Source: Entophlyctis helioformis
Lineage: Eukaryota; Chytridiomycota; Chytridiomycetes; Chytridiales; Chytriomycetaceae
Direction: 5' to 3'
NCBI GenBank assembly: GCA_025526915.1
Contig: JAHLKH010000089.1
Coordinates: forward strand, 39,263 to 103,262
Length of the DNA stretch: 64,000 nt
Shown piece by piece: positions 1 to 64,000 of this stretch. Each line of letters starts with the position of its first letter. Positions within the stretch are counted from its first letter, which is position 1. The notes under the pieces are model-generated. The model was not told where the DNA came from, searched no databases, and saw nothing but the letters and a program-made list of their open reading frames with translations. The position numbers and the translations under genes are program-made.

Positions 1-1095
1 TGCTCCGATGTTTGCGGCTGGGGGCAGGACTCGTTTCCGGCAATCAGCAGCAGAGCAGCGTCCATGACAGCTGCACCGTTAAGCATCGTGGCCATGAGAA
101 TATCGTGGCCCGGGCAGTCGACAAACGACACATGGCTGGTCAAGACAGATGGGCAACGGTACACAGCCAGAACGATTAGATGATGATCGCTGGTCAAGAT
201 GCAGCTGCCCGGCGCCAAGATGCAGGCACGCAGATGAACAGCAAGGAGATCCACTCCCATTCAACTCTGCGCAAAACTGTCATTCCATCGAACAGAGGCA
301 CTTACCGCAGAAGCCTCATTCTGCCCTTGCAGCCAACGCGCTCGCAGGCAAAGCCTTCCTCCTTGTCGCTCTTGTAAGAGCGGTAGCAGCCGGGACGAGG
401 GCACTCGTCGTTGTCACACTTGAAAATCTGTAGACAGCGCCGTGACGGGTGAGTCAGCAGACTAACGGCACGCACAGCGACCACCCGAAAGCAAGCACAA
501 GCGAGCGTGCAGGTGCTGGCTTGCCTTGGCATTGGCATAGCCGAGCTTGATGGTGATGTTACGCTCGAGCTCGTTCTTGAAGCGGACAGTCTGAACGCCA
601 GAAATGGCCTTGACAACAGTGGACTTGCCGTGGGCGACATGGCCAATGGTTCCTAAGGTCCCAGGCAGCAGCAACAGCAACAGTGAACACGCCAGTCAGC
701 AGGCTATTCAGCCAGTGGGCCATTCAACAAGCCAGACAAAGGCAGACGGTGGTGCCCGCCGTCATGGGCGTCATGGTCGTCATGGGCGTCGTGGGCGTCA
801 TGGCGGCCTTGGCCCTTGGGCTGATTCTTGCTGATCAACGCATGCGCGGCCGCCCTGGCAGAGCAGCACATGCGGCCACAGAAAGAGAACGAACAGGAGG
901 CAGAACAGGGCAAGAGAGGAAGGAAGAGAGGAAGGAAGAGCGGGAGGAAGAGAGGGAGTGCACCGCAGGCAGGGGCGGCATGGCAGCAGGGGTTGGACAG
1001 CAGTCGCACCACTCACCAATGTTGATGGTCGCCTGTCTGGAAATGACCTCTGGCGACAGAGGGTGCAGCGTTGCAGGGTCAATCTCTGTGGACAT
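1..1095 (-). CDS. Translation initiation factor eIF2 subunit gamma, 5' part (cut by window start)
   Basis: GTPase subunit that brings Met-tRNAi to the 40S ribosome in the eIF2 ternary complex. Four exons are visible: 1017-1095, 525-652, 306-427 and 1-135, and the gene continues beyond the window. Exon 1 encodes [20 protein letters not shown]. Exon 2 holds the P-loop GHVAHGKST and the effector region [14 protein letters not shown]. Exon 3 holds the eIF2-gamma zinc knuckle ([11 protein letters not shown] and a later C-x4-C pair). Exon 4 has the G3 motif DCPGH followed by DILMATML. Frames join cleanly across every junction. The intron after exon 2 appears to use a GC donor (GCAAGC). The start codon is the only ATG that fits the family N-terminus. 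A conserved 5'UTR-intron module lies directly upstream, shared divergently with the cyclin gene. Identity is secure. Confidence 0.95.
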
Positions 1096-1322
1096 TGTCT
1101 TTGGCCGGCGTGCCGTAGTGTTAGCGGTTCGAGTCAGCAGCCCGCATGGACAGCCAGTGCACGAGTGGGCGACGCACATCAGCGAGCAAGCCACGGCACC
1201 TACCTCGTCTGCGCAGTGGCCCGTTTGGTGGTCGATCGGGAGGGGTAAAGCGGATGTCAGGCTGGATGTCAGGCGGGTCACGTGAAGTACACGTGACTGG
1301 CAGTCGGGCCAATCAGCGGCGC
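1096..1322 (-). promoter_or_regulatory. Promoter plus putative 5'UTR intron of eIF2-gamma (module copy A)
   Basis: Read toward eIF2-gamma this holds, in order: a CCAAT box (1310-1314 region), two CACGTGA palindromes, a CCTCCCGATCGACC block, a donor GAG|GTAGGT at 1203, the conserved interior, GCTGCTGACTC (1130-1140) and CGCTAAC, and an AG four bases before the ATG. That would be a 5'UTR intron of about 104 nt. The stretch 1123-1322 is repeated almost base for base at 37869-38072 upstream of ADA2, with about five differences in 200. Splicing is inferred, not shown. Confidence 0.6.
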
Positions 1323-1353
1323 AACCGCCCCCCTCCTCTTTGACTGGATCGCC

Positions 1354-3592
1354 ATGCAACAGCAGCAGCAGCAGCGGCAGCAGCAGCAGCAGCCGCCAGG
1401 GTCGCCGTCGCTCTCGCCAATGGACAATGGCGACTGGCTGTACAGCGAGAGCGCCTTTCTGACGACGCCCTCTGCGCTGCAGGGTGTACCACCAGAGAAC
1501 GAGGCCGGAGTTCGGCTGAGGGCATGTCGCTTTATTGAGCGCTGTGCCCGCAAGCTGCGAGTGTAAGCTGGACTGCGCTGGACTGGACTGGACTAGACTG
1601 GACTGGACTGCGGTGCTGGACGGCGGTGCTGGACGGCCAAAGACCGGCCCTCAAAGCAGCAACCGCAGTGCATGCCTCGCAGCCAGCCGACTGTGCCGCT
1701 CTTTTATCCGTGGACTGCCTGCCTGTTGGACAGGCTTCACGGAACGCTGTGGCGGCAGACACTGACCCTGTCGATGCTGCATGCGGATGCCGGACGGGCG
1801 ATGTGGACCCAACAGGCCTCATGACCTCATGGCAACCTCAAAGGTGTTGCTGCAGCGGTTCTACATGCGATCGTCCGTCAAGGACTGCGAGTATCACGAT
1901 GTCGCCTCGTCGCTCCTGTTTCTCAGCTGCAAGCTGGGCGAGGGCCGCACGTTCAAGCGCATCGAAGAGGTGGTGTCGGTGTGTGGCAGCGACGCAAAAA
2001 AGTCGCCTGTAGATGTCTCGGAGGGCTCAAAGGTACGCATGCACAGCAGCCCATCTTGGATCTGGTCGCCAAAGATCTGGTGGCTGATCAGCCGTTTGGC
2101 GGGGTGTGGCTTGCGCCGTGTTTGGGGGACCATCAACAGGAGTTCTTGCGCTGGAAAGACACCATCATGCACTACGAAGAACACGCCCTCCACCAGCTCT
2201 GTTACGATCTTTCTCCTGGACTTCCGCACCATCTTGCGCTTGGGATCGTTCGCGATCATCAAGGTACCCATTCATGTTCTGTGCATGCTCCTATGCCAGA
2301 TTTGCATGTGTGGCACCGCCATTTCCTTCTGCTGCACGGCTGTTTCTTTCAGATTTCTGAGAGCCGATTCTTCTGACAATGCCTTTGGATACGCAGGCTC
2401 CCTCTCGATGCAAAAGCTGGCCTTTTTCTACTGCGAGGAGGCGTAAGTATGCATCACCCTGGCTGGGTTCCAATCCATCCGAGATATTTGCGAGACACCA
2501 GGGCTAACACTGCGCCTGGCTTTGAAATGTCACGGCTACCATGTGTGCACCCATCAGCCTTTGCACAACCCTCGTCCTTCGCTTCCCGGCCCTCCAGATT
2601 GCCCAGGCGGCAGTGCATGCCGCATGTCTCACTCTCGGGGAGACTATTCACACATTGTCTGGACAAGAATGGTGGGCGGCTGGCGATCTAGACTTGCGCA
2701 GACTAAAAGGTTCGCCATGCGCTGCTGCGATGATGCCCTGGAATACCGACACCATGTACTGACACGTGTTTCTGTCATTTATGCCCCAGCGATAGCATAT
2801 GAAATGTCGCTGGCCGCTGACGAGGCACAGCTCCGCCGCCTTGTGCGCATCCGCATGTCAAGGTTCAAGGACCGCGAATTCCGAGGGCAGCGGCGGCGTC
2901 CAAAGCACTCTGGCGCATCTTCGTCGCGGGCAAAGGCCACATCCACTGCTTTGAGTGTTGCAGCCACCAGCTCAAGCGCCGTAAGTCATCGCCATGACTG
3001 CGACGACCAGCGCTGGTCTTTTTAGCCAACAGCCGGATTCATCTGCCATTTGTCATGCCTTTGCTTCTTCTTTCCTCGCCTGTGTGCGCTCGATTGCTAC
3101 GGCTCTCCTATGGCTTGCGAACCGTGCGTTGGATCCCTTCTCCAGTCACCAAGAGGCGTGCCAGGCCATGTGACCCCTCTCGCAAGCATGGCAGAGGCAA
3201 GCCCAGGCTGGTCGCCCTCCAAGCATCACATCTCCATATCTCCTCCATTCGTCCCACCTGGCGCATCTGATCACCGGCGCGCCACGCATGTGCCCGACGT
3301 AATGCCCATCATGATGATGAATGCGAGGCCGATCCCTTTTGGCGGAGGTTTCCCAAAGCATCACATTCCTCCGCCGCCTCCACCACCCCATCCGTTCATG
3401 GTGCCGCCCTTTCCCGCACAGCCGTTTCCGCGTCCCTTTCTTCACCCTCACCAGCTTCACGGCCAGCCTGGCATGGGCATTGGTCCCGCGCGTCCTGTCA
3501 TGAACGGGCCGCCGCCTCCACGTTTTCATCCCTACGCATTCCATGCTCGGCCGCAGCCGCCAAGCGGCCCTCACCACCACAACCAACATTGA
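1354..3592 (+). CDS. Cyclin of the K/T/L (transcriptional) type
   Basis: Probable partner of a transcription-associated CDK (P-TEFb/CDK12-like) acting on RNA polymerase II. The N-terminus is poly-Q, followed by the cyclin-box start WLYSESAFLTTPSALQG and RACRFIERCARKLRV (exon 1, 1354 to about 1562). Exon 2 (about 1816-2032) gives VLLQRFYMRSSVK and the helix FLSCKLGEGRTFKRIEEVV. A later exon from about 2141 gives FLRWKDTIMHYEEHALHQLC. Further exons carry LAFFYCEEA and IAQAAVHAACLTLGETI. The last exon is a Pro/His/Gly-rich tail ending near 3592, as in cyclins K and T. Exons between 2140 and 3050 are uncertain. Intron 1 contains a CTGGA pentamer repeat. Which of cyclin K, T or L it is cannot be decided here. 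Confidence 0.72.
1563..1625 (+). repeat. CTGGA-type pentamer microsatellite in cyclin intron 1
   Basis: Imperfect tandem copies of GGACT/CTGGA, about nine units, lie directly after the proposed exon 1 donor (GTAAGC). No coding role is seen. Confidence 0.7.
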
Positions 3593-3902
3593 TTCCACTT
3601 ATGGGCCTGCGCACATGGCCAGTGTCTGTTGTTTCCTGGACCTTTTATCCCCGCCACCACTATTCGCCTCAACATCGCGTTTCCGTCGAACCCGACACGG
3701 ACAGCCTTCTCCTTCACTGTACACATACTCCCGCGTCCCGCCACCCCTTCTTACGGCCGAGTCTGTCTAGTCTTTGGTGCCCAAGATACCATGGCATTCA
3801 TCACAAGCTGGCAATTGAATGAATGGGCGGGCCATGTGCTTCAATCTCCTGTCGGATCACTGATAATGTGAAAGGGTCGAGAGTGCCGCAATCCAGCCCG
3901 CG
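3593..3902. other. Convergent 3' intergenic region
   Basis: About 310 bp between the stop codons of the cyclin (+) and the RasGEF (-). It contains pyrimidine-rich stretches and short open frames with no recognisable protein. It presumably holds both 3' UTRs. Confidence 0.6.
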
Positions 3903-6900
3903 TCAGTTGTCGTCGCTGTCTGTTTCCTCTTCTCTTGGTTCGATGATCAGCGATCGGTCATAAAGCTCGTCTTCGGTCATCAGCGGCATCTCTTCCCATC
4001 CAGTCGGCGCTCCTCGCTTGTCTCCCAATCGACGCACAAACTCTTGAATGGCCGGCACTGGCGTCAATGCAAATGGCACTTGCTCAAAGCGCTGGATCTC
4101 TCGGATCAGGTTGTACACCTTGCGTCGCTTTTCAAAGTTGATAAAATGCGAGTCAGGCAGAAAGTCTGGGTTTCCGAGCTCGATGAACGTCAGGTCGGTG
4201 AGGTAGACACCTGGCTCATTCGCATTTGTCAATCAAATGGTTGAGCCATGGATGAGTTGGAGATCTTGCCCCATACGACGCGCTTGCGAGCGAGTCAGTT
4301 GGCAGCCATACCTAGAAATGGAATGGCAGGAGGGGCCATCTCCTTGAGTACTTTGCGATAGTTGGCGTATTGAAACCTTGGGCTGACTATGTCTGCAAGC
4401 TCCTTGTACGCGTCGCTGATTTTGGGATGTTTATCCTCAAGGATCTGCAGCATGACAGTTAACAGGACAGTCGTTTGTCTGGCTTATTGCGTTTGAATTG
4501 GCAGACACGGGCTGTCATCCAGCAACGTACCTTCCATGTCTTGTGCAGTCGGCTGATTGGCGACATGGTAAACGCGCCAATTATGGTTGTTACTCCTGTG
4601 AGGTTGTTGAGCTCTCTGCAGTGCTGTCGGTGCATGCAAAAAGGGCGATCAGTGGAGCACATGCTCATCACGTACATCTCGCATGAATGCACGTACCATG
4701 GCCACTTGGACAAAGTACTTTACAATGTTCATGCGCATTTTGAGATTGTCTTGCGATGCGATGTTGGTCGCAATCCAAAACGAGAGCTTACTTCCATTGT
4801 CAGCCACACTTGGCAGGTGCAATAGGGGGAGCGCCGCACCGGCACGCAACGGGGCTCCATTCGCGCAAGCACCGCATCCACATGCGTTGGCCGGTATCCA
4901 GTTACCTGGTTCGTGTGCTGGATGAGCTTGGAAATGTCTGTATTCCCAGAATTTGGATCGTGGCGCTTTGGGTTGGCTCCCTTGATGGCTTGTGCTTCTT
5001 TGCGGCGATGGCCGTCCCAGATCTGATCAAGACACTCGTATGGCTTGACGCGCGCGAAGAGCTCAAACTCCACCAGCGTCAGCTGGCGCGCCATTTCTTG
5101 AGGATCAATATCCATGAACGCTTTCAGGTCTGTTGTCAAGGCAACAAGCAGGTCAACTCCAGCAAAAGCACGTGTTGGGAGGATGGGTTTGGGGCACTGC
5201 TTCTCGCGCTCGGCGCCAAGTTGGGGGATCATCCGTGCTCTTGGCTCTTCCAACAGCTGCCAAGCGCAAATGCAATCCATTCCAGCGTTTCAGCATCCAC
5301 ATTGGCGTGCAGGGCCAGCAGCACAACGCACTTGGTGTACCTTTGCATCCAACGCCTGCAACATCGTGACCGACAGTTGCTCAAAGTCAAAAGCCACTTT
5401 CTTCTCAACAAAGTCCCGGTATCGCAGAATGTACTGCTCGTAGTCGACAAAGTCCTCTTCAAAGTGGTTTTGGATCCAATGCAGCAGCACGTGACACACT
5501 CTGATCGGGGACAATCAATAACAATCGCATTCTTGTGTGAGTGCAATCAGGAGTGCAAGCCGGCCGTGGCGTTTTCAAACGCGTTCTTTCACGCCAGCGC
5601 TTACCGAAGTCGAACTTGGACAACTTTCTTGTCTAGGTACACATCAAACATTCGCTGGTTCAGACCATACGGCGGCGCAATGTCGTATCGCTTAAAGAGC
5701 TGGTCCATCAGTTCGGTTGTGGTGGTGAATGAGTGGTGTGTCATGATCATGGCGGCCATAAAGTCCTCGTCTGTAGAGATGCCACGAGTAGGGTTGCTAT
5801 GCTTGTCAGTGCGGCCGAATGCATGGGTTTCAGGGATCAAACCCAAATTCCTAACCATTGACCATGTGGTGTGTTGAAGCCTCGAGCAGCTTATTAAGGC
5901 GGCCGCCCTTGATCACGCGCTTTCCGTTGATCTCTTCCGCCACCAGTCCCTCTGGCGAGTCTTCGAGAAAACTCAGCTCTTCCTTGGTCAGCTGCGTGGC
6001 TGGCTTCTTTCCGATAGGATTCTGGTCACCCAGCAGCTGTCCCTCCCACATCTGGAAGAGCTGTTTGACGCGCTCATTCTGCAAGCACTCCTTGCGCCAG
6101 TTGTCTTGCTTTCGCCGCTCTTCCAAGAATGTGTGCCGCACTTTGGTTGCCGTTTCCTTTGCAAGAATGACCACCTTTTTCACAGAAAGCACACACGGGA
6201 TGGTCGCCTGAAGCATCTCGGACGCCGAGTTGGGCGGCGGCCACGAGGCCGACGCAATCTTGCCCTTGGCCATGACCTGGCGTGCAGCTGTCTTTACGTC
6301 TTCAAATGCCGTCCGAAGAATCGGCTTGAGGGGGTACGGATACTCGACCATGGGCAGCTTCACTCCTGATGCCTCAAGCCGTGTCACATCCTCTTGGTCG
6401 AGCACAACGTCGTCGGGAATGTCCTTGAGAAGCTCAAAGGACTGGATTTCCTCCATCAAAGTGTCAGCGCGTGCATGCACCGTGGATGTCGCCTTGATGA
6501 ACTCTTCCTTGAGGTGCTGATCGTGCACATTTTTGAGCTCGGCGACCGAGACGACGAATTGCTTGAGCAACGAGTCCAGCGTCTTGAAAAAGTCTGCATC
6601 TGCAGCCTTTTCTTCTGGCGTCAGCACGTCCTGCGATGGCTGGCGGGCACCCAGGTCGTACCGCTTTGACATTTCCTCGATAAGTTTGAGATCATTTTGC
6701 CGCTTGTACTCGGAATAGCTCAATGCACCCTTGAACACCGTGCCCGCTTCCAACTTGGAGTCCGAATGCGATGCCGACGAAGAGCTTGAGGCTGATGGCA
6801 ATTCATCGCCGGCATCCTCGCTTTCCTCAAACGCGTGAAACTGCAGTCACGACACATGCACGGTTAGCATATCAGCAAAGTATCACCGTCGGTTGGCACA

Positions 6901-9612
6901 AAGAAGAAAGGAGGACAATATCGCCGCAGGCCTGCAGAGTCAACGTACGCTAACTTCCAAGTTTTTGTCCAGAACAGGGTAGTGTCCAAGAGTGTTTGCC
7001 AACATCACCAACTCCCGACAGGATGCAGCAAGAGATATGGCTTCTCCCGTCATGTCCGCTACAGCAGCGGGTGGCGGCCAAACACCAATCGCCATACGCG
7101 TTGACAGCATTAGCTGCTTTGGAAACTCGGTACCGATCGTGCGCGAAAGCTCTTTGATTCTGGCACGCACGGGCGTCTTGGAAAACATGGACAGATCGCC
7201 AGTTGTGCCTGACGCGAGAGATGCAGACTTGGCTGCCATTGCAACACCGCTACCTGAAGCAGCCGCTACAGCGGCAGCGGCGGCCGCAGCAGCCACGCTT
7301 GCCGTTGTGACTGGCGCTTTGCCTGCTGTACATGTTGTCTTGTCGATCATTTCAATAGCACGAATGATCTCGGACGCGCAGTGAATGGCTTTGGCTGATA
7401 TTGCAATGTAGTGGTGCTTGATGTTCTTGTTTGCTGCCATGACCAGCTGCACGACGCACTGGAACACTGCTATCCAAAGCCCATCAAGCTCGGTGCCACG
7501 ATCAGGCATGTGCTCGGCAAGCGCCATGACCATATCCGAGTTGTTTCCAATGATTTTCTGTACGCTCCAATGCCGGTTGGCCGTCATACAGTCGTTAGCC
7601 TCGCAACCAAGCTTGCGCATCCCTCATTGGGCCGCAAGTTCAGCAGCTTACATCGAGATTGAGCCCTTGCCGAAAAGTCATGTTGCGCCTTCGTTGCATG
7701 TTCATGCGGCTCATTTGCGTTGTTTGCGACCGGATCATGGACGGGTCGCCGCCCATGACGCCAAGACCCGAGTTGCCGACGGCAACAGCGCCAGCTCTCC
7801 GTTGCAGCATCTCGCTGATTTCTGTTGCAATTTCAGAATCTTCGGGTGAAAAGTACATGACCTTGTCCTGCAGACTTGCGCGCCGTGTCTGTTGTGCACC
7901 AGCCGGTGGTATGCCTCCAGGGGCTGCTATTCCGGCTTGGTGTAGGGCCATTGAGGACGTGCTTACATGATCGCGTCGGAGTGCATTGTATGCATCGGTG
8001 CCCGTGTGGCTCAGCCAGACATTCTGCTCGACAGTGACTTTCTTGAGGTGGATGATGCCCTTGCTCAGCCAAGAGTCAACATCAGGATCAACAATCGCTC
8101 CGTTTTGCAAGAGCAGCTTGACCAAGTTCTTGCGTCGTGTCCAGGCTGCAATCATGAGCGCAGATCGGCCTTTTCCAGTGCCGGCTCTCGCATTGACATT
8201 TGCGCCTTTGGCCAAGAGGTACTCGACAGCCTCGACATGCCCGTAATGTGTTGCTGCAATGAGAGGTGTGATGGACGGCCGCGACTGCCAATTCAAGTCG
8301 TTCCGAGACCCTGATGCGGATAGCGAGGACGAATCCTGCGGCTCTTGGCGATTTCCCTCGATGCTGGCGCCTGCCTCATCAACCAGGAACTTGACCACGT
8401 TCATGCGACCAGCGACAATGGCCCAGATGAGAGCTGTGTAGCCGTGATGGTCGGTTGCATCCAACGAGGCGTTGCGTCGCACGAGCTCGGTCACAAGACC
8501 AAGATGCCCCTTGTATGCTGCCTTCATCAAGCATGTCCACCCGGCTTCGTCAAAGGCGTCGATGGTTTCTGGGGTGAGAGCGTGCAGCAGCGGGTCCTTG
8601 AAACCAAGAAACGCCGCATTGTACACTGGAAATACTTTGGACTGGATCGAGTCTTTGAACGCTTCCCGCCGGATCAGGTCGTCATCTGTGATTGCAGAGG
8701 CGGCCGTGCTGCCAAACAGCGTGACGCCGCCCGACGAGCCCAAGACTGGGAGAGTAACGTTTCCGACAAAGTCGGCGTCTGTGCCGCCTCCAGCACCATT
8801 GCTTCCAACACTGTTGCTGACAGACGTCACGGCCACAGCCGCGTTCGTCGTGTTCCCGCCATCTCTGGATGTTGGCAGGGAGGATGATGCCGCCGTTGCT
8901 GCAAGCGACGGATCTTTTGCGTGGCCGCGCCGGTCTCGTCGACGGTCCGAGCCGCCGGGCCCTCCAGCACCACCTCCAGCGCCGCCTCCGCCACCAACTG
9001 CTGCGCTGCTGGAGCCAGACGCGCCAGATCCGGCGGAGCCATTGTACAGAACCCTTTCTTCCTTGAGGGGGATGATTGCACCGTGCATAACGAGTGCTTT
9101 AGCGATCTTGACAAACCCCATGCGCTTGGCAATCGACAGTGGCATCACGCCGCTCTTGTTTGCGACGTTTGGATCGGCACCTTTCTGGAGCAGAAGGCAG
9201 GTCATGACCAAGTCGTTTTGTGCCACCGTCAAGTGCAGCGGCGTGTTGAGGTTGACGTCCATTGGCGAGTTGATTGACTGAAAGATGCTGTGGGCGTTGC
9301 TCATGCAAAACTGGTGAACCGCAGTCACATTGCCTTCCTGATGAGACCGTGAACACGTTGGTGTTGCAGAGCCAGCTGCTGGGTCAGTTGTGCCACCAGG
9401 TCGCATACGCCTCACAAGCAAACACCCGATGGGATGGATGTTCTGCGCATATAGTCACATACGTGGCACAGCTCGAGCATACGCTTGCCCTTGGCCTTTT
9501 CTTCGCTGTCTTGGCTACCAAGATGCGCGTGATTCGCGCCACCTTTGCCAGGATGGCTGGTCGATGCCTGCTGCTGCTTTGGGTCGCCGAGGAGAGCCCC
9601 TCTGGCGGGCAT
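3903..9612 (-). CDS. Ankyrin-repeat, REM and RasGEF (CDC25-type) fusion protein
   Basis: Guanine-nucleotide exchange factor expected to activate a Ras-family GTPase. Proposed exons start at 9463-9612 (MPARGALLGDPKQQQ), 7652-9337 (at least five ankyrin repeats, e.g. TPLHLTVAQNDLVMTCLLLQ and TPLIAATHYGHVEAVEYLL), 6949-7599 and from 6840 downward. Phases are compatible at each junction, which is why these are called one gene. The REM box spans the junction near 5850 (RLNKLLEAS ... DEDFMAAMIMTHHSFTTTTE). The catalytic domain follows: QEMARQLTLVEFELFARVKP, then LTGVTTIIGAFTMSPISRLHKTW, GVYLTDLTFIELGNPD and INFEKRRKVYNLIREIQRF. The stop is at 3903-3905. A poly-Ala tract lies near 7270. Exons between 4230 and 5850 are small and their limits approximate. 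Two separate genes are possible but unlikely. Confidence 0.85.
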
Positions 9613-9925
9613 TAGAAAGAAAAGCCCAGTCACGATGGGAGCTGTGTGAGCACTCCAGCGATTGGGCAGGCAGCAGCCGTACGCAATCCACAGATGCGCT
9701 TACCCCTCCGACTTGGTTCGGTTGCGCTGGAACCCCCACTTCTGGCCAAACATTTCGTCTATTTGGGAAAATCAGCATCATTTGAATTGAATTTGGTTTG
9801 CCAGAACAATTTTGGTTGGTGTGGTGGCATGGTCGCAGATGTGCGTCGTCCACAAGCCGTCCGTCCATGCAGGCTGCTGACTCTCTGGGACTGGCATGGC
9901 ACGCTGGCCGCACAGCCAGCCTCGA
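9613..9925 (+). promoter_or_regulatory. Divergent promoter; 5'UTR intron of GID2 (module copy B)
   Basis: The region separates the RasGEF start (9612) from the GID2 start (9926). It contains CGCTTACCCCTCC at about 9700, like the CTTTACCCCTCC block of copies A and D. From about 9815 comes the module GTGGTGGCAT ... GATGTGCGTCGTCCAC ... CCGTCCATGCAGGCTGCTGACTC, then CGCACAG (acceptor) at about 9915, just before the ATG. The donor is less clear than in the other copies (GTTGGT or GTGTGG). Confidence 0.55.
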
Positions 9926-11222
9926 ATGGACGCCATCAGCAAAGAGTTTGAGCGGCTGGCCAAGCGCCAGAGGACCCTCAAGGACGAGACCAACAGCACC
10001 CTTGACTCGCTTATCCGACGCCTGCAGGACACACGGGCGGCCATCGCTGCCGGCTCGCCGGATGCATCCAAGACAGCCAAGGAAGTCAAGGAGGCCAAGG
10101 AGCTGGCCGCCAAGCTGACCGAGGCATACAAGGACACCCAGGCGACCATATACAAGTACTCCAAGACGGTCGAGAAGCGCTTCAAGACAGACCTGGACGC
10201 CATCTGGGACCCGCTTGCTTTCGAGGGCAAGGCGGCGACGCTCAACAAGGCCCTGGCCATTCACTTTGTCCGCGAGGGCCGGTTCGACATTGCAGAGACA
10301 TTTGTCGCCGAGGCTGCGCACGTCCACATCCCCGCCGACCTCAAGAGCCAGTTCTTTGAAATGTTCCAGATCCAGGAGGCGCTGCGGGCACGGGACATTG
10401 CGCCTGCCATCCAGTGGGCGGCCCGCCGACGGGCGGATCTCGAAAAGCGCGGCTCCAGTCTCGAGTTCCAGCTGCACAAGCTGCAGTTTGTGCAGCATCT
10501 GATCGTCCGCGAGCCACACTCAGCGTTGATGTATGCCAAGACCAACTTTGGCCATTTTGCACGGCATCTCAAAGGTGGGTGTATAAGCCAGACACAGACA
10601 ACCAGAGCGGCGCACTTTGCACAGTCGCGCACCTCCTTTAGATGTTTTGGGATACCGGCATTCGTTGCTCACTCGCTATGCCACGGCTCGTCCATGGCCG
10701 TCTTGTGATGGTTGTCAAACAAACGTGACAGAGATCCAGCAGCTCATGTGCGCCATTCTGTTTGCCGACAAGCTCTCCGTCTCTCCGTACGCCAGTCTCC
10801 TGAATCCCCATCTCTGGGTGGACATTCAGTCGAGCTTTTCTCGCGACTTTTGCCTGCTCCTGGGCCTCTCGTCTGATTCGCCGCTCTTCATCTCGGTGAC
10901 GGCTGGCACTCTGGCATTGCCAACCATCATCAAGATGTCGTCCATCATGAAGGACAAGTCGGGCTTGGAATGGTCGCAGCAGGGCGAGCTACCCGTCGAG
11001 ATCCCTCTTCTGGACACGTACCGATATCACTCTGTGTTTGCATGCCCCGTGTCCAAGGAACAGGGCTCGGACGAGAACCCGCCCATGATGATGCTCTGCG
11101 GCCACATTGTCTGCAAGGAGAGCTTGGCGCGACTGAGCAAGGGCAACGCGAACGCTCGGTTCAAGTGCCCCTACTGCCCAACAGAAAGCACTGCTTCGCA
11201 GGCCTCTCGCGTCCACTTTTAG
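9926..11222 (+). CDS. RMND5/GID2-type E3 ubiquitin ligase subunit (GID/CTLH complex)
   Basis: RING-like catalytic subunit of the GID/CTLH ligase, which in yeast degrades gluconeogenic enzymes. Exon 1 is 9926-10574 (MDAISKEFERLAKRQ ...) and exon 2 is 10732-11222, with phase 1 kept across the intron. Residues 90-210 form the LisH/CTLH region (ALAIHFVREGRFDIAETFV). The C-terminus is the degenerate RING of the family: FACPVSKEQ, MMMLCGHIVCKESLARLS, RFKCPYCPTE, with the usual ending of aromatic residue plus stop. An upstream ATG at 9896 is in frame, but it would lie inside the proposed 5'UTR intron, and MDAISKEFER fits the family start. Length is about 380 aa, as usual. Confidence 0.93.
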
Positions 11223-11656
11223 CCCATCAACAAGCAGCAAATGCATCCTCAACAGTCATCTGCTTCACCAATGCCACAGTGGAGTCCATGACGTGCAGAA
11301 CCACATCATTTTTGCACAGCGGAAACACCAAAGCGATTTCGGGCCTTCCAGTAAGCAGCGACGCCTCTCAGCTGGAGCGTTCGAATAAAGTGGCATTGCA
11401 AACATGATCGCCAAGCATCCGCCAAGCTGCAGCGACTCGCTTTCATGGCAACCCCACTTTGTCAAACGGATCTTCATTTGTGTGGCACGAGTCTGCAACA
11501 GACAAGGGTGCGGGTGCAAGGCATCATGGACAGAAAGAGAAAGGAGGGATACTTGAAGGGAAGAGAAAAGAATGAGCAGGAAAAGGACGTAATAGGTTGT
11601 GGTGGTGGTGGTGGTGGAGACGCCCCATTCACAACGGGGTAGGCGATAACGCGCTA
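11223..11656. other. Convergent 3' intergenic region with GGT repeat
   Basis: Some 430 bp lie between the GID2 stop and the subtilase stop. There is a short GGT-triplet run at about 11598-11622 and purine-rich sequence before it. No convincing gene is present. Confidence 0.6.
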
Positions 11657-13544
11657 TTACGAGCGAAGAACAGACCAAAGGCAGTCGACGCAGCAGCTTG
11701 TGCAGTCGGGATCAAACAGGCACTGCGGGATCGGGCACTCGCCGTCACTCGGTGGCTCGGGCTCAGGCTCAGGCTGGGGCTTGGGGTCTCTGGGCTCGTT
11801 ATCTGGGAAACCACCGCCAACAACGTTGTTGTAGAGGAGCGCGTTGGGAGCACCGCGAAGGCTGCCTGTGATACGGTCCTTGGATGCAACTTGCTTGATG
11901 TAGTCGTGAACCTCCTTGACCGTGGAGAACTCGCCCTCGGCAAGGGCAAGGGCAACCACACCGGCAACGTGAGGGGAGGCCATGGACGTGCCAGAGATGG
12001 TGTTGATCTTGCCGTTGTTCCAGGTGGAGGTAATGTCGACGCCTGGCGCGATGACGTCAACGCACTTGCCACGCTCAGAGAAGCTGGCGAGATTGTCGTC
12101 CTTGTCCGAAGCAGCAACGGTGATGGCCTCTGGAACGCGGGCAGGAGAGAGGCTGCAGGCATCACGGCCAGAGTTGCCGGCGGCAACAGCGAACACGAGA
12201 CCGGCATCGGTGGCAGCCTTGACAGCGCGATCAAGAGCGGTCGAGGCACCGCCGCCGAGCGACATGTTGGCGACAGACTTGCGCAGGCTGCCCTTGGGGT
12301 TCTTGGCGGCCGCGTCCTTGGCAGCCCAGTCGATGCCGGCAATGACGTCCGAGGTCGTGCCTGAGCCCTGGTTGTCAAGGACCTTGACGGCAACCAGCGA
12401 CACGTTCTTGGCGACACCGTACGTCTTTGAGCCAATGGTGCCAGCAACGTGCGTGCCGTGGCCATTGCCATCGCTTGTGCCGTCCTTGGTAAACGACTTG
12501 CCGACGCGAGCACGGCCCTCAAAGTCCAAGTGCTTGACATGCACACCCGTGTCGATGATGTACGCAGTCACACCAGCTGTAGACATTGGTGACAGGCAGG
12601 CAGGCAGGCAGGCAGGCGACACGATGTCAGCTATTTGCGCTCATGAATCTGCATATGTAAACACGAAACGAGTTGAGCGACATACTGCCAGCGCTGTCGG
12701 GGTAGGTGTATGTCTTGACAGTGGCAGCAGGGTGGTCGCGCGAGCTGATCCGCTGGAGATTGGGAGGATAGGCAGAGACATTAGGGCAGAGAGGCCGCGT
12801 CAGTGACCGGAGCGGGCGAGGAGAGCAGAAGCAAAGAAAACTCACAGTCAGGCCCCACGAGGGCGACTTGGCCTGCGAGCCAAAGATGGTCATAACCTTG
12901 TCCTCTTCAATGTGGGCAATGTCCGAGTGTTGCTGTGAGGATGAGCAGGCAGGCAGGCAGGCGGGATCCCACGCGACAGGTAGATCAGATCGGCGAACCA
13001 GTATCGGCAGTCCAGCATCGGCATCGACAGCAGAGCGGGCGGAGAATGGAATGGTCAGTTGACAGGCACCAAGGAGCGGAGGAACACAAACGCGCGCGCT
13101 TGGTTGGCTGAAAGCACAACCGCGCCGTGACGTGCCGCCGACTCGCGCAGGCAACACGACAGGCAACACGACAGGCAACACGGCAGACGGAGAGGATGCT
13201 CGCCAAGGCATTCACGTCCAGGTGTGCATGCATGGGCTGGCAGGCTGCCGGACGGAGCTGGGGAGGCAACCAGTTACCTTGAGGAGCTCGACAATGAAGG
13301 ACGGGATGCGCACGCTGTAGCCGCGGAAGCCGTCGAGATGGTACTTGTGCATGAAGCCAAAGAGGCCGTCGACAAGGCCCAGGGCCGAGAGAGCCTCGTT
13401 CTCGGCCAGGGTTCTGGCGTCGGCGTCGGCGTTGCCCTGCACGTTGAACAGCGGGACGGACGGGATGTACGGCTTGAGGAGCTCGCCGAGCCACTCAAAG
13501 TGGCGCTCGACTGTGTGCGTTCAGAGTGTAGTTGTGGGTGTTGA

Positions 13545-13585
<41 letters not shown>

Positions 13586-14023
13586 GGTTGAATGCATGCG
13601 TGCAGACAGGCAGACAGGCAGACATGCGTGCAGGCACGCAGGCAGATAGACAGACAGACAGGCAGGCACACAGGCAGGCATGCGTGGGGCGATAAAGCTT
13701 CACAGGAACTGGCTTTTGCCAGGGCTCCTGCGTGTCTGTGTGTCCGTGTGTGTGTGTGTAGGCATGCAGGCATGTGTGCGAGCGCATTCGAGCCGCACAG
13801 GCCAGACAGAGAGAGGGAGGGACAGACGGGGGGCAGACAGACACAGGGCGGGGGCAGACGTACCGGCATCCTCAAAGATGTGGTCCTTGAAGACGACAAT
13901 GTACTGGTTGGGGATGATGGTGCCTGCGACTCTGTGCAGCGCAGGGGAGGCCGTGGCCAGGGGCAGGCTGGCGACAAGCGCAACAAGGCCCAGCAGAGCG
14001 GATTTTGGTGACGGCAGACGCAT
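11657..14023 (-). CDS. Secreted subtilisin-like serine protease (S8A, proteinase K type)
   Basis: Extracellular endoprotease with a removable inhibitor propeptide. Five exons join in phase: 13864-14023, 13278-13510, 12846-12932, 12686-12752 and 11657-12576. Exon 1 encodes a signal peptide ([20 protein letters not shown]) and the start of the I9 propeptide (NQYIVVFKD). The catalytic Asp is in YIIDTGV, His in GHGTHVAG, the oxyanion Asn in [10 protein letters not shown] and Ser in [12 protein letters not shown]. All are present, so the enzyme looks active. After the catalytic domain come a Pro-Glu/Asp repeat linker and a short Cys-rich tail ([19 protein letters not shown]), which may bind a surface or substrate. 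The introns are full of GGCA and CAGC repeats. A TATA box stands 42-51 bp before the ATG. Confidence 0.95.
13545..13640. repeat. CAGC/GGCA tetranucleotide repeats in subtilase intron 1
   Basis: About nine tandem CAGC units at 13548-13584 are followed by GACAGGCA-type units to about 13680. Similar GGCA runs occur in other introns of the same gene (12597-12618, 12947-12961). All lie in introns. Confidence 0.8.
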
Positions 14024-14421
14024 GAGATAAGCTTTGGGGGCAAAGGACGTGCGCGGGCGAACACCCTTTTTATACCGGCGGCGGCGCGGCGGAGAGACTT
14101 TCGGGCACGGCGGAGGCACCACGCCGACGACCACGTGGCAGAGGCAACGGCTTCATTCAGCAAGTGGCATCGGGCGGGCGGGGGGAATGTGTTGGGTTGG
14201 GGAATGAGACGGGCTGCGCTGTGTTGCGCTGTGCTGCGCTGTGCTGCGTTGCAGATGCGTCCGTGTGGTGGTTGCCGGCCAGGATTCGAGTGGAAGGAAG
14301 GGGCCAGCAGGCATGCGTTTACGATCTGCCATCATGCCATCCAACGGCACACAGCAAACAGTGAGCATCGAGCCGTTGCAGCAGGCAGCAGGCACGGCGT
14401 GCACAAAAAGGCACAGGGCAC
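14024..14421 (-). other. Intergenic region between NDUFS7 stop and subtilase start
   Basis: It holds the subtilase promoter (TATA box) and a GCTGTGTTGCGCTGTGCTGC repeat around 14215-14250. NDUFS7 ends at 14422 on the same strand. No gene is recognised. Confidence 0.55.
14065..14074 (-). promoter_or_regulatory. TATA box of the subtilase gene
   Basis: On the minus strand the sequence reads TATAAAAAGG, 42-51 bp upstream of the start codon at 14023. This is the only clear TATA box seen next to a start codon in the window. It fits a regulated secreted enzyme better than a housekeeping gene. Confidence 0.6.
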
Positions 14422-15898
14422 TCACCTGTACCACATCTTGACGACACGCTCGCGGCGCATCTTCTTCTGCAGCTGAAGCATGCCGTACAGGAGCGCCTCT
14501 GCACAATAGTTTGCAGGAGAAGGTGTCAGGATACCAACACATGCGCATGCGCTCGGTGCACGTCTATCATGGCATTGCGACACGAACCGGCAGTGGGTGG
14601 GCAGCCTGGAACGTAAATGTCGACGGGAACAACGCGATCACAGCCGCGCACAACAGAGTAGCTGTAGTGGTAGTAGCCACCACCGTTGGCACCTATGGCA
14701 CGCCATCAGTCATTAGGCGCGACTCGAGTGTCAGTGCCAACCCGATGGTACAGGCGGCAGATGCCGCACACAATCAGGAAACAACCACTTACAGCTGCCC
14801 ATGGAGACGACCCAACGTGGGCTGGGCATCTGATCGTACCTGTTGGCAGAGCAGACATGTCCAGAAGGATTGCCAGAGGATCCGCAAGTCAGCACCCACA
14901 GCAACAGATTCGCCAAATGGACATCAGATGCCTGGCATGCCACGTACACTTTTCTGAGGGCAGGCGCCATCTTGTTGGTGAGCGTGCCGGCCACAATCAT
15001 CACGTCCGACTGGCGCGGAGAGGCACGGAACACGATACCAATGCGATCCTGGTCGTAGCGGGCCGCAGCCATGTGCATCATCTCGACGGCACAGCAAGCC
15101 AGACCGAACGTCATGGGCCAGATGGACGACGTGCGGTTCCAGTTGACCAGACCATCCAGCGTTGTGAGCACGACCTCTGTTCAAGGGCATTTGCCCATGA
15201 TCATGCCATCCAATGCGGACAGAGCCAGTTCAACAGCCGCTGTGAGTGGAGCCACGAGAGCAAAGCGATCGGCAGCCATGGAGGAGTGCCACGCCATGCC
15301 ATGCCACGCCATGCCATGCCATGCCATTCGTATGCAAAAACACCGCAGATCGGTTGTCGCAGGGACAGACTCGCACCAAAGAAAGCATGCGCAAGTCCAA
15401 GGCATGTCCAAGCAGGCTTGCTCAGGTCGGCTCAAGCCAATCGTGCAAAGTGTTGTGTGCATGCGGCGAGTGGCAGGCAGCAGGTGGCAGCAGCAGGTGG
15501 CAGGCGGCAGGCGGCGGCGCAGGTGAAGCATGCGAGCGAGGGCGGCTCACCAGCAGCATTGTTGAGGGTCTTGGGAAGGCCGTAGGGGTTGGCCGGCATG
15601 GGAGGGGCGTCTCTCTGGTCAAAGGAGCCAATCTCCTTGTCGTTGGCAATCAGACGCACGATCGAGCGGGTCGGCACTGTGGGGACAGCGACGGCCTTGG
15701 GCGTGACCCGGAGCGGCTGGAGAGCGGCTGTGTGGTGTGAGAGTGCCGTTGCCGTTGCCGTTGTTGGGTGGTTGTCGGTTGGGCCAGCGGCCGTTCGCAT
15801 GTGCTGGTCAGCCAGGCTGGTCAGGCCACCCCCCTCACACGCACGGCACACCACTTGCCAGTTCGTGCTGCGTTGCGAATAAGGCCCAGCGTCGACAT
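14422..15898 (-). CDS. NDUFS7/PSST (NuoB-type) 20-kDa subunit of mitochondrial complex I
   Basis: Carries iron-sulfur cluster N2, the last cluster before ubiquinone, in complex I. Exon 1 (to 15898) encodes the presequence [13 protein letters not shown]. Exon 2 (about 15552-15731) gives [20 protein letters not shown]. The main exon (about 14958-15176) gives [36 protein letters not shown] and MAPALRKV. Small exons follow with [47 protein letters not shown] and [17 protein letters not shown], ending VVKMWYR and TGA at 14422-14424. The cluster cysteines (ACC, MGSC, PGCPP) are all present. The first intron appears to be GC-AG. A CCATG pentamer repeat lies in an intron at 15290-15328. The end of mobile element copy 1 lies only about 85 bp upstream of the ATG. 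Confidence 0.95.
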
Positions 15899-15982
15899 GC
15901 GAAATGTTTCTGAGGGGTAGGCAATTTCGATGGATTTTCATCTGATTATGACGCTTGGCTCGCGCGGCCGGATGCATCTGAC

Positions 15983-16271
15983 GGGTGGGCAATAGGGCGA
16001 GGGAATGCCAGCAAACCGCCGGCAAATGGCCCGACATTCAAACAATTGCCAAGCGTTTTGGAATTGGATTCGACCCGAGAGGCGTCGAATGCAAGCCAGC
16101 ACATCACACGATGGAAGGTTCGAGTCAGCAACGAGCATGCGACGACAGGCGGGCGTGGCACACCAACGAGATGCTTACCTTGCACCATTGATTGAACAAT
16201 GATGTGATAAGTGACCCGTTAGGTCGATCGGGAGGTGCCCCGATTCAAAGTGTTGGTGGTTGTGCTGGAAG
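15983..16271 (-). ncRNA. Conserved element end downstream of Fanzor ORF, copy 1 (candidate guide-RNA scaffold)
   Basis: About 290 bp between the Fanzor stop (16272) and the element terminus are highly similar to 55964-56249 of copy 2 although non-coding. Short hairpins are visible: ATCGGG-GCACCT-CCCGAT, and CATTG-TTCAAT-CAATG where copy 2 has a six-pair version. TnpB and Fanzor systems usually take their omega/fRNA from this position, with the guide from the flank. The same stretch has a GTAAGC donor and GCTGCTGACTC, so it may instead be promoter and 5'UTR for NDUFS7. Both readings are inference. Confidence 0.35.
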
Positions 16272-18103
16272 TCAGAGCACGTGGAGTGGCACTTGACTTG
16301 CTGGCACGCTGTCGACAGGCTGACCGGCTGGCGTGTGCGTCAAGTAGAGTGGCCGTTGTCCATAGAGCAGATGCCCCAGTGCAACCATTCCGATGTTGGT
16401 GGCTCCAAGCACGTCGCGGTGGTAGACGGTCTCGCAGTCTGTGCACTCGTAGCGTCGCAGGTTGGTGCGGTTCTTGTCTGGGATCCGCTGCTTGCACTGC
16501 GGACACATCTGGCTGGTCAGGTTCTCGTTGCAGCGGTAGATCTGTGTGTGTGTGTGTGTGTGCATGATCGTGTTGTCAGTTGGTGCACAGATGGATGGAT
16601 GGATGGATGGACAGCGTGGCATATCCAGACGCACATAGGCATATCCAGATGACCGCAGATGCCTGATGAGAAACTTCTCAAACACAGCATGCCGGCCACC
16701 TTGGCCTGTAAAGTCGATGCCAAATGCCCACACAACGGGAATGTCCTTCTCTGTTGGCTTGTCACAGCGGCCTTGAGATGCAGCAGATGCGCGATATCTA
16801 GTGGTCGATCCTGCCAGCTTCATGATGCCCTCAAGAGCGTTTCCGCGATCAGACGTGCTGTTGCTGCGCATGGTGAACCGCTTGGCCTTGACCTTCTGTG
16901 GAATGCCATGCCATGCCATGCCGTCCAGTGCAATCAGCAGGCGATCAAGCAGAATGGCAGCCATGTCAATGGGCATCCAGAAACAGGGAAAACGTACCCG
17001 TGCATTCAGGAATGGCGTGCAGTACGCATGGCAGCGCAGATCCCAAAAGGCTCTCTCGCCTGCTGAGACGCCTGGATTGGCATGCTTTGCTGTCTTGAAT
17101 GCAATGGCCTCGTGGACGTCAGCAGCCTTGGCATATCGATTGTTGAGCCTGGCACAAGAGGCAGGCGCTGTGAGTTGATCTGGTCAAGAGTGTGTGTGGC
17201 AGAGTCATTGCATGCATACCACCGCTGAAGGCTGTGCTCAGCTCGTGCCATGCCAGAGGAGAGCACATAGTTGGCCTCGAGCGTGTATGTCTCCTCCTTG
17301 ACATTGACCAGCATGCTGGACGCGCCATACAGGTACCGCTGGCCCCAGTCAAAGCTGACAACGCGAACAGTCTCATAGTCCTTGTCGGCGAGCAGCTTGT
17401 TGGCATCAGCAACATTGGGCAGTCGCTGGGATGCATTAAAGTTGCGCTGAGCCTGCCATGCCATGACATGAGTGAGGAATGTGCAATGCATGTGCACCAA
17501 AGTGCGAGGTTGGCATGCAAGTGACTTACAGGATTGGTCGCTTTTGGCTTGGTGGCTGATGGGTCGGCTGGATCGGCGGCTGTGGATGGCATGCCAGTTG
17601 GTGTGGACAACAAGTGCGCGTCTGGATTGGCACAGCAACTCACATGTGACATCCATGTGGTCAGGCTCAATAAATTGACCATTCAAGGCATTAAGGATGC
17701 CAACAGCAGCATCAGCAAGACTGGGCTGCTGGGCTGAAGACGCCGCGTTGGGACCTGCAGATCAAGGTGGCAGTCAGAATCAATGTGTGCACCATCGCAT
17801 TCAAGCACGCCACATACTGCGAGGCGACTCTGGACGGTCTGTGCGGCAGTCCAGTGCCAGCTGATAGACCGTGTATCCGTCGGTCATGATGCTGCCTTGT
17901 CTGATCACTTGCTTTGAAGCCACCAGAGGCTGAGAATCAACCGCGGCCTCATCACCCTCGGCCTGTGTTGGATGGCGTCGATTCTTGGGGCGGAGGCCGG
18001 GCAGGAGGATGTCAAGGATGGCCAGCTCCTTGCTGGACGCAGAAGGCCGACAGCTGCAACAGGCAGTCGCACGACAGTTCTTCGTGACACTACCAACACG
18101 CAA
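16272..18103 (-). CDS. Fanzor-like (eukaryotic TnpB) nuclease, N-terminally truncated copy
   Basis: Homologue of TnpB/Fanzor RNA-guided DNA nucleases, C-terminal half. Proposed exons run from 18103 (MRVGSVTKNC, an ATG created by the internal deletion) through ELAILDILLPGLRPKNRR and IMTDGYTVYQLALD, to about 17823, then about 17752, 17585 and 17452 downward. RuvC-I is VVSFDWGQRYLYGASS (Asp codon 17348-17350). Next come VVWAFGIDFTGQGGRHAVFE and a four-Cys zinc ribbon NENLTSQMCPQC ... RRYECTDC. RuvC-III is YHRDVLGATNIG (Asp 16413-16415). The Glu in NENLTSQ (16524-16526) sits where Fanzors keep their relocated RuvC-II Glu. The ORF ends LTHTPAGQPV ... at 16272. All three acidic residues are present. 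Compared with copy 2 it lacks roughly the first 600 residues. Whether it is expressed is unknown. Confidence 0.75.
16541..16620. repeat. GT and GGAT microsatellites in Fanzor copy 1 intron
   Basis: A GT run (16541-16561) and ATGG repeats (16590-16609) lie in the intron before the zinc-ribbon exon. Copy 2 has a longer CA run in the same intron (55648-55684). Confidence 0.8.
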
Positions 18104-18345
18104 CCAACTGCTGCCCCTTGGACAGGCTCAGCAGTCCACAAGCCAGCATCAAAGCGACCACGACTTGAGAAGGCATCGGCTGCAGACCGCTCAGAGTGAC
18201 TGGGAATTCCGGACAAGAATATGAAATTGGATTCAAAAAGATTGGAAATTGGATGCCAAATTGAACAAAATTCGAGGCAAACCAGCCGGCCAATCAGGTG
18301 CCGGCGCAAGGTTTTCTATGGGAACGAAATCAATTACCCCACCTC

Positions 18346-18698
18346 CTGCCAGATGCGTGTGCAGCAACGGCGTGCAATGCCATGCCAGAAGCAGACCCTG
18401 GTGCGCTTGACGCACTCGCCAGGCACCTGCAATCCAGCCACGCAAGCGCACCTTGACGGCATCCGAGCATCGCGGCACTGCATAATGGCTCAAGTCACGT
18501 GGCATCTCACGTGACCAGAGTTGCATCCAGCCATTCCGGCATCGATTCTTGGTCGACATCCGCCCTCGACCTGCCGACCGACCTTGGCACTCCCACTCTT
18601 GTAGGTTGGTGGCACGCTTGCCGATGTGCATCGCCGACTGGTCGTCCATGCAGGCTGCTGACTCTTGGGCCATGGCACAATACACTGGCCAGTGACAG
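18346..18698 (+). promoter_or_regulatory. ORC6 promoter with paired CACGTG and 5'UTR intron (module copy C)
   Basis: It contains GTCACGTGGCATCTCACGTGACC (about 18495-18518), a pair of CACGTG palindromes in the same order as copies A and D, then ACATCCGCCCTCGACC. The proposed intron runs 18601-18698: donor TT|GTAGGT, interior GGTGGCACGCTTGCCGATGTG, GGCTGCTGACTC at about 18653-18664, and acceptor GTGACAG touching the ATG at 18699. Confidence 0.6.
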
Positions 18699-20183
18699 AT
18701 GGATTTGCTTGCTCAGCAGCTGCTCAAGCACCAGACCGTGCCTGCACCGACCCTGCAGCGGGCTGCCGAGCTGCTCCGGCTGGCCACATCGCGCAGCCTG
18801 CAACGCAGCATCGCCGCAAAGTGCAGGCAGGCAGGCCCCGATGCGCTGGCCGTGATATGCCTGGACTTGGCCTGCAGCGAGTGCGTTCATCTCATGCTGC
18901 AAGAGTGGCCGTCTGTCTCCCTGCCGTGTTCGGACAGCTGCTGACACTGACGGATTCTTGCACCTGCCGGCATGGGCAACAGGACACACATCCCCTTTAC
19001 CACTGTCGCACTTGCTGCCGGCCGCATCGGCACCACGCCAGCCAGCTATGCTAGTCTGCTCGCCCTTATCACAACTCGGCTTGCGCCGGCAGCATCTGCA
19101 TCTGCATCAGCATCTCCATCTGTCCGAACGTCGGACTTGCCAACACTGCCGCCAACATCGCCAATGCCGACGCGGGCATCTGCTTTGAGATCCACAGACA
19201 CTGCACTGTCGGCCAGACCACTCGCACAAAGCAGACAGCCCCCGGTGCAACTCAGGCAGCTCGCTGTCCAGTTTGGCTGCATGAAGCTTCTTCCGCTGAT
19301 CGCAAGACTCGTCGATGCATTCCAAGCAGCCTGGAATGCAGATCCAAACCGCAGCAAGACTGAGCATATGGACTGGGGCTCAAACCAAGTCTACTTTGCT
19401 GCCTTCTTTTGCCTCTGCGATGCCACACGGGTAAGGAGCAGACGCTTTATTGACAGAGTATCATGCACATATGGATGCGTGCATGCAGCCACAACATGGC
19501 CAACTAAACACTACATCGATGGCAGGCTCGCATTCCGCGATCGCACCGCGAGGCTGCTGGAGGCTTGACGCCGTTGGTGCTCAAGTACAGCCAGTGCCTC
19601 CAGGAATACTGCGCAGATGACATTGACTTGATTGCCAAGAGCATTGCTGGCCAAGCGGGCACGTCAACCGTGACACCACGGCGCAAACGACAGCTTGAGA
19701 ACCAGCCAGAGGGCGGTAATCCCCAAGCTGCTGGCCTGCAGCCATCGCAGGACGGCCATCACTCGCCGCTTTCACAATCATCAGTGCCGAGCAAGAAATC
19801 AAGGGCGTTGCCGGATATTGCAGCAGCACCGGTTCCATTGCCTGCAGAATCTCCTGTCTCGGCAGTGTTGAAAGCCGTCGGCGCATCAAGCCATGCTGCG
19901 AGTCCGTTTGTCCACGTCCACGGCCCGGCTACAATGGATGGGAGGCAGGCAGTCCGCAAAGCAGTCCAGCGGCCAACTGGCATCAATATCCTGGTTAGTC
20001 GGCACATGGAATGCATCAACTTGCTGTTGCATGACCACACAAACCCTCCATGCATGCTTACTGGTCGTTCTTGCTCGATCGCGTCTTCAGGCTAAAACGG
20101 CAGACACTCGCTTCGCTGCCAACTCCAAAGATTACGAGGTGTGGCGCGATCGTGTGCTGGCGTCATTACCGGCAGTTGGGTGA
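18699..20183 (+). CDS. Origin recognition complex subunit 6
   Basis: ORC6 helps load MCM helicases at replication origins. The protein starts MDLLAQQLLKHQTVPAPTLQ with the first TFIIB-like helical repeat (AAELLRLATSRSLQR, AVICLDLAC). Exon 2 (about 18980-19430) gives TPASYASLLALITTRL, then QLRQLAVQFGCMKLLPLI and YFAAFFCLCDATR. Exon 3 (19526-19993) holds TPLVLKYSQCLQEY and a basic, Ser/Pro-rich linker with TPRRKRQLE. Exon 4 (20091-20183) ends KDYEVWRDRVLASLPAVG, matching the conserved C-terminal Y-x-x-W motif that binds ORC3 in animals. Phase 0 holds at both later junctions. The end of exon 1 near 18880 is the least certain. ORC6 is a divergent family, so the call rests on order and the C-terminal motif. 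Confidence 0.82.
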
Positions 20184-20304
20184 CAACAGCAATATAAAAC
20201 GCGCATGGATGTTCCATCTTGCAATCGTAAGCACTCCCATTGTACGCGTCACTTTAATAGCCCTTGTTGTGTCAACAGATCAGGAGACAGGCTTCATGGA
20301 GCCA

Positions 20305-23300
20305 TTACACAGACGCAAAGAGTGCGGCCAGCTTGGCCTTGAGCCCGAGAAGCTTGTCAACAGCAGCCTTGGTCACTGCCGCGTCTGCCTTGTTGGCCTT
20401 GAGCGTGCGCACTTGAGCGCCTTGCTCGGCAATCTCGGCCTCCAACGCGATCATCTCGGGTGTCTTGGCAGCACCGTCAGGCAGTGCCGCTGGAGCAGGA
20501 GGGGCCGCAGCCTTGCTCGACTTTTTGCCCGCCTTTCCGCCCTTGCCATCGGCAGTCTTGCCAGGCGCCACCGCGGCGCTGTTGGTCGTGTCCTGCTTGC
20601 CAGAGTACTTCTCGCGCAGCTCAATCTCACGCGCCTCCTCGATCTTCTTGAACAGGTACTCGGCGGCGCCAATCTGGTGTCCTGCGCCAATGTCGGTTGC
20701 AGTCCACTTGTCTGTAATGCGACGCTGCGGCAGGTTGAGCTGGCGCATGATGCTTGCCGACGTGGCGGGCATGTACGGGTAGACGATCGACGAGAGAAGG
20801 TACACGAGGTTGGCCGCGGTGGCTACCACATTGTCGCAGCGAGAGCGGGCATTGGCAAACAGACTGTTGTCGATGCGGTTTTCCTGGAGATACTGGTTGC
20901 CGCGTGCTGAAATGTCCATAAACAGACGCAGGCCCTGGCGGATTTTGACGCCTTCCAGAGTCTCGACAAACTGAGCCAACAGAGCGCCAACATCAGCGAC
21001 AAGCTTTTGCTCGGGCTCCTCGGTAACCGTGTACACAGGAATCACGCCGTCGTACTTGGCATGGATGAACTTGATGACGCGGTTGACAAAGTTGCCAAGG
21101 TTGGCCAGGAGCTCGTTGTTGTTGGCGGCAATGAACGACGCCCACGAAAACTGCGAGTCGCTGGTTTCGGGACGGATCGACAGCAGGTAGTAGCGCCAGA
21201 CATCCGCAGGGATGCCAGAGTCTACCACGTTGTTGCCAAAGACGCCAACACCGCGAGACTTGGAGAACTTGCCAGACTCGTACTGGAGGTACTCTGACAG
21301 ATGGGAAATGGATTAGATGGAGTGGCCGAGAAGACTGCCGCTCTTTGGCAACTGCTGTCTCCTCTCTGCTCGGCAGACTTACCGGTGGTGCTCAGATGGT
21401 GCAAAAGGGTCCATGGGTCGCCTGTGCCAAGAAGCGTCGATGGGAAGATCACCGTGTGGAATGGCACATTGTCCTTGCCCATGAACTGGTACAGCTGCAC
21501 ATCCTTGGGGTTGCGCCACCACTGCTTCCATTCAGGCGTGTACGTGGCCGTAATCGACAGGTATCTGTGGTCATGCGTGTCAACATGAGTGAGGGCAGTG
21601 TGGAGAGACAGAGTTGATCTGCATGACAGAACACAGAACGCACCCAATCGGAGCGTCAAACCAGACGTAGAAAACCTTGTTTTCGTAGCCCTTGCGTGGC
21701 ACAGGCGTTCCCCACTTGAGATCGCGCGTAATGCAACGAGGCTTGAGACCCTCCTTGAGCCAGCTGTTGGTGATTGTCTGGCTGTTGGCGGACCAGCTTC
21801 CTGTTGGTAGAATTGACATTGTTCGGCAATCGGAAGAGCAGAAACGAATGAATGAGCATAAACATACACACCTTCCTTGGTGCCATGCTATGCCATGCCA
21901 TGCCATGTAACCGTACCTTCCATGCTTGTCTTTTTGAACCACTCCTCCAGCTTGGGCTGCTGGCCAGTGAGGTTCAAGAAAAGATGGCGAGAGTCGCGCA
22001 CGCTGGGCGATGCACCGTCAAGTTTGCAGCGAGGGTTCTTGAGTTCAATCGCGTTCAGCAACTTGCCACATCCATCGCACTGGTCGCCACGTGCATCCTA
22101 TACGTGGGTGCACACGCAACGCGCCATTAGCGGGTCAGAATGGATCGGGAGGTTGGATGCCGGCAAACACACGGCCACTGCGCATTGTGCTACATACATC
22201 AAAACCACAGAGAGGGCAAGTGCCTTCAACAAACCGATCAGCAAGGAACCTGAGGAACAGCAGGCAGGATTATGTGGATTGTCAGTATCCGAACCGCCGG
22301 CATAAGCTGCGAGATGCTTGGCAGCCTGCTTACGACTTGTGGGTATCGCAGTAGAGCTGTGTCACAGTGTCTTCAATGACATGGCCATTCTTCTCCAGCT
22401 TGAGGTAGATATCCTGCGCGATCTCGGTTTGCTGCGGTGTGGTGGTGCGGCCAAACTTGTCAAAATCGATGCCGAACCACTTGTAGCTCTCGTCGTGGAA
22501 CTTGTAGTACTTGTCGCAGAGGTCCTTGCATGACATCTTCTCCTCAATGGCCTTGGTCTCTGTGGCAGTGCCGTACTCGTCCGTGCCAGCAATGTAAAGC
22601 ACGTTGTAGCCTCTCAGACGCGCGTATCTGGCATGGTCTTTCGGTGAGCATTCGGTTGTCGTTGATAAAAGCGCAACTGTAAAGATACACCCTGCGAGAA
22701 ACGGATCAACGCACCTTGCAAACACATCGGCACTAAGAACAGAGCCAATGATGTTTCCGAGATGAGGAATGTTGTTGACATAGGGCAGTGCGCTGGTCAC
22801 AAGTACATTGCGCATGTTCTTCTTGGGCAGCCTGTCAATAGGCAAGTGGCGAATATCCAAAGCAAGAGATTGAGCATATAGCCACGATTCGTAGATGAAC
22901 CGAAACTCTGGGTCTTGACTTACACTGTCCGGGTGTGATGGTCAAGAGCGATGGTGACCTTGCTGTCGACCTTTGGCGGCGGAAGGCTTGCGGCAGGGGC
23001 AGGGGCAGACACCGATGCCTCCGGCCCGGCATTGGACGCGCTCGATCCAGCAGCCTGAGGAGAGATCGTAGCCCATGCATCGCCCAGACAGGTTGACATG
23101 GACAGGGCAAGGCGGCATGCATTGTCAGGGTCCGGATGCACCAAACGACAGCAATTGTTTTTGAATGCCTTGGCAAGATCCAGGGAATTGTACCTTCCAA
23201 GCCGCGACGGCAGCAGCGTACTTTGGGTACTTGAGTGCAGTCTCAAACCAGCGAGTGAGAGAAGGCTGCTTCTCGGCAACCTTCTTGCGGAGAGCGTCGT

Positions 23301-24171
23301 TTGAGAGCAGAGAGTAAAAGGCGGCAAAGACGATGATGGACGCCGAGCTGGTGTCCTACAAAGACGGTAACGAACCATAAACAGCAAGACCGCGTCAGCC
23401 ACTGGATAGCTACGGATCTGAATGAACGCCAAGAGAGCGCCTTTCTGACCTTGAAGCCGACGGCATTTTCCAAAAGGTTGTTGGCGTGGACAAGGGCAGA
23501 GGACAGAGGATCCGAGGCAACGTCTGCCGAGCCGTTAATGGTCGCAAGGACGCTCCGCTCAAACTCGCTGATCGTGCCGACCTTGGCACGAATCCACGAG
23601 TCGGCAGACTGGTGCTTCAAGACGATGTACCTGTCCAAAGCCAGATGCATGTGCATGGGTCAGATCGACGCGGCCACACGACAGGAGCAGAGAGCGAGCG
23701 TGGCTCATCCGACTCGGCCAACTCACCCAACCGCCGTGTTGGCGTCAGCGAGAATGAGACCAGAAGGAGTGACAAGGCGGACGCTCGACTGGAAAGGCGT
23801 GGCTTTGGCTGTGGTTGTATGGCGGCCGGATGGTTGGGGCAGGGCAGTGGGAGGTTTGGTGCACCAGCCGGGCACAGCGTCAGCCAAGACGGACGGACGG
23901 GTGCAACGCAGCGGACAGCGTGGAAAACAAGGGTCGAGATCAGGAGCCGCCCGAGCAGCTGCTCGGCCAGCGACAGCAGCCAGGCCGGGCGGGCAGGCAG
24001 GCTTGGCCGCGGGAGGCAGCCAGCGGCAGGCGGGCACAACTCACGCAGGGCATCGGCACCCGATGCGACGGTGTACGGCAGGCCGGCGACTTCGAGCGCC
24101 ACCATCAGCTTGAGGGCAGCAGGGCTGGCGAGCGCAGCGGCATCGCCGGCAACGAGAAATCTGGCGGACAT
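20305..24171 (-). CDS. Cytosolic methionyl-tRNA synthetase with GST-like N-terminus and WHEP tail
   Basis: Charges tRNA-Met. The N-terminus ([20 protein letters not shown], from 24171) through about 23200 is a GST-like domain ([11 protein letters not shown], then [18 protein letters not shown]). An Ala/Pro linker leads to the class I core: [18 protein letters not shown] (HIGH-type signature), [16 protein letters not shown], a zinc-binding insert with [34 protein letters not shown] and [11 protein letters not shown] (KMSKS-type). The anticodon domain starts [21 protein letters not shown] Lys/Ala linker precedes a C-terminal WHEP helix pair ([20 protein letters not shown] ... [11 protein letters not shown]), stop at 20305. 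At least ten exons, each with AG/GT borders. A GST-plus-WHEP layout is usual in animals, so this deserves a phylogenetic look. Its start codon is 24 bp from that of the divergent neighbour. Confidence 0.95.
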
Positions 24172-24195
24172 TGTTGCGGTTTGCGGCAAGGCGAG

Positions 24196-25067
24196 ATGCG
24201 TCTGCTGCTGATCTTGAGCGCATGCATGAGTCTTGCCGACGGTCTTGCGGGCGAGCAGCAGCAACAGCAGCAACAGCAGCAACAGCAGCAACAGCAGGAC
24301 AGGACAGCAGGGACAGCAGAACGGCGTCGCTTCGGCCGCATCTGCTCCGTTTGAAAGCGAGGTGCTCGGCGACGCCAACTTTACGCTCTTGTACAACGGC
24401 ACCTGGGTGCTTCAGGCGTACGTGCTGGTTGCAGTGTCGGCCAGTGTCGGCCAGTGTCGGCCAGAGTCGGTGTCAAAGCTGACTCTGCAAATGCCACAGA
24501 TACCAGGGCGTCGGATGCCCCTTCTCAGACAAGCTGCAGACCATATGGCCCGCGATCGTCCAAGAGGGACACGTTGCCAACGACACGATCCGGTTTGCAA
24601 GCCTGGACGCTCAGCAGCACAGGGCAGCCACTACCGTGCTCGAAGTCAAGGTCTTTCCAACCATTAAGCTGTAAGTATTGCCACGCTCAGACACACATGG
24701 GCATGGGCATGCCTTTGGCGAGAGCCGGACATGTGCTGACGCCAAAGTCTCTGTCGAGCAGGATCCAGAATGGCAGCGTGTTCACGTATAGAGGCAATCT
24801 CACCAAGGCCGCCATCCTCGACTTCATTGCCAAGGGGTACCGCGATCTGCGATGGTACAATCGTCTTCCAACCACGTATTCGTTGCTGTAAGCAGCCGCA
24901 AGCGAGGCAAACGTACGTGCCAGCAATGTAACTAACTGCCCCCATGGATGCAAAACAGGAACAAGCTGCAGCTGGAGGCGTATTTTGCGGTGCAGGCCAT
25001 CGAGATGTACATCGCCAAGGCAATCTGTCGCTTTGTAAACCACACGCCATTGTTTTGTAAAGAATAG
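24196..25067 (+). CDS. Thioredoxin-fold secretory-pathway protein (PDI/TMX-like) with polyQ
   Basis: Begins with a probable signal peptide, MRLLLILSACMSLADGLAG, followed by polyQ from a CAG/CAA run (24255-24297). The thioredoxin-like domain reads FESEVLGDANFTLLYNGTWV, then GCPFSDKLQTIWPAIVQEG, TIRFASLDAQQH and the cis-Pro strand VKVFPTIKL. Exons are about 24196-24424, 24502-24670, 24762-24887 and 24959-25067, in phase. The active-site position is CPFS with one Cys instead of CxxC, so an oxidoreductase role is doubtful. After the domain come GYRDLRWYNRLP and a possible membrane helix near the end (YFAVQAIEMYIAKAI). The signal-peptide frame and thioredoxin frame differ by one across the polyQ tract, so an intron, an indel or a different start must be assumed. 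Confidence 0.6.
24254..24298 (+). repeat. CAG/CAA trinucleotide repeat
   Basis: Uninterrupted CAG/CAA triplets, about 14 units, lie in the first exon of the thioredoxin-like gene. Length changes here could move the reading frame. Confidence 0.9.
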
Positions 25068-25269
25068 GCCCGGTTCTGGATGTGGCTGGACTTTTTTCGG
25101 TGACCAAGTTGTTATTTGCGCTAGTATGTCTGCCAACTTTGGCAAGCCAAGCCAAGCCATGCTTCCGGAGGATTGGTATCAGCGAGGCATCAGAACCATC
25201 CACCTGCCGATAACTCTGCAATCTGTTCGCATACCACCGTTAGCGTATTGAGACCAAACGGTAGACTAG

Positions 25270-26336
25270 CTATCCAGCCAGCCAGCCCAGCAACAAGCGC
25301 ATGGTGGCGTTCATCTCGGCCATTACCTTCTTATGGTCCAGGAACGCGAGCCAGTCCGATGTGGCGGTGGGAAGAAGGCCCATTGCGCCGCATTTCCAGA
25401 TACCCAGGGCAAGATTGGCTGCCTGAATGACGACAAACGCGATCATGGGCAGGAGCAGCGGGTTGGACATCATTGCAAGGATGGCAGCAACGCCTGTCGG
25501 AGCCTTGGCGGAAGAAACAGTCTGGAAGCGTTCAAAGACTGAACGTGCATTGAGCCACGACGCGCATGCGAGTGAGTGGCGATGGTTGGAGTCACATACA
25601 GCAACTGGCGCTTGATGGAGGGCTTGTGGTACATCACGGGCATACCTTGGCTCACGCCCATTGCCGCCTTGACCGAGTTGAACAGGAGCATGACCGTGAC
25701 GAGAATACTGAAGATCTGGATGCTGTTGCCTGACATGTAGAGCATGAATGCGTTCATCGGAATGCTCTTTGCTGGAGCAATGGCTGCGTCCCATGCTTTC
25801 TGTGATGGCCGGCGGGTCAGCGGGTCAGCACGGCACGGCACGCATACAGCCACCTGAAAGCCAAGAAAGACAGCCTGCCGGCCCTCGCAGATCCTGTCCA
25901 CGCACCTTGACCTTGAGCTTGGCAATCTCGTCGGCGTCAATGCCACCGTGAGCGACATCCTTGCCCTGCACGCCGTTGCCACAGGGATGAGCGTGAGTGA
26001 GCCGTGAAACAAAGAGTCTTGACGGAATAGCCTGCAGTCGTCTGGCATGGCAGCGGAAAGCACACAGTCGAGCTGGGGCTCTGTTTCTGGTTGTGTGTCT
26101 GTCTGTGTTCACGCCGCCTGCCAGAGACGCACGTTGGCAGCAGGCCAGTGCAGTGCGCCAGCAAGATCGGCCAGCCGCCAACTTACGCCAAGCTTGGAGG
26201 CGTCAAGCATAAAGCCTGGCGGGTCGACAATGTTCTCGTTGGACCGTTTGCTGCAGAGCGCCGTTGAAGAGTTGGGTGCCAGTCAGACGCACGCACACTG
26301 GAAAGAGAGCGACGAGACAGCCCAGTATCTCCTGCG
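25270..26336 (-). CDS. ER membrane protein complex subunit 4 (EMC4)
   Basis: Subunit of the EMC insertase, which places tail-anchored and multi-pass proteins into the ER membrane. The first exon from 26336 gives MRRRYWAVSSLSF. The next gives NENIVDPPGFMLDASKLG. The core exon has AWDAAIAPAKSIPMNAFMLY and MSGNSIQIFSILVTVMLLFN (first membrane segments), then PVMYHKPSIKRQLLY. The last exon has LLLPMIAFVVIQAANLALGI, WKCGAMGLLPTATSDWLAFL (the family signature) and TAG at 25270-25272. The start is chosen because RRYWAVSSLS matches the conserved N-terminus and splices in phase 2. It is divergent from the meckelin gene. Confidence 0.9.
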
Positions 26337-26451
26337 CATGAACACGCAGCCGGCATGAACGCACCCCGAAGCGTCGATGCTGCTGCAATCAAACGACCAC
26401 GCCATGATCAATGTTGGTTTGACGTCCAACCACGCAACACGACGAAACTTG

Positions 26452-29400
26452 ATGGCATCAGCAAAGACGCTTGCTGCCGTCGGCTTGACTGTTGCAGCCA
26501 CGCTGTCTTGTCTGGCAAATGCCGCTCTTGTGCCGGAGCTCTCGTTTGCGCTGGAGCCCATCGTCACGCCCGTGTGCTCGGCATCTGCGTCGGCCGTATT
26601 CGATCCAACTCTGCAGGAGTGCAGCTCATGTCCACAATATCTGGTGTCCGGCTCAACATGTAAGTCACATGCAGTGCAGCACCAATGCTCCTCGCGCTGC
26701 AAAACACGAGTGCCTGCGCAGCCCATGAACGGGCCGGCCTGCTCGTACCTGCTCGTGTCTGCTCGTGCCTGCTCGTGTTTGCTCGTGCCTGCTCGTGTTT
26801 GCTCGTGCCTGCTCGTGTCTGCTTGTGCCTGGGCAGCTCGCTGCAGACTGCTGTTGCTCACACCATCACCGCGACAAACAACATCCGCGTCACAACCTCG
26901 CATCGCGAACACGGACACCTTTCGTGCATCGCTCACCACAGCAACTTGCACGTGCTCAACGGGTCTGCGGCAAGTGGGCGTCTCATGCGTCACATGCACA
27001 TCATCCCAGGTCCCGTCCTACGACGGAACGTTCTGTCTCACATGTCCCGGATCGGCGCCCCGTCCACTTTGACGATTGGCAATACAACCATCCGTGTTTG
27101 TGCTTGTTCCCAGGGCGAGTACGTTGGTAAGTTTGTGCCGGAATGTCCAAGGCTTGATGTGGGATTGTTGGCTGATGCATCCTCTTGTCCAGTTGATCGA
27201 GATGTGACCGGCCTTCCTCTGTCGACCGCCACTTGCAGTGCATGCCCAAGCGGCTTCTATCCGTCGGTGGACCTGTCAACGTGCTTGGCGTGCCCAGATA
27301 TCAACAACATGGTCGCCACTTTGTCTGGCGGATCGTATTCATGCTCGTGCAAGACTGGCGGCGGGTTAAATGCCAACCTGGTGAGCCACATCACGCAATC
27401 TATCAGAGCTTATGGCTGCTGTAGTCTTTTGTTCCCTTTGTCTGCTGACACGCATAACGCTCATGTCCAGCAAGGAGGACTGTGCGTTGCAGACACAGCC
27501 GTCAGCCGCGTCATTACAACATACGGCACCGTGCAATCGTCTATTACTTACCAGGTGGGCAAGCCAAACGATTCATTCGCACAACATGACGGGTCATGCA
27601 TGGCTGAAGTGCTCACTTGACTTGATCTCCCCAGGACGTCGTCGATTCTGCTGGGCAAGCAACAAGCCTGACGGTCCAGTCCGACCTGTTCAACAACAAC
27701 TATGTCAAGGCGATTTCAAAATGCGATGTAGGTGATACACCAGGCCAAGGAGGTTGCCGACGAGTAGACGCGTCCCACTAATACACACGACGTTACTATT
27801 CAAGGGCGACGGTGATGTGTTGAGCTGCCAGCTTCTGGCCAACTTGTGCGTGCTGTCCATGTACGATCAGTCGTCAAGACTATGCGCTGCGTACCTGAAG
27901 CTTGCAAAGGCGCGGCAAAGCATCAAATCTTCTCCATATGACGACCAGTAAGCGACGTGTTCTGCGCGGTGCTGCGTTGGGTGCTGCGTCAATGATCCCA
28001 AGTCGTCAATGCTAAACACATTATGCCAATTTGTGATAATCGGCAATTCTCGTCCAAACCTGCACGCCACCTTGTGCCCACAACACTATTAATCGTGGTG
28101 TGGATCAGGCCATTTGGACTGCCGTGGCTCTACTACGGAACCGTCAACCGCGAGCTGCCGCAAACAACGCGCAATCGGATTCCAGGCATCACCCTCGACG
28201 TGTCTGGTGGTGCGGTACGCAACATCCATCGTGCTGCACACATGGCATTTCTGCTGCTACAGGCTGACAGGACTGCTGCTCTTCAAACCGGATCACGTTT
28301 GGAATCAAGGGCGTATCGTCGCTGCCGTTTGTGCTTGGCGTCTACCGCCTCAATGGATCGTTTGTTGGCTTCCAGAATCTGACAACGGAGCTGCAGGTAG
28401 TTGCGGATGAGAAATGCCGAGGATCTGCTTGGCACTAAACAACAAACTATTGTTCTGTAACAGCTCTGCCAGAGCGATCCGACAACGATGAGCAAGTGGA
28501 GAAAAGTCGCACACAACTACATCACATCGTGCACGTTGAACCTGTCCAATTTTCTGGCGGCTGGCTACGAGACCTACTTTTACGAGCTTTGTGTGTTGAA
28601 TTGGCGGCTGTATCGTTGCAGGGCTGTTGTGCATGCCGTTTGCTTGCATGCTGCATGCTGATCTTGAGTCTTCAAATGTCCTCGCAGTTTTGCTCGAGAC
28701 GTCGGGGTCGCTGTACCCGATCCCAGTCCGCATCACCAACTACCGCTCAACAGCAGGCACTTTGGTGAATGCGAATCCGTCAGCTATCGACTGGAGCAAC
28801 AACCAGCTGGTGCGGCGGTTCTTTATTGTCGACACCGTCAGCGGGATCTCAAGCGGATCGCTCAACGTCATCCGCATTCCGACATCCATATCCATTTGGA
28901 TTTACAAGGCCACAAACCAGGCCGGGAAAATCCTGTTGCCGATCCTGGACATGACGTACACTGAGCGTGATGTGTCTACCATCTCCAAGCTGGATTCGTC
29001 AAAAGTATCGAGCCCTACTGTCCAGTTTTCGGTCTACTATGACCAAGACTCGTCGTATCTTCGCCAGGTCCTGACGATCCTGCTGGTCATCGTTGTGTCT
29101 GCCGGCATCATTTACGCATTCTATCTTGCACGTCTATGGAATTCGCGCAACCTGGGACCATACGACTCGATCGATGTCATGGTAAGTCTCGGGAAGCGAT
29201 CCAGCCAGCCATGCGATCTGACATGGTTCCATGATGGCTCCGTGTTCCAAACGGCAGTTTGTCTTGCGGTTCCTGCTCACGGTGTGCGAGTGTCTCGGCC
29301 CACTGTTGGGCATCTTTGTCTACGTCGTGTGCCTTTACTTTTTCGTGTTCTTCAAGGCACAAAGCCTGCTGTTCATCTGCTTGCCGTACGCTCCGGCGGA

Positions 29401-31253
29401 CGTGTCTGTGCTAATGACGGCTGTCGCAGGCGTCGCCGCGGCCGAGGTATGTGCATCGTCTGTCTCGTCCTATTGCCCCTCCATGCCAAAACGCGTTGCA
29501 TAGTATGGCGGAGCTGACGCACGTTGTATCAAGATGGCATTCATTGTCCGGTACCTTGCCAGGCAATGCTCTGCACAGGTGTTTTTCATCGACTGGGAAC
29601 GAAGCAAGGGTCGCGTACTTGGAGCAGGATCTCCAGACCAAGGGACTGCCGCATCAGCAGCACATTCATCTCCACTTTCGCCAATGGCCGTTTCAGGATC
29701 GGCGGCTTCAGCAGCTACGTCTTCCCTCGTTCCGTCACCTGTCAGCGTTTGGAGAAGCATCTTCATGGCAAACCAGTGGAACACGCTGCAGGTAAAACAC
29801 ATGTAGCATGTGTGTGTCATTTGCCTAGCCTGCATACGCACAGCTGCCTGCTAACGCTGGCTGCTAGACCTACCGTCGCGTTCATATCGAGTTTACGCTG
29901 ATCATGCTCCTGGTACTGCTCGAGGGACTTGAGCTGCGCAATCTGGCAACTGAGCGAGCTGGACTGCGGGATATTTCGTCAGACGCGCTTAGCCCGATTC
30001 TCGTCGTCGCTGTGGACACGACATTCTGGCTGCTTCTGGTTGTTGTTCAGGTAACAGGCTGAAGGACTGCAAATGACCGTCGCGATGGCGCAGGTGACTA
30101 ACACGGCAGGTTACAACACCATTGACGCCAGCTGATTGTGCATGGAGGATTCTATGCTCGCTTTTACCGGAACAAGCTGCTGCAGTACATTGACATTCTG
30201 TCTCTTGCCAACGTCAGCCTGGTTCTTTTTGACACGCCGTCCCACGGATACTATATTCATGGGCGATCTGTGCATGCTGTTGCAGACACCAACATGGAGG
30301 AACTCAACGGCTTCCTGCGCAAGGAAGCTGTAAGCATAGCGGATCTATGCTCAAACGATCCCTGAGCGAATATCCGATGAGCATGCTCCTGACATGTTCT
30401 TGGACAGAATGACATGGTGCCCCGACGGGGTCTGCAGGACACCCACCAGCAGTCGTTTGAGGTTTTTGTCACTCTCAAGACACGCGCGACTCTGGATAAG
30501 CTGTACGAGAAACGCACTGCATCTCCCGCGGTAAGTCGTGGCATCCGTTGCCGTCGGCCTCGCGGATTGGGCGCTGACGGTTGTCTTGACTGTGCGCCTG
30601 CCAGGAGACAATACGGACAAACAGAATGGTCAACAGGCTCACGATATGTGCGGATGATGGCTGGCATGCTTGCAGACCGATGAACGCCAACCCGACCGTT
30701 TATGGCTGACTTGTCTTGCGATCATGTCCTACTATTGGCGCACACAACAGATGATGCGGGCGGTGGCGGTCCATCAGCGCCTATTAAGCCAGCCAGCGAG
30801 CCCATGCTAAAACAGTACAAGCAGATCAACAAGTTTCTCAAGTCGTTCCTTGACCAAGTATGCATCTTGTCCGTGGCGTGTCCAGTCAGTGAGAGAATCT
30901 GTTTGATTGCTGACTGCTGAAGAATGCTGCCGCAGAACCTCAAAGATGTGCCCTACACGATTCGCGAAAGGACATACTTTGAGCGGTTCTTGACATCGCC
31001 CGATCCGTCTGAAGGCAACGTCTTTTTCCCAAACGAGCTTGGGTTTGCGCGATCGCTTCTGTACGGACTGGAGATGCACATGCTGCTTGCGTACGCTTTC
31101 CTCTTTGCGTTTGCGGATCTGGTAACGGGAAAGCCGGTGCAAGCGGCAGTTGCCGTATGGATCGTTGACAGCGTGCTCGTGTTTCTGCGGAGGCATTTTG
31201 GCGAGATGAATCTGTCGCAAAAGACCTTGCTGGACTGGAAGTTTTTGGTCTGA
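26452..31253 (+). CDS. Meckelin (TMEM67), ciliary transition-zone membrane protein
   Basis: In animals this protein sits in the ciliary transition zone. Many exons are present. The start at 26452 gives a clear signal peptide (MASAKTLAAVGLTVAATLSC); in-frame ATGs at 26377 and 26404 are alternatives. The ectodomain begins Cys-rich (CSSCPQYLVSGST, CSACPSGFYPSVDLSTCLAC). The middle has RRFFIVDTVSGISSGSLNVI and QFSVYYDQDSSYLRQVLTI, leading into the membrane domain. The strongest matches are VFFIDWERSKGRVL (about 29580), SVWRSIFMANQWNTLQ, FDTPSHGYYIHGRSVHAVAD (about 30230), TNMEELNGFLRKEA, QINKFLKSFLDQ and the C-terminus GEMNLSQKTLLDWKFLV. Such a gene is expected only in organisms with a cilium or flagellum. 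Small-exon limits were not all fixed. Confidence 0.9.
26735..26835 (+). repeat. 10-bp minisatellite (CTGCTCGTGC type) in meckelin intron
   Basis: About nine tandem units alternating GCTCGTGCCT and GCTCGTGTTT/TCT lie inside an intron between Cys-rich exons. Confidence 0.85.
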
Positions 31254-31402
31254 TACAAGAGCGAGCGGCGCAAATGCTTGGCATGGAATGAAGTGCAGTG
31301 AACCAAAGGGATTCATTGATTGGGCTCTCGTTGGAGACTGGGATGCGTCGAGCCGCAAGACACCGCTTTTGATCGGCACGTTGCAAGGTTTGGAAAGAAG
31401 GA

Positions 31403-32949
31403 TCACTTTGATTTGGTCGTCTCCGATACCTTGGCTGCTTTGCCAGACGCATCTGCAGGCTTGGAAGGCGCAGGACTGGACTGCTTGCCAAACTGCACGT
31501 GCCACACCTGCCGCACACGCTGCATGAGGATGGAGTTTTGGTTGGGACGGTAAAAGACCAGGTATGCTGCAAGCAAGTAGACGGCCCAGGTTGCCATTGC
31601 AAATGGAAAAGGGAGAATGCCACACGGGACCGAGAACACGAGCAAAGTCAGCATGGTACAGTTGATGGCCGTGACCTTGAGGTTGTGGTGCGTCGCCCAG
31701 TCTGGGTTGTTGACACGCGCGTGCTTGCTTGGCTTGTGGCCGATACGGGTTCCGCGCTCCTTGCGGAACAAGTGGATGGCATATTGGCCAGCAGGCGAGG
31801 CACGCAGCGCTTTAACGCGTTCTGCGACTGCCGGCGGCAGTGCCTTGATGGATGGCATGGAAATGCCCAAGTTGGTGCTCTCCAGCTCGAGATCGTCATC
31901 ATCGTCATTCAGAAAGAGGGCGAGGGAGGCGTGCGAGGCAAACGAAATGTCTGCGGCCGTGATCGAGGGGCCCGTCAAGAACGTTGATGGGCTGGCGACG
32001 CCAGAGTCCTTGTTGATGCGCGACAGGCCAGCAGCGCCGTCGGGCAGATGCGTGGCCAACTCCTTTTCTGCGCGGCGGAATCCCGCCTCGACTGTGGCCC
32101 AAGCAGCCTCCATACAGCCAGTCTTGCCGAGGTCGTAGGAGAGCCACATGGACCAGCTTATGACAGGCCACAGGAACTGGCTCAGCACGATCCAGTAGTT
32201 GAGGTGGGTCTGATCGCGCAGGTATTGGTTGGCCAGCTCCCGGCGCGACAAGAGGGTGTGGAGAAAGACGGTCTTGGCCGCCGCAGCGAATTCGCCGTCA
32301 AAGTGCTCTTGCAGGTCCAGAGCCTCGACTTTTGAATACAGGCGAATGCGGCCGGACCAGGCCTGCGAATAGAGATACATTAGGATCTCTGTTGGCGTGC
32401 GGAAGATCTGCCAATGTGGGCGGGAGCGGGCGGACAAGCGGGAGGGACGGTGTGAGCAGACATGCGGATGGGAGGGCATGCATCGCGAGGATGTGCGTCA
32501 GTGTGGTGGGCAGACCTCGTTCTTGTGGTTCATCAGGACGGGGACGCGTGTCTGCTGCTCGTCGGGCAAAGGCTTGGAGAACCCAAGCGTGACCCAGAGG
32601 TGGAGGCCCCAGGGCACATCGAGCTCCTCGTAGTTTGCGCCGTGCCTGTCCAGGGCCCACTTGACCATTTCTGTGAAAGGCAGGCCGCATGCAAGCAACG
32701 GCGTGTGGCGGTGGGTGAGACGGCCATGCGACGCTGTGGCGGGCGACACGCGGCGCAGCGCTTGTCGGCGCGACGTGTCTCAAGCGCGACGAAGGGCAAG
32801 ACAGCAGGGCAGCAGGGCAGCAGGGCAGGCTTACCGCAGTGCGAGTCCCACGGCACAGTGACGAGCGAGTAGCGGCCGGTGCTGTCTCCCAGAATCGGGC
32901 CATGGCCCTGTGCAGTCACCTTGCGGACGGCCTCGGGTTCTGTCGCCAT
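31403..32949 (-). CDS. GST-fold protein with C-terminal membrane segments
   Basis: Exon 1 (32835-32949) reads MATEPEAVRKVTAQGHGP ... VTVPWDSHC. Exon 2 (about 32515-32669) has EMVKWALDRHGANYEELDVP and RVPVLMNHKNE, the thioredoxin-like N-terminal half with the cis-Pro VPVL. Exon 3 continues IFRTPTEILMYLYSQA and holds the helical half, with FLTGPSITAADISFASHASL (the GST-C N-capping motif) and an acidic run near residue 230. After that, LTLLVFSVPCGILPF and ATWAVYLLAAYLVFY are membrane segments, then a short Lys/Ser tail ends at 31403. The second intron has a weak donor (GTCTGC). The substrate is unknown. Metaxin-like or fungal GST-like membrane proteins are the nearest idea, not an identification. 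Confidence 0.65.
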
Positions 32950-32988
32950 GCTGGTACAGATTTGACCTTTGGTTCGCTTTGTGGATCA

Positions 32989-35307
32989 ATGGAAGTTCTG
33001 GAGTCGCGGGTACTGGATGCGAAGCAGATTGTAAGGGCCGCACGCACAGGCAGACGGCCGCACGCACAGGCACACAGGCAGATGCTCTGCAGTGCACGCA
33101 TCGAGCCGCTGCTGACTCGTGCGCCGTGCCCCGATGGGGCCTCCCTGGCCGGCATCCCGCCCCCAACAGGCCACGCTCAAGTGGTTGAGCCGCGGGCTGG
33201 CCATCGACACCAACACTGCCGAGCGGCTGTTGTCCGACTTTGTCCAGGCTCGGCCCGGCGGCGACGTCTGTGCCCTGTTCCAGGTGCATGGCGAGCGGGA
33301 GGACGGCAGCCGCGTATGCAAGCTGGTGCCCGCAGAGCAGATTGAGGGTGCGTTGCGGCATGCGCCTGTGCTCGGCTCGGCTGAGGCTGCCACCGGCCTC
33401 AGTCTCGGGCCCGTTGCTCTGCACTCCATCTCGTCTCGCATGTCCGACATCTGACGTCTTGCCCAACAACGATGCACGTCTGTCCAGCGGCCAAGGCCCA
33501 GCTGGTCCGCTCGAGCGTCCATGTGCATAGCGTCCATCCGGCCCGTGCTCTGGTAGGTGCCGTGCCACTGGCATTCTGGCCCCCCGATCGGCGTTGGCTT
33601 GGCGTGCTCACCATCCATTCCATAAAGAGCGTCGAGGCCGCCTTCAGAGTCGACCACAACGTTCTCCAACACGACACGTTTGACACCATGCGGTATGCAG
33701 CTGCTCAGTCTGTTTGCACTCACGGACGGCTACTCACATGCCTTGACGCACCAGCAAACTCCGTCTGATTCAGTCGCCCGACATCAAGGCAGTCACGACC
33801 GATCAAGTCAGAGCCACATCCAGCATGTCTGGCATTGCCAATGCCGAGGTACATGTGAATCTCTTGCTTGCCACGATGATACATGCAATGCAGCGCGTCT
33901 GACTTGAGTACGTCCAAGACCAAGAGTGCGGCCACGCGCAAGAGCATGAGCGCCGACCCTGTTCTGATTCAGAATGCAGGGGATCCCAAGTCTGCACCTG
34001 CTGGTTTGACAGAGTAAGGATCCTTCCACGCCGCTCGGTTTCCATGCCGATGCCCCAAAAGGCTGTTTAACGCGGTACTTATCCTCATATCCGACTATTA
34101 GCGTACAGGCCAGAAAGGCGCCAGTCAAGTCTGCATCCTTCTTCTCAAAGTACAACTCGAAAGGTGCCTCCAAAGGCACTGCCGCGCCGCCTGTTAAGCC
34201 CGAAAGCACGGCAGTCAATCCAAAACCAGCAGAGGATGCTTGCCCAGCTGCCGACTCTGACTCTGATGGCGAAGTCATTGTCAAGCGCCGAACCCTGAAC
34301 CAGCAAGCAGCGACACTGAAGCCTGCCAGCATGCCTGCGTCTGTCGCGTCGTCTACCGTGGCAAGTCCATCAGAGCAGCCTGAGAAAGCCTCAGACAGAG
34401 GACCGCCCACCAAGGCTGCATCTGCACCTGCCAAGCCAATGTCGGTCCAGTCGGCGGTTTCTAGGCAGCAGTCTGCACTTCTCAGCCGCATGTTTGAAGA
34501 CGACGATGCAGATGATCAAGAGCAAGAGCAACTCAAGAAGCCAGCCGAGGTGCCTGCTGCTGCTCAACAAGAGAGCAACAGCAGCAAAGCAGACTGGTCC
34601 ACCACGGGTCCTGCAAAGACTGCCAAACACATCCAAGTCTTGTCCGATTCAGGTTGGTGCTCTTACGACGCGTCAGCAACGTCCACCTGCGCCAATGCTC
34701 ACCGTTTTGGCGTTTGAACGATGGTGGTGGCTGTGCAACAGACGAAGATGAAGATTGCTCAAGAGGCCAAGCCATGGATGCTGCAGAGCAGCCAGAGCCG
34801 TCAAAGCCGATGGTCGACGAGAGCTGCGTCACAGACGCTGACATGCAAGTAGATGAGCCGCAGGTGCATGATGCACAGCCAAGACGTGTTCGTAAGCGTC
34901 GCAGGGTCAAGCGGTCAAAGACGTTCATGGACGGCAAATACATGAGTAGGTGCCAGTCTGCTCGACTCTCAAGTCGATGATCGGTGGATGCTGGGATTCT
35001 CATCACAGCGATCCGCGCGACAGAAACGGTCGACGTGTCCGACTGGGAGTCTTACTCGGAGGACGAGACTGTTCACCAACCACCGGCCCACCGCAAGATG
35101 CCACTGGCACCCAAGGCTGCGCCTCCCAAGCCATCCGGTCTCGACACGGCAAGCAGCTCGCTCGAAACGGATGGAGATCATGACACCGCGGGCGATGCTT
35201 CTGGGATGCAGCCAGCTGCAAAGAGCAGTGCTTCAAAAGGAAAGCGCAAAGGCGGCCCAGCTGAAGGACAAAAGACGCTGTTCAGCTTCTTTGGAAAGAA
35301 ACCGTAG
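32989..35307 (+). CDS. DNA polymerase delta subunit 3 (POLD3/Pol32/Cdc27-like)
   Basis: Non-catalytic subunit linking Pol delta to PCNA. Exon 1 (32989-33030) gives MEVLESRVLDAKQI. Exon 2 starts at 33170 with ATLKWLSRGLAIDTNTAERL, the conserved N-terminal winged helix. The middle is long and disordered (SFFSKYNSKGASKG, acidic SDSDGEVIVKRR and FEDDDADDQEQEQ). Then RKRRRVKRSKTFMDGKY matches the conserved KSKT-x-x-D block before the C-terminus. The final residues QKTLFSFFGKKP are a canonical PIP box (Q-x-x-L-x-x-F-F) ending at 35307. The intron 1 branch region contains TGCTGAC. The gene is divergent from the GST-fold gene, with 39 bp between start codons. Confidence 0.88.
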
Positions 35308-35366
35308 GGTGCTTCATTTGTGCAACGGCTGCTCGGTGCCCGTACCGGGACGACTGTACAGTCGCA

Positions 35367-37847
35367 TCATTGTCCAGCTGCCCCTGCCGCTGTCCCAGAC
35401 CCAGGCCCGCCACTGGACGAGATCCAGCCCATCTCAATGAAAAAGTTGAAGATCCGCCCAGTCTTGTTGACGTCGATTTTGATGAGCTGGCGAGCCTGCC
35501 GACGCTTGAGGAACCCTTTGGCGGCGTATTCTTTGAGGAGCGTGTCTTTGATGGCGATGTATGCACGCGGAAAGATGCGCAGCGACGAACACAAGTGCCG
35601 CTCGTTTTCAGACAGCAGGTCAATGCCATCCATGTTCTCAATGTCAAGCGGTGCGGCTGACTTGCGGAGAGCGCCTGCTGCGCCAGCGCCTCCTGATCCA
35701 CTCGCATAGACCGACGAGGATGTGCTGCGACTCGCGTATGACAGACCACCGGGAGCTGGAGATGCGGATGCCGAGACACCGGAAATGCGACTCGCCGTAC
35801 TGCCACTGCCCAATCCAGAAGACCCAAAGCCTGCGCCGCCCATCGGGGCCGACGAGCCACCAAACATCTGCCGCATAGAATAGGGACAAGTCAGCTGGGT
35901 CAGAAGCGCATAGAAGTAGGCAGCTGCACCTGCACAAGACTCCTACATCATCTGTCCGTTGTCGTCGAGACGCAGACCTCTCAATGGTGAAACTCGTCAG
36001 TCCAGCTGCCTTGTTTGTTGCCTGCAGCACAAGGTGTCAGCTATCAGGGTTCGGGCATGCATCCACTGCCGCAATCCAGCAAAACGGCGGCTTGATAAGT
36101 ATCCTTACGCGTGTCACCCGTTCGCGGTCGTACTCGGCGGTATCACGGAGAGCCGTGATTCCCATGCGGCGGTATTCTTGCAGCTGTGCAATGCGCTGAC
36201 GAAGCCGCATTTCGTCTGAAACCATAAAAAGACATGTGAGCCCGTCTGGACATGCATCACATTCAGCGGTTGCAGGCCAGACCCATACGTACTTAGCAGA
36301 CCGTCAACGTAAACATCAAAGTCTTGCGCAGTCATCATCTTGGCGAAAACTCGCATCTTTTGAAAGACTTCCTTCTCCTCCTTTGGCCTCTTCTTTTCGA
36401 TCGATTGAATCTATTGCAAGTCAGGCACGGCTGTTAGCGCACTTTCCAAAGCGCAGAGCGACCGTCAGCCATCGGATGGATGCGCATACCCGCTTAAAGT
36501 CGATCAAATTGCGGTCAAAGATAAACTTTTTGCGCTCTGCTCGCCGTGCCAGCGTCGTATTGTAAATGTTGAGCATGGTGCACTTGAGCTCTGTCGATCA
36601 TCCAAACACGATGTGGAGAATTAGCGGCCAGAGGTGGATCTATAAAAACCATCGGATTGCCACTTGCCAATTTCTTCTTTGCTGTCGTCCTCATTAAACT
36701 CCATATCCTTGACATTCTGCTCGGCCTCGTTGTCGAATTCGAGCTCAAACTCGCGACGGCCAGGCATGAATCCTGCAATCTCGTGGTTGGTGGGCTGACT
36801 GGCTGGTGCCTGTGAATGCGGTTGGGATGCGAATAGCCGCACTTGTCAGCTGTACTGCAATCGGGTTGCAGCAGTATGCAGACTTACTCTTGGGCAAGGA
36901 GGCAACGGTTTCTTGGCTGGCCATCATCAAGATGAGGACAACAACCGTCAGTTGGAAAGGCGACAAGCGAGATCGCGAACGACGAAAACCAGCCACTGGA
37001 ACGTACAGTAGCCAGGAGGACGTGCATGCTGGCGAACGGACAAGTCCAGCTTGATGTTTGGGTTCTGCCAACAGACAAACGCGCGCAAACACTCAGCGAC
37101 TGATTGAGTGCTGCACATGGACTGGCAGCAGAAACGTACAGGGTATGGAAAGTCTGGGCTCTGCACATAAACTCTGTCGTAGTGATCTGCGCACTCCTGC
37201 TTGTTCTTTGTGCCAATAAGCTCACTGATCTGCTCCCAGTTTCCAACTCCGTGCAGCTCAAGACCCTCGACCAACAGCAGCTCCTCATCCGCTCCCCAGT
37301 CAGGCTCGAAGATTGGGTAGTCGAGCATTTCCTAGCGACAAGGCGGATGAGCACAGCGTTGGACGCAAAGTGGCACGCATCCATGAGATGAGATACGTGG
37401 CACAGCAACATACCAGGACTCTGTAAGGATGGTCCTTCTTGTGCGTTCTGACCTCGGCACCTGACGCAAAGCACTCGACACACAGATCAAAGTCGGCGCA
37501 TGTGGCGCACTTGATGCGCACAACGTATGTGATGTCCTTGTTGCATGTGTCGCAGTGGTATCGCTGGCCAAAGTCGCTGACGGTCGCTGTATCCCGATCG
37601 AGTCAGTCCCCATTCTGCTGTTTGCGGTGCCGCTCATGGCGCAGCAGATACAGTCAGGCAAGCGGCGGACATGCGAGGCTGCAGCAGAAGCCAAGGTGGC
37701 AGCAAAGGAGGCAGAGAACCAGACGGCCAGCACATGGCAGACGGCATGGTGGACTGGGCAGAGCAGGCGGCAGCAGACACACATACCCTGGACGTCGTTG
37801 GCGTCCTCGTTCTGCTGGAACTTGCGCTTTTTGACAGTGACCGTCAT
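35367..37847 (-). CDS. Transcriptional adaptor ADA2 (SAGA/ADA complex)
   Basis: Adaptor that activates the Gcn5 acetyltransferase on nucleosomes. Reading inward from 37847: MTVTVKKRKFQQNEDANDVQ; a ZZ zinc finger (CDTCNKDITYVVRIKCATCA, DLCVECFASGAEV); a SANT domain (DWGADEELLLVEGLELHGVG, NWEQISELIGTKNKQECADH); FMPGRREFELEFDNEAE, the family core motif; helices MLNIYNTTLARRAERKKFIF; and a C-terminal SWIRM domain (LLSENERHLCSSLRIFPRAY, QLIKIDVNKTGRIFNFFIEM, GW), stop at 35367. The domain order is complete. It is preceded directly by the conserved 5'UTR-intron module and by mobile element copy 2. Confidence 0.95.
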
Positions 37848-38072
37848 GGTCACTATGGATCACTATGCGGCAGCGGTTCGAGTCAGCAGCCCGCATGGAC
37901 GGCCAGTGCACGAGTGGGCGACGCACATCAGCGAGCAAGCCACGGCACCTACCTCGTCTGCTCAGTGGCCCGTTTGGTGGTCGATCGGGAGGGGTAAAGC
38001 GGATGTCAGGCTGGATGTCAGGCGGGTCACGTGAAGTACACGTGACTGGAAGGCGGGCCAATCAGCGGCGCA
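37848..38072 (-). promoter_or_regulatory. ADA2 promoter and 5'UTR intron (module copy D)
   Basis: It duplicates 1123-1322 almost exactly over 37869-38072: CCAAT box, two CACGTGA palindromes five bases apart, CTTTACCCCTCCCGATCGACC, donor GAG|GTAGGT at 37952, and GCTGCTGACTC at 37881-37890. Acceptors CATAG occur at 37863 and 37853, giving an intron of about 100 nt ending within 16 nt of the ATG. Similarity stops within about 25 bp on the gene side and at the edge of the transposon on the other. Confidence 0.6.
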
Positions 38073-38079
38073 CTCTCGA

Positions 38080-38108
38080 GGGAGGGGGGGGGGGGGGGGG
38101 GGGGGGGG
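38080..38108. repeat. Long G homopolymer at the left terminus of copy 2
   Basis: GGGA followed by about 25 consecutive G. Copy 1 has only GAGGTGGGG at this place, so the run probably expanded after insertion or is a sequencing artefact. G-quadruplex formation is possible. Confidence 0.9.
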
Positions 38109-38275
38109 TAATTGATTTCGTTCCCATGGAGGACCTCCTGCCGGCACCTGATTGGTCGGCTGGTTTGCCTCGAATTTTGTTCAATTTGGCATCCAATTTC
38201 CAATCTTTTTGAATCCAAATTCATATTCTTGTCCGGATTCCCAGTCACTCTGAGCAGCCTGCAGGCGATGCCTTC

Positions 38276-40062
38276 TCAAGTCGTGGTCGCTTTGACTGGC
38301 CTGTGGACTGCCGAGCCCGTCCCAGGGGCAGCAGTTGTCTGCGTGTTGGTAGTGTCACCAAGAACTGTCCTGCCATTGCCTGTTGCGGCTGTTGGCCTTC
38401 TGCCTCCAGTCGGCGCACTTGTGTGTGCTGCTGGGGCTGCCTGCTGCAATGTCCGAACGGCCAACGTCACAGCCGACACAAACGCACTGGCATCTGCTGC
38501 TGCTCTCTTCCGCTTGCTTGGCACTCTTTGGCGGCTGGCTGTTGGCGTGGCAGCTACAGCAACGGATGGCTGTCCAGGCTCGTCTGTAAGGTCCTTGTCG
38601 TCGTCGAGATAGTCAAGGCACCAGTGTCAACAGAGTCGCAACTGTTGACAGCCATCGCACAACAGGCAGACGGGCTCACCAACAAGGACGTGGATGGATC
38701 ACTCGGCGTATTGTTGAGCTGCCGCGTATCGTCGAGCTGCTGTAAGGCATCGCGCTTGGCTTGGTCTGACATTGAGAACTGTCGAGGCGATACACACAGA
38801 ATGCCTGCAGCAATCCTGCTCACTCATGCCAACCTCCGTCCTGGCTGCCTTTGTGTAGACAGCATACTCTTTCTGGACGGGATCGCTGATGGATCCCCAT
38901 ACAAAGATGTTGTACGATCTGTCGTAGGATGGGTATGTGCTAGTCGTGCAGTTAGTCTGCTGTGCGATCAGTGCATACACATCCTATGAGAATATCCTAC
39001 CGGCATTTGGAGGATGGCTCAACAAGGAATCCGCACTGCTCAACGTCCATCGACCTGATCTTGAAGATGAGTTGCATCTTTCGTGCGGCTGACATGAACT
39101 CTTCCAGGTCTGACTTGTCATTCCGGCCCTTTCCAGTCCGTCGTAAACTGTCTCGCCACGCGTTAAACAGCTGTGTCCATGCAATGGTTAGTGCTGATTG
39201 TCAAGGAGAGTGTGTTGCCTGCCCGTTTGTAAGCTTACTTGCTCCACGGGATAGGACGTAAGCGCGCGATCATACAGGTGCATAAAGGTCGCTCCTTCTG
39301 GGACTGCAAACTCTGCTTTTGGATCAAGTGTCGCAAGCATGCCCAGATTCTGGTTGTTGGCTGCTGCAAAGACGCTCGTCTCGGCAAACTGTCGTGTGAG
39401 GTTTGGAGTGATTGCACTGCCTATTGTGCGTTGTGGGTGATCAGACTTACCTTGTGATGATCGCAGTACTTTGCATAGTGCTCAAGGAGTTGGAGGACGC
39501 TGCTCTTGAATGAGGGATCGGATGCAATGCCATGCATCACGATGTCAGGATTGCTGGGATCGTCGAGGCACGAGAGCTTGACGAGAAGCTTGTCAATGTC
39601 TTTGAGAAGCACCACCAATACTTCACGGCCGCCAAGTTTCGCCTTGATGGCAAAGGCAGGGACATTGTTGTTAAGTCATCTTGGCACGAAGCTTGTCAGA
39701 ACCAAGGGGAGGTGAGACACTTGGACGCATATGACGCCTTTATGCGGGTCATCTGTGAGCTTGACGAGTGGCAACAGCGAGTATATTGGTTCTTCTTGTC
39801 CACCAGTGTCATGCTTTCAAATGAACCGTTGTTGCAGTGGAAGCACAAGCCGTAATTCAGAAGCCTCTCTCATTGGGTTGATGGCCTGCAGGTCTGCTTG
39901 ACTGGGAGCTGGCTCTGTGGTGGCTGCTGCGTCCATGTCGTCCTGCTGGTGCACAGCGGCATGTGGTGGCTGTTGCTGTCCATTCAAACTCTGTCGCCAG
40001 AGCACCACTGCCACTGGTGGTGGGATCGCTGTGATTGGTCGAGCCCAGATTGGTCGCGGCAC
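38276..40062 (-). pseudogene. Unrecognised element gene with C-terminal nuclear-localisation signal, decayed
   Basis: A minus-strand multi-exon gene. A possible N-terminus at 40062 leads to LQAINPMREASELRLVLPLQ. Then come LVVLLKDIDKLLVKLSCLDD and HGIASDPSFKSSVLQLLEHY (donor after 39451), FAETSVFAAANNQNLGMLAT (39239-39388), LFNAWRDSLRRTGKGRNDKS ... KMQLIFKIRSMDVEQCGFLV (about 39002-39170), YDRSYNIFVWGSISDPVQKE, and a tail with MPSKRKRAAADASAFVS and PTAATGNGRTVLGDTTNT. In copy 1 the tail ends KRPRLEKASAADRSE (18140-18198), an NLS. Here a 2-nt deletion at about 38296 shifts that ending, and two in-frame TGA codons lie at 39673-39675 and 39816-39818. The family is not recognised. Confidence 0.45.
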
Positions 40063-40553
40063 TTGCCCAAATGCGCGCCATCAATAGCGAGCACAACACG
40101 GGCGACAACACAGCGGCAGCTGACGGGCGGATGGTTCCGACAGGCAGATGGTTCCGATGGGACATCGGGAAGCGGGCGAACAAAGGCACCGAGCGAGCGG
40201 ACAAATGGGCCAAGCTGCCACGTGGCAGGTGGATCTGATGCGATAATAGTGGATATGGGCAGCTCTGGGGTTTCTCCCATCCCGACAAACCTCGTTGCGC
40301 TTCGCACCACAACGGCCGCTGACAGGTGTGCCTGTGTTTCTGTGTGCCTGCGTGTGTCTGTGTGTGCCTGTGTGTGTGCGTGCGTGTGCATGTGCGTGTG
40401 CGTGTGCATGTGTGTGTGCATGTGGTGGAGAGGGATGTGTGCATGCAGGCGCAACTGAGTGGCAGACGGCAGGCTGCACCAATGCACTGCTGGAAGTAGA
40501 AGTGCTTGCTGGTACTGACCATCACGCTGTTCTATGCCCCTGCCTGCCACGCT
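40063..40553. other. Element interval with GT-rich microsatellite
   Basis: This lies upstream of the unknown minus-strand gene and before solo LTR A. A TGTGTG/CGTGTG-rich stretch covers about 40325-40435. Long antisense frames here are repeat artefacts. No gene is supported. Confidence 0.5.
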
Positions 40554-40746
40554 TGTAACGGATGCTCGGTCGCGGTCACGTGATCCACGTGATCCACGTG
40601 ACCCACGTGACCGGACAGACATTGTCGGGCCGCACTGGCCGCTCTGGTTTTCCCCGTTCTTGCAGTCGTCTGCCCGCCGTTCCCCTGTGTGCATACTCAC
40701 TGCCCCGAGACCAGCCGGCAAGTCCGCCTGGAGGCCCAGTGCTACA
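40554..40746 (-). mobile_element. Solo LTR A (193 bp)
   Basis: Read on the minus strand it runs TGTAGCACTGGGCC ... CCGAGCATCCGTTACA, with TG/CA ends. It is flanked by the 5-bp duplication ACGCT (40549-40553 and 40747-40751). It contains four CACGTG palindromes in tandem (about 40575-40612), more than its sister LTR B at 41074. It was inserted into the intergenic part of element copy 2. Confidence 0.9.
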
Positions 40747-40857
40747 ACGCTCCTCACAGCCCAAGACCTCATCAGTCCACAACTGCCGCCTGCCCAAGAC
40801 AACCAGCCCACAACTACCATCTGCCCAAGACCTCATCATCAGCCCATAACTGCCACA

Positions 40858-41007
40858 GTAAGTCCCACTCCTTGCTGCACACTCTGTTTCGCCGCTGCCG
40901 CCCATTCTGTTTTGCCGCTGCCACGTGCTTTCTTGCTGTGTGTTTTCTTGCAGACACGCACTCTTCACTGCCACATGCTGACGTCCCCACCACTCGCCTC
41001 GACACAG
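40858..41007 (+). promoter_or_regulatory. Putative 5'UTR intron of the XPG-like element gene
   Basis: Donor CACA|GTAAGT at 40858, branch-like CATGCTGACG at about 40975, acceptor CGACACAG at 41007, four bases before the ATG at 41012. The layout is the same as the host 5'UTR introns, but the sequence is different apart from TGCTGAC. Confidence 0.5.
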
Positions 41008-41073
41008 CATCATGGGAATCAACGGATTCGGCCAGGCATCCAAGAAGGGGTATTGCAGCGTTTCAATACCCCC

Positions 41074-42643
41074 TGTAGCACTGGGCCTCCAGGCAGACTT
41101 GCCGGCTGGTCTCGGGGCAGTGAGTATGCACGCAGGGGAACGCGGGCAGACGACTGCAAGAACGGGGGAAACCAGTGAAAGGGAAGAGAGTCGGTAGCAG
41201 ATAAGACTGCACAGATGGTTGAGTTCATTGGGTTACCAAGGGGACTGGGGGAAGCACAGACCTGCACAGATGGTTGAGGAGAGCTGGGGAAACTCTGTGC
41301 AGGAAAGGCAGATTGGTGTCAATGGGCAATCACGTGACCCAGACTCGATCCTTACAGCCCCCCTTGCCGAGACTCTCGAATGGAGTATCTCAAGGCGAGA
41401 GGTGAGGCACAACAGAGGAGAGAAATGGGAACGTGTGGGCCATCAGGGCATGCAGTGCGGAAGAGGTAAGAGGTGTGGCCGGGGAATGGGACAGGCAGTA
41501 GCGGTCGAGGGGCGTTCCGACTTGGCTTGGCAAAGGGTGGACAGTCGCAGGCTGGTTCTGGTTTGGTGCTGGTGCTGGTTCTGGTTGGGCGCTTTACTGG
41601 TTAGGAGGGCGCTTGGACTGGTTGGTACTGGTTGGGCGACTGTTCCCGATGGCTGGCGGACGGAATGGCTTGCCTGCGATGGCGCTTGGTGCGGCTGGCA
41701 ACAGACAGACGGCGGACAGATCGGCGACTTGACGCGACGCGAGACGAGAAAAGCGATTTTGGTCACGTGACCATCACGTGATCACGTGACCCAACCACAC
41801 GCGAGTGCACGTGATCGGCCGATTCGGCCGAGTGCAGGCAACGAACGAAACGAACGAAACGAACGGACAGACGGACAGGGACGGACGGGGATGGATGGGG
41901 TGTGGTCCACAGCAGAAGTAGAGCGATGGGAGGAAGGCAGGGACCACCAGGAGAGGGAGACGGAACAGATGGGCTGGGACAGGGGGCAGGACTCGCACAG
42001 AGCGCACAGTGCAGGCAGAGGCAACAGTGCATGTGGTCCAAAAATGGTGGAAGAATGTGGAAGATCATGAGCCAAGCCAAGCAGATGATGCACAATGGCG
42101 ACGGGCAGAGTGGCCAAGGTGCGGCATGGGCATGGCAGGGGCAGGGAACAGTGGGAGGACGATGGATGGGTGAGAGGTTGGGTGTTAAACGACGGTCTTG
42201 GGCAGTGTCCGTTCGAGAGCAGCGTCAGAACGCTGTGGCGTTTGGCCGACCGACGACGACGACGACGACGAGCAAGCCCAGATGGGCTGCTGTGTGGTGG
42301 CGGCCGCGGCCGGCAAGAGAGAGAGGTGGCGAAGGGCTGGGTGTGGCGAAGAGAAGAGTAGACAACTGTCTTGGTACAGCTCTCCTGAAAGGGAAGAGAG
42401 TCGGTAGCAGATAAGACTGCACAGATGGTTGAGTTCATTGGGTTACCAAGGGGACTGGGGGAAGCACAGACCTGCACAGATGGTTGAGGAGAGCTGGGGA
42501 AACTCTGTGCAGGAAAGGCAGATTGGTGTCAATGGGCAATCACGTGACCCAGACTCGATCCTTACAACCAGAGCGGCCGGTGCGGCCCGACAATGTCTGT
42601 CCAGTCACGTGGATCACATGACTGCGACCGAGCATCCGTTACA
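41074..42643 (+). mobile_element. Solo LTR B, split by the TRIM insertion
   Basis: Same family as LTR A, opposite orientation: TGTAGCACTGGGCC at 41074 and CATCCGTTACA ending at 42643. Flanks CCCCC (41069-41073) and CCCCC (42644-42648) form the target duplication. The LTR itself is 41074-41175 plus 42572-42643; the rest is the nested TRIM with its own duplication. It has fewer CACGTG units than LTR A. Confidence 0.88.
41176..42566 (-). mobile_element. TRIM-like non-autonomous LTR element
   Basis: Two direct repeats of 181 bp (41176-41356 and 42386-42566), both starting TGAAAGGGAAG and ending CCTTACA, look identical. Target duplication ACCAG is at 41171-41175 and 42567-42571. Just inside the left repeat is GCCCCCCTTGCCGAG, a polypurine tract on the minus strand, so transcription runs leftward. 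The internal 1.03 kb has no gag or pol. It contains a CACGTG cluster (41763-41815) and a GACGAC repeat near 42255. The polypurine site resembles CCCCCCCTAGCCGAG of the Ty3 element at 45893, suggesting it is mobilised by that lineage. No TGG primer-binding site is visible. Confidence 0.85.
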
Positions 42644-45636
42644 CCCCCTGACTGCACAGTGTCTGATGCACTGTCTGTGGCATTCGGAGCCACTCGGCTG
42701 CACCAGCCTCATCAACCAGCCACACCTCATCAACAGCACCAGCCTCATCAACAGCACCAGCCTCATCAGCCAGCCGCACCCAGCATCATCATCATCCTCG
42801 TCGACATGCTGAGTGTGTTCTACCCGCAGCTTGCGGCAGCAGCCGCACTTCAGCCGCCATCGTCCATTAGTGAGTGGCTAGCAATCGTCGCACCCATCCT
42901 TGAGGCATTCCTCAAGTCGGTCGGCAACGGCCGGATCACCATCTTCCACATCGACGGCCAGCACGGCAACTCTGGCATCAAGCAGCAGGCGCATACCAGC
43001 CGTGCCTTGAGCGTCTTGCGCGCAGCGGCCAAGGTCCAGCAGTTCTTTGCCAAACGTGCAACCAATCAAGGGTTTAGACAGCTAGCAATGCAAGTTCCCT
43101 GCTTTGTGTTGCATGATGCGATTCTAACTAACAGTCAATGTTGCAGAAAAGAGCTGCAAGCCCTCCTCCATTCATTCACATTGACACACGACCATAAGGG
43201 CCACATTGCCAGGCTCTCAAGATGCTGCTTGGACCCACTTCCCCGCATAGGGTCTGTTGGTGTGCCCACGAGGCCGACATTTGCATTGCACGCGATGCTG
43301 CCGAGTATGCAAGCCAGCCAAGGTACAGATCACCATGATATCTGTCTGTTGTGATTGATGGCTGACAATCTGCATCTCACAACAGCAGCATTCCCATGGC
43401 GGTGATTGCCAACGACTCAGACGTCATTTTCCACTGTGCCGGACGTTGTCCTGTGATCACAACACGCATGTACCGCAGCCGCGCCACCAATATCCACACA
43501 TACAATCACCAGGGCATTGCAACCATTGCAGCTGCCCTGGGATTGCGCAGTTTCCCGGGCGCTTGCCAACTGGTCGCCGCCATGTCAAAAAACGACTATC
43601 ACGATTGTTACAGGCGAGGTATGTGCGATTCCTGGCTTCATGCTCTGTGTTGTCATCGATCCTGTGGTGTTGACTAACTCGTGTTGCCACTCACATCATC
43701 TTGCAGGCATTGCTGCCGCCGTCAAGTTCGTTAACAAGCAGTTTGACACCGCAGCAAAGAAGCACAGCTTCAAGAATCCGGCCGACTTCTGTGCGCTCCT
43801 TCAAGATCCTACGGAGGCCATGGATTTCGCGTACACTGTCGGATTCGCGTACTACAACGACCTGCTGAAGGTTGGAGGCGTGGCTCTTGCCAAAACCTTC
43901 CTGAACGCCTTTGCCATTTTCATCCTTCACAAGGAATCTGGGGCTTTCGCCAACATGTTCATTGCCCAGACTGGCAACAGCAGTCAATCCACCACGCCAG
44001 TGCCAAGGCAAGTCTTTGCTTGACCGGTCAAGGACGCTGCATTGTGGATGCATTTGCATGCATAGCACCATACTGACCATCCATTGCTACGTGGCAATGA
44101 CAGCAGCCAGGCTGCCAACACGACCACCACGCCCCAAGAACGGTATGTATGCATGTGATCTCTGCAGGTCCTCACATTACTGACTTATGCTCCTATTTTG
44201 ATGTCATTGTTGGATCGTGATGCAGATGCCAGCTGCGTGACAGCTGCGTTCTTGTTCACCCCAAGTCGCAGAAACACAACCCCAACTTGATCGCCATACA
44301 TCTGACTCTGGAGGATGTTGAACGGCTTGGCATCGACATTCTCAACACAAGGGAGATGGATGCAGCTTTGGACGAGATCAAGAACTGCCCAATTGCTCTC
44401 GACTGCGTCCTCAAGTACACGGCAGATTGCCTCGCTGGCATGCCAGACAGTGTTGCTGCCCGTGATTGTCTGGCCGAGATCAGCAGGTCGGCGAGCTCGA
44501 AACTGTTACGGATTGTCCACGAGCAGTCTCAAGCAGCAACAGTACGCGCGACGCTCGAGCCAGTCGATCAGGCTGTTTGGGATGGACACGTAAGTTGCTG
44601 CATGTCTCTGATGCATGTGCACTCCTTGCCTGGACCTGTCAAACTCAATCCACTGCTCATTGTACAGGGCGCTGCCGAAAGGATGAAGAAGCAGTTGGGC
44701 AAGATTGTCAATCGTCCATGCAAACCACACCGCCACTTATCAACACCGCGTACGTACTGCTTGCATTGGGATCATGCCAACTCATGTACTGACAGCACCT
44801 TCTTTGCTGAACGGTGCTATTCCAGAAACAGAAGCGCAGAAAGACTCACAGAAAGACCCACAGCAAGCCACGCAGCAAGTCAAGCATCAAGGCAAGGCCA
44901 TCACCCAAGGCGGTTCCCCATTGACCGCTGCCGACATCTGCAACAAGGCCGCAGACAGGCTGAACAAACTGAGAAGCCTCACAGATGGCCAACCAGTGAC
45001 ATGCCGCGAGCAGCTGGAAGCGGCCATTGACTTGCTAGAGTCCATCATCAAGCAAGCCACGGTGCGTCTTCATCTTCACTGGCTGTGTGTGCATGCCATG
45101 ACTTGGCACGATCACTCATTGTTCCACTTGACAGGAGGCTCAACTGCCCAAGCTGCCTGAGCAAGAACCACCATCTGCCGACAGCCAGGCTGGTCAAGCA
45201 GACTGCAAGATCTTGTATCTCAATCAAGATGCAGACATCCGGACGACGGTCAGTTCTGGTGTTCCATTGTTGCTTGCATATGCATTGTGTGCACTCGGAA
45301 GGCATTGCTGATCGTGCATCCAACCTCTACAGGCGCGACGCCGAATCACCAAGCAACAGGAGGTGGCGAACAAGCAGAAGCACGAAAAGCAAGCTGCCAA
45401 GGCCGCGGCAGACAAGGCCATCGACAGGAACAAGGAGGGTGCACGCCGGCAAGAGCGCCAGAAGAAACCAGGGAGCAAGAAGCAGACGTGAGTCTTGTAC
45501 ACTGTGCCATGTGCCTTGGGCATGCTTGCTGACATGTGTGAGGTTTGCAGATCCAATGCTGGAGCACGAGTGACACAATGTCGGGTTGACAGAAAGGGGG
45601 GACGCCTCTTCTCAGGGGCACCCATGACGCTCCCTG

Positions 45637-45892
45637 TGTCAGAGTTCCTGCTCGAGTGCAGCAAAGGCACAGGGAACTGCGGGTCTGCAACACAGACAGA
45701 GGGAGAGGAGCTGTCAGGCGACAGCGTCTGAGGCAGGCAAATGAATGTGTATTGTAGAAGTACCTGCAACACAGACAGAGGGAGAGGAGCTGTCAGGCGA
45801 CAGCGTCTGAGGCAGGCAAATAATAGAACAGCAAGGGAAAGGCAGAGACGCGAGACATAGAATTGGAAAAGCCAACAGATGATAATCTAACA
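45637..45892 (-). repeat. 3' LTR of the Ty3 element
   Basis: 256 bp, TG...CA. It has one small indel and a few substitutions relative to the 5' LTR, and is preceded by the CCCTG duplication. Confidence 0.93.
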
Positions 45893-45948
45893 CCCCCCCT
45901 AGCCGAGGAGGCCAAGAGGACCCAAGGCGGTAGAAGAAGAGAAAAATT

Positions 45949-48900
45949 TTAAGCCTCGTCATCCCCCAGATCATCCATGGCGGGCCTCGAAGGCATTGAG
46001 CATCTGGAGGGAGCCAGTGAACGACGCGCGTGGTTCCCATGTGTTGTCGGACTCAGGGTAGCCTTCCCACTTGACGAGCCAGCGGCGGCGGTTGCCCCTG
46101 CCCTTGACGTCGCGGATGGCTTCAATGATGTAGATGTTACCCTCAGGGGTGACTTCAAGGGAGCAGGCGGGCGTGGGCAGGGCGATCCGGGAAAGCAGCA
46201 GCTGGATCTACGTAAGGACGAAGGAGGTCCACATGGAACCAGGGATGCACGCGTGCAAAGCGGAGGTAGATCCAGGCAGCGGTTGAGATTCGTAGCATCG
46301 TCATCAATGGCAGTGATGCGGAAGGGACCGAGCCAGGGAACACGGACGAGATCAGGACGCTGAGCATCAGCCGGCCAGGTGAGACCATTCGAGGACAACC
46401 AGACAAGAGAGCCGACAGGGAGAGGTGCAGGCGCACGGCGAGACATGTTGGCTTGAACGCGAGCCTCCTCCTGAGCATCCGCAAGGTGAGTGGTAGCGAC
46501 ACCAGAGGCCGCGGCAACGCGTGAAACTAGATTGGCCACAGCAGGGGCAGCATTGGCAGGAGAGATAGAGGGGAGCATGGAAGGGTTGTGACCAAAAGCC
46601 AGGTAGTACGGGGCAAAGCCAGTCGACGCATTGGGCGAGCTGTTGATTGAGAAGGCGACGGTGTGCAGGAGGTCAGGCCAGTTCTTGCCCGAGTAGTCCG
46701 CGTACTTGGAGAGAATCTGCTTGGTGGTCTGGATGGTGCGTTCCGACTGGCCATTGGTCTGCTGATGGCGAGCCGTGGCAAGGTGCATGTCGATGTTGAG
46801 CGTGGCCATGAGCGACGTCCAGAAGGCCGAAGCAAAGCAAGGATCGCGGTCTGAGACAACAGAGGAGGGCACTCCCATGCCAGCACAGACCCAGTGCTTG
46901 CAGAAGAGCTCAGCCAGAGTGGCCGCGGATGCGGTGCGGGTGGTAGGTGCAAAGGCGACCAGCTTTGTGAGCCGATCGACAATGACAAGCACCGCATCCA
47001 AGCCTGAGTCAGTCATGGGCAGGAAGGCAATGTCGTAGGAGACGTCTGTGAAGCGGTCCTCAGGGATCAGCAGAGGATGGAGCAGACCCTGAGAGCGACG
47101 GCGATCGACAAAGTGGCGCTGGCAGATCTCGCACGAGGTAGCAAACTGGGCGGCATCCTCACGCAGGGAAGGCCAGAAGAATGCGTTGAGCAGTCGGCTG
47201 GCAGTGTTTAGGCTGCCAAAGTGACCGGCCAGGGGCTTGTCATGGTAGTTGGAAAGCAGACGCGTGCGTAGCTCGCCGTCAGGAACGTAGAGGCGGCCGG
47301 AGTGGTACCAGAGGCCGTCTGAGAGGACCATGTGCTTGAAGATCCTGGCATCGGAAGGGGAAGGGCTAGTCAGGCCAGAGCGCCAGTCAAGCATCTGCAG
47401 GGCATAAGGATCGGTAGCAAGCAGAGGGCGGATGGTGTCCTTGAGCGACGCGGCAGACGTGATGGCATTAACCGCGGCAGCGGCAGTGGCCGGTGGGTCG
47501 AGGTTGCCGTGAACGTCGTGGCAGGACGAGCAATGAGGCTGGTGGGCCGGGTGGCGGGAGAGGAAGTCAGCGAGCACGTTGGTTGGGCCTGGGACGTACT
47601 CAATGGTGGCGTGGAACTCCTGGAGCGCCATGACCCAGCGAACCTGGCGCGGCGTCAGGTTGGGCTGACGTGGAAGCCAGATGAGGGCACGGTGGTCGGT
47701 GCAGATGACAAACTGGCAGCTGGACAGGTAGTGACGGAACACACGGCAGACTTCGACGAGGGCCAGGAGCTCGCGCTCATGGACTGGGTAGTTGACCTCG
47801 GCCGGGACCATCTTGCGACTGTAGTAGGCCACTGGGTGCCACCCGTCGGCATGCTCCTGAGCGATCCAGCCACCGATTGCATAATCCGACGCATCCGTGT
47901 AGACGCGAGTTGGCAGTTTCGCGTCAAAGAAGCGGAGGACTGGGGCAGTGGTGATGGCATGGATCAGATAGTGGACCGCCTGCTGCTCGCGGGCGCCCCA
48001 GACAAACGGTGCGGCGGCGAGTGTCAAGGCGTACAGCGGTCGGGCGAGCTCGGCAAAGTACGGGATGAAGTCCTTCAGCCAGACGACATGGCCCAGGAGG
48101 GTGAGAACGCCATCGCGGTTGGTGCAGGTAGTGTGCTCCAACACTTTGTCGATGCTGTGCTGAGCGATGGAGTAGCCGGTGGGCGAGACCATATGACCGC
48201 AGAACTCGACAGACGGCTCGAGGAAGGAACACTTTGAGCCTTTGGCGAAGATGCGGTTGTCGCGGAGGACCTGCAGGACGTGCGTGACATGCTGGCAGTG
48301 CTCGTCCAAGGAGTGTGAGTAGATGAGCAGGTCGTCGACGTAGACGCCCATGAAGACATCAAGAGCGCCGGCGAACAAGCGGTTGGACAGCGCCATCATT
48401 GTAGCGGGGGCATTGACGAGGCCGTACGGCATGACGCGAAACTCAAAGTGCCCATACCGCGTCACAAACGCGGTCTTGTGCACGTCCTTGTCAGCCACAC
48501 GGATGTTCATGAAGCCGTCGCGGAGGTCGATGGACGAGATGAACTTGCAGCCAGCCACCTGGTCGCGGAGGGCCGGGATGGTGGGCAGGGTCGTCTTGTC
48601 CTTGACCGAGATGGCGTTGAGGCCGCGATAGTCGACGCAGAGGCGTAGGGTGCCGTCCTTCTTGCCCGCAAACAGCATAGATGCCGCGTACTGAGACGTG
48701 GATCGGCGGATGTAGCCGAGGTCGAACCAGGTCTGGATCTGCTTGCGGAGGATCTCGAGCTCAGCGTTGTTGAGACGAGGCAGAGGGCGGCGAGGTGGAA
48801 CACGCGCGTCCGGGATGAGTGGGATGGCGTGGTCCTCCGGGCGATGGGGTGGGATGCCGGTTGGCTTCTGGAAGACATCGGCATACTCCAGCAGAATGGC

Positions 48901-51285
48901 GTTGATGCGCGGCTCGTGGCATGTGGGGACCAGATCAAAGTCAATAGGCGTGCTGGAAGCAGGAGCCGAGACAGAGGAAACCGTTGGCGTGTAGTGGTGG
49001 TGCTCGCAAATCGCGGCAATGTGGTCGGTAAGGGAGTCGACGGTCCAGCCGCCAGCCGGCTCGTTGGCCTCAATGGCGAAAACGATGTCGTCCGAGTTGC
49101 GGAGATCCGTAGAGGAGATGAGGTTGACCATGAATGGAGCCGGATCGACAGGGTTGGATAGCAATGACCAGGTAACGGGGCAGTTGGAGTGCCGTGGCGT
49201 GAAGCGGAGCGTGCCGGCCGAAGCGTCCCAAAGGTTGATTGTGACCTTGTCAAACCAGGGAGTGCCAATGATGATGTCGGACGTGATGTCGGCAATGAAG
49301 AAAGGCAGAGAGGCCTGGTAGTCGCCGGACAAGAACAGGCCGTGCAGCATCTCGGACACCACCACGCGTTCGCCACCTGCATAGGCAATATCAAACGGCA
49401 AGATGCGTGTGGGTGTGAGGTGCCATCTGTTGGCCCACTGACGAGAGACAATCATGGCCGAGCTGCCGCTGTCGATGGTAGCGGTGCAGGGAGCCCCCAT
49501 GAAGGTGCCCGCAATGTGGGAGACAGTAGGCGAGACGAGAGATGGGGGGGCAACGTCTTCGACGGATTCATTCCGGCAAGGCACATCATCGGCGGCATCT
49601 CCACTGCTTGGAGTAGCAGGCGTTGCCACTGGCACGGACTCAGGCAGTAGTGGAGCTGGCGGTACCGGCGGGGGCAGGGGCACCACCGGCGGCAGCGGCA
49701 TAGCTACCGGCGGGGGTGGGGGCACCACCGGCGGTTGCGGCTCTAAAGGTATGCCAGGTGGGGGATGAGTCGGGTGCACGGGAGTGGCAACAGGAGTGCG
49801 ACGAGAGTGACGAGCAGGGACGAACCTTGGATCGATGACGGTCGCCTTGTAGGTGGGGCAGTCCGAGGACTGGTGGGACGGGTTGCGGCAGCGAACGCAA
49901 CCGCCGCGGGAGATGATCCAAGCGTAACCCTCGGAGTGAGCGACTTCATGGCCGTGAGCGAGACATCGTTGTAAGAATTGATGGGACGAGACGATGCCAG
50001 AGGCGGGGCCGAGATCTGCCGGACAGGGCGGGACGCGTTGGGTGGGAGCGCTTGCAGGCTTGGGAACGCGGAGGGCCTCTTCAGTGTGGCCGGCCTCGCG
50101 AAGCTCTGTGTGTTTCTTGGCGGTGTGATCCACGAGTGCCCTCATGGAGTCAAACTTTTTCCAGTCTGTGACAATGTGGGCCCTGAGTAGAGGGTCAAAG
50201 AGCTTGGCAAAGGAGAGGACGTTCTGCTTGTTGTACCCGTGGTCAGCATCCTTCATGAGAGTAGGGTACTCGGCAATCAGCGACGTGAATGGTGGGGCTG
50301 TCCATGGAGACTTGTGCCACGACTCGAGACGGTTGGACGCGTTGAACTGGACAGAGTGGGAGGTGAATCGGGTCTTGCCAGCGTCGCGAAGGGTGGTCCA
50401 TGTCTGGGATTCAGGAGGTACCGAGTCGAACCACTCGTTGGCCCACATGTGGGCTATGTCCTCGAGGCGGCTGATGACAAGGCCGACAATCTGGGAAGGG
50501 AGGAGAGTGGTTGAGGGGTAGCAGCGAAATGCGTTGTTGACTTGTGAGACAAACGTAAGCCAATCGGTGTGGACAACGTCGGGATTCTTGTCGCTGTTGG
50601 TACCGGAGAAGAAGGGGATCTTGCCGATCTGGGATTGGAAACTGCGGTTCTGGTTATCAGGGTCCGAAGCTGGGGCGGCGATACCGCGTCCTTCGAGCGC
50701 CTCGATACGGACCAGCAGGGCAGCGTTGAGCTCTTCCGCGTAGGTGAGAGATTGTGAAAGACCGTTGAAGAGCTTGGCAAAGTGGGACGCGGACTGAGTG
50801 GTCAGGTCGGCGTTTTGGTTGACGATATGTACGAGGCTGTCATGGTGACGTTTGAGCTTGGTATTCTCGTCGATCAGGTGGTTGATAAAGGCCACTGTGT
50901 GTCGGGCTTCCAAGTCGAGAGCGTCTGTGTGTTTAGCAAATGCTTCCAGGACGGGCGCAAGGGCCCCACGGAGGTTGGCGACGGTCTTGGTGTCGCTACT
51001 TTTGGCATGGGTGATATCGATGTCCCTGGTTGCCTGTGTATCGGCCCTCTGGGGGGGCTCGTCGAGGTACCTGAGCGCCATCTTGTCGAAGGAGAAGATT
51101 GGGGGGTCGTTGCTTGGATGGTCGCTTTGAGGAGGAGGCGAGAATAGGGACTCTTGTTTTTCATCGTCGGTGGGGACGGTTGAGGGGTCCTTGGCTGGGA
51201 AGTCGCCAGGGAGCTTGAGGGCGTCGTTGGGCGGCCGTGCAGGTTGGAGCGGCCTGCTGGGGAAGAAGCTGTAGATGGCGTCCAT
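45949..51285 (-). CDS. Gag-Pol polyprotein of the Ty3/gypsy element (1778 aa)
   Basis: A single open frame. Gag lies at residues 1-480, ending with a CCHC knuckle (CVRCRNPSHQSSDC, about 465). Aspartic protease DSGS is at about 605 (TATIDSGSSAMIV). Reverse transcriptase holds LCVDYRGLNAI, SSIDLRDGFMNI and YVDD at about 980. RNase H follows (VYTDASDYAIGGWIAQEH, about 1128). Integrase has an HHCC zinc finger (about 1350) and a DDE core (VVSDRDPCFAS, HQQTNGQSER about 1508). Beyond about 1675 the frame becomes nonsense, while another frame reads WFHVDLLRPYVDPA and a third reads YIIEAIRDVKGRGNRRRWLV and KWEGYPESDNTWEP, a chromodomain. So the C-terminus is broken by small indels near 46255 and 46190. 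Enzymatic motifs are intact. Confidence 0.93.
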   Translation of the reverse strand: MDAIYSFFPSRPLQPARPPNDALKLPGDFPAKDPSTVPTDDEKQESLFSPPPQSDHPSNDPPIFSFDKMALRYLDEPPQRADTQATRDIDITHAKSSDTKTVANLRGALAPVLEAFAKHTDALDLEARHTVAFINHLIDENTKLKRHHDSLVHIVNQNADLTTQSASHFAKLFNGLSQSLTYAEELNAALLVRIEALEGRGIAAPASDPDNQNRSFQSQIGKIPFFSGTNSDKNPDVVHTDWLTFVSQVNNAFRCYPSTTLLPSQIVGLVISRLEDIAHMWANEWFDSVPPESQTWTTLRDAGKTRFTSHSVQFNASNRLESWHKSPWTAPPFTSLIAEYPTLMKDADHGYNKQNVLSFAKLFDPLLRAHIVTDWKKFDSMRALVDHTAKKHTELREAGHTEEALRVPKPASAPTQRVPPCPADLGPASGIVSSHQFLQRCLAHGHEVAHSEGYAWIISRGGCVRCRNPSHQSSDCPTYKATVIDPRFVPARHSRRTPVATPVHPTHPPPGIPLEPQPPVVPPPPPVAMPLPPVVPLPPPVPPAPLLPESVPVATPATPSSGDAADDVPCRNESVEDVAPPSLVSPTVSHIAGTFMGAPCTATIDSGSSAMIVSRQWANRWHLTPTRILPFDIAYAGGERVVVSEMLHGLFLSGDYQASLPFFIADITSDIIIGTPWFDKVTINLWDASAGTLRFTPRHSNCPVTWSLLSNPVDPAPFMVNLISSTDLRNSDDIVFAIEANEPAGGWTVDSLTDHIAAICEHHHYTPTVSSVSAPASSTPIDFDLVPTCHEPRINAILLEYADVFQKPTGIPPHRPEDHAIPLIPDARVPPRRPLPRLNNAELEILRKQIQTWFDLGYIRRSTSQYAASMLFAGKKDGTLRLCVDYRGLNAISVKDKTTLPTIPALRDQVAGCKFISSIDLRDGFMNIRVADKDVHKTAFVTRYGHFEFRVMPYGLVNAPATMMALSNRLFAGALDVFMGVYVDDLLIYSHSLDEHCQHVTHVLQVLRDNRIFAKGSKCSFLEPSVEFCGHMVSPTGYSIAQHSIDKVLEHTTCTNRDGVLTLLGHVVWLKDFIPYFAELARPLYALTLAAAPFVWGAREQQAVHYLIHAITTAPVLRFFDAKLPTRVYTDASDYAIGGWIAQEHADGWHPVAYYSRKMVPAEVNYPVHERELLALVEVCRVFRHYLSSCQFVICTDHRALIWLPRQPNLTPRQVRWVMALQEFHATIEYVPGPTNVLADFLSRHPAHQPHCSSCHDVHGNLDPPATAAAAVNAITSAASLKDTIRPLLATDPYALQMLDWRSGLTSPSPSDARIFKHMVLSDGLWYHSGRLYVPDGELRTRLLSNYHDKPLAGHFGSLNTASRLLNAFFWPSLREDAAQFATSCEICQRHFVDRRRSQGLLHPLLIPEDRFTDVSYDIAFLPMTDSGLDAVLVIVDRLTKLVAFAPTTRTASAATLAELFCKHWVCAGMGVPSSVVSDRDPCFASAFWTSLMATLNIDMHLATARHQQTNGQSERTIQTTKQILSKYADYSGKNWPDLLHTVAFSINSSPNASTGFAPYYLAFGHNPSMLPSISPANAAPAVANLVSRVAAASGVATTHLADAQEEARVQANMSRRAPAPLPVGSLVWLSSNGLTWPADAQRPDLVRVPWLGPFRITAIDDDATNLNRCLDLPPLCTRASLVPCGPPSSLRRSSCCFPGSPCPRPPAPLKSPLRVTSTSLKPSATSRAGATAAAGSSSGKATLSPTTHGNHARRSLAPSRCSMPSRPAMDDLGDDEA

Positions 51286-51404
51286 TTGACGCGTCGGTCG
51301 AATTGACCAATCAGCAACGAGATGTCAGGAAGTGGGTCGGAGACGCGTTGTGGGTGAATGGCACGATGTTTGAGCAGATCTGAAGGTGCGAGACAACAAG
51401 GAGA

Positions 51405-51760
51405 GATGGTGGACGCCGAGCGCAATGAGGAAGGTGTTGAGGACGGTGTGGAGGGCCGGAGAACCGGTAGGCACTGAGCTCGACGAGAAGGACGACGAGG
51501 GTAGTGTGGGGACTGGAGGACCAGTGGACGCCGAACGCAACGAGAAGGACGTTGAGAACGGTGTAGAGGGCCGGAGAACCAGTAGGCACTGAGCTCGACG
51601 AGAAGGACGACAAGGGCAGTGTGGGGGCTGGAAGACCAGTGGACGCCGAGCGCAACGAGAAGGACGTTGAGAACGGTGTAGAAGGCCGGAGAACCGGTAG
51701 GCACTGAGCTCGACGAGGGCAGTGTGGGGGCTGGAAGACCAGTAGGCGTCGCAAGTGACG
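51405..51760. repeat. 115-bp tandem repeat in the Ty3 leader
   Basis: Three units begin at about 51415, 51530 and 51645 (GCCGAGCGCAA...), plus a partial one. Each contains GGCCGGAGAACC and GCACTGAGCTCGACGAG. They lie between the 5' LTR and the gag start at 51285. Confidence 0.85.
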
Positions 51761-51835
51761 AGGAGGATGTCAGAAGGGATGTGAGGGCCAGGCGGGTGCC
51801 GCGAGCGGCGAGATCGCTGTTTCTAAGGCTGTTCT

Positions 51836-52093
51836 TGTCAGAGTTCCTGCTCGAGTGCAGTGAAGGCACAGGGAACTGCGGGTCTGCAACACAGACAGAG
51901 GGAGAGGAGCTGTCAGGCGACAGCGTCTGAGGCAGGCAAATGAATGTGTATTGTAAGAAGTACCTGCAACACAGACAGAGGGAGAGGAGCTGTCAGGCGA
52001 CAGCGTCTGAGGCAGGCAAATGAATAGAACAGCAAGGGAAAGGCAGAGACGCGAGACATAGAATTGGAAAAGCCAACAGATGATAATCTAACA
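51836..52093 (-). repeat. 5' LTR of the Ty3 element
   Basis: 258 bp, TG...CA. It is adjacent to the CCCTG duplication at 52094-52098, where the Fanzor reading frame resumes. Confidence 0.93.
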
Positions 52094-55000
52094 CCCTGTG
52101 GCCACCACCAGCGACAATCAACAGCCTGCTACAGTCACCAGCGGCGATGATCAACAGCCAGCCGCGGATGCACCCGGCCATCCCACCACCGACGCACCTG
52201 ATCCACCTGCTGCAGACGCACCTGACCATTGTAGCATGAGAGTGGAGCTGGAGGTACAATTTAGGATCACCATTCTGCCTGCCTGCATGCATGTATGACT
52301 TTGCATTTACTGACATGTTGGCTGGCATGGTGCTCAGGACATGCTGTCCAGCGGCCCACAGAGTGCCCCGATCTTTGGCGTTCATGCCATCAGGTCATTG
52401 GCAGGCTGGACGTGTCCTCTGCTCTCCCAGGACGTCGTTGCAAGGGTGCACTTGTTTACCGTCGGTGCACGGCATGCCAGCCTCGTCATCATCGGCGCCA
52501 TCCTCAAGGAGCTGCTTGAGCTGGATCAAGACGCACCCCTACCGCCCAAGTACCATATCTACGGCTGGCTTGATGGCCAAACAATGCGGTACTGCTTCCT
52601 GGATGTCAACTTCAAGTGACTTGATGACATCAGCGACAAGGACATCATCAAGGGCCTCGGCGCTGTCACAAAAGCGGAGCTCCTATCTGGTCGGTTCACC
52701 CTTCGCGAGGGCATCACTGTGCGGGCCATGTACAGACGGAGTCAATACAACCACACAAGCAGGGAATGTCGCTTTGGGCACCCAGTGAAACTGGCGAAGG
52801 GTACAACACTCGAGTGCTGTACATTTGAGTCGCCTGAGTCACTTGAGCACGACACCGCCAAGCAGCCCGACAATCAACCAGTTGCACCCCAGCCAGCTGT
52901 GCCCGATGATCATGGCAAGCCTGAGCAGCCACCACCACCAGCACTGGCAGTGCCAACACCGGATGACACCCTCTCGATCATCACAACGGACGAAACATCT
53001 ATGGCATCCCTCTTCTGGCACGTGTCGTATGTGTTGACTGGAAGCGGGATGGAGCAGCCGCAGTCCACCATGCTCCAGCTCAATGCTTGGCTTGTGACCA
53101 TCGCCCAGCTCATGATCCATCGTTGCTGGACGCCGAGCACGTTGCAGGCCAACGCGACCAAGAGAGCCAACACGACCAAGAACAATGCACGGCAGAAGGG
53201 CACGACCAAGAACAACGCATGGAAGGCCGAGTGGAAGGCAGGCGCGCGGCATCCAACCAGATGGTGGTCGAGCTCGCACCCAGACAATGCACAACGGGCT
53301 GATGCACAGCAGGCAGCTGTGCCCTATCGGCTTGTCAACACCCTGCTGACCGCAAGCGGCGACATATTCAGCAACCTGGCGAGGGAGGTGAGCGGTACGC
53401 TTGCCACACACTTCATCACAAACCGGTCAAAGCTTGCATTGGTTGCAGCCCAGAGAGCAATGCCTGCTGCGACTTCTGAGCAGATTGCAGCATGGGTCGA
53501 TGCCATATTTGCGACCGTTGAGACCACCAAGGTTGCCAGGCGTGCCGCCACTCAGGACGCCGCTCTGGACACTGCTCAGGACGCTGCTCAGGATGCCACC
53601 ACGGACGACGCCATGGACGCCGCTCAGGATGTCGCTCCTCCCGCCCCAACTCTCAAGCGGACCGCGTCACTGCTACTGCTGGCCACCGATGGCAGTGCAT
53701 CCAAGAGGCAAAAGGATGAGACTACTGCCCCTGTTGCCACAGATGCCATGCAGGACACACCACCAGCTGCACAGGACAGGGACGCCATCGAGATCCCGCA
53801 AGAGCTGCATCCAATTCAGGCGATTGTGCGCAGCATGTCAACATCGGACGTTGGACGGTTCTACCAACTCCTCAAGCTCGCTGGCACTTCGGTGATGAAG
53901 CTAAGCCCGCAACCAGCCAGCCGCAATACTTTTGTCCTCATCACCGAGGCCACGCTCTTCTGGGCGGTGGTGGGGCAGCAAAGGGATCGCGTACCCACCA
54001 AGGACAATGCTGTCCTCCAAGCATTGCAAGAGGAGCTCCTGGCCGCAGTTGGTAAGTTGCATGCGTCTATGCCACGTCAATGCTATTTGATGCTGACACT
54101 CCACTTTTATCCAAAACTGCAAAGATGACAAGTTGACTCTCAAGTCAACCAACGAGAACATCCAAAGGGCCTTCAGCAATAGCAAGGAGCTGGCCATCCT
54201 CGACATCCTCCTGCCCGGCCTCCGCCCCAAGAATCGACGCCATCCAACACAGGCCGAGGGTGATGAGGCCGCGGTTGATTCTCAGCCTCTGGTGGCTTCA
54301 AAGCAAGTGATCAGACAAGGCAGCATCATGACGGACGGATACACGGTCTATCAGCTGGCACTGGACTGCTGCACAGACCGTCCAGAGTCACCTCGCAGTA
54401 TGTGGCGTGCTTGGATGCTGTGGTGCACACATTGGCTCTGACTGCCGCCTTGCTCTGCAGGTCCCAACGCGGCGTCTCCAGCCCAGCAGCCCAGTCTTGC
54501 TGATGCTGCTGTTGGCATCCTTAATGCCTTGAATGGTCAATTTATCGAGCCTGACCACATGGACGTCACATGTGAGTTGCTGTGCCAATCCAGACGCGTT
54601 CTTGTTGTCCACACCAACTGACATGCCATCCACAGCCGCCAATCCAGCCAACCCATCAGCCACCAAGCCATACACGCCCAATCCTGTAAGTCACTTGCAT
54701 GCTAACCTCACGCATTGGTGCACATGCATTGCACATTCCTCACTCATGCCATGGCATGGCAGGCTCAGCGCAACTTTAATGCATCCCAGCGACTGCCCAA
54801 TGTTGCTGATGCCAACAAGCTGCTCGCCGACAAGGACTATGAGACTGTTCGCGTTGTCAGCTTTGATTGGGGCGAGCGGTACCTGTTTGGCGCGTCCAGC
54901 ATGCTGGTCAATGTCAAGGAGGAGACATACACGATGGAGTCCAACTACGTGCTCTCCTCTGGCATGGCACGAGCCGAGCACAGCCTTCAGCGGTGGTATG

Positions 55001-55644
55001 CATGCAATGACTCTGCCACGCGCACTCTTGACCAGATCAACTCACAGTGCCTGCCTCTTGTGCCAGGCTCAACAATCAATATGCCAAGGCAACCGACATC
55101 CAGGCGGTCATTGCATTCAAGACAGCAAAGCATGCCAATCCAGACATCAAGCCTGGCGAGAGAGCCTTTTGGGATCTGCGCTGTCATGCGTACTGCACGC
55201 CATTCCTGAATGCATGGGTATGTTTTCTCTGTTTCTGGATGTCCATTGACATGGCCGCCATGCTGCTTGATTGCCTGCTGATTGCACTGGACGGCATGGC
55301 ATGGCATGGCATTCCACAGAAGGTCAAGGCCAAGCGGTTCACCATGCGCAGCAACAGCATGTCTATTCGCGGAAACGCTCTTGAGGGCATCATGAAGCTG
55401 GCAGGATTGACCACTGGCAAGCGCGCATCTGCTGCATCTCAAGGCCTCCCTGTCAACCAATCAAAGTCGACAGAGGACAACATTCCCGTTGTCTGGGCAT
55501 TTGGCATTGACTTTACAGGCCAAGGTGGCCGGCACGCTGTGTTTGAGAAGTTTCTCATCAGGCATCTGCAGTCGTCTGGATATGCCTATGTGCGTCTGAT
55601 GCCATCCATCCATCCATCTGTGCACCAACTGACCACACAATCAT

Positions 55645-55647
<3 letters not shown>

Positions 55648-55684
<37 letters not shown>
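55648..55684 (+). repeat. CA microsatellite in Fanzor copy 2 intron
   Basis: About 18 CA units form the 3' part of the intron before the zinc-ribbon exon; the acceptor is the final ACAG. Confidence 0.9.
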
Positions 55685-55685
<1 letters not shown>

Positions 55686-55963
55686 TCTACCGCTGCAACA
55701 AGAACCTGACCAGCCAGATGTGTCCGCAGTGCAAGCAGCGGATCCCAGACAAGAACCGCACCAACCTGCGACGCTACGAGTGCATACCATGTGAGACCGT
55801 CTACCACCGAGACGTGCTTGGAGCCACCAACATCGGGATGGTCGCACTGTGGCATCTGCTCTATGGACAACGGCCGCTCTACTTGACGCACACGCCAGTC
55901 AATCCGCCTGTCAACAGCATCGCAGCAGTGTCCTCCACAGACACAGCACGTCACTCCATGTGA

Positions 55964-56249
55964 CTTGTTTGACTACCAACACTTTGAATCGGGGCACCTC
56001 CCGATCGACCTAACGGGTCACTTATCACATCATTGTTCAAACAATGGTGCAAGGTAAGCATCTCGTTGGTGTGCCACGCCCACCTGTCGTCGCATGCTCG
56101 CTGCTGACTCGAACCTTCCATCGTGTGATGTGCTGGCTTGTATTCGTCGCTTCTCGGGTTGAATCCAATTCCAAAACGCTTGGTAATTGTTTGAATGTCG
56201 GGCCATTTGCCGGCGGTTTGCCGGCATTCCCTAGCCCTGTTGCCCACCC
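55964..56249 (+). ncRNA. Conserved right end of copy 2 (candidate guide-RNA scaffold and/or promoter for the FGD gene)
   Basis: Non-coding but strongly conserved with 15983-16271. Features in order: AATCGGGGCACCTCCCGATCG (hairpin), GACCTAACGGGTCACT, CATTGTTCAAACAATG (six-pair hairpin), AAG|GTAAGC donor at 56054, GTCGCATGCTCGCTGCTGACTC to 56110, ATTCCCTAG, end CCCACCC. The CCTCCCGATCGACC ... AACGGG ... GCTGCTGACTCGAACC string also occurs in the eIF2-gamma and ADA2 promoters. Either an fRNA source, a promoter/5'UTR intron reading into the neighbouring gene, or both. RNA data are needed to choose. Confidence 0.35.
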
Positions 56250-56322
56250 CTCGACAGCTTGCAGGCTTCCAATCGGTCACTTTGCCAACATTTTGAAATT
56301 GACTGAAAATTTGGGCCTGCAA

Positions 56323-59300
56323 ATGCGACGATCATCGCTGACGCTGTTTCGAAAGGGCGGCTCGCCGAGCAGCGCCGTCGGCAGCGACACTGGCCAGACG
56401 CAGCCGTCTGCGAGTGCAGCCGGGTCGCCAGGCATCAGCGGCAATAGCAGCAGCAGCAGCAGCAGCAGCATGTGCGATCGCTCTGGCAGCGGCCCTGCCG
56501 ACGGCCCCGCACCAACGCTGCGGCAGGCAGCGTCTGCGCAGTCGCTCAGCGCCGGCGAAGCTCGTTCAACCGCCGCCAAGGCAACACGGCTGGGCCGCTC
56601 CCGCTCGCTGACCCGGTCGGCGCTGTCGCTGGCATCGCTCTCGCGCTCGCTGTCGTTCACCAAGCGCAGCAGTGCCTCTTCTGGCCCTGCCCCCTCTGGC
56701 CCAGCTCCGACTGCTCCGACTGCTCCGACTGCCCCAAGCGCTGAGCCACCGATCGGCACTGCCCAGTCACTGCCACTGTCCGCCACAAGGTCAGAATGGC
56801 GGCTTTGCCCGCTTTGCCTGCTCGTCCCTTTCAGCCGGCTGACGTTGCTCTGCGCACTTGCCTGTCTGTCTGCCTGCCTGCCTACGCACCTTCCTGCGTG
56901 CCAACCTCCTGTAAAACGACCACGGCCACCATGCACGGCCTCTTGCCTTCCCTCCGGTCGCTCAACATCAGCACAACGCCTGCCCCTGCCCACAAGACCT
57001 CTGCTCCACCTGCCGCGGCCGCACAGACCCAGCCACCGCAGCCTATTCACAGAGCCTCTGCTCCAACACCTGCCCCTGTCGCTGCGAGCACGTCTGCCGC
57101 ATCCAGCTTGGCCTCGCCTCCGTCGCCGACCCGACTGTCCAGCATGCTGCCCGCTGTCGTTCTCACGTCGTCCAACGACGCGCTGTCGGGGCTGCACTTG
57201 CACAACAGCGCAAACACCACGTGCGAGAGCTCGTCGTCGCCCAATTCAACTGCTCCGCCGTCGCCGTCGCCATCCCCGTCGCCATCTTCCGCTGCTGCCG
57301 CCACCGCCCAGACCTCCGCACATCAAGCTCACGTGGTGCACAACATCTCGCTTGCCATTGTCAACCCCCGACTCGTTGACTCTGGCTTGAACCCAGCCCA
57401 CAGCCTGTCTCGCTTCTCCTCCACCAGCCAAGCCAATGCATCCTCGTCCAACCGCAACTCGGTCATCTCAACCACAACGTCCGAGTTCTTCATGGACGAC
57501 AGTCGCGACTCCATCGCAACAGTCACATCGCCCTCGCAGCTACACGTCGACACCAGCATCCCTTCCAGCAAGCCTGCCGTCTCGAAGCGAGAGCGTATCT
57601 TTCGCGAGATCCTTGAGACGGAGCGTCGCTACGTCGATTCTCTTGTCCTCCTGCACGATGCAAGTCTTGCCAGGCCATTTTGCTTGGCATCTTGTGCGCC
57701 TTTCCTGGACATGTGCTTTGCCCCCTTTGCTGACCTTGTGCTGCATTGTTGTGGCACTCTACAGGTCTTTTACGAGCCTTTGCGTGTACTCTGTGGCATG
57801 CCCGGCGAGATCCTCACCAAGAAGCAGGTCTCGGACATCTTCTCCAACCTCAAGGACATCTTAAACGTCAACCGCGAGATCAAACGGCAGCTGGAAAGGC
57901 GGGCAGAGGCTGCGTTTTTCGATCCTGAAACAACGTGCATTGGCGACATTTTCTTTGAGCTGGCAAGTCTCCTGCGTGTTGGCTTGCCAGCAGATTGCGT
58001 TTACAGGATCAGCGTGCCTTGGATATGGTTGGCTAATATGCCCGTCTGTCTGCAGGCTCCTTATCTCAGAGTCTACTCCATCTATGCCAGGAACTTTAAT
58101 TATGCCATTGCACTCTCGACGGATCTTCTGGCGCGGAACCAGCTCTTTGCCGGGTTTGTGCGGGACCAGTCTCGCAAGCCAGAGTGCAAGGGGCTCCAAT
58201 TCCAGGCATTCTTGCTTGAGCCTGTCCAGCGAATCCCTCGATACAAGCTGTTTTTGAAGGAGCTGCTTGAGCGCATGCCTGAGGAACACCCAGACAAGGC
58301 CAACACACGCAAGGCAATGGACATTGTCTCGCAAGGTTTGCTCTTGCGTGCCAGATGGCTGCTAGCGCGGTCTCATCTACTCACCATTGCTTGGCATGGC
58401 AGTTGCCACGTTTGTGAACGAGGAGATTCGAAAGCACGAGAATGTGCTCAAGATGATCGAGCTGCAACGAGGCCTGATTGGCTTGCACGAGGTGAGGCAT
58501 CTGCTGCCACTCGAGTCCTGGCTTCCACGACGCCTGCCCTTGATCAGTGCGCTGACTCGCAGCCGCCCTGCTCTCACCATTATGCAACGAGTTTAGTCAC
58601 TCCTCACGCCCGGCCGCCGCTTCCTCTATCGCGGCCGTGTCCAAAAGGTGACTGGATCATGCGTGGTTCAAATGTGATTGCCAGTATAGGCCGTCGCTGC
58701 CGGCATGCACCGTTCCCACAACTCACTCTCCGTTTGACAGATCTCGCGCAAACACCACCAGCCTCGCGAACTGATCCTGTTCTCTGATATTCTCGTCTAT
58801 GCAAGGTTTGTCTGCAGAGAATTGAGCAATTGCTGTTGCTGTGTGCACTGACAAGGTGCTGCACAGCCCAATCATTCTCGACGACCAGCTGAGGTTCCAT
58901 CGCAAGCTGCATTTGGACAACTGCCGAGTCGAGGGACTCAATGACAGCGAAAGTGGGTTGGATGCGCATCCATCACAGGCAGACGGTGTGTGTTTCTAAC
59001 AAACGCCAATCCACAGCCATCAGAAACGCGTTCCAGATCATCACTCGTGAAAAGTCGTTTGTTGTGTACGCCGAGTCGGCCGAGCTCAAGCAGGAGTGGC
59101 TTTCGCAGTTGACCTCGGCCATCTCAGAGCTGAAAGACGCCCGCAAGACATTGCGCACTCCCAACACCCCCGACGTGGACAACATTGAGGGATACAAAGC
59201 GCCAATCTGGGTTCCAGACAGCCTTGCAAACAACTGCAACGTGTGCACCACCGAGTTTACTCTCTTTAATCGCAAGGTGAGCTGCCCAGCACTCCTGGCG

Positions 59301-60335
59301 CCACCAGAATGATGCAGACATGGCTACGCAACTGACGCTGTTTGCCGATACCATGCTCTGCCACACGCCAGCATCACTGCCGAGCATGCGGCAACGTTGT
59401 ATGCAGCTCGTGCTCAACCAATGTAAGCCGGTCAGCGTCACAGCAGAACCTTACCTGCAACTGACTATGTCCGGTGCTTCTTCCATAGGCTTTCTATGTA
59501 CCACTTGCAGACCATGATCAGCTCGAGCGTTGTTGTGATGTCTGCTTCCAGGACATTGTCGCGAGTGGTAAATTCCGGGTTCATGTCCCCAATCCTCGAG
59601 CATCGTCAGACGTCAGCGGCAGCAGCATGGATAGGGACGGTGATGATGATCGCGAGCCACTACCGCGCGGTGGTCTTGGCGTCACGCTTCCTCGTGCATC
59701 GCGCCGTGTTCACATTGTCTCTGGTACAAGCAGCGAGTCGCCTCTCAGCCCCAACGGCATATCCTCGTGGTCCAGTCGTGTCGGTGTAGCAGCCTTGTTC
59801 CAGTCTGCAATGGTTGGTCTACACGTGTTTGGCTTGCTGCTTGCCGGTATCGCATCTATGCTCATTCATGTGGTGCATCCCGAACAGTCGATGATCAGCC
59901 CGCCGCGCTCATGCTCGCTGTGCCAAGAGCCCTTCACGTATCTGAAGCGGATGGTAAGAGTTGGATGGGACAGCGAGCGTCTGCTTATTGGGTGGGCAAC
60001 TGGCAGACTGATCGGCTTTCGCCCGTCTGACCCAATGCTTAGAACACGTGCACGACCTGTGAGAGACACACGTGCACCGACTGTATGTCGCGCCAATCCA
60101 AGACGCAGTGCGATCCGTGCTCCCATGGTGAGCCTTGTTTCTTTGTACAAAGCTCCACAAATGCTGTGCCATGTATGGACACTGACACCCATGTGTTGAA
60201 ATGCCCGTTGTGCACAATGGATGCTCCGCAGGCATCAAACCAGAGGATGTCATTGTCAGTGACAAGGGTGGCGGCTGGTCGTTACGACTTTCCGACTTTC
60301 CTGAGCCGAGCCACTCGGACCGCAGCACTGAATAA
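56323..60335 (+). CDS. FGD-type RhoGEF (DH-PH-FYVE) with extra C-terminal zinc cluster
   Basis: Predicted exchange factor for a Cdc42/Rho GTPase at phosphoinositide membranes. The start MRRSSLTLFRKGGSPSSAVG is followed by a very Ser/Pro/Ala-rich region with an AGC repeat (56449-56468). The DH domain begins RERIFREILETERRYVDSLV and contains KGLQFQAFLLEPVQRIPRYK and LFLKELLERMPEEHPDK. The PH domain includes ELILFSDILVYA and AFQIITREKSFVVYAESAEL. FYVE begins WVPDSLANNCNVCTTEFTLF and continues HHCRACGNVVCSSCS and ERCCDVCF. A second Cys cluster follows (CSLCQEPFTYLKRM, CTTCERHTCTDCMSRQSKTQ, CDPC), and the protein ends KPEDVIVSDKGGGWSLRLSD ... with TAA at 60333-60335. Many short exons. The start codon is 74 bp from the end of mobile element copy 2. 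Confidence 0.9.
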
Positions 60336-60445
60336 TGAAGAGTCGAACGATCGGTCGATTCATTTGCATCCCCTCCAATCCAGTAGGCAAGCCAAGCAGA
60401 TCAACTCCAAAAGTACTCCAGATCGTCTAGGCAGTGTTCACGGCG

Positions 60446-63271
60446 TCAGTCCATTGGCATGGCTGCCCACATCCACCGCGCTTCATGCATCCAAGGCCTA
60501 CCCTCCTCCTTTTTCTTGTTGTCCTCTTCCTTCTTCTTCTTCTTCTGCGGCGGCGGCGACCGGAACACCACAGGCTTGCCCGTCTGTACCCATGCATATC
60601 GACATGCAGCAGATCGGCAGTGAGTATGAGTGCATCGACAAACGTTGCGTGGCCACCATGATGCGTGCACCTTCTTTTTGACGGGGGCACGGGCACGTTC
60701 AAGGGCTCGCTGCACGCGCTCCTCCTGCAGAGCGCGCTGCGCTTCCATCTTCTCTTCGCGCAGACGCTGCCGACGCTCCTTGTCTTTGATCTACAGCCAT
60801 GCACGAGCACGGCAAGCAAGAGTCGGCCAACAAAAGTCAGCCAACACAAGGCGATGCAAGGCATGGCATCCCACACGGCACCTTTTCAGCCTGCTCGACT
60901 TTTTCAGGCGGCATCAGCTCAATGTACTTCAAAGAGCTGCTCGAGCCTGTTCTCAATGCTCGTGAGCATCTGCAGTGTGCTCAAGTTGCCGTCATTGTCT
61001 CCCAGACATCTCCGATAGACTTCCTTGACCTTGTGGTTGAGGTCCTCCAAAAGCTTCTCCTGCGACTCTGCGCCAACGATGCCCGTGGTGAACATCCTGC
61101 GATGCGGTTGTTGTTAGTCTGTGCATGCTTGGGGCAGACATGGGGCGGGGCTGGCAAGGGCACACGTACTTGGCCCGCTCTTCGAGCATGCGTGCCTTTT
61201 CTTCTTCGCGTGCAATGGCGGCATTCAGAAACTCGATCTGCTGGTTGAGGCTGGCCGTCTCGCTCTCCCTGGTCCACGGAGCGACCATTTTCCAACGTGT
61301 CAGGATACATCTCGGGACGCCACAGTCCAAAACAACACCACAGATGCATCCCGATGTACTAACATCTTGGCAGTCGTCTCGGAGATCTTGGCTTTGAGCT
61401 CTTCGAGCGTTTCTTCCGTCTCTTGGCAGTTTTGAATGAGCGCCAGGTTGTTTTCCTCAAGCTCCGAGAAGAATGTCGAGAAGCTGCTCCGGAGACTTGA
61501 AAAAAGAGCACAGGCTCCTCGTCATAGTCCAGAAACTCTTCATCGGCACCCGCATCTTCGGTTTGATCGCCTTGGTCGGCAGACGTGGCGGCTGCGCCAC
61601 CACTTGCGGGTTGAGTAGAATCGTCACCAGTCGTCGCCTCGCGGTCCGCGCCGCGTTTAGAGTTGCCACCAAGCTTTGTATTGGCTGCCTTCCTCTCTGC
61701 ATTCTGTTGCCCAAACGACGGGGTAAGCACGCAACCGACAATGGCTGGGCAACGCAAGGCAATCAACCGGCTGTTACCCTCTGTGCCATAAACTCTTTCG
61801 GCGTCAGCTTCTCCAAAAAGTGCCTGTATCGCTGCAGGTCCTTGAGCTGGTCCTCGTTCTTGGACATGTCGCTGCGGATGCTCATGATGTTGACATTGAG
61901 CTTCTTGATTTCTTGGATCTTTTCCAGCTTGGCCTTGGTCTCCATTTCGGCTCTGGACGGTTTTACATGCCACCGAGCATGCAGGATAGTCAGTATGGAT
62001 GGCTGTAGCACAATCACGCGTGCACACGGCGGAACATGCTTTTTGATTGCCTCGACAGAGTTCTGTCGTTCTCCTTGAGAAAGGCATCAAACTTGGCCGC
62101 GTCTTCCTCGAGAGCCTTTTCGTCATCGAGCAGCTTCTGCTCCTCTGCCTGGTGGCCACTGTAGAGTCAGCGGCCCGATCTCATCACCGCACAGACAACC
62201 ACAGCACCAGCCTTACCTGAGCAATCTCTTCCAGTTTGCGCATCTTCCTCACGCTTCACGCCGAGAGCATACTGCACAAGAAACATTCGCGTTTCTTGGC
62301 GATAAAGTCATGCAGGTTCTCTTTGCCAAAGTGACGATCGGCTGGTGCCAGTGTGTTGGGATGGAGTGAGCAGGCGTGTTAGCATGACTGCGGCCGAGGA
62401 TCGCATGGTTGCGCGGATCGCCTACCCCGTGTTTGCCGGTTCACAAGGAACTTGTCTGCATCTCGCTTGCGAAGGCCGTTGTAAAACTCGATATCGTCTG
62501 CTCTTCTGCCAAGAGCGCTTTGAAGTTTTTGCGCTTGACTGTGTTCTTGTCGTAGATGCTGAGGTTTTTCATGGCTTCCTTTGCCTGGCGATACCGCGGT
62601 CAGCAGCTGGTTGCATGCATGCACGCATCTTGCAGATACATGCATGCACGTTACTTGCCTGCTGCTTGACGCGTCTGTCTTCTCGCGCCATGGCAAACAC
62701 CTCGACATCCGACGGCATGTGGAATGGATTGCGCTCGGCGTCCTTGTTTCTCGCAGACACGGGCACGTTGCCATCGCCTTCGTCTCCGAGTCGGGCGACG
62801 ACAGCGTTGTGGAGTTTTGCGCATTGCCGCCCATAGTGGAGGTGAGTGCTGCGCCTGATTTGGCAATGTCGGGCAGCTTGAGCATCTTGCTTCTGGGCGA
62901 CGCTGCGGATGCATGCACACGGGCCGTGAGTTGCAAGAGTCACGGTGCCATGCAAGGATGCCACGCAACGGTAGACAACGCGCCGGCATCCAACAGGTGC
63001 GCACACACCGGTTATCTTTGGAGGCGGGAGCCGCTTCTCCTTTTGCTTGCGCTATCGTCGCATCGGCAGTATGCGTTGCCATCGAAACGTGTCAGAATAT
63101 GGACGCGAGACTGCCGCGTCGCTCGGCACCGTTTGCCAAAAGAGAGACGCCCTTCCCGCTGTTCTCCTTCCGCGCTCGTTGGTCTGACTGGCAGCTGCAT
63201 CTGTAGAGCAAAGGTGCAGCCGCACTCACCAGCTCCTTTGGGTGCCCGAATCCCACTGCAGCAGACGCCAT
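60446..63271 (-). CDS. CFAP100 (CCDC37-type) axonemal coiled-coil protein
   Basis: Relative of the CFAP100/MIA1 protein of the modified inner-arm complex in motile cilia. Start MASAAVGFGHPKEL (63269-63271), then DUF4200-type coiled coil: KENLHDFIAKKRE, FLVQYALGVKREE, EDAAKFDAFLKENDR, ETKAKLEKIQEIKKLNVNIM and KNEDQLKDLQRYRHFLEKLT followed by PKEFM. Then KSPEQLLDIL, ELEENNLALIQNCQETEETL, MFTTGIVGAESQEKLLEDLN and a basic helix MEAQRALQEERVQRALERAR with KKKKKEED, ending at 60446. In two places (about 61480 and 60933) the family sequence continues in the next frame, as if one extra T were present each time. They may be sequencing errors or real lesions. Gene type kept as CDS for that reason. Confidence 0.85.
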
Positions 63272-63331
63272 CTTTGAAGCAGCAGATAAGAAGAAGGTTG
63301 TGAGGGAAACGTCTTTATGTTTGGAATGGCA

Positions 63332-63989
63332 TCACGAGTTGACCGAAAACTTGTAACTGCATGCCGGCGTTAGTACATGCGCAACCTTGCACAGCCGCAG
63401 ACCGAGCACGCAGACAAGATGCCAGAGACGTACCCGCACTTGACACAGCTGTAAAACACAGTCTGGCCTTCATCGGCTGATCGCAACTGGGCCGTGTGGA
63501 AGACCATCTCTGGCGCATCACATTTGGGACACTTTTCCTTGATCTGTCCGTGGCAGGCCATGCAGTGTCAGCAAGCGACTGCGTCGAACGGATCACGGGC
63601 AGCCGTGCCCATCCATCCATCCATCCATCCATCCATTCATCCAAAGCGACGTACTGTTGCACCGTCGCGAAGATGCTGGCTGGTCCGTGATGTCTCTTCG
63701 CCATCGACCAGCGTGACTGCGACAGGCACGCTTGGACGTTCTGCGAATGCAGATGGCTTGCTTCTCGTGACGACTTCGATGGCCTCGAATGCTGCAGCAC
63801 ACACAGCGGCGGTTCCATGCCGTGCGGTGCCGTGCGGTGCAATGCATGTGTCGCCATGTCCAACCAGCGGTGCAGTTGTTGACCATTGCAGACCTTTAGT
63901 TCAGCACAGAATCCTCTCAAGACGCCGACTGCTGAACGACCAGAGGCAGCGGCAGAAGCAGCAGCAGTAGGCAGCAGAGCCCGAGACAT
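63332..63989 (-). CDS. RNA polymerase I subunit RPA12-like (TFIIS-type zinc ribbon)
   Basis: Small polymerase subunit supporting RNA cleavage and termination. The last exons are clear: GQIKEKCPKCDAPEMVFHTA, then QLRSADEGQTVFYSCVKCG, and after an intron with donor GTACGT (63428 region) YKFSVNS with TGA at 63332-63334. The RSADEG acidic hairpin is the catalytic TFIIS-like motif. Upstream exons give AFEAIEVVTRSKPSAFAERP and VTLVDGEETSRTS, fitting the linker. The expected N-terminal CxxC ribbon is not recognised, so the start at 63989 is a guess and the 5' end may lie outside the window. RPA12 is preferred to RPB9 because of the linker and the YKF ending. Confidence 0.78.
63610..63640. repeat. 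CCAT tetranucleotide repeat in RPA12-like intron
   Basis: About seven tandem CCAT units within an intron. Confidence 0.8.
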
Positions 63990-64000
63990 GGGCAGACCTT

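Follow-up and report, generated by a model that had tools for sequence, protein, structure and literature searches.

A family of transposon-like elements in Entophlyctis helioformis in which a Fanzor accompanies, and is probably joined to, an XPG/FEN1-like nuclease

The window, the 64,000-nucleotide stretch of Entophlyctis helioformis DNA analyzed here, carries two predicted nucleases of different folds, one XPG/FEN1-like and one Fanzor-like. This raises the question of whether the two belong to a single mobile element and, if so, what such a pair does there. The first-pass annotation had described a repeated unit with common ends and short similar termini, about 10 kb long without its later insertions. 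Both ends were used to search the whole 29.6-Mb E. helioformis assembly. At up to 3 mismatches, the left terminal 21-mer had 55 matches and the right terminal 20-mer had 101, while the reversed patterns of both, used as a control, had none. DNA searches with the left and right ends each found at least 40 matches, the window's own counted (40 of 83 and 40 of 210 candidates scored, respectively). Genome-wide, left and right ends were paired in the correct order 18 times, with a spacing of 8,633-12,016 bp that was 9.6-10.3 kb in 15 of the pairs, and never in reverse order; these pairs are natural, uninterrupted copies of the unit. The termini are alike: the left reads GAGGG(G)nTAATTG, with a G run whose length varies among copies, and the right, as its reverse complement, reads GAGGGGTGGGCAATAGGG. 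The earlier description of the unit was thereby confirmed, with its boundaries corrected from 38080-56249 to 38082-56252. A shorter relative elsewhere in the window retains both ends, part of the Fanzor and the right-end region. E. helioformis contains a family of ~10-kb DNA transposon-like mobile elements, whose features in the window are as follows.

15980..18346, minus strand: copy 1, an internally deleted 2.3-kb relative with both ends present
38073..38081, no strand: left copy of the 9-bp target-site duplication, CTCTCGAGG, matched in contig C185
38082-56252: full element with later insertions, delimited by shared ends and corrected boundaries
38082..38126, plus strand: left terminus GAGGG(G)nTAATTGATTTCGTTCCC, with variable G run, from genome-wide 21-mer matches
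38184..39978, minus strand: g1, intron-containing, model P0003 of 417 aa, located by tblastn of P0003
41012..45487, plus strand: XPG/FEN1-like nuclease exons and basic C-terminal part, from the exon map of copy C1, motifs and fold matches; exon 1 is split by the insertion at 41074-42642
41074..42642, no strand: later insertion, an LTR-like 1.39-kb unit with inverted duplications of neighboring sequence
45637..52096, minus strand: later insertion, LTR retrotransposon with LTRs at 45637-45895 and 51836-52096
52096..52253, plus strand: remainder of the exon linking the XPG part to the Fanzor, its first part lying within 45551-45636
52338..54051, plus strand: Fanzor N-terminal exon (~580 aa in other copies), from pN/pS and tblastn
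54125..55963, plus strand: Fanzor C-terminal exons, RuvC and TNB (zinc ribbon), from PF07282 and the C1 exon map
55972..56252, plus strand: conserved right-end region, candidate ωRNA scaffold, from a 20-copy alignment and hairpins
56233..56252, plus strand: right terminus, family form CGCCCTATTGCCCACCCCTC, from genome-wide 20-mer matches

The CTCGA previously proposed as the target duplication was rejected, because the CTC on the right is the element's own end; the real duplication is the 9-bp CTCTCGAGG. The right flank of the window copy (56253-56268) differs from this sequence. CTCTCGAGG does stand immediately beyond the right end in C185 (L017 5436-5444), an allelic contig with a flank that shares 98.95% identity with the window across 1.6 kb. 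Duplications of 9/9 bp were found in 3 of 15 copies, in addition to the window/C185 pair, and 9 of the 15 had none at 7 or more of 9 bases. Target duplications of 9 bp are thus present at a subset of copies.

The 1.39-kb unit has 184-bp direct terminal repeats (41176-41359 and 42386-42569, 99% identical). The LTR retrotransposon is flanked by CCCTG on both sides and contains an ORF of 1778 aa (45949-51285) in which reverse transcriptase, RNase H and the integrase zinc domain scored above cut-off and rve below it. The NLS-bearing third gene of the first-pass annotation, g1, is present in the window copy, where it has an in-frame stop in a stretch that the annotated model skips and that six other fetched copies, if it is coding, read through. 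As a constant component of the element it did not hold up: the N-terminal half is lost in some subfamilies, and among the D and E copies retrieved, tblastn did not find the N-terminal part. Pfam scans at E<=1 yielded no significant family match for g1, and a protein search (8000 candidates scored) found 3 relatives, all from E. helioformis.

The assignment of the downstream gene as a Fanzor-like RuvC/zinc-ribbon protein was upheld by the TNB domain, PF07282, found on copy C1 above cut-off (E=1.4e-10, 41.6 bits against 26.3). The motif defined for Fanzor (TnpB-like) proteins by Bao & Jurka 2013 (PMC3627910), D-X(125,275)-[TS][TS]-X-X-C4 zinc finger-X(5,50)-RD, was complete in 3 of 6 gene models, with spacings of 225, 191 and 205, and incomplete in the other three, whose predicted exons differ. 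Constraint on the RuvC exons was weak (pN/pS 0.39-0.71), and pN/pS of the N-terminal exon was 0.23-0.57 across 15 pairs of 6 copies. The window copy carries 2 stops inside the tblastn match of this N-terminal exon. At least 150 TNB loci were found genome-wide (150 of 205 candidates scored; 29.6 Mb), a number that is not a haploid count because the assembly holds some loci twice. A protein search with the RuvC part (3337 candidates) returned 8 relatives, all from E. helioformis.

The upstream nuclease is more diverged. Its acidic residue set, VDxxS, FHVDG, EAD, DSD and xDY, is present at positions that we take to correspond to the metal-binding positions of FEN1. VD and DSD were found in 23 of 23 loci, and EAD in 18 of the 20 that were correctly read, the remaining two having HKAD and NESD; automatic extraction misread the other three, two of which were legible otherwise. 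Purifying selection was evident in all 28 pairs compared (dN/dS 0.15-0.46). The predicted structure, a poor model with a mean pLDDT of 61.7 and pTM of 0.48, matched the EXO1/FEN1 fold at a Foldseek TM of ~0.3. The Pfam XPG family match fell under cut-off (PF12813, 13.9 against 24.2 bits), with 3 of 36 members matching PF12813 at E<=10, and PDB sequence and profile searches did not recover FEN1. Hits in a first PDB search (a transporter ATPase, E 0.25) and a second (a protein phosphatase and a ribosomal protein, E 0.5-0.6) were taken as chance. Among 8000 candidates scored, the relatives found were 2 proteins, both from E. helioformis. In the search for relatives elsewhere, one viral contig matched over 44 residues at 27%. 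The earlier call of an XPG/FEN1-like nuclease therefore stands on motifs, purifying selection and fold matches but not on a Pfam match above cut-off. These data support an XPG-like part that would work like a FEN1/XPG nuclease, albeit one whose Pfam profile score lies below cut-off.

The pairing of the two nucleases in a composite element was also borne out. At 48 of 85 XPG-like loci a Fanzor TNB domain lay 5.0-12.1 kb downstream on the same strand, compared with 2 loci with TNB upstream and 0 with TNB on the opposite strand. The other 37 loci had no TNB in the list, in some cases owing to a contig end or to the scoring of only 150 of the 205 TNB candidates. The association of the two nucleases extends across subfamilies and includes loci at which neither end gave a match. 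The XPG-like gene is under purifying selection, lies upstream of the Fanzor and is co-oriented with it.

Several observations bear on whether this pair is one gene or two. In all six modelled copies the XPG-like and Fanzor exons could be joined by splicing into a single uninterrupted reading frame of 1,705-1,851 aa, along a path forced from a preset start to a preset end (the start in C95 not being Met); gene finding without a fixed end was discarded, having run through host genes. In the same six models the last XPG exon meets in frame an exon bearing a conserved Met, M[TS]L[SPA]AA. The frame of that exon is open in 9 of 9 copies, and a splice-acceptor-like sequence lies ~25 codons before the Met in all four subfamilies. 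These findings suggest that both nucleases are probably parts of one spliced protein of ~1,700-1,850 aa, composed of an XPG-like domain, a basic linker and the Fanzor. With XPG and Fanzor probably forming one spliced gene, the element would therefore have two genes, not three. Of the earlier proposal that three genes share the same ends, the shared ends remain, while some subfamilies have a shortened g1 or none and the nucleases probably form one frame.

It is doubtful, though a serious possibility, that the nucleases are instead two genes of one element with their own promoters, the Fanzor starting at M[TS]L[SPA]AA. In favor of this, that Met was seen in all 9 copies examined, from all four subfamilies, and the 24 codons before it showed no purifying signal in the comparison of the distant subfamilies A/B and E/F, so that a separate start there is possible. 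The frame-shift control of the fusion was weak and likewise favors two genes: a frame break after the Met altered the score by -0.4 to 9.5, with the natural frame outscoring either shift in five of the six copies (C95 being the exception). Also in favor of two genes, a stop or shift interrupts the link match in C121 and C103, which are additional to those six, and the annotated model P0001 does not continue beyond the XPG domain. Against this reading are the acceptor-like sequence at constant distance, the frame open in all nine copies and the in-frame junction in every model, and two genes would leave a very short gap for a terminator and promoter.

A conserved hairpin-forming region extends from directly after the Fanzor stop codon to the right terminus. 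This region is a candidate ωRNA scaffold and probably the ωRNA. The number of double-change pairs in the RNA was not above shuffles (212 of 500 shuffles reached it), RNAalifold covariation of the whole right end was weak (covariation term -0.1), the whole-region fold was unremarkable (z -1.8), and Rfam had no match for 55600-56400 at E<=1.

As had been noted earlier, no known transposase was recognized inside the element when its pieces were scanned against Pfam (E<=1). The 9-bp target duplication is a criterion of Mutator-like (MuDr/MULE) elements and favors reading the family as non-autonomous members of that class, with a MULE transposase elsewhere and both nucleases as incidental passengers. 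Fanzor1 elements that lack a MuDR transposase and have MuDr-like TIRs and TSDs of 9 bp, described from Rhizopus, Phycomyces and Mucor in PMC3627910, point the same way. This reading is nevertheless unlikely: a six-frame search of the whole genome gave no match to the MULE transposase PF10551, while the control search did match in 3 of 14 genomes, although an intron-split domain could escape such a search; and all 28 pairs show purifying selection on the XPG part, which a passenger would not show. No autonomous relative was found that could provide MULE terminal inverted repeats for comparison. The Merlin IS1595-type DDE transposase PF12762 likewise had no genome match, although introns could hide the domain (control matched in 1 of 14 genomes), and the hAT dimerization domain PF05699 had none, with its control equally silent. 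The lack of a recognized transposase, the co-occurrence of XPG and Fanzor across subfamilies even without matched ends, and the absence of a significant family match for g1 would all suit an element mobilized by the XPG-Fanzor protein or g1 itself, inserting by RNA-guided cutting and flap processing. This is very improbable, since the 9-bp staggered duplications occur at seemingly unrelated sites. Such duplications mark integrase-type strand transfer rather than guided cutting at matching sequence.

The explanation toward which we lean slightly is that XPG-Fanzor elements cut guided sites and then process the repair, with insertion left to another enzyme. The right-end transcript would serve as an ωRNA whose guide is read from flanking DNA, and the Fanzor part would cut a matching site without the element, be it an excision site or a site on the homologue or sister chromatid. 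Trimming of 5' flaps or resection at the break would fall to the XPG-like part, and repair would copy the element back. The earlier model, in which the XPG-like enzyme processes strands in excision or repair while the Fanzor cuts donor sites, is likewise an inference. Insertion with the 9-bp stagger would depend on an enzyme supplied in trans or unrecognized in the element. Copying back would homogenize element ends, which matches the observation that ends are similar across subfamilies despite a strongly diverged protein core. We tentatively propose that this transposon encodes a FEN1/XPG-type 5'-nuclease and a Fanzor as a single polypeptide that makes a guided break, processes its 5' ends and so lets the element be copied in, a module kept across subfamilies and possibly beyond this end family.

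The role of Fanzor cutting is described as unknown, and some Fanzor elements as having no transposase, in excerpts of PMC10432273 and PMC3627910. A Fanzor that recurs beside a flap/resection nuclease, with which it probably forms one protein, points to repair after guided cutting, and the pairing makes such a role testable. If true, it would provide a natural precedent for an RNA-guided cutter joined to a 5'-nuclease. With its 150 or more TNB loci, E. helioformis would also be well worth mining for Fanzors and ωRNAs.

The XPG-like part shares its acidic motif set and fold with the FEN1/EXO1/XPG family of 5'-nucleases. Unlike them, it is encoded within a mobile element, adjoining a Fanzor, and its divergence puts it beyond the reach of Pfam and PDB sequence searches. 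In titles and abstract openings of the open-licence literature, no pairing of Fanzor with XPG/FEN1 was found. The closest relatives in kind are the MuDr-like Fanzor1 elements ROr-4, PBl-3 and MCi-4 described in the main text of Bao & Jurka 2013 (PMC3627910), which, like the chytrid element, have a Fanzor1 gene, 9-bp duplications, no MuDR transposase and fungal hosts. The suggestion of an undescribed family thus fails for transposase-less Fanzor elements with 9-bp duplications as such, which that text already covers, but may hold for the XPG-Fanzor pairing: the main text contains neither "xpg" nor "exonuclease", whereas the chytrid element has an XPG. Mariner elements encoding a transposase, an endonuclease and Fanzor1 or a methyltransferase, in the same excerpts, indicate that a second nuclease accompanies Fanzor1 there as well; those elements encode a recognizable Mariner transposase, and the E. 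helioformis element does not. Spu-1/SpuFz1 of Spizellomyces punctatus, as excerpted from PMC3627910 and PMC10432273, is likewise a chytrid Fanzor with no transposase between its repeats, an ωRNA towards the right end (a candidate here) and Fanzor-less "ghost" copies. In those sources Spu-1 measures ~2.1 kb, encodes a protein of 633 aa and has 33-bp TIRs and putative TA duplications, whereas the E. helioformis element measures ~10 kb, has duplications of 9 bp and combines a much larger protein with an XPG partner.

The genome of Entophlyctis helioformis (29.6 Mb in 482 contigs) contains a family of Fanzor elements that also encodes a FEN1/XPG-type nuclease, probably in one protein with the Fanzor. 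Two copies in the window (C89:39263-103262) have both ends in common, one at 38082-56252 (copy 2) and one on the reverse strand at 15980-18346 (copy 1). The genome-wide search with these ends that the first-pass annotation had proposed, allowing up to three mismatches, returned 55 matches to the left terminal 21-mer and 101 to the right terminal 20-mer, while the reversed versions of both returned none. When all 55 left ends and 100 of the 101 right ends were paired, 18 pairs lay in the correct order at a spacing of 8,633-12,016 bp, and none in reverse order.

Twenty-one copies and three additional fragments were fetched for comparison. Both ends were found by BLAST in 18 of the 21 copies, mostly 9-10.5 kb apart. 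Thus, the uninterrupted unit that the first-pass annotation had reconstructed occurs naturally, and is visible without mending any sequence. The left match began at least 31 bases into the query in 5 of the 18 two-ended copies, indicating that the outermost left-end bases of these copies are missing or changed. Contig C185 was 98.95% identical to the window across 1.6 kb of flank, and contigs C162 and C298 shared a right flank; some loci are therefore present twice, and the copy counts are not haploid counts. Two right termini were also seen in tandem, 19 bases apart, at C108:57694-57732.

The left end reads GAGGG(G)nTAATTGATTTCG; the length of the G run in this terminus (38082-38108 in copy 2, and in other copies) varies between copies. 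Together with the right end, which as reverse complement reads GAGGGGTGGGCAATAGGGCG, the left end forms a short imperfect inverted repeat. The target duplications are 9 bp long and not CTCGA as previously proposed, since half of CTCGA on the right side belongs to the element. Duplications were scored in the 15 copies with both flanks readable out of 23 (the 21 fetched and the two in the window), the other eight lacking the left end, part of the contig or an intact left terminus; boundaries were placed by eye, with a slack of up to two bases on the left and one on the right. The flanks agreed at seven or more of nine positions in 6 of the 15 copies and at all nine in three, while only 4 of 210 mismatched left-right pairings reached seven of nine and none exceeded it. 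No duplication at this threshold was found in the remaining nine copies, including copy 2. The sequence CTCTCGAGG was found to the left of the window element and to the right of the C185 element, and the 16 bases at the window right junction (56253-56268) are unlike those of the C185 allele (positions 5436-5447 of L017, the fetched stretch), which retains the 9-bp duplication. The comparison with the allele accounts for the missing duplication in copy 2. These 16 bases are possibly a scar, located exactly where the guide would be read. A 201-bp repeat, 98% identical, was present at 1123-1323 and 37872-38072, 36.7 kb apart, the latter copy ending beside copy 2 at its left insertion site.

Clustering of the matches listed gave at least 85 XPG-like loci. 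Among these matches, a Fanzor TNB domain lay downstream on the same strand, 5.0-12.1 kb away, at 48 of the 85 loci, and at a distance of 5.3-6.6 kb at 39 of these 48; within the same 20 kb, a TNB domain was found upstream on the same strand at two loci and on the opposite strand at none. At least 4 of the 37 loci scored as lacking TNB (in the window, C240, C95 and C112) do hold Fanzor sequence in the fetched DNA, and the TNB count bears on these 37 as well, being itself a minimum of at least 150 loci in 29.6 Mb (150 scored among 205 candidates). Family ends accompanied the 85 XPG loci, among the matches listed, as both ends at 24, left only at 10, right only at 16 and neither at 35, with wrong-side controls of 1 and 0. 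A Fanzor was still downstream at 17 of the 35 loci without a matched end (for example C6:118065, C63:99288 and C193:32399). These 17 are possibly further element families sharing the XPG-Fanzor module, or eroded copies; the absence of a matched end does not prove different ends, as one of them, C53, is a family copy with eroded ends. The family right end lay within 1.5 kb of 60 of the 150 scored TNB loci, which means that the genome also contains copies whose ends have eroded or further Fanzor families.

Copy 2 carries two later insertions:

45637-52096, reverse strand: LTR element with RVT_1, RNase H and H2C2 domains above cut-off and rve below it
XPG exon 1 of copy 2: 1.39-kb unit with 184-bp terminal repeats

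The LTR element, probably of Ty3/gypsy type as judged by its domain set, interrupts the link exon and is flanked on both sides by CCCTG. Within it, a 115-bp repeat occurs three times in tandem (51409-51753), adjoining its ORF.

With start and stop fixed by the analyst, a splice-aware path from the XPG start to the Fanzor stop was obtained for six copies that represent four subfamilies (C1, C13a, C38, C178, C95 and C2), predicting products of 1,705-1,851 amino acids encoded by 18-22 exons, whose splice sites recur. The 18 exons of C1 could all be placed in order on copy 2, where two of them are split by the later insertions. The joining exon, open in frame in all nine copies examined, begins about 25 codons upstream of a Met shared by the four subfamilies. 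Against a fusion, the link is broken in C121 and C103, and purifying selection on the codons upstream of the conserved Met was not detected between distant subfamilies. Breaking the frame carried a small score cost, so such paths come easily; the natural frame outscored both shifts in five of six copies, C95 being the exception. On balance, we favor a single fused protein over two separate ones, with moderate confidence.

With C1 as the reference, identity was mostly 85-94% over the left 0.8-2.1 kb and over the RuvC part of Fanzor in subfamilies that reach just 65-80% in the middle of the element. Between subfamilies, dS was 0.09-0.28 for the RuvC exons and 0.8-2.0 for XPG. These contrasts suggest that lineages probably swapped ends long after their cores had diverged. 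Such a late exchange would be expected from copying during repair, for which Fanzor breaks are a possible cause, and also from ordinary recombination between repeats.

The approximately 280 bases from the Fanzor stop to the right end were conserved (mean column identity of 91% in 20 copies). In hairpin I, one G-C pair was replaced by A-U, with both sides changed, in 3 of the 20 copies. Among 500 shuffles that keep the relatedness among copies, one reached the observed number of cells and covariation score, and 212 reached the observed number of doubly changed pairs. Another hairpin position was occupied by five different sequences, each with a hairpin fold (z of -1.4 to -2.7); fold stability of the whole region was unremarkable (z of -1.8). 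A splice-donor-like AAGGTRAG is conserved after the Fanzor stop (56051-56058 and aligned positions in A4, the alignment of copies), after which no AG was seen by eye within the element, except for one near the end of copy 2.

The ωRNAs of known Fanzors, as described in PMC10432273 and PMC10711439, are located at the corresponding position, after the Fanzor toward the right end; the candidate RNA reported here has the same location. Fanzor elements that lack a transposase and have 9-bp duplications are already known (PMC3627910). The present family is of the same kind and, compared with the elements described there, adds a FEN1/XPG-type nuclease.
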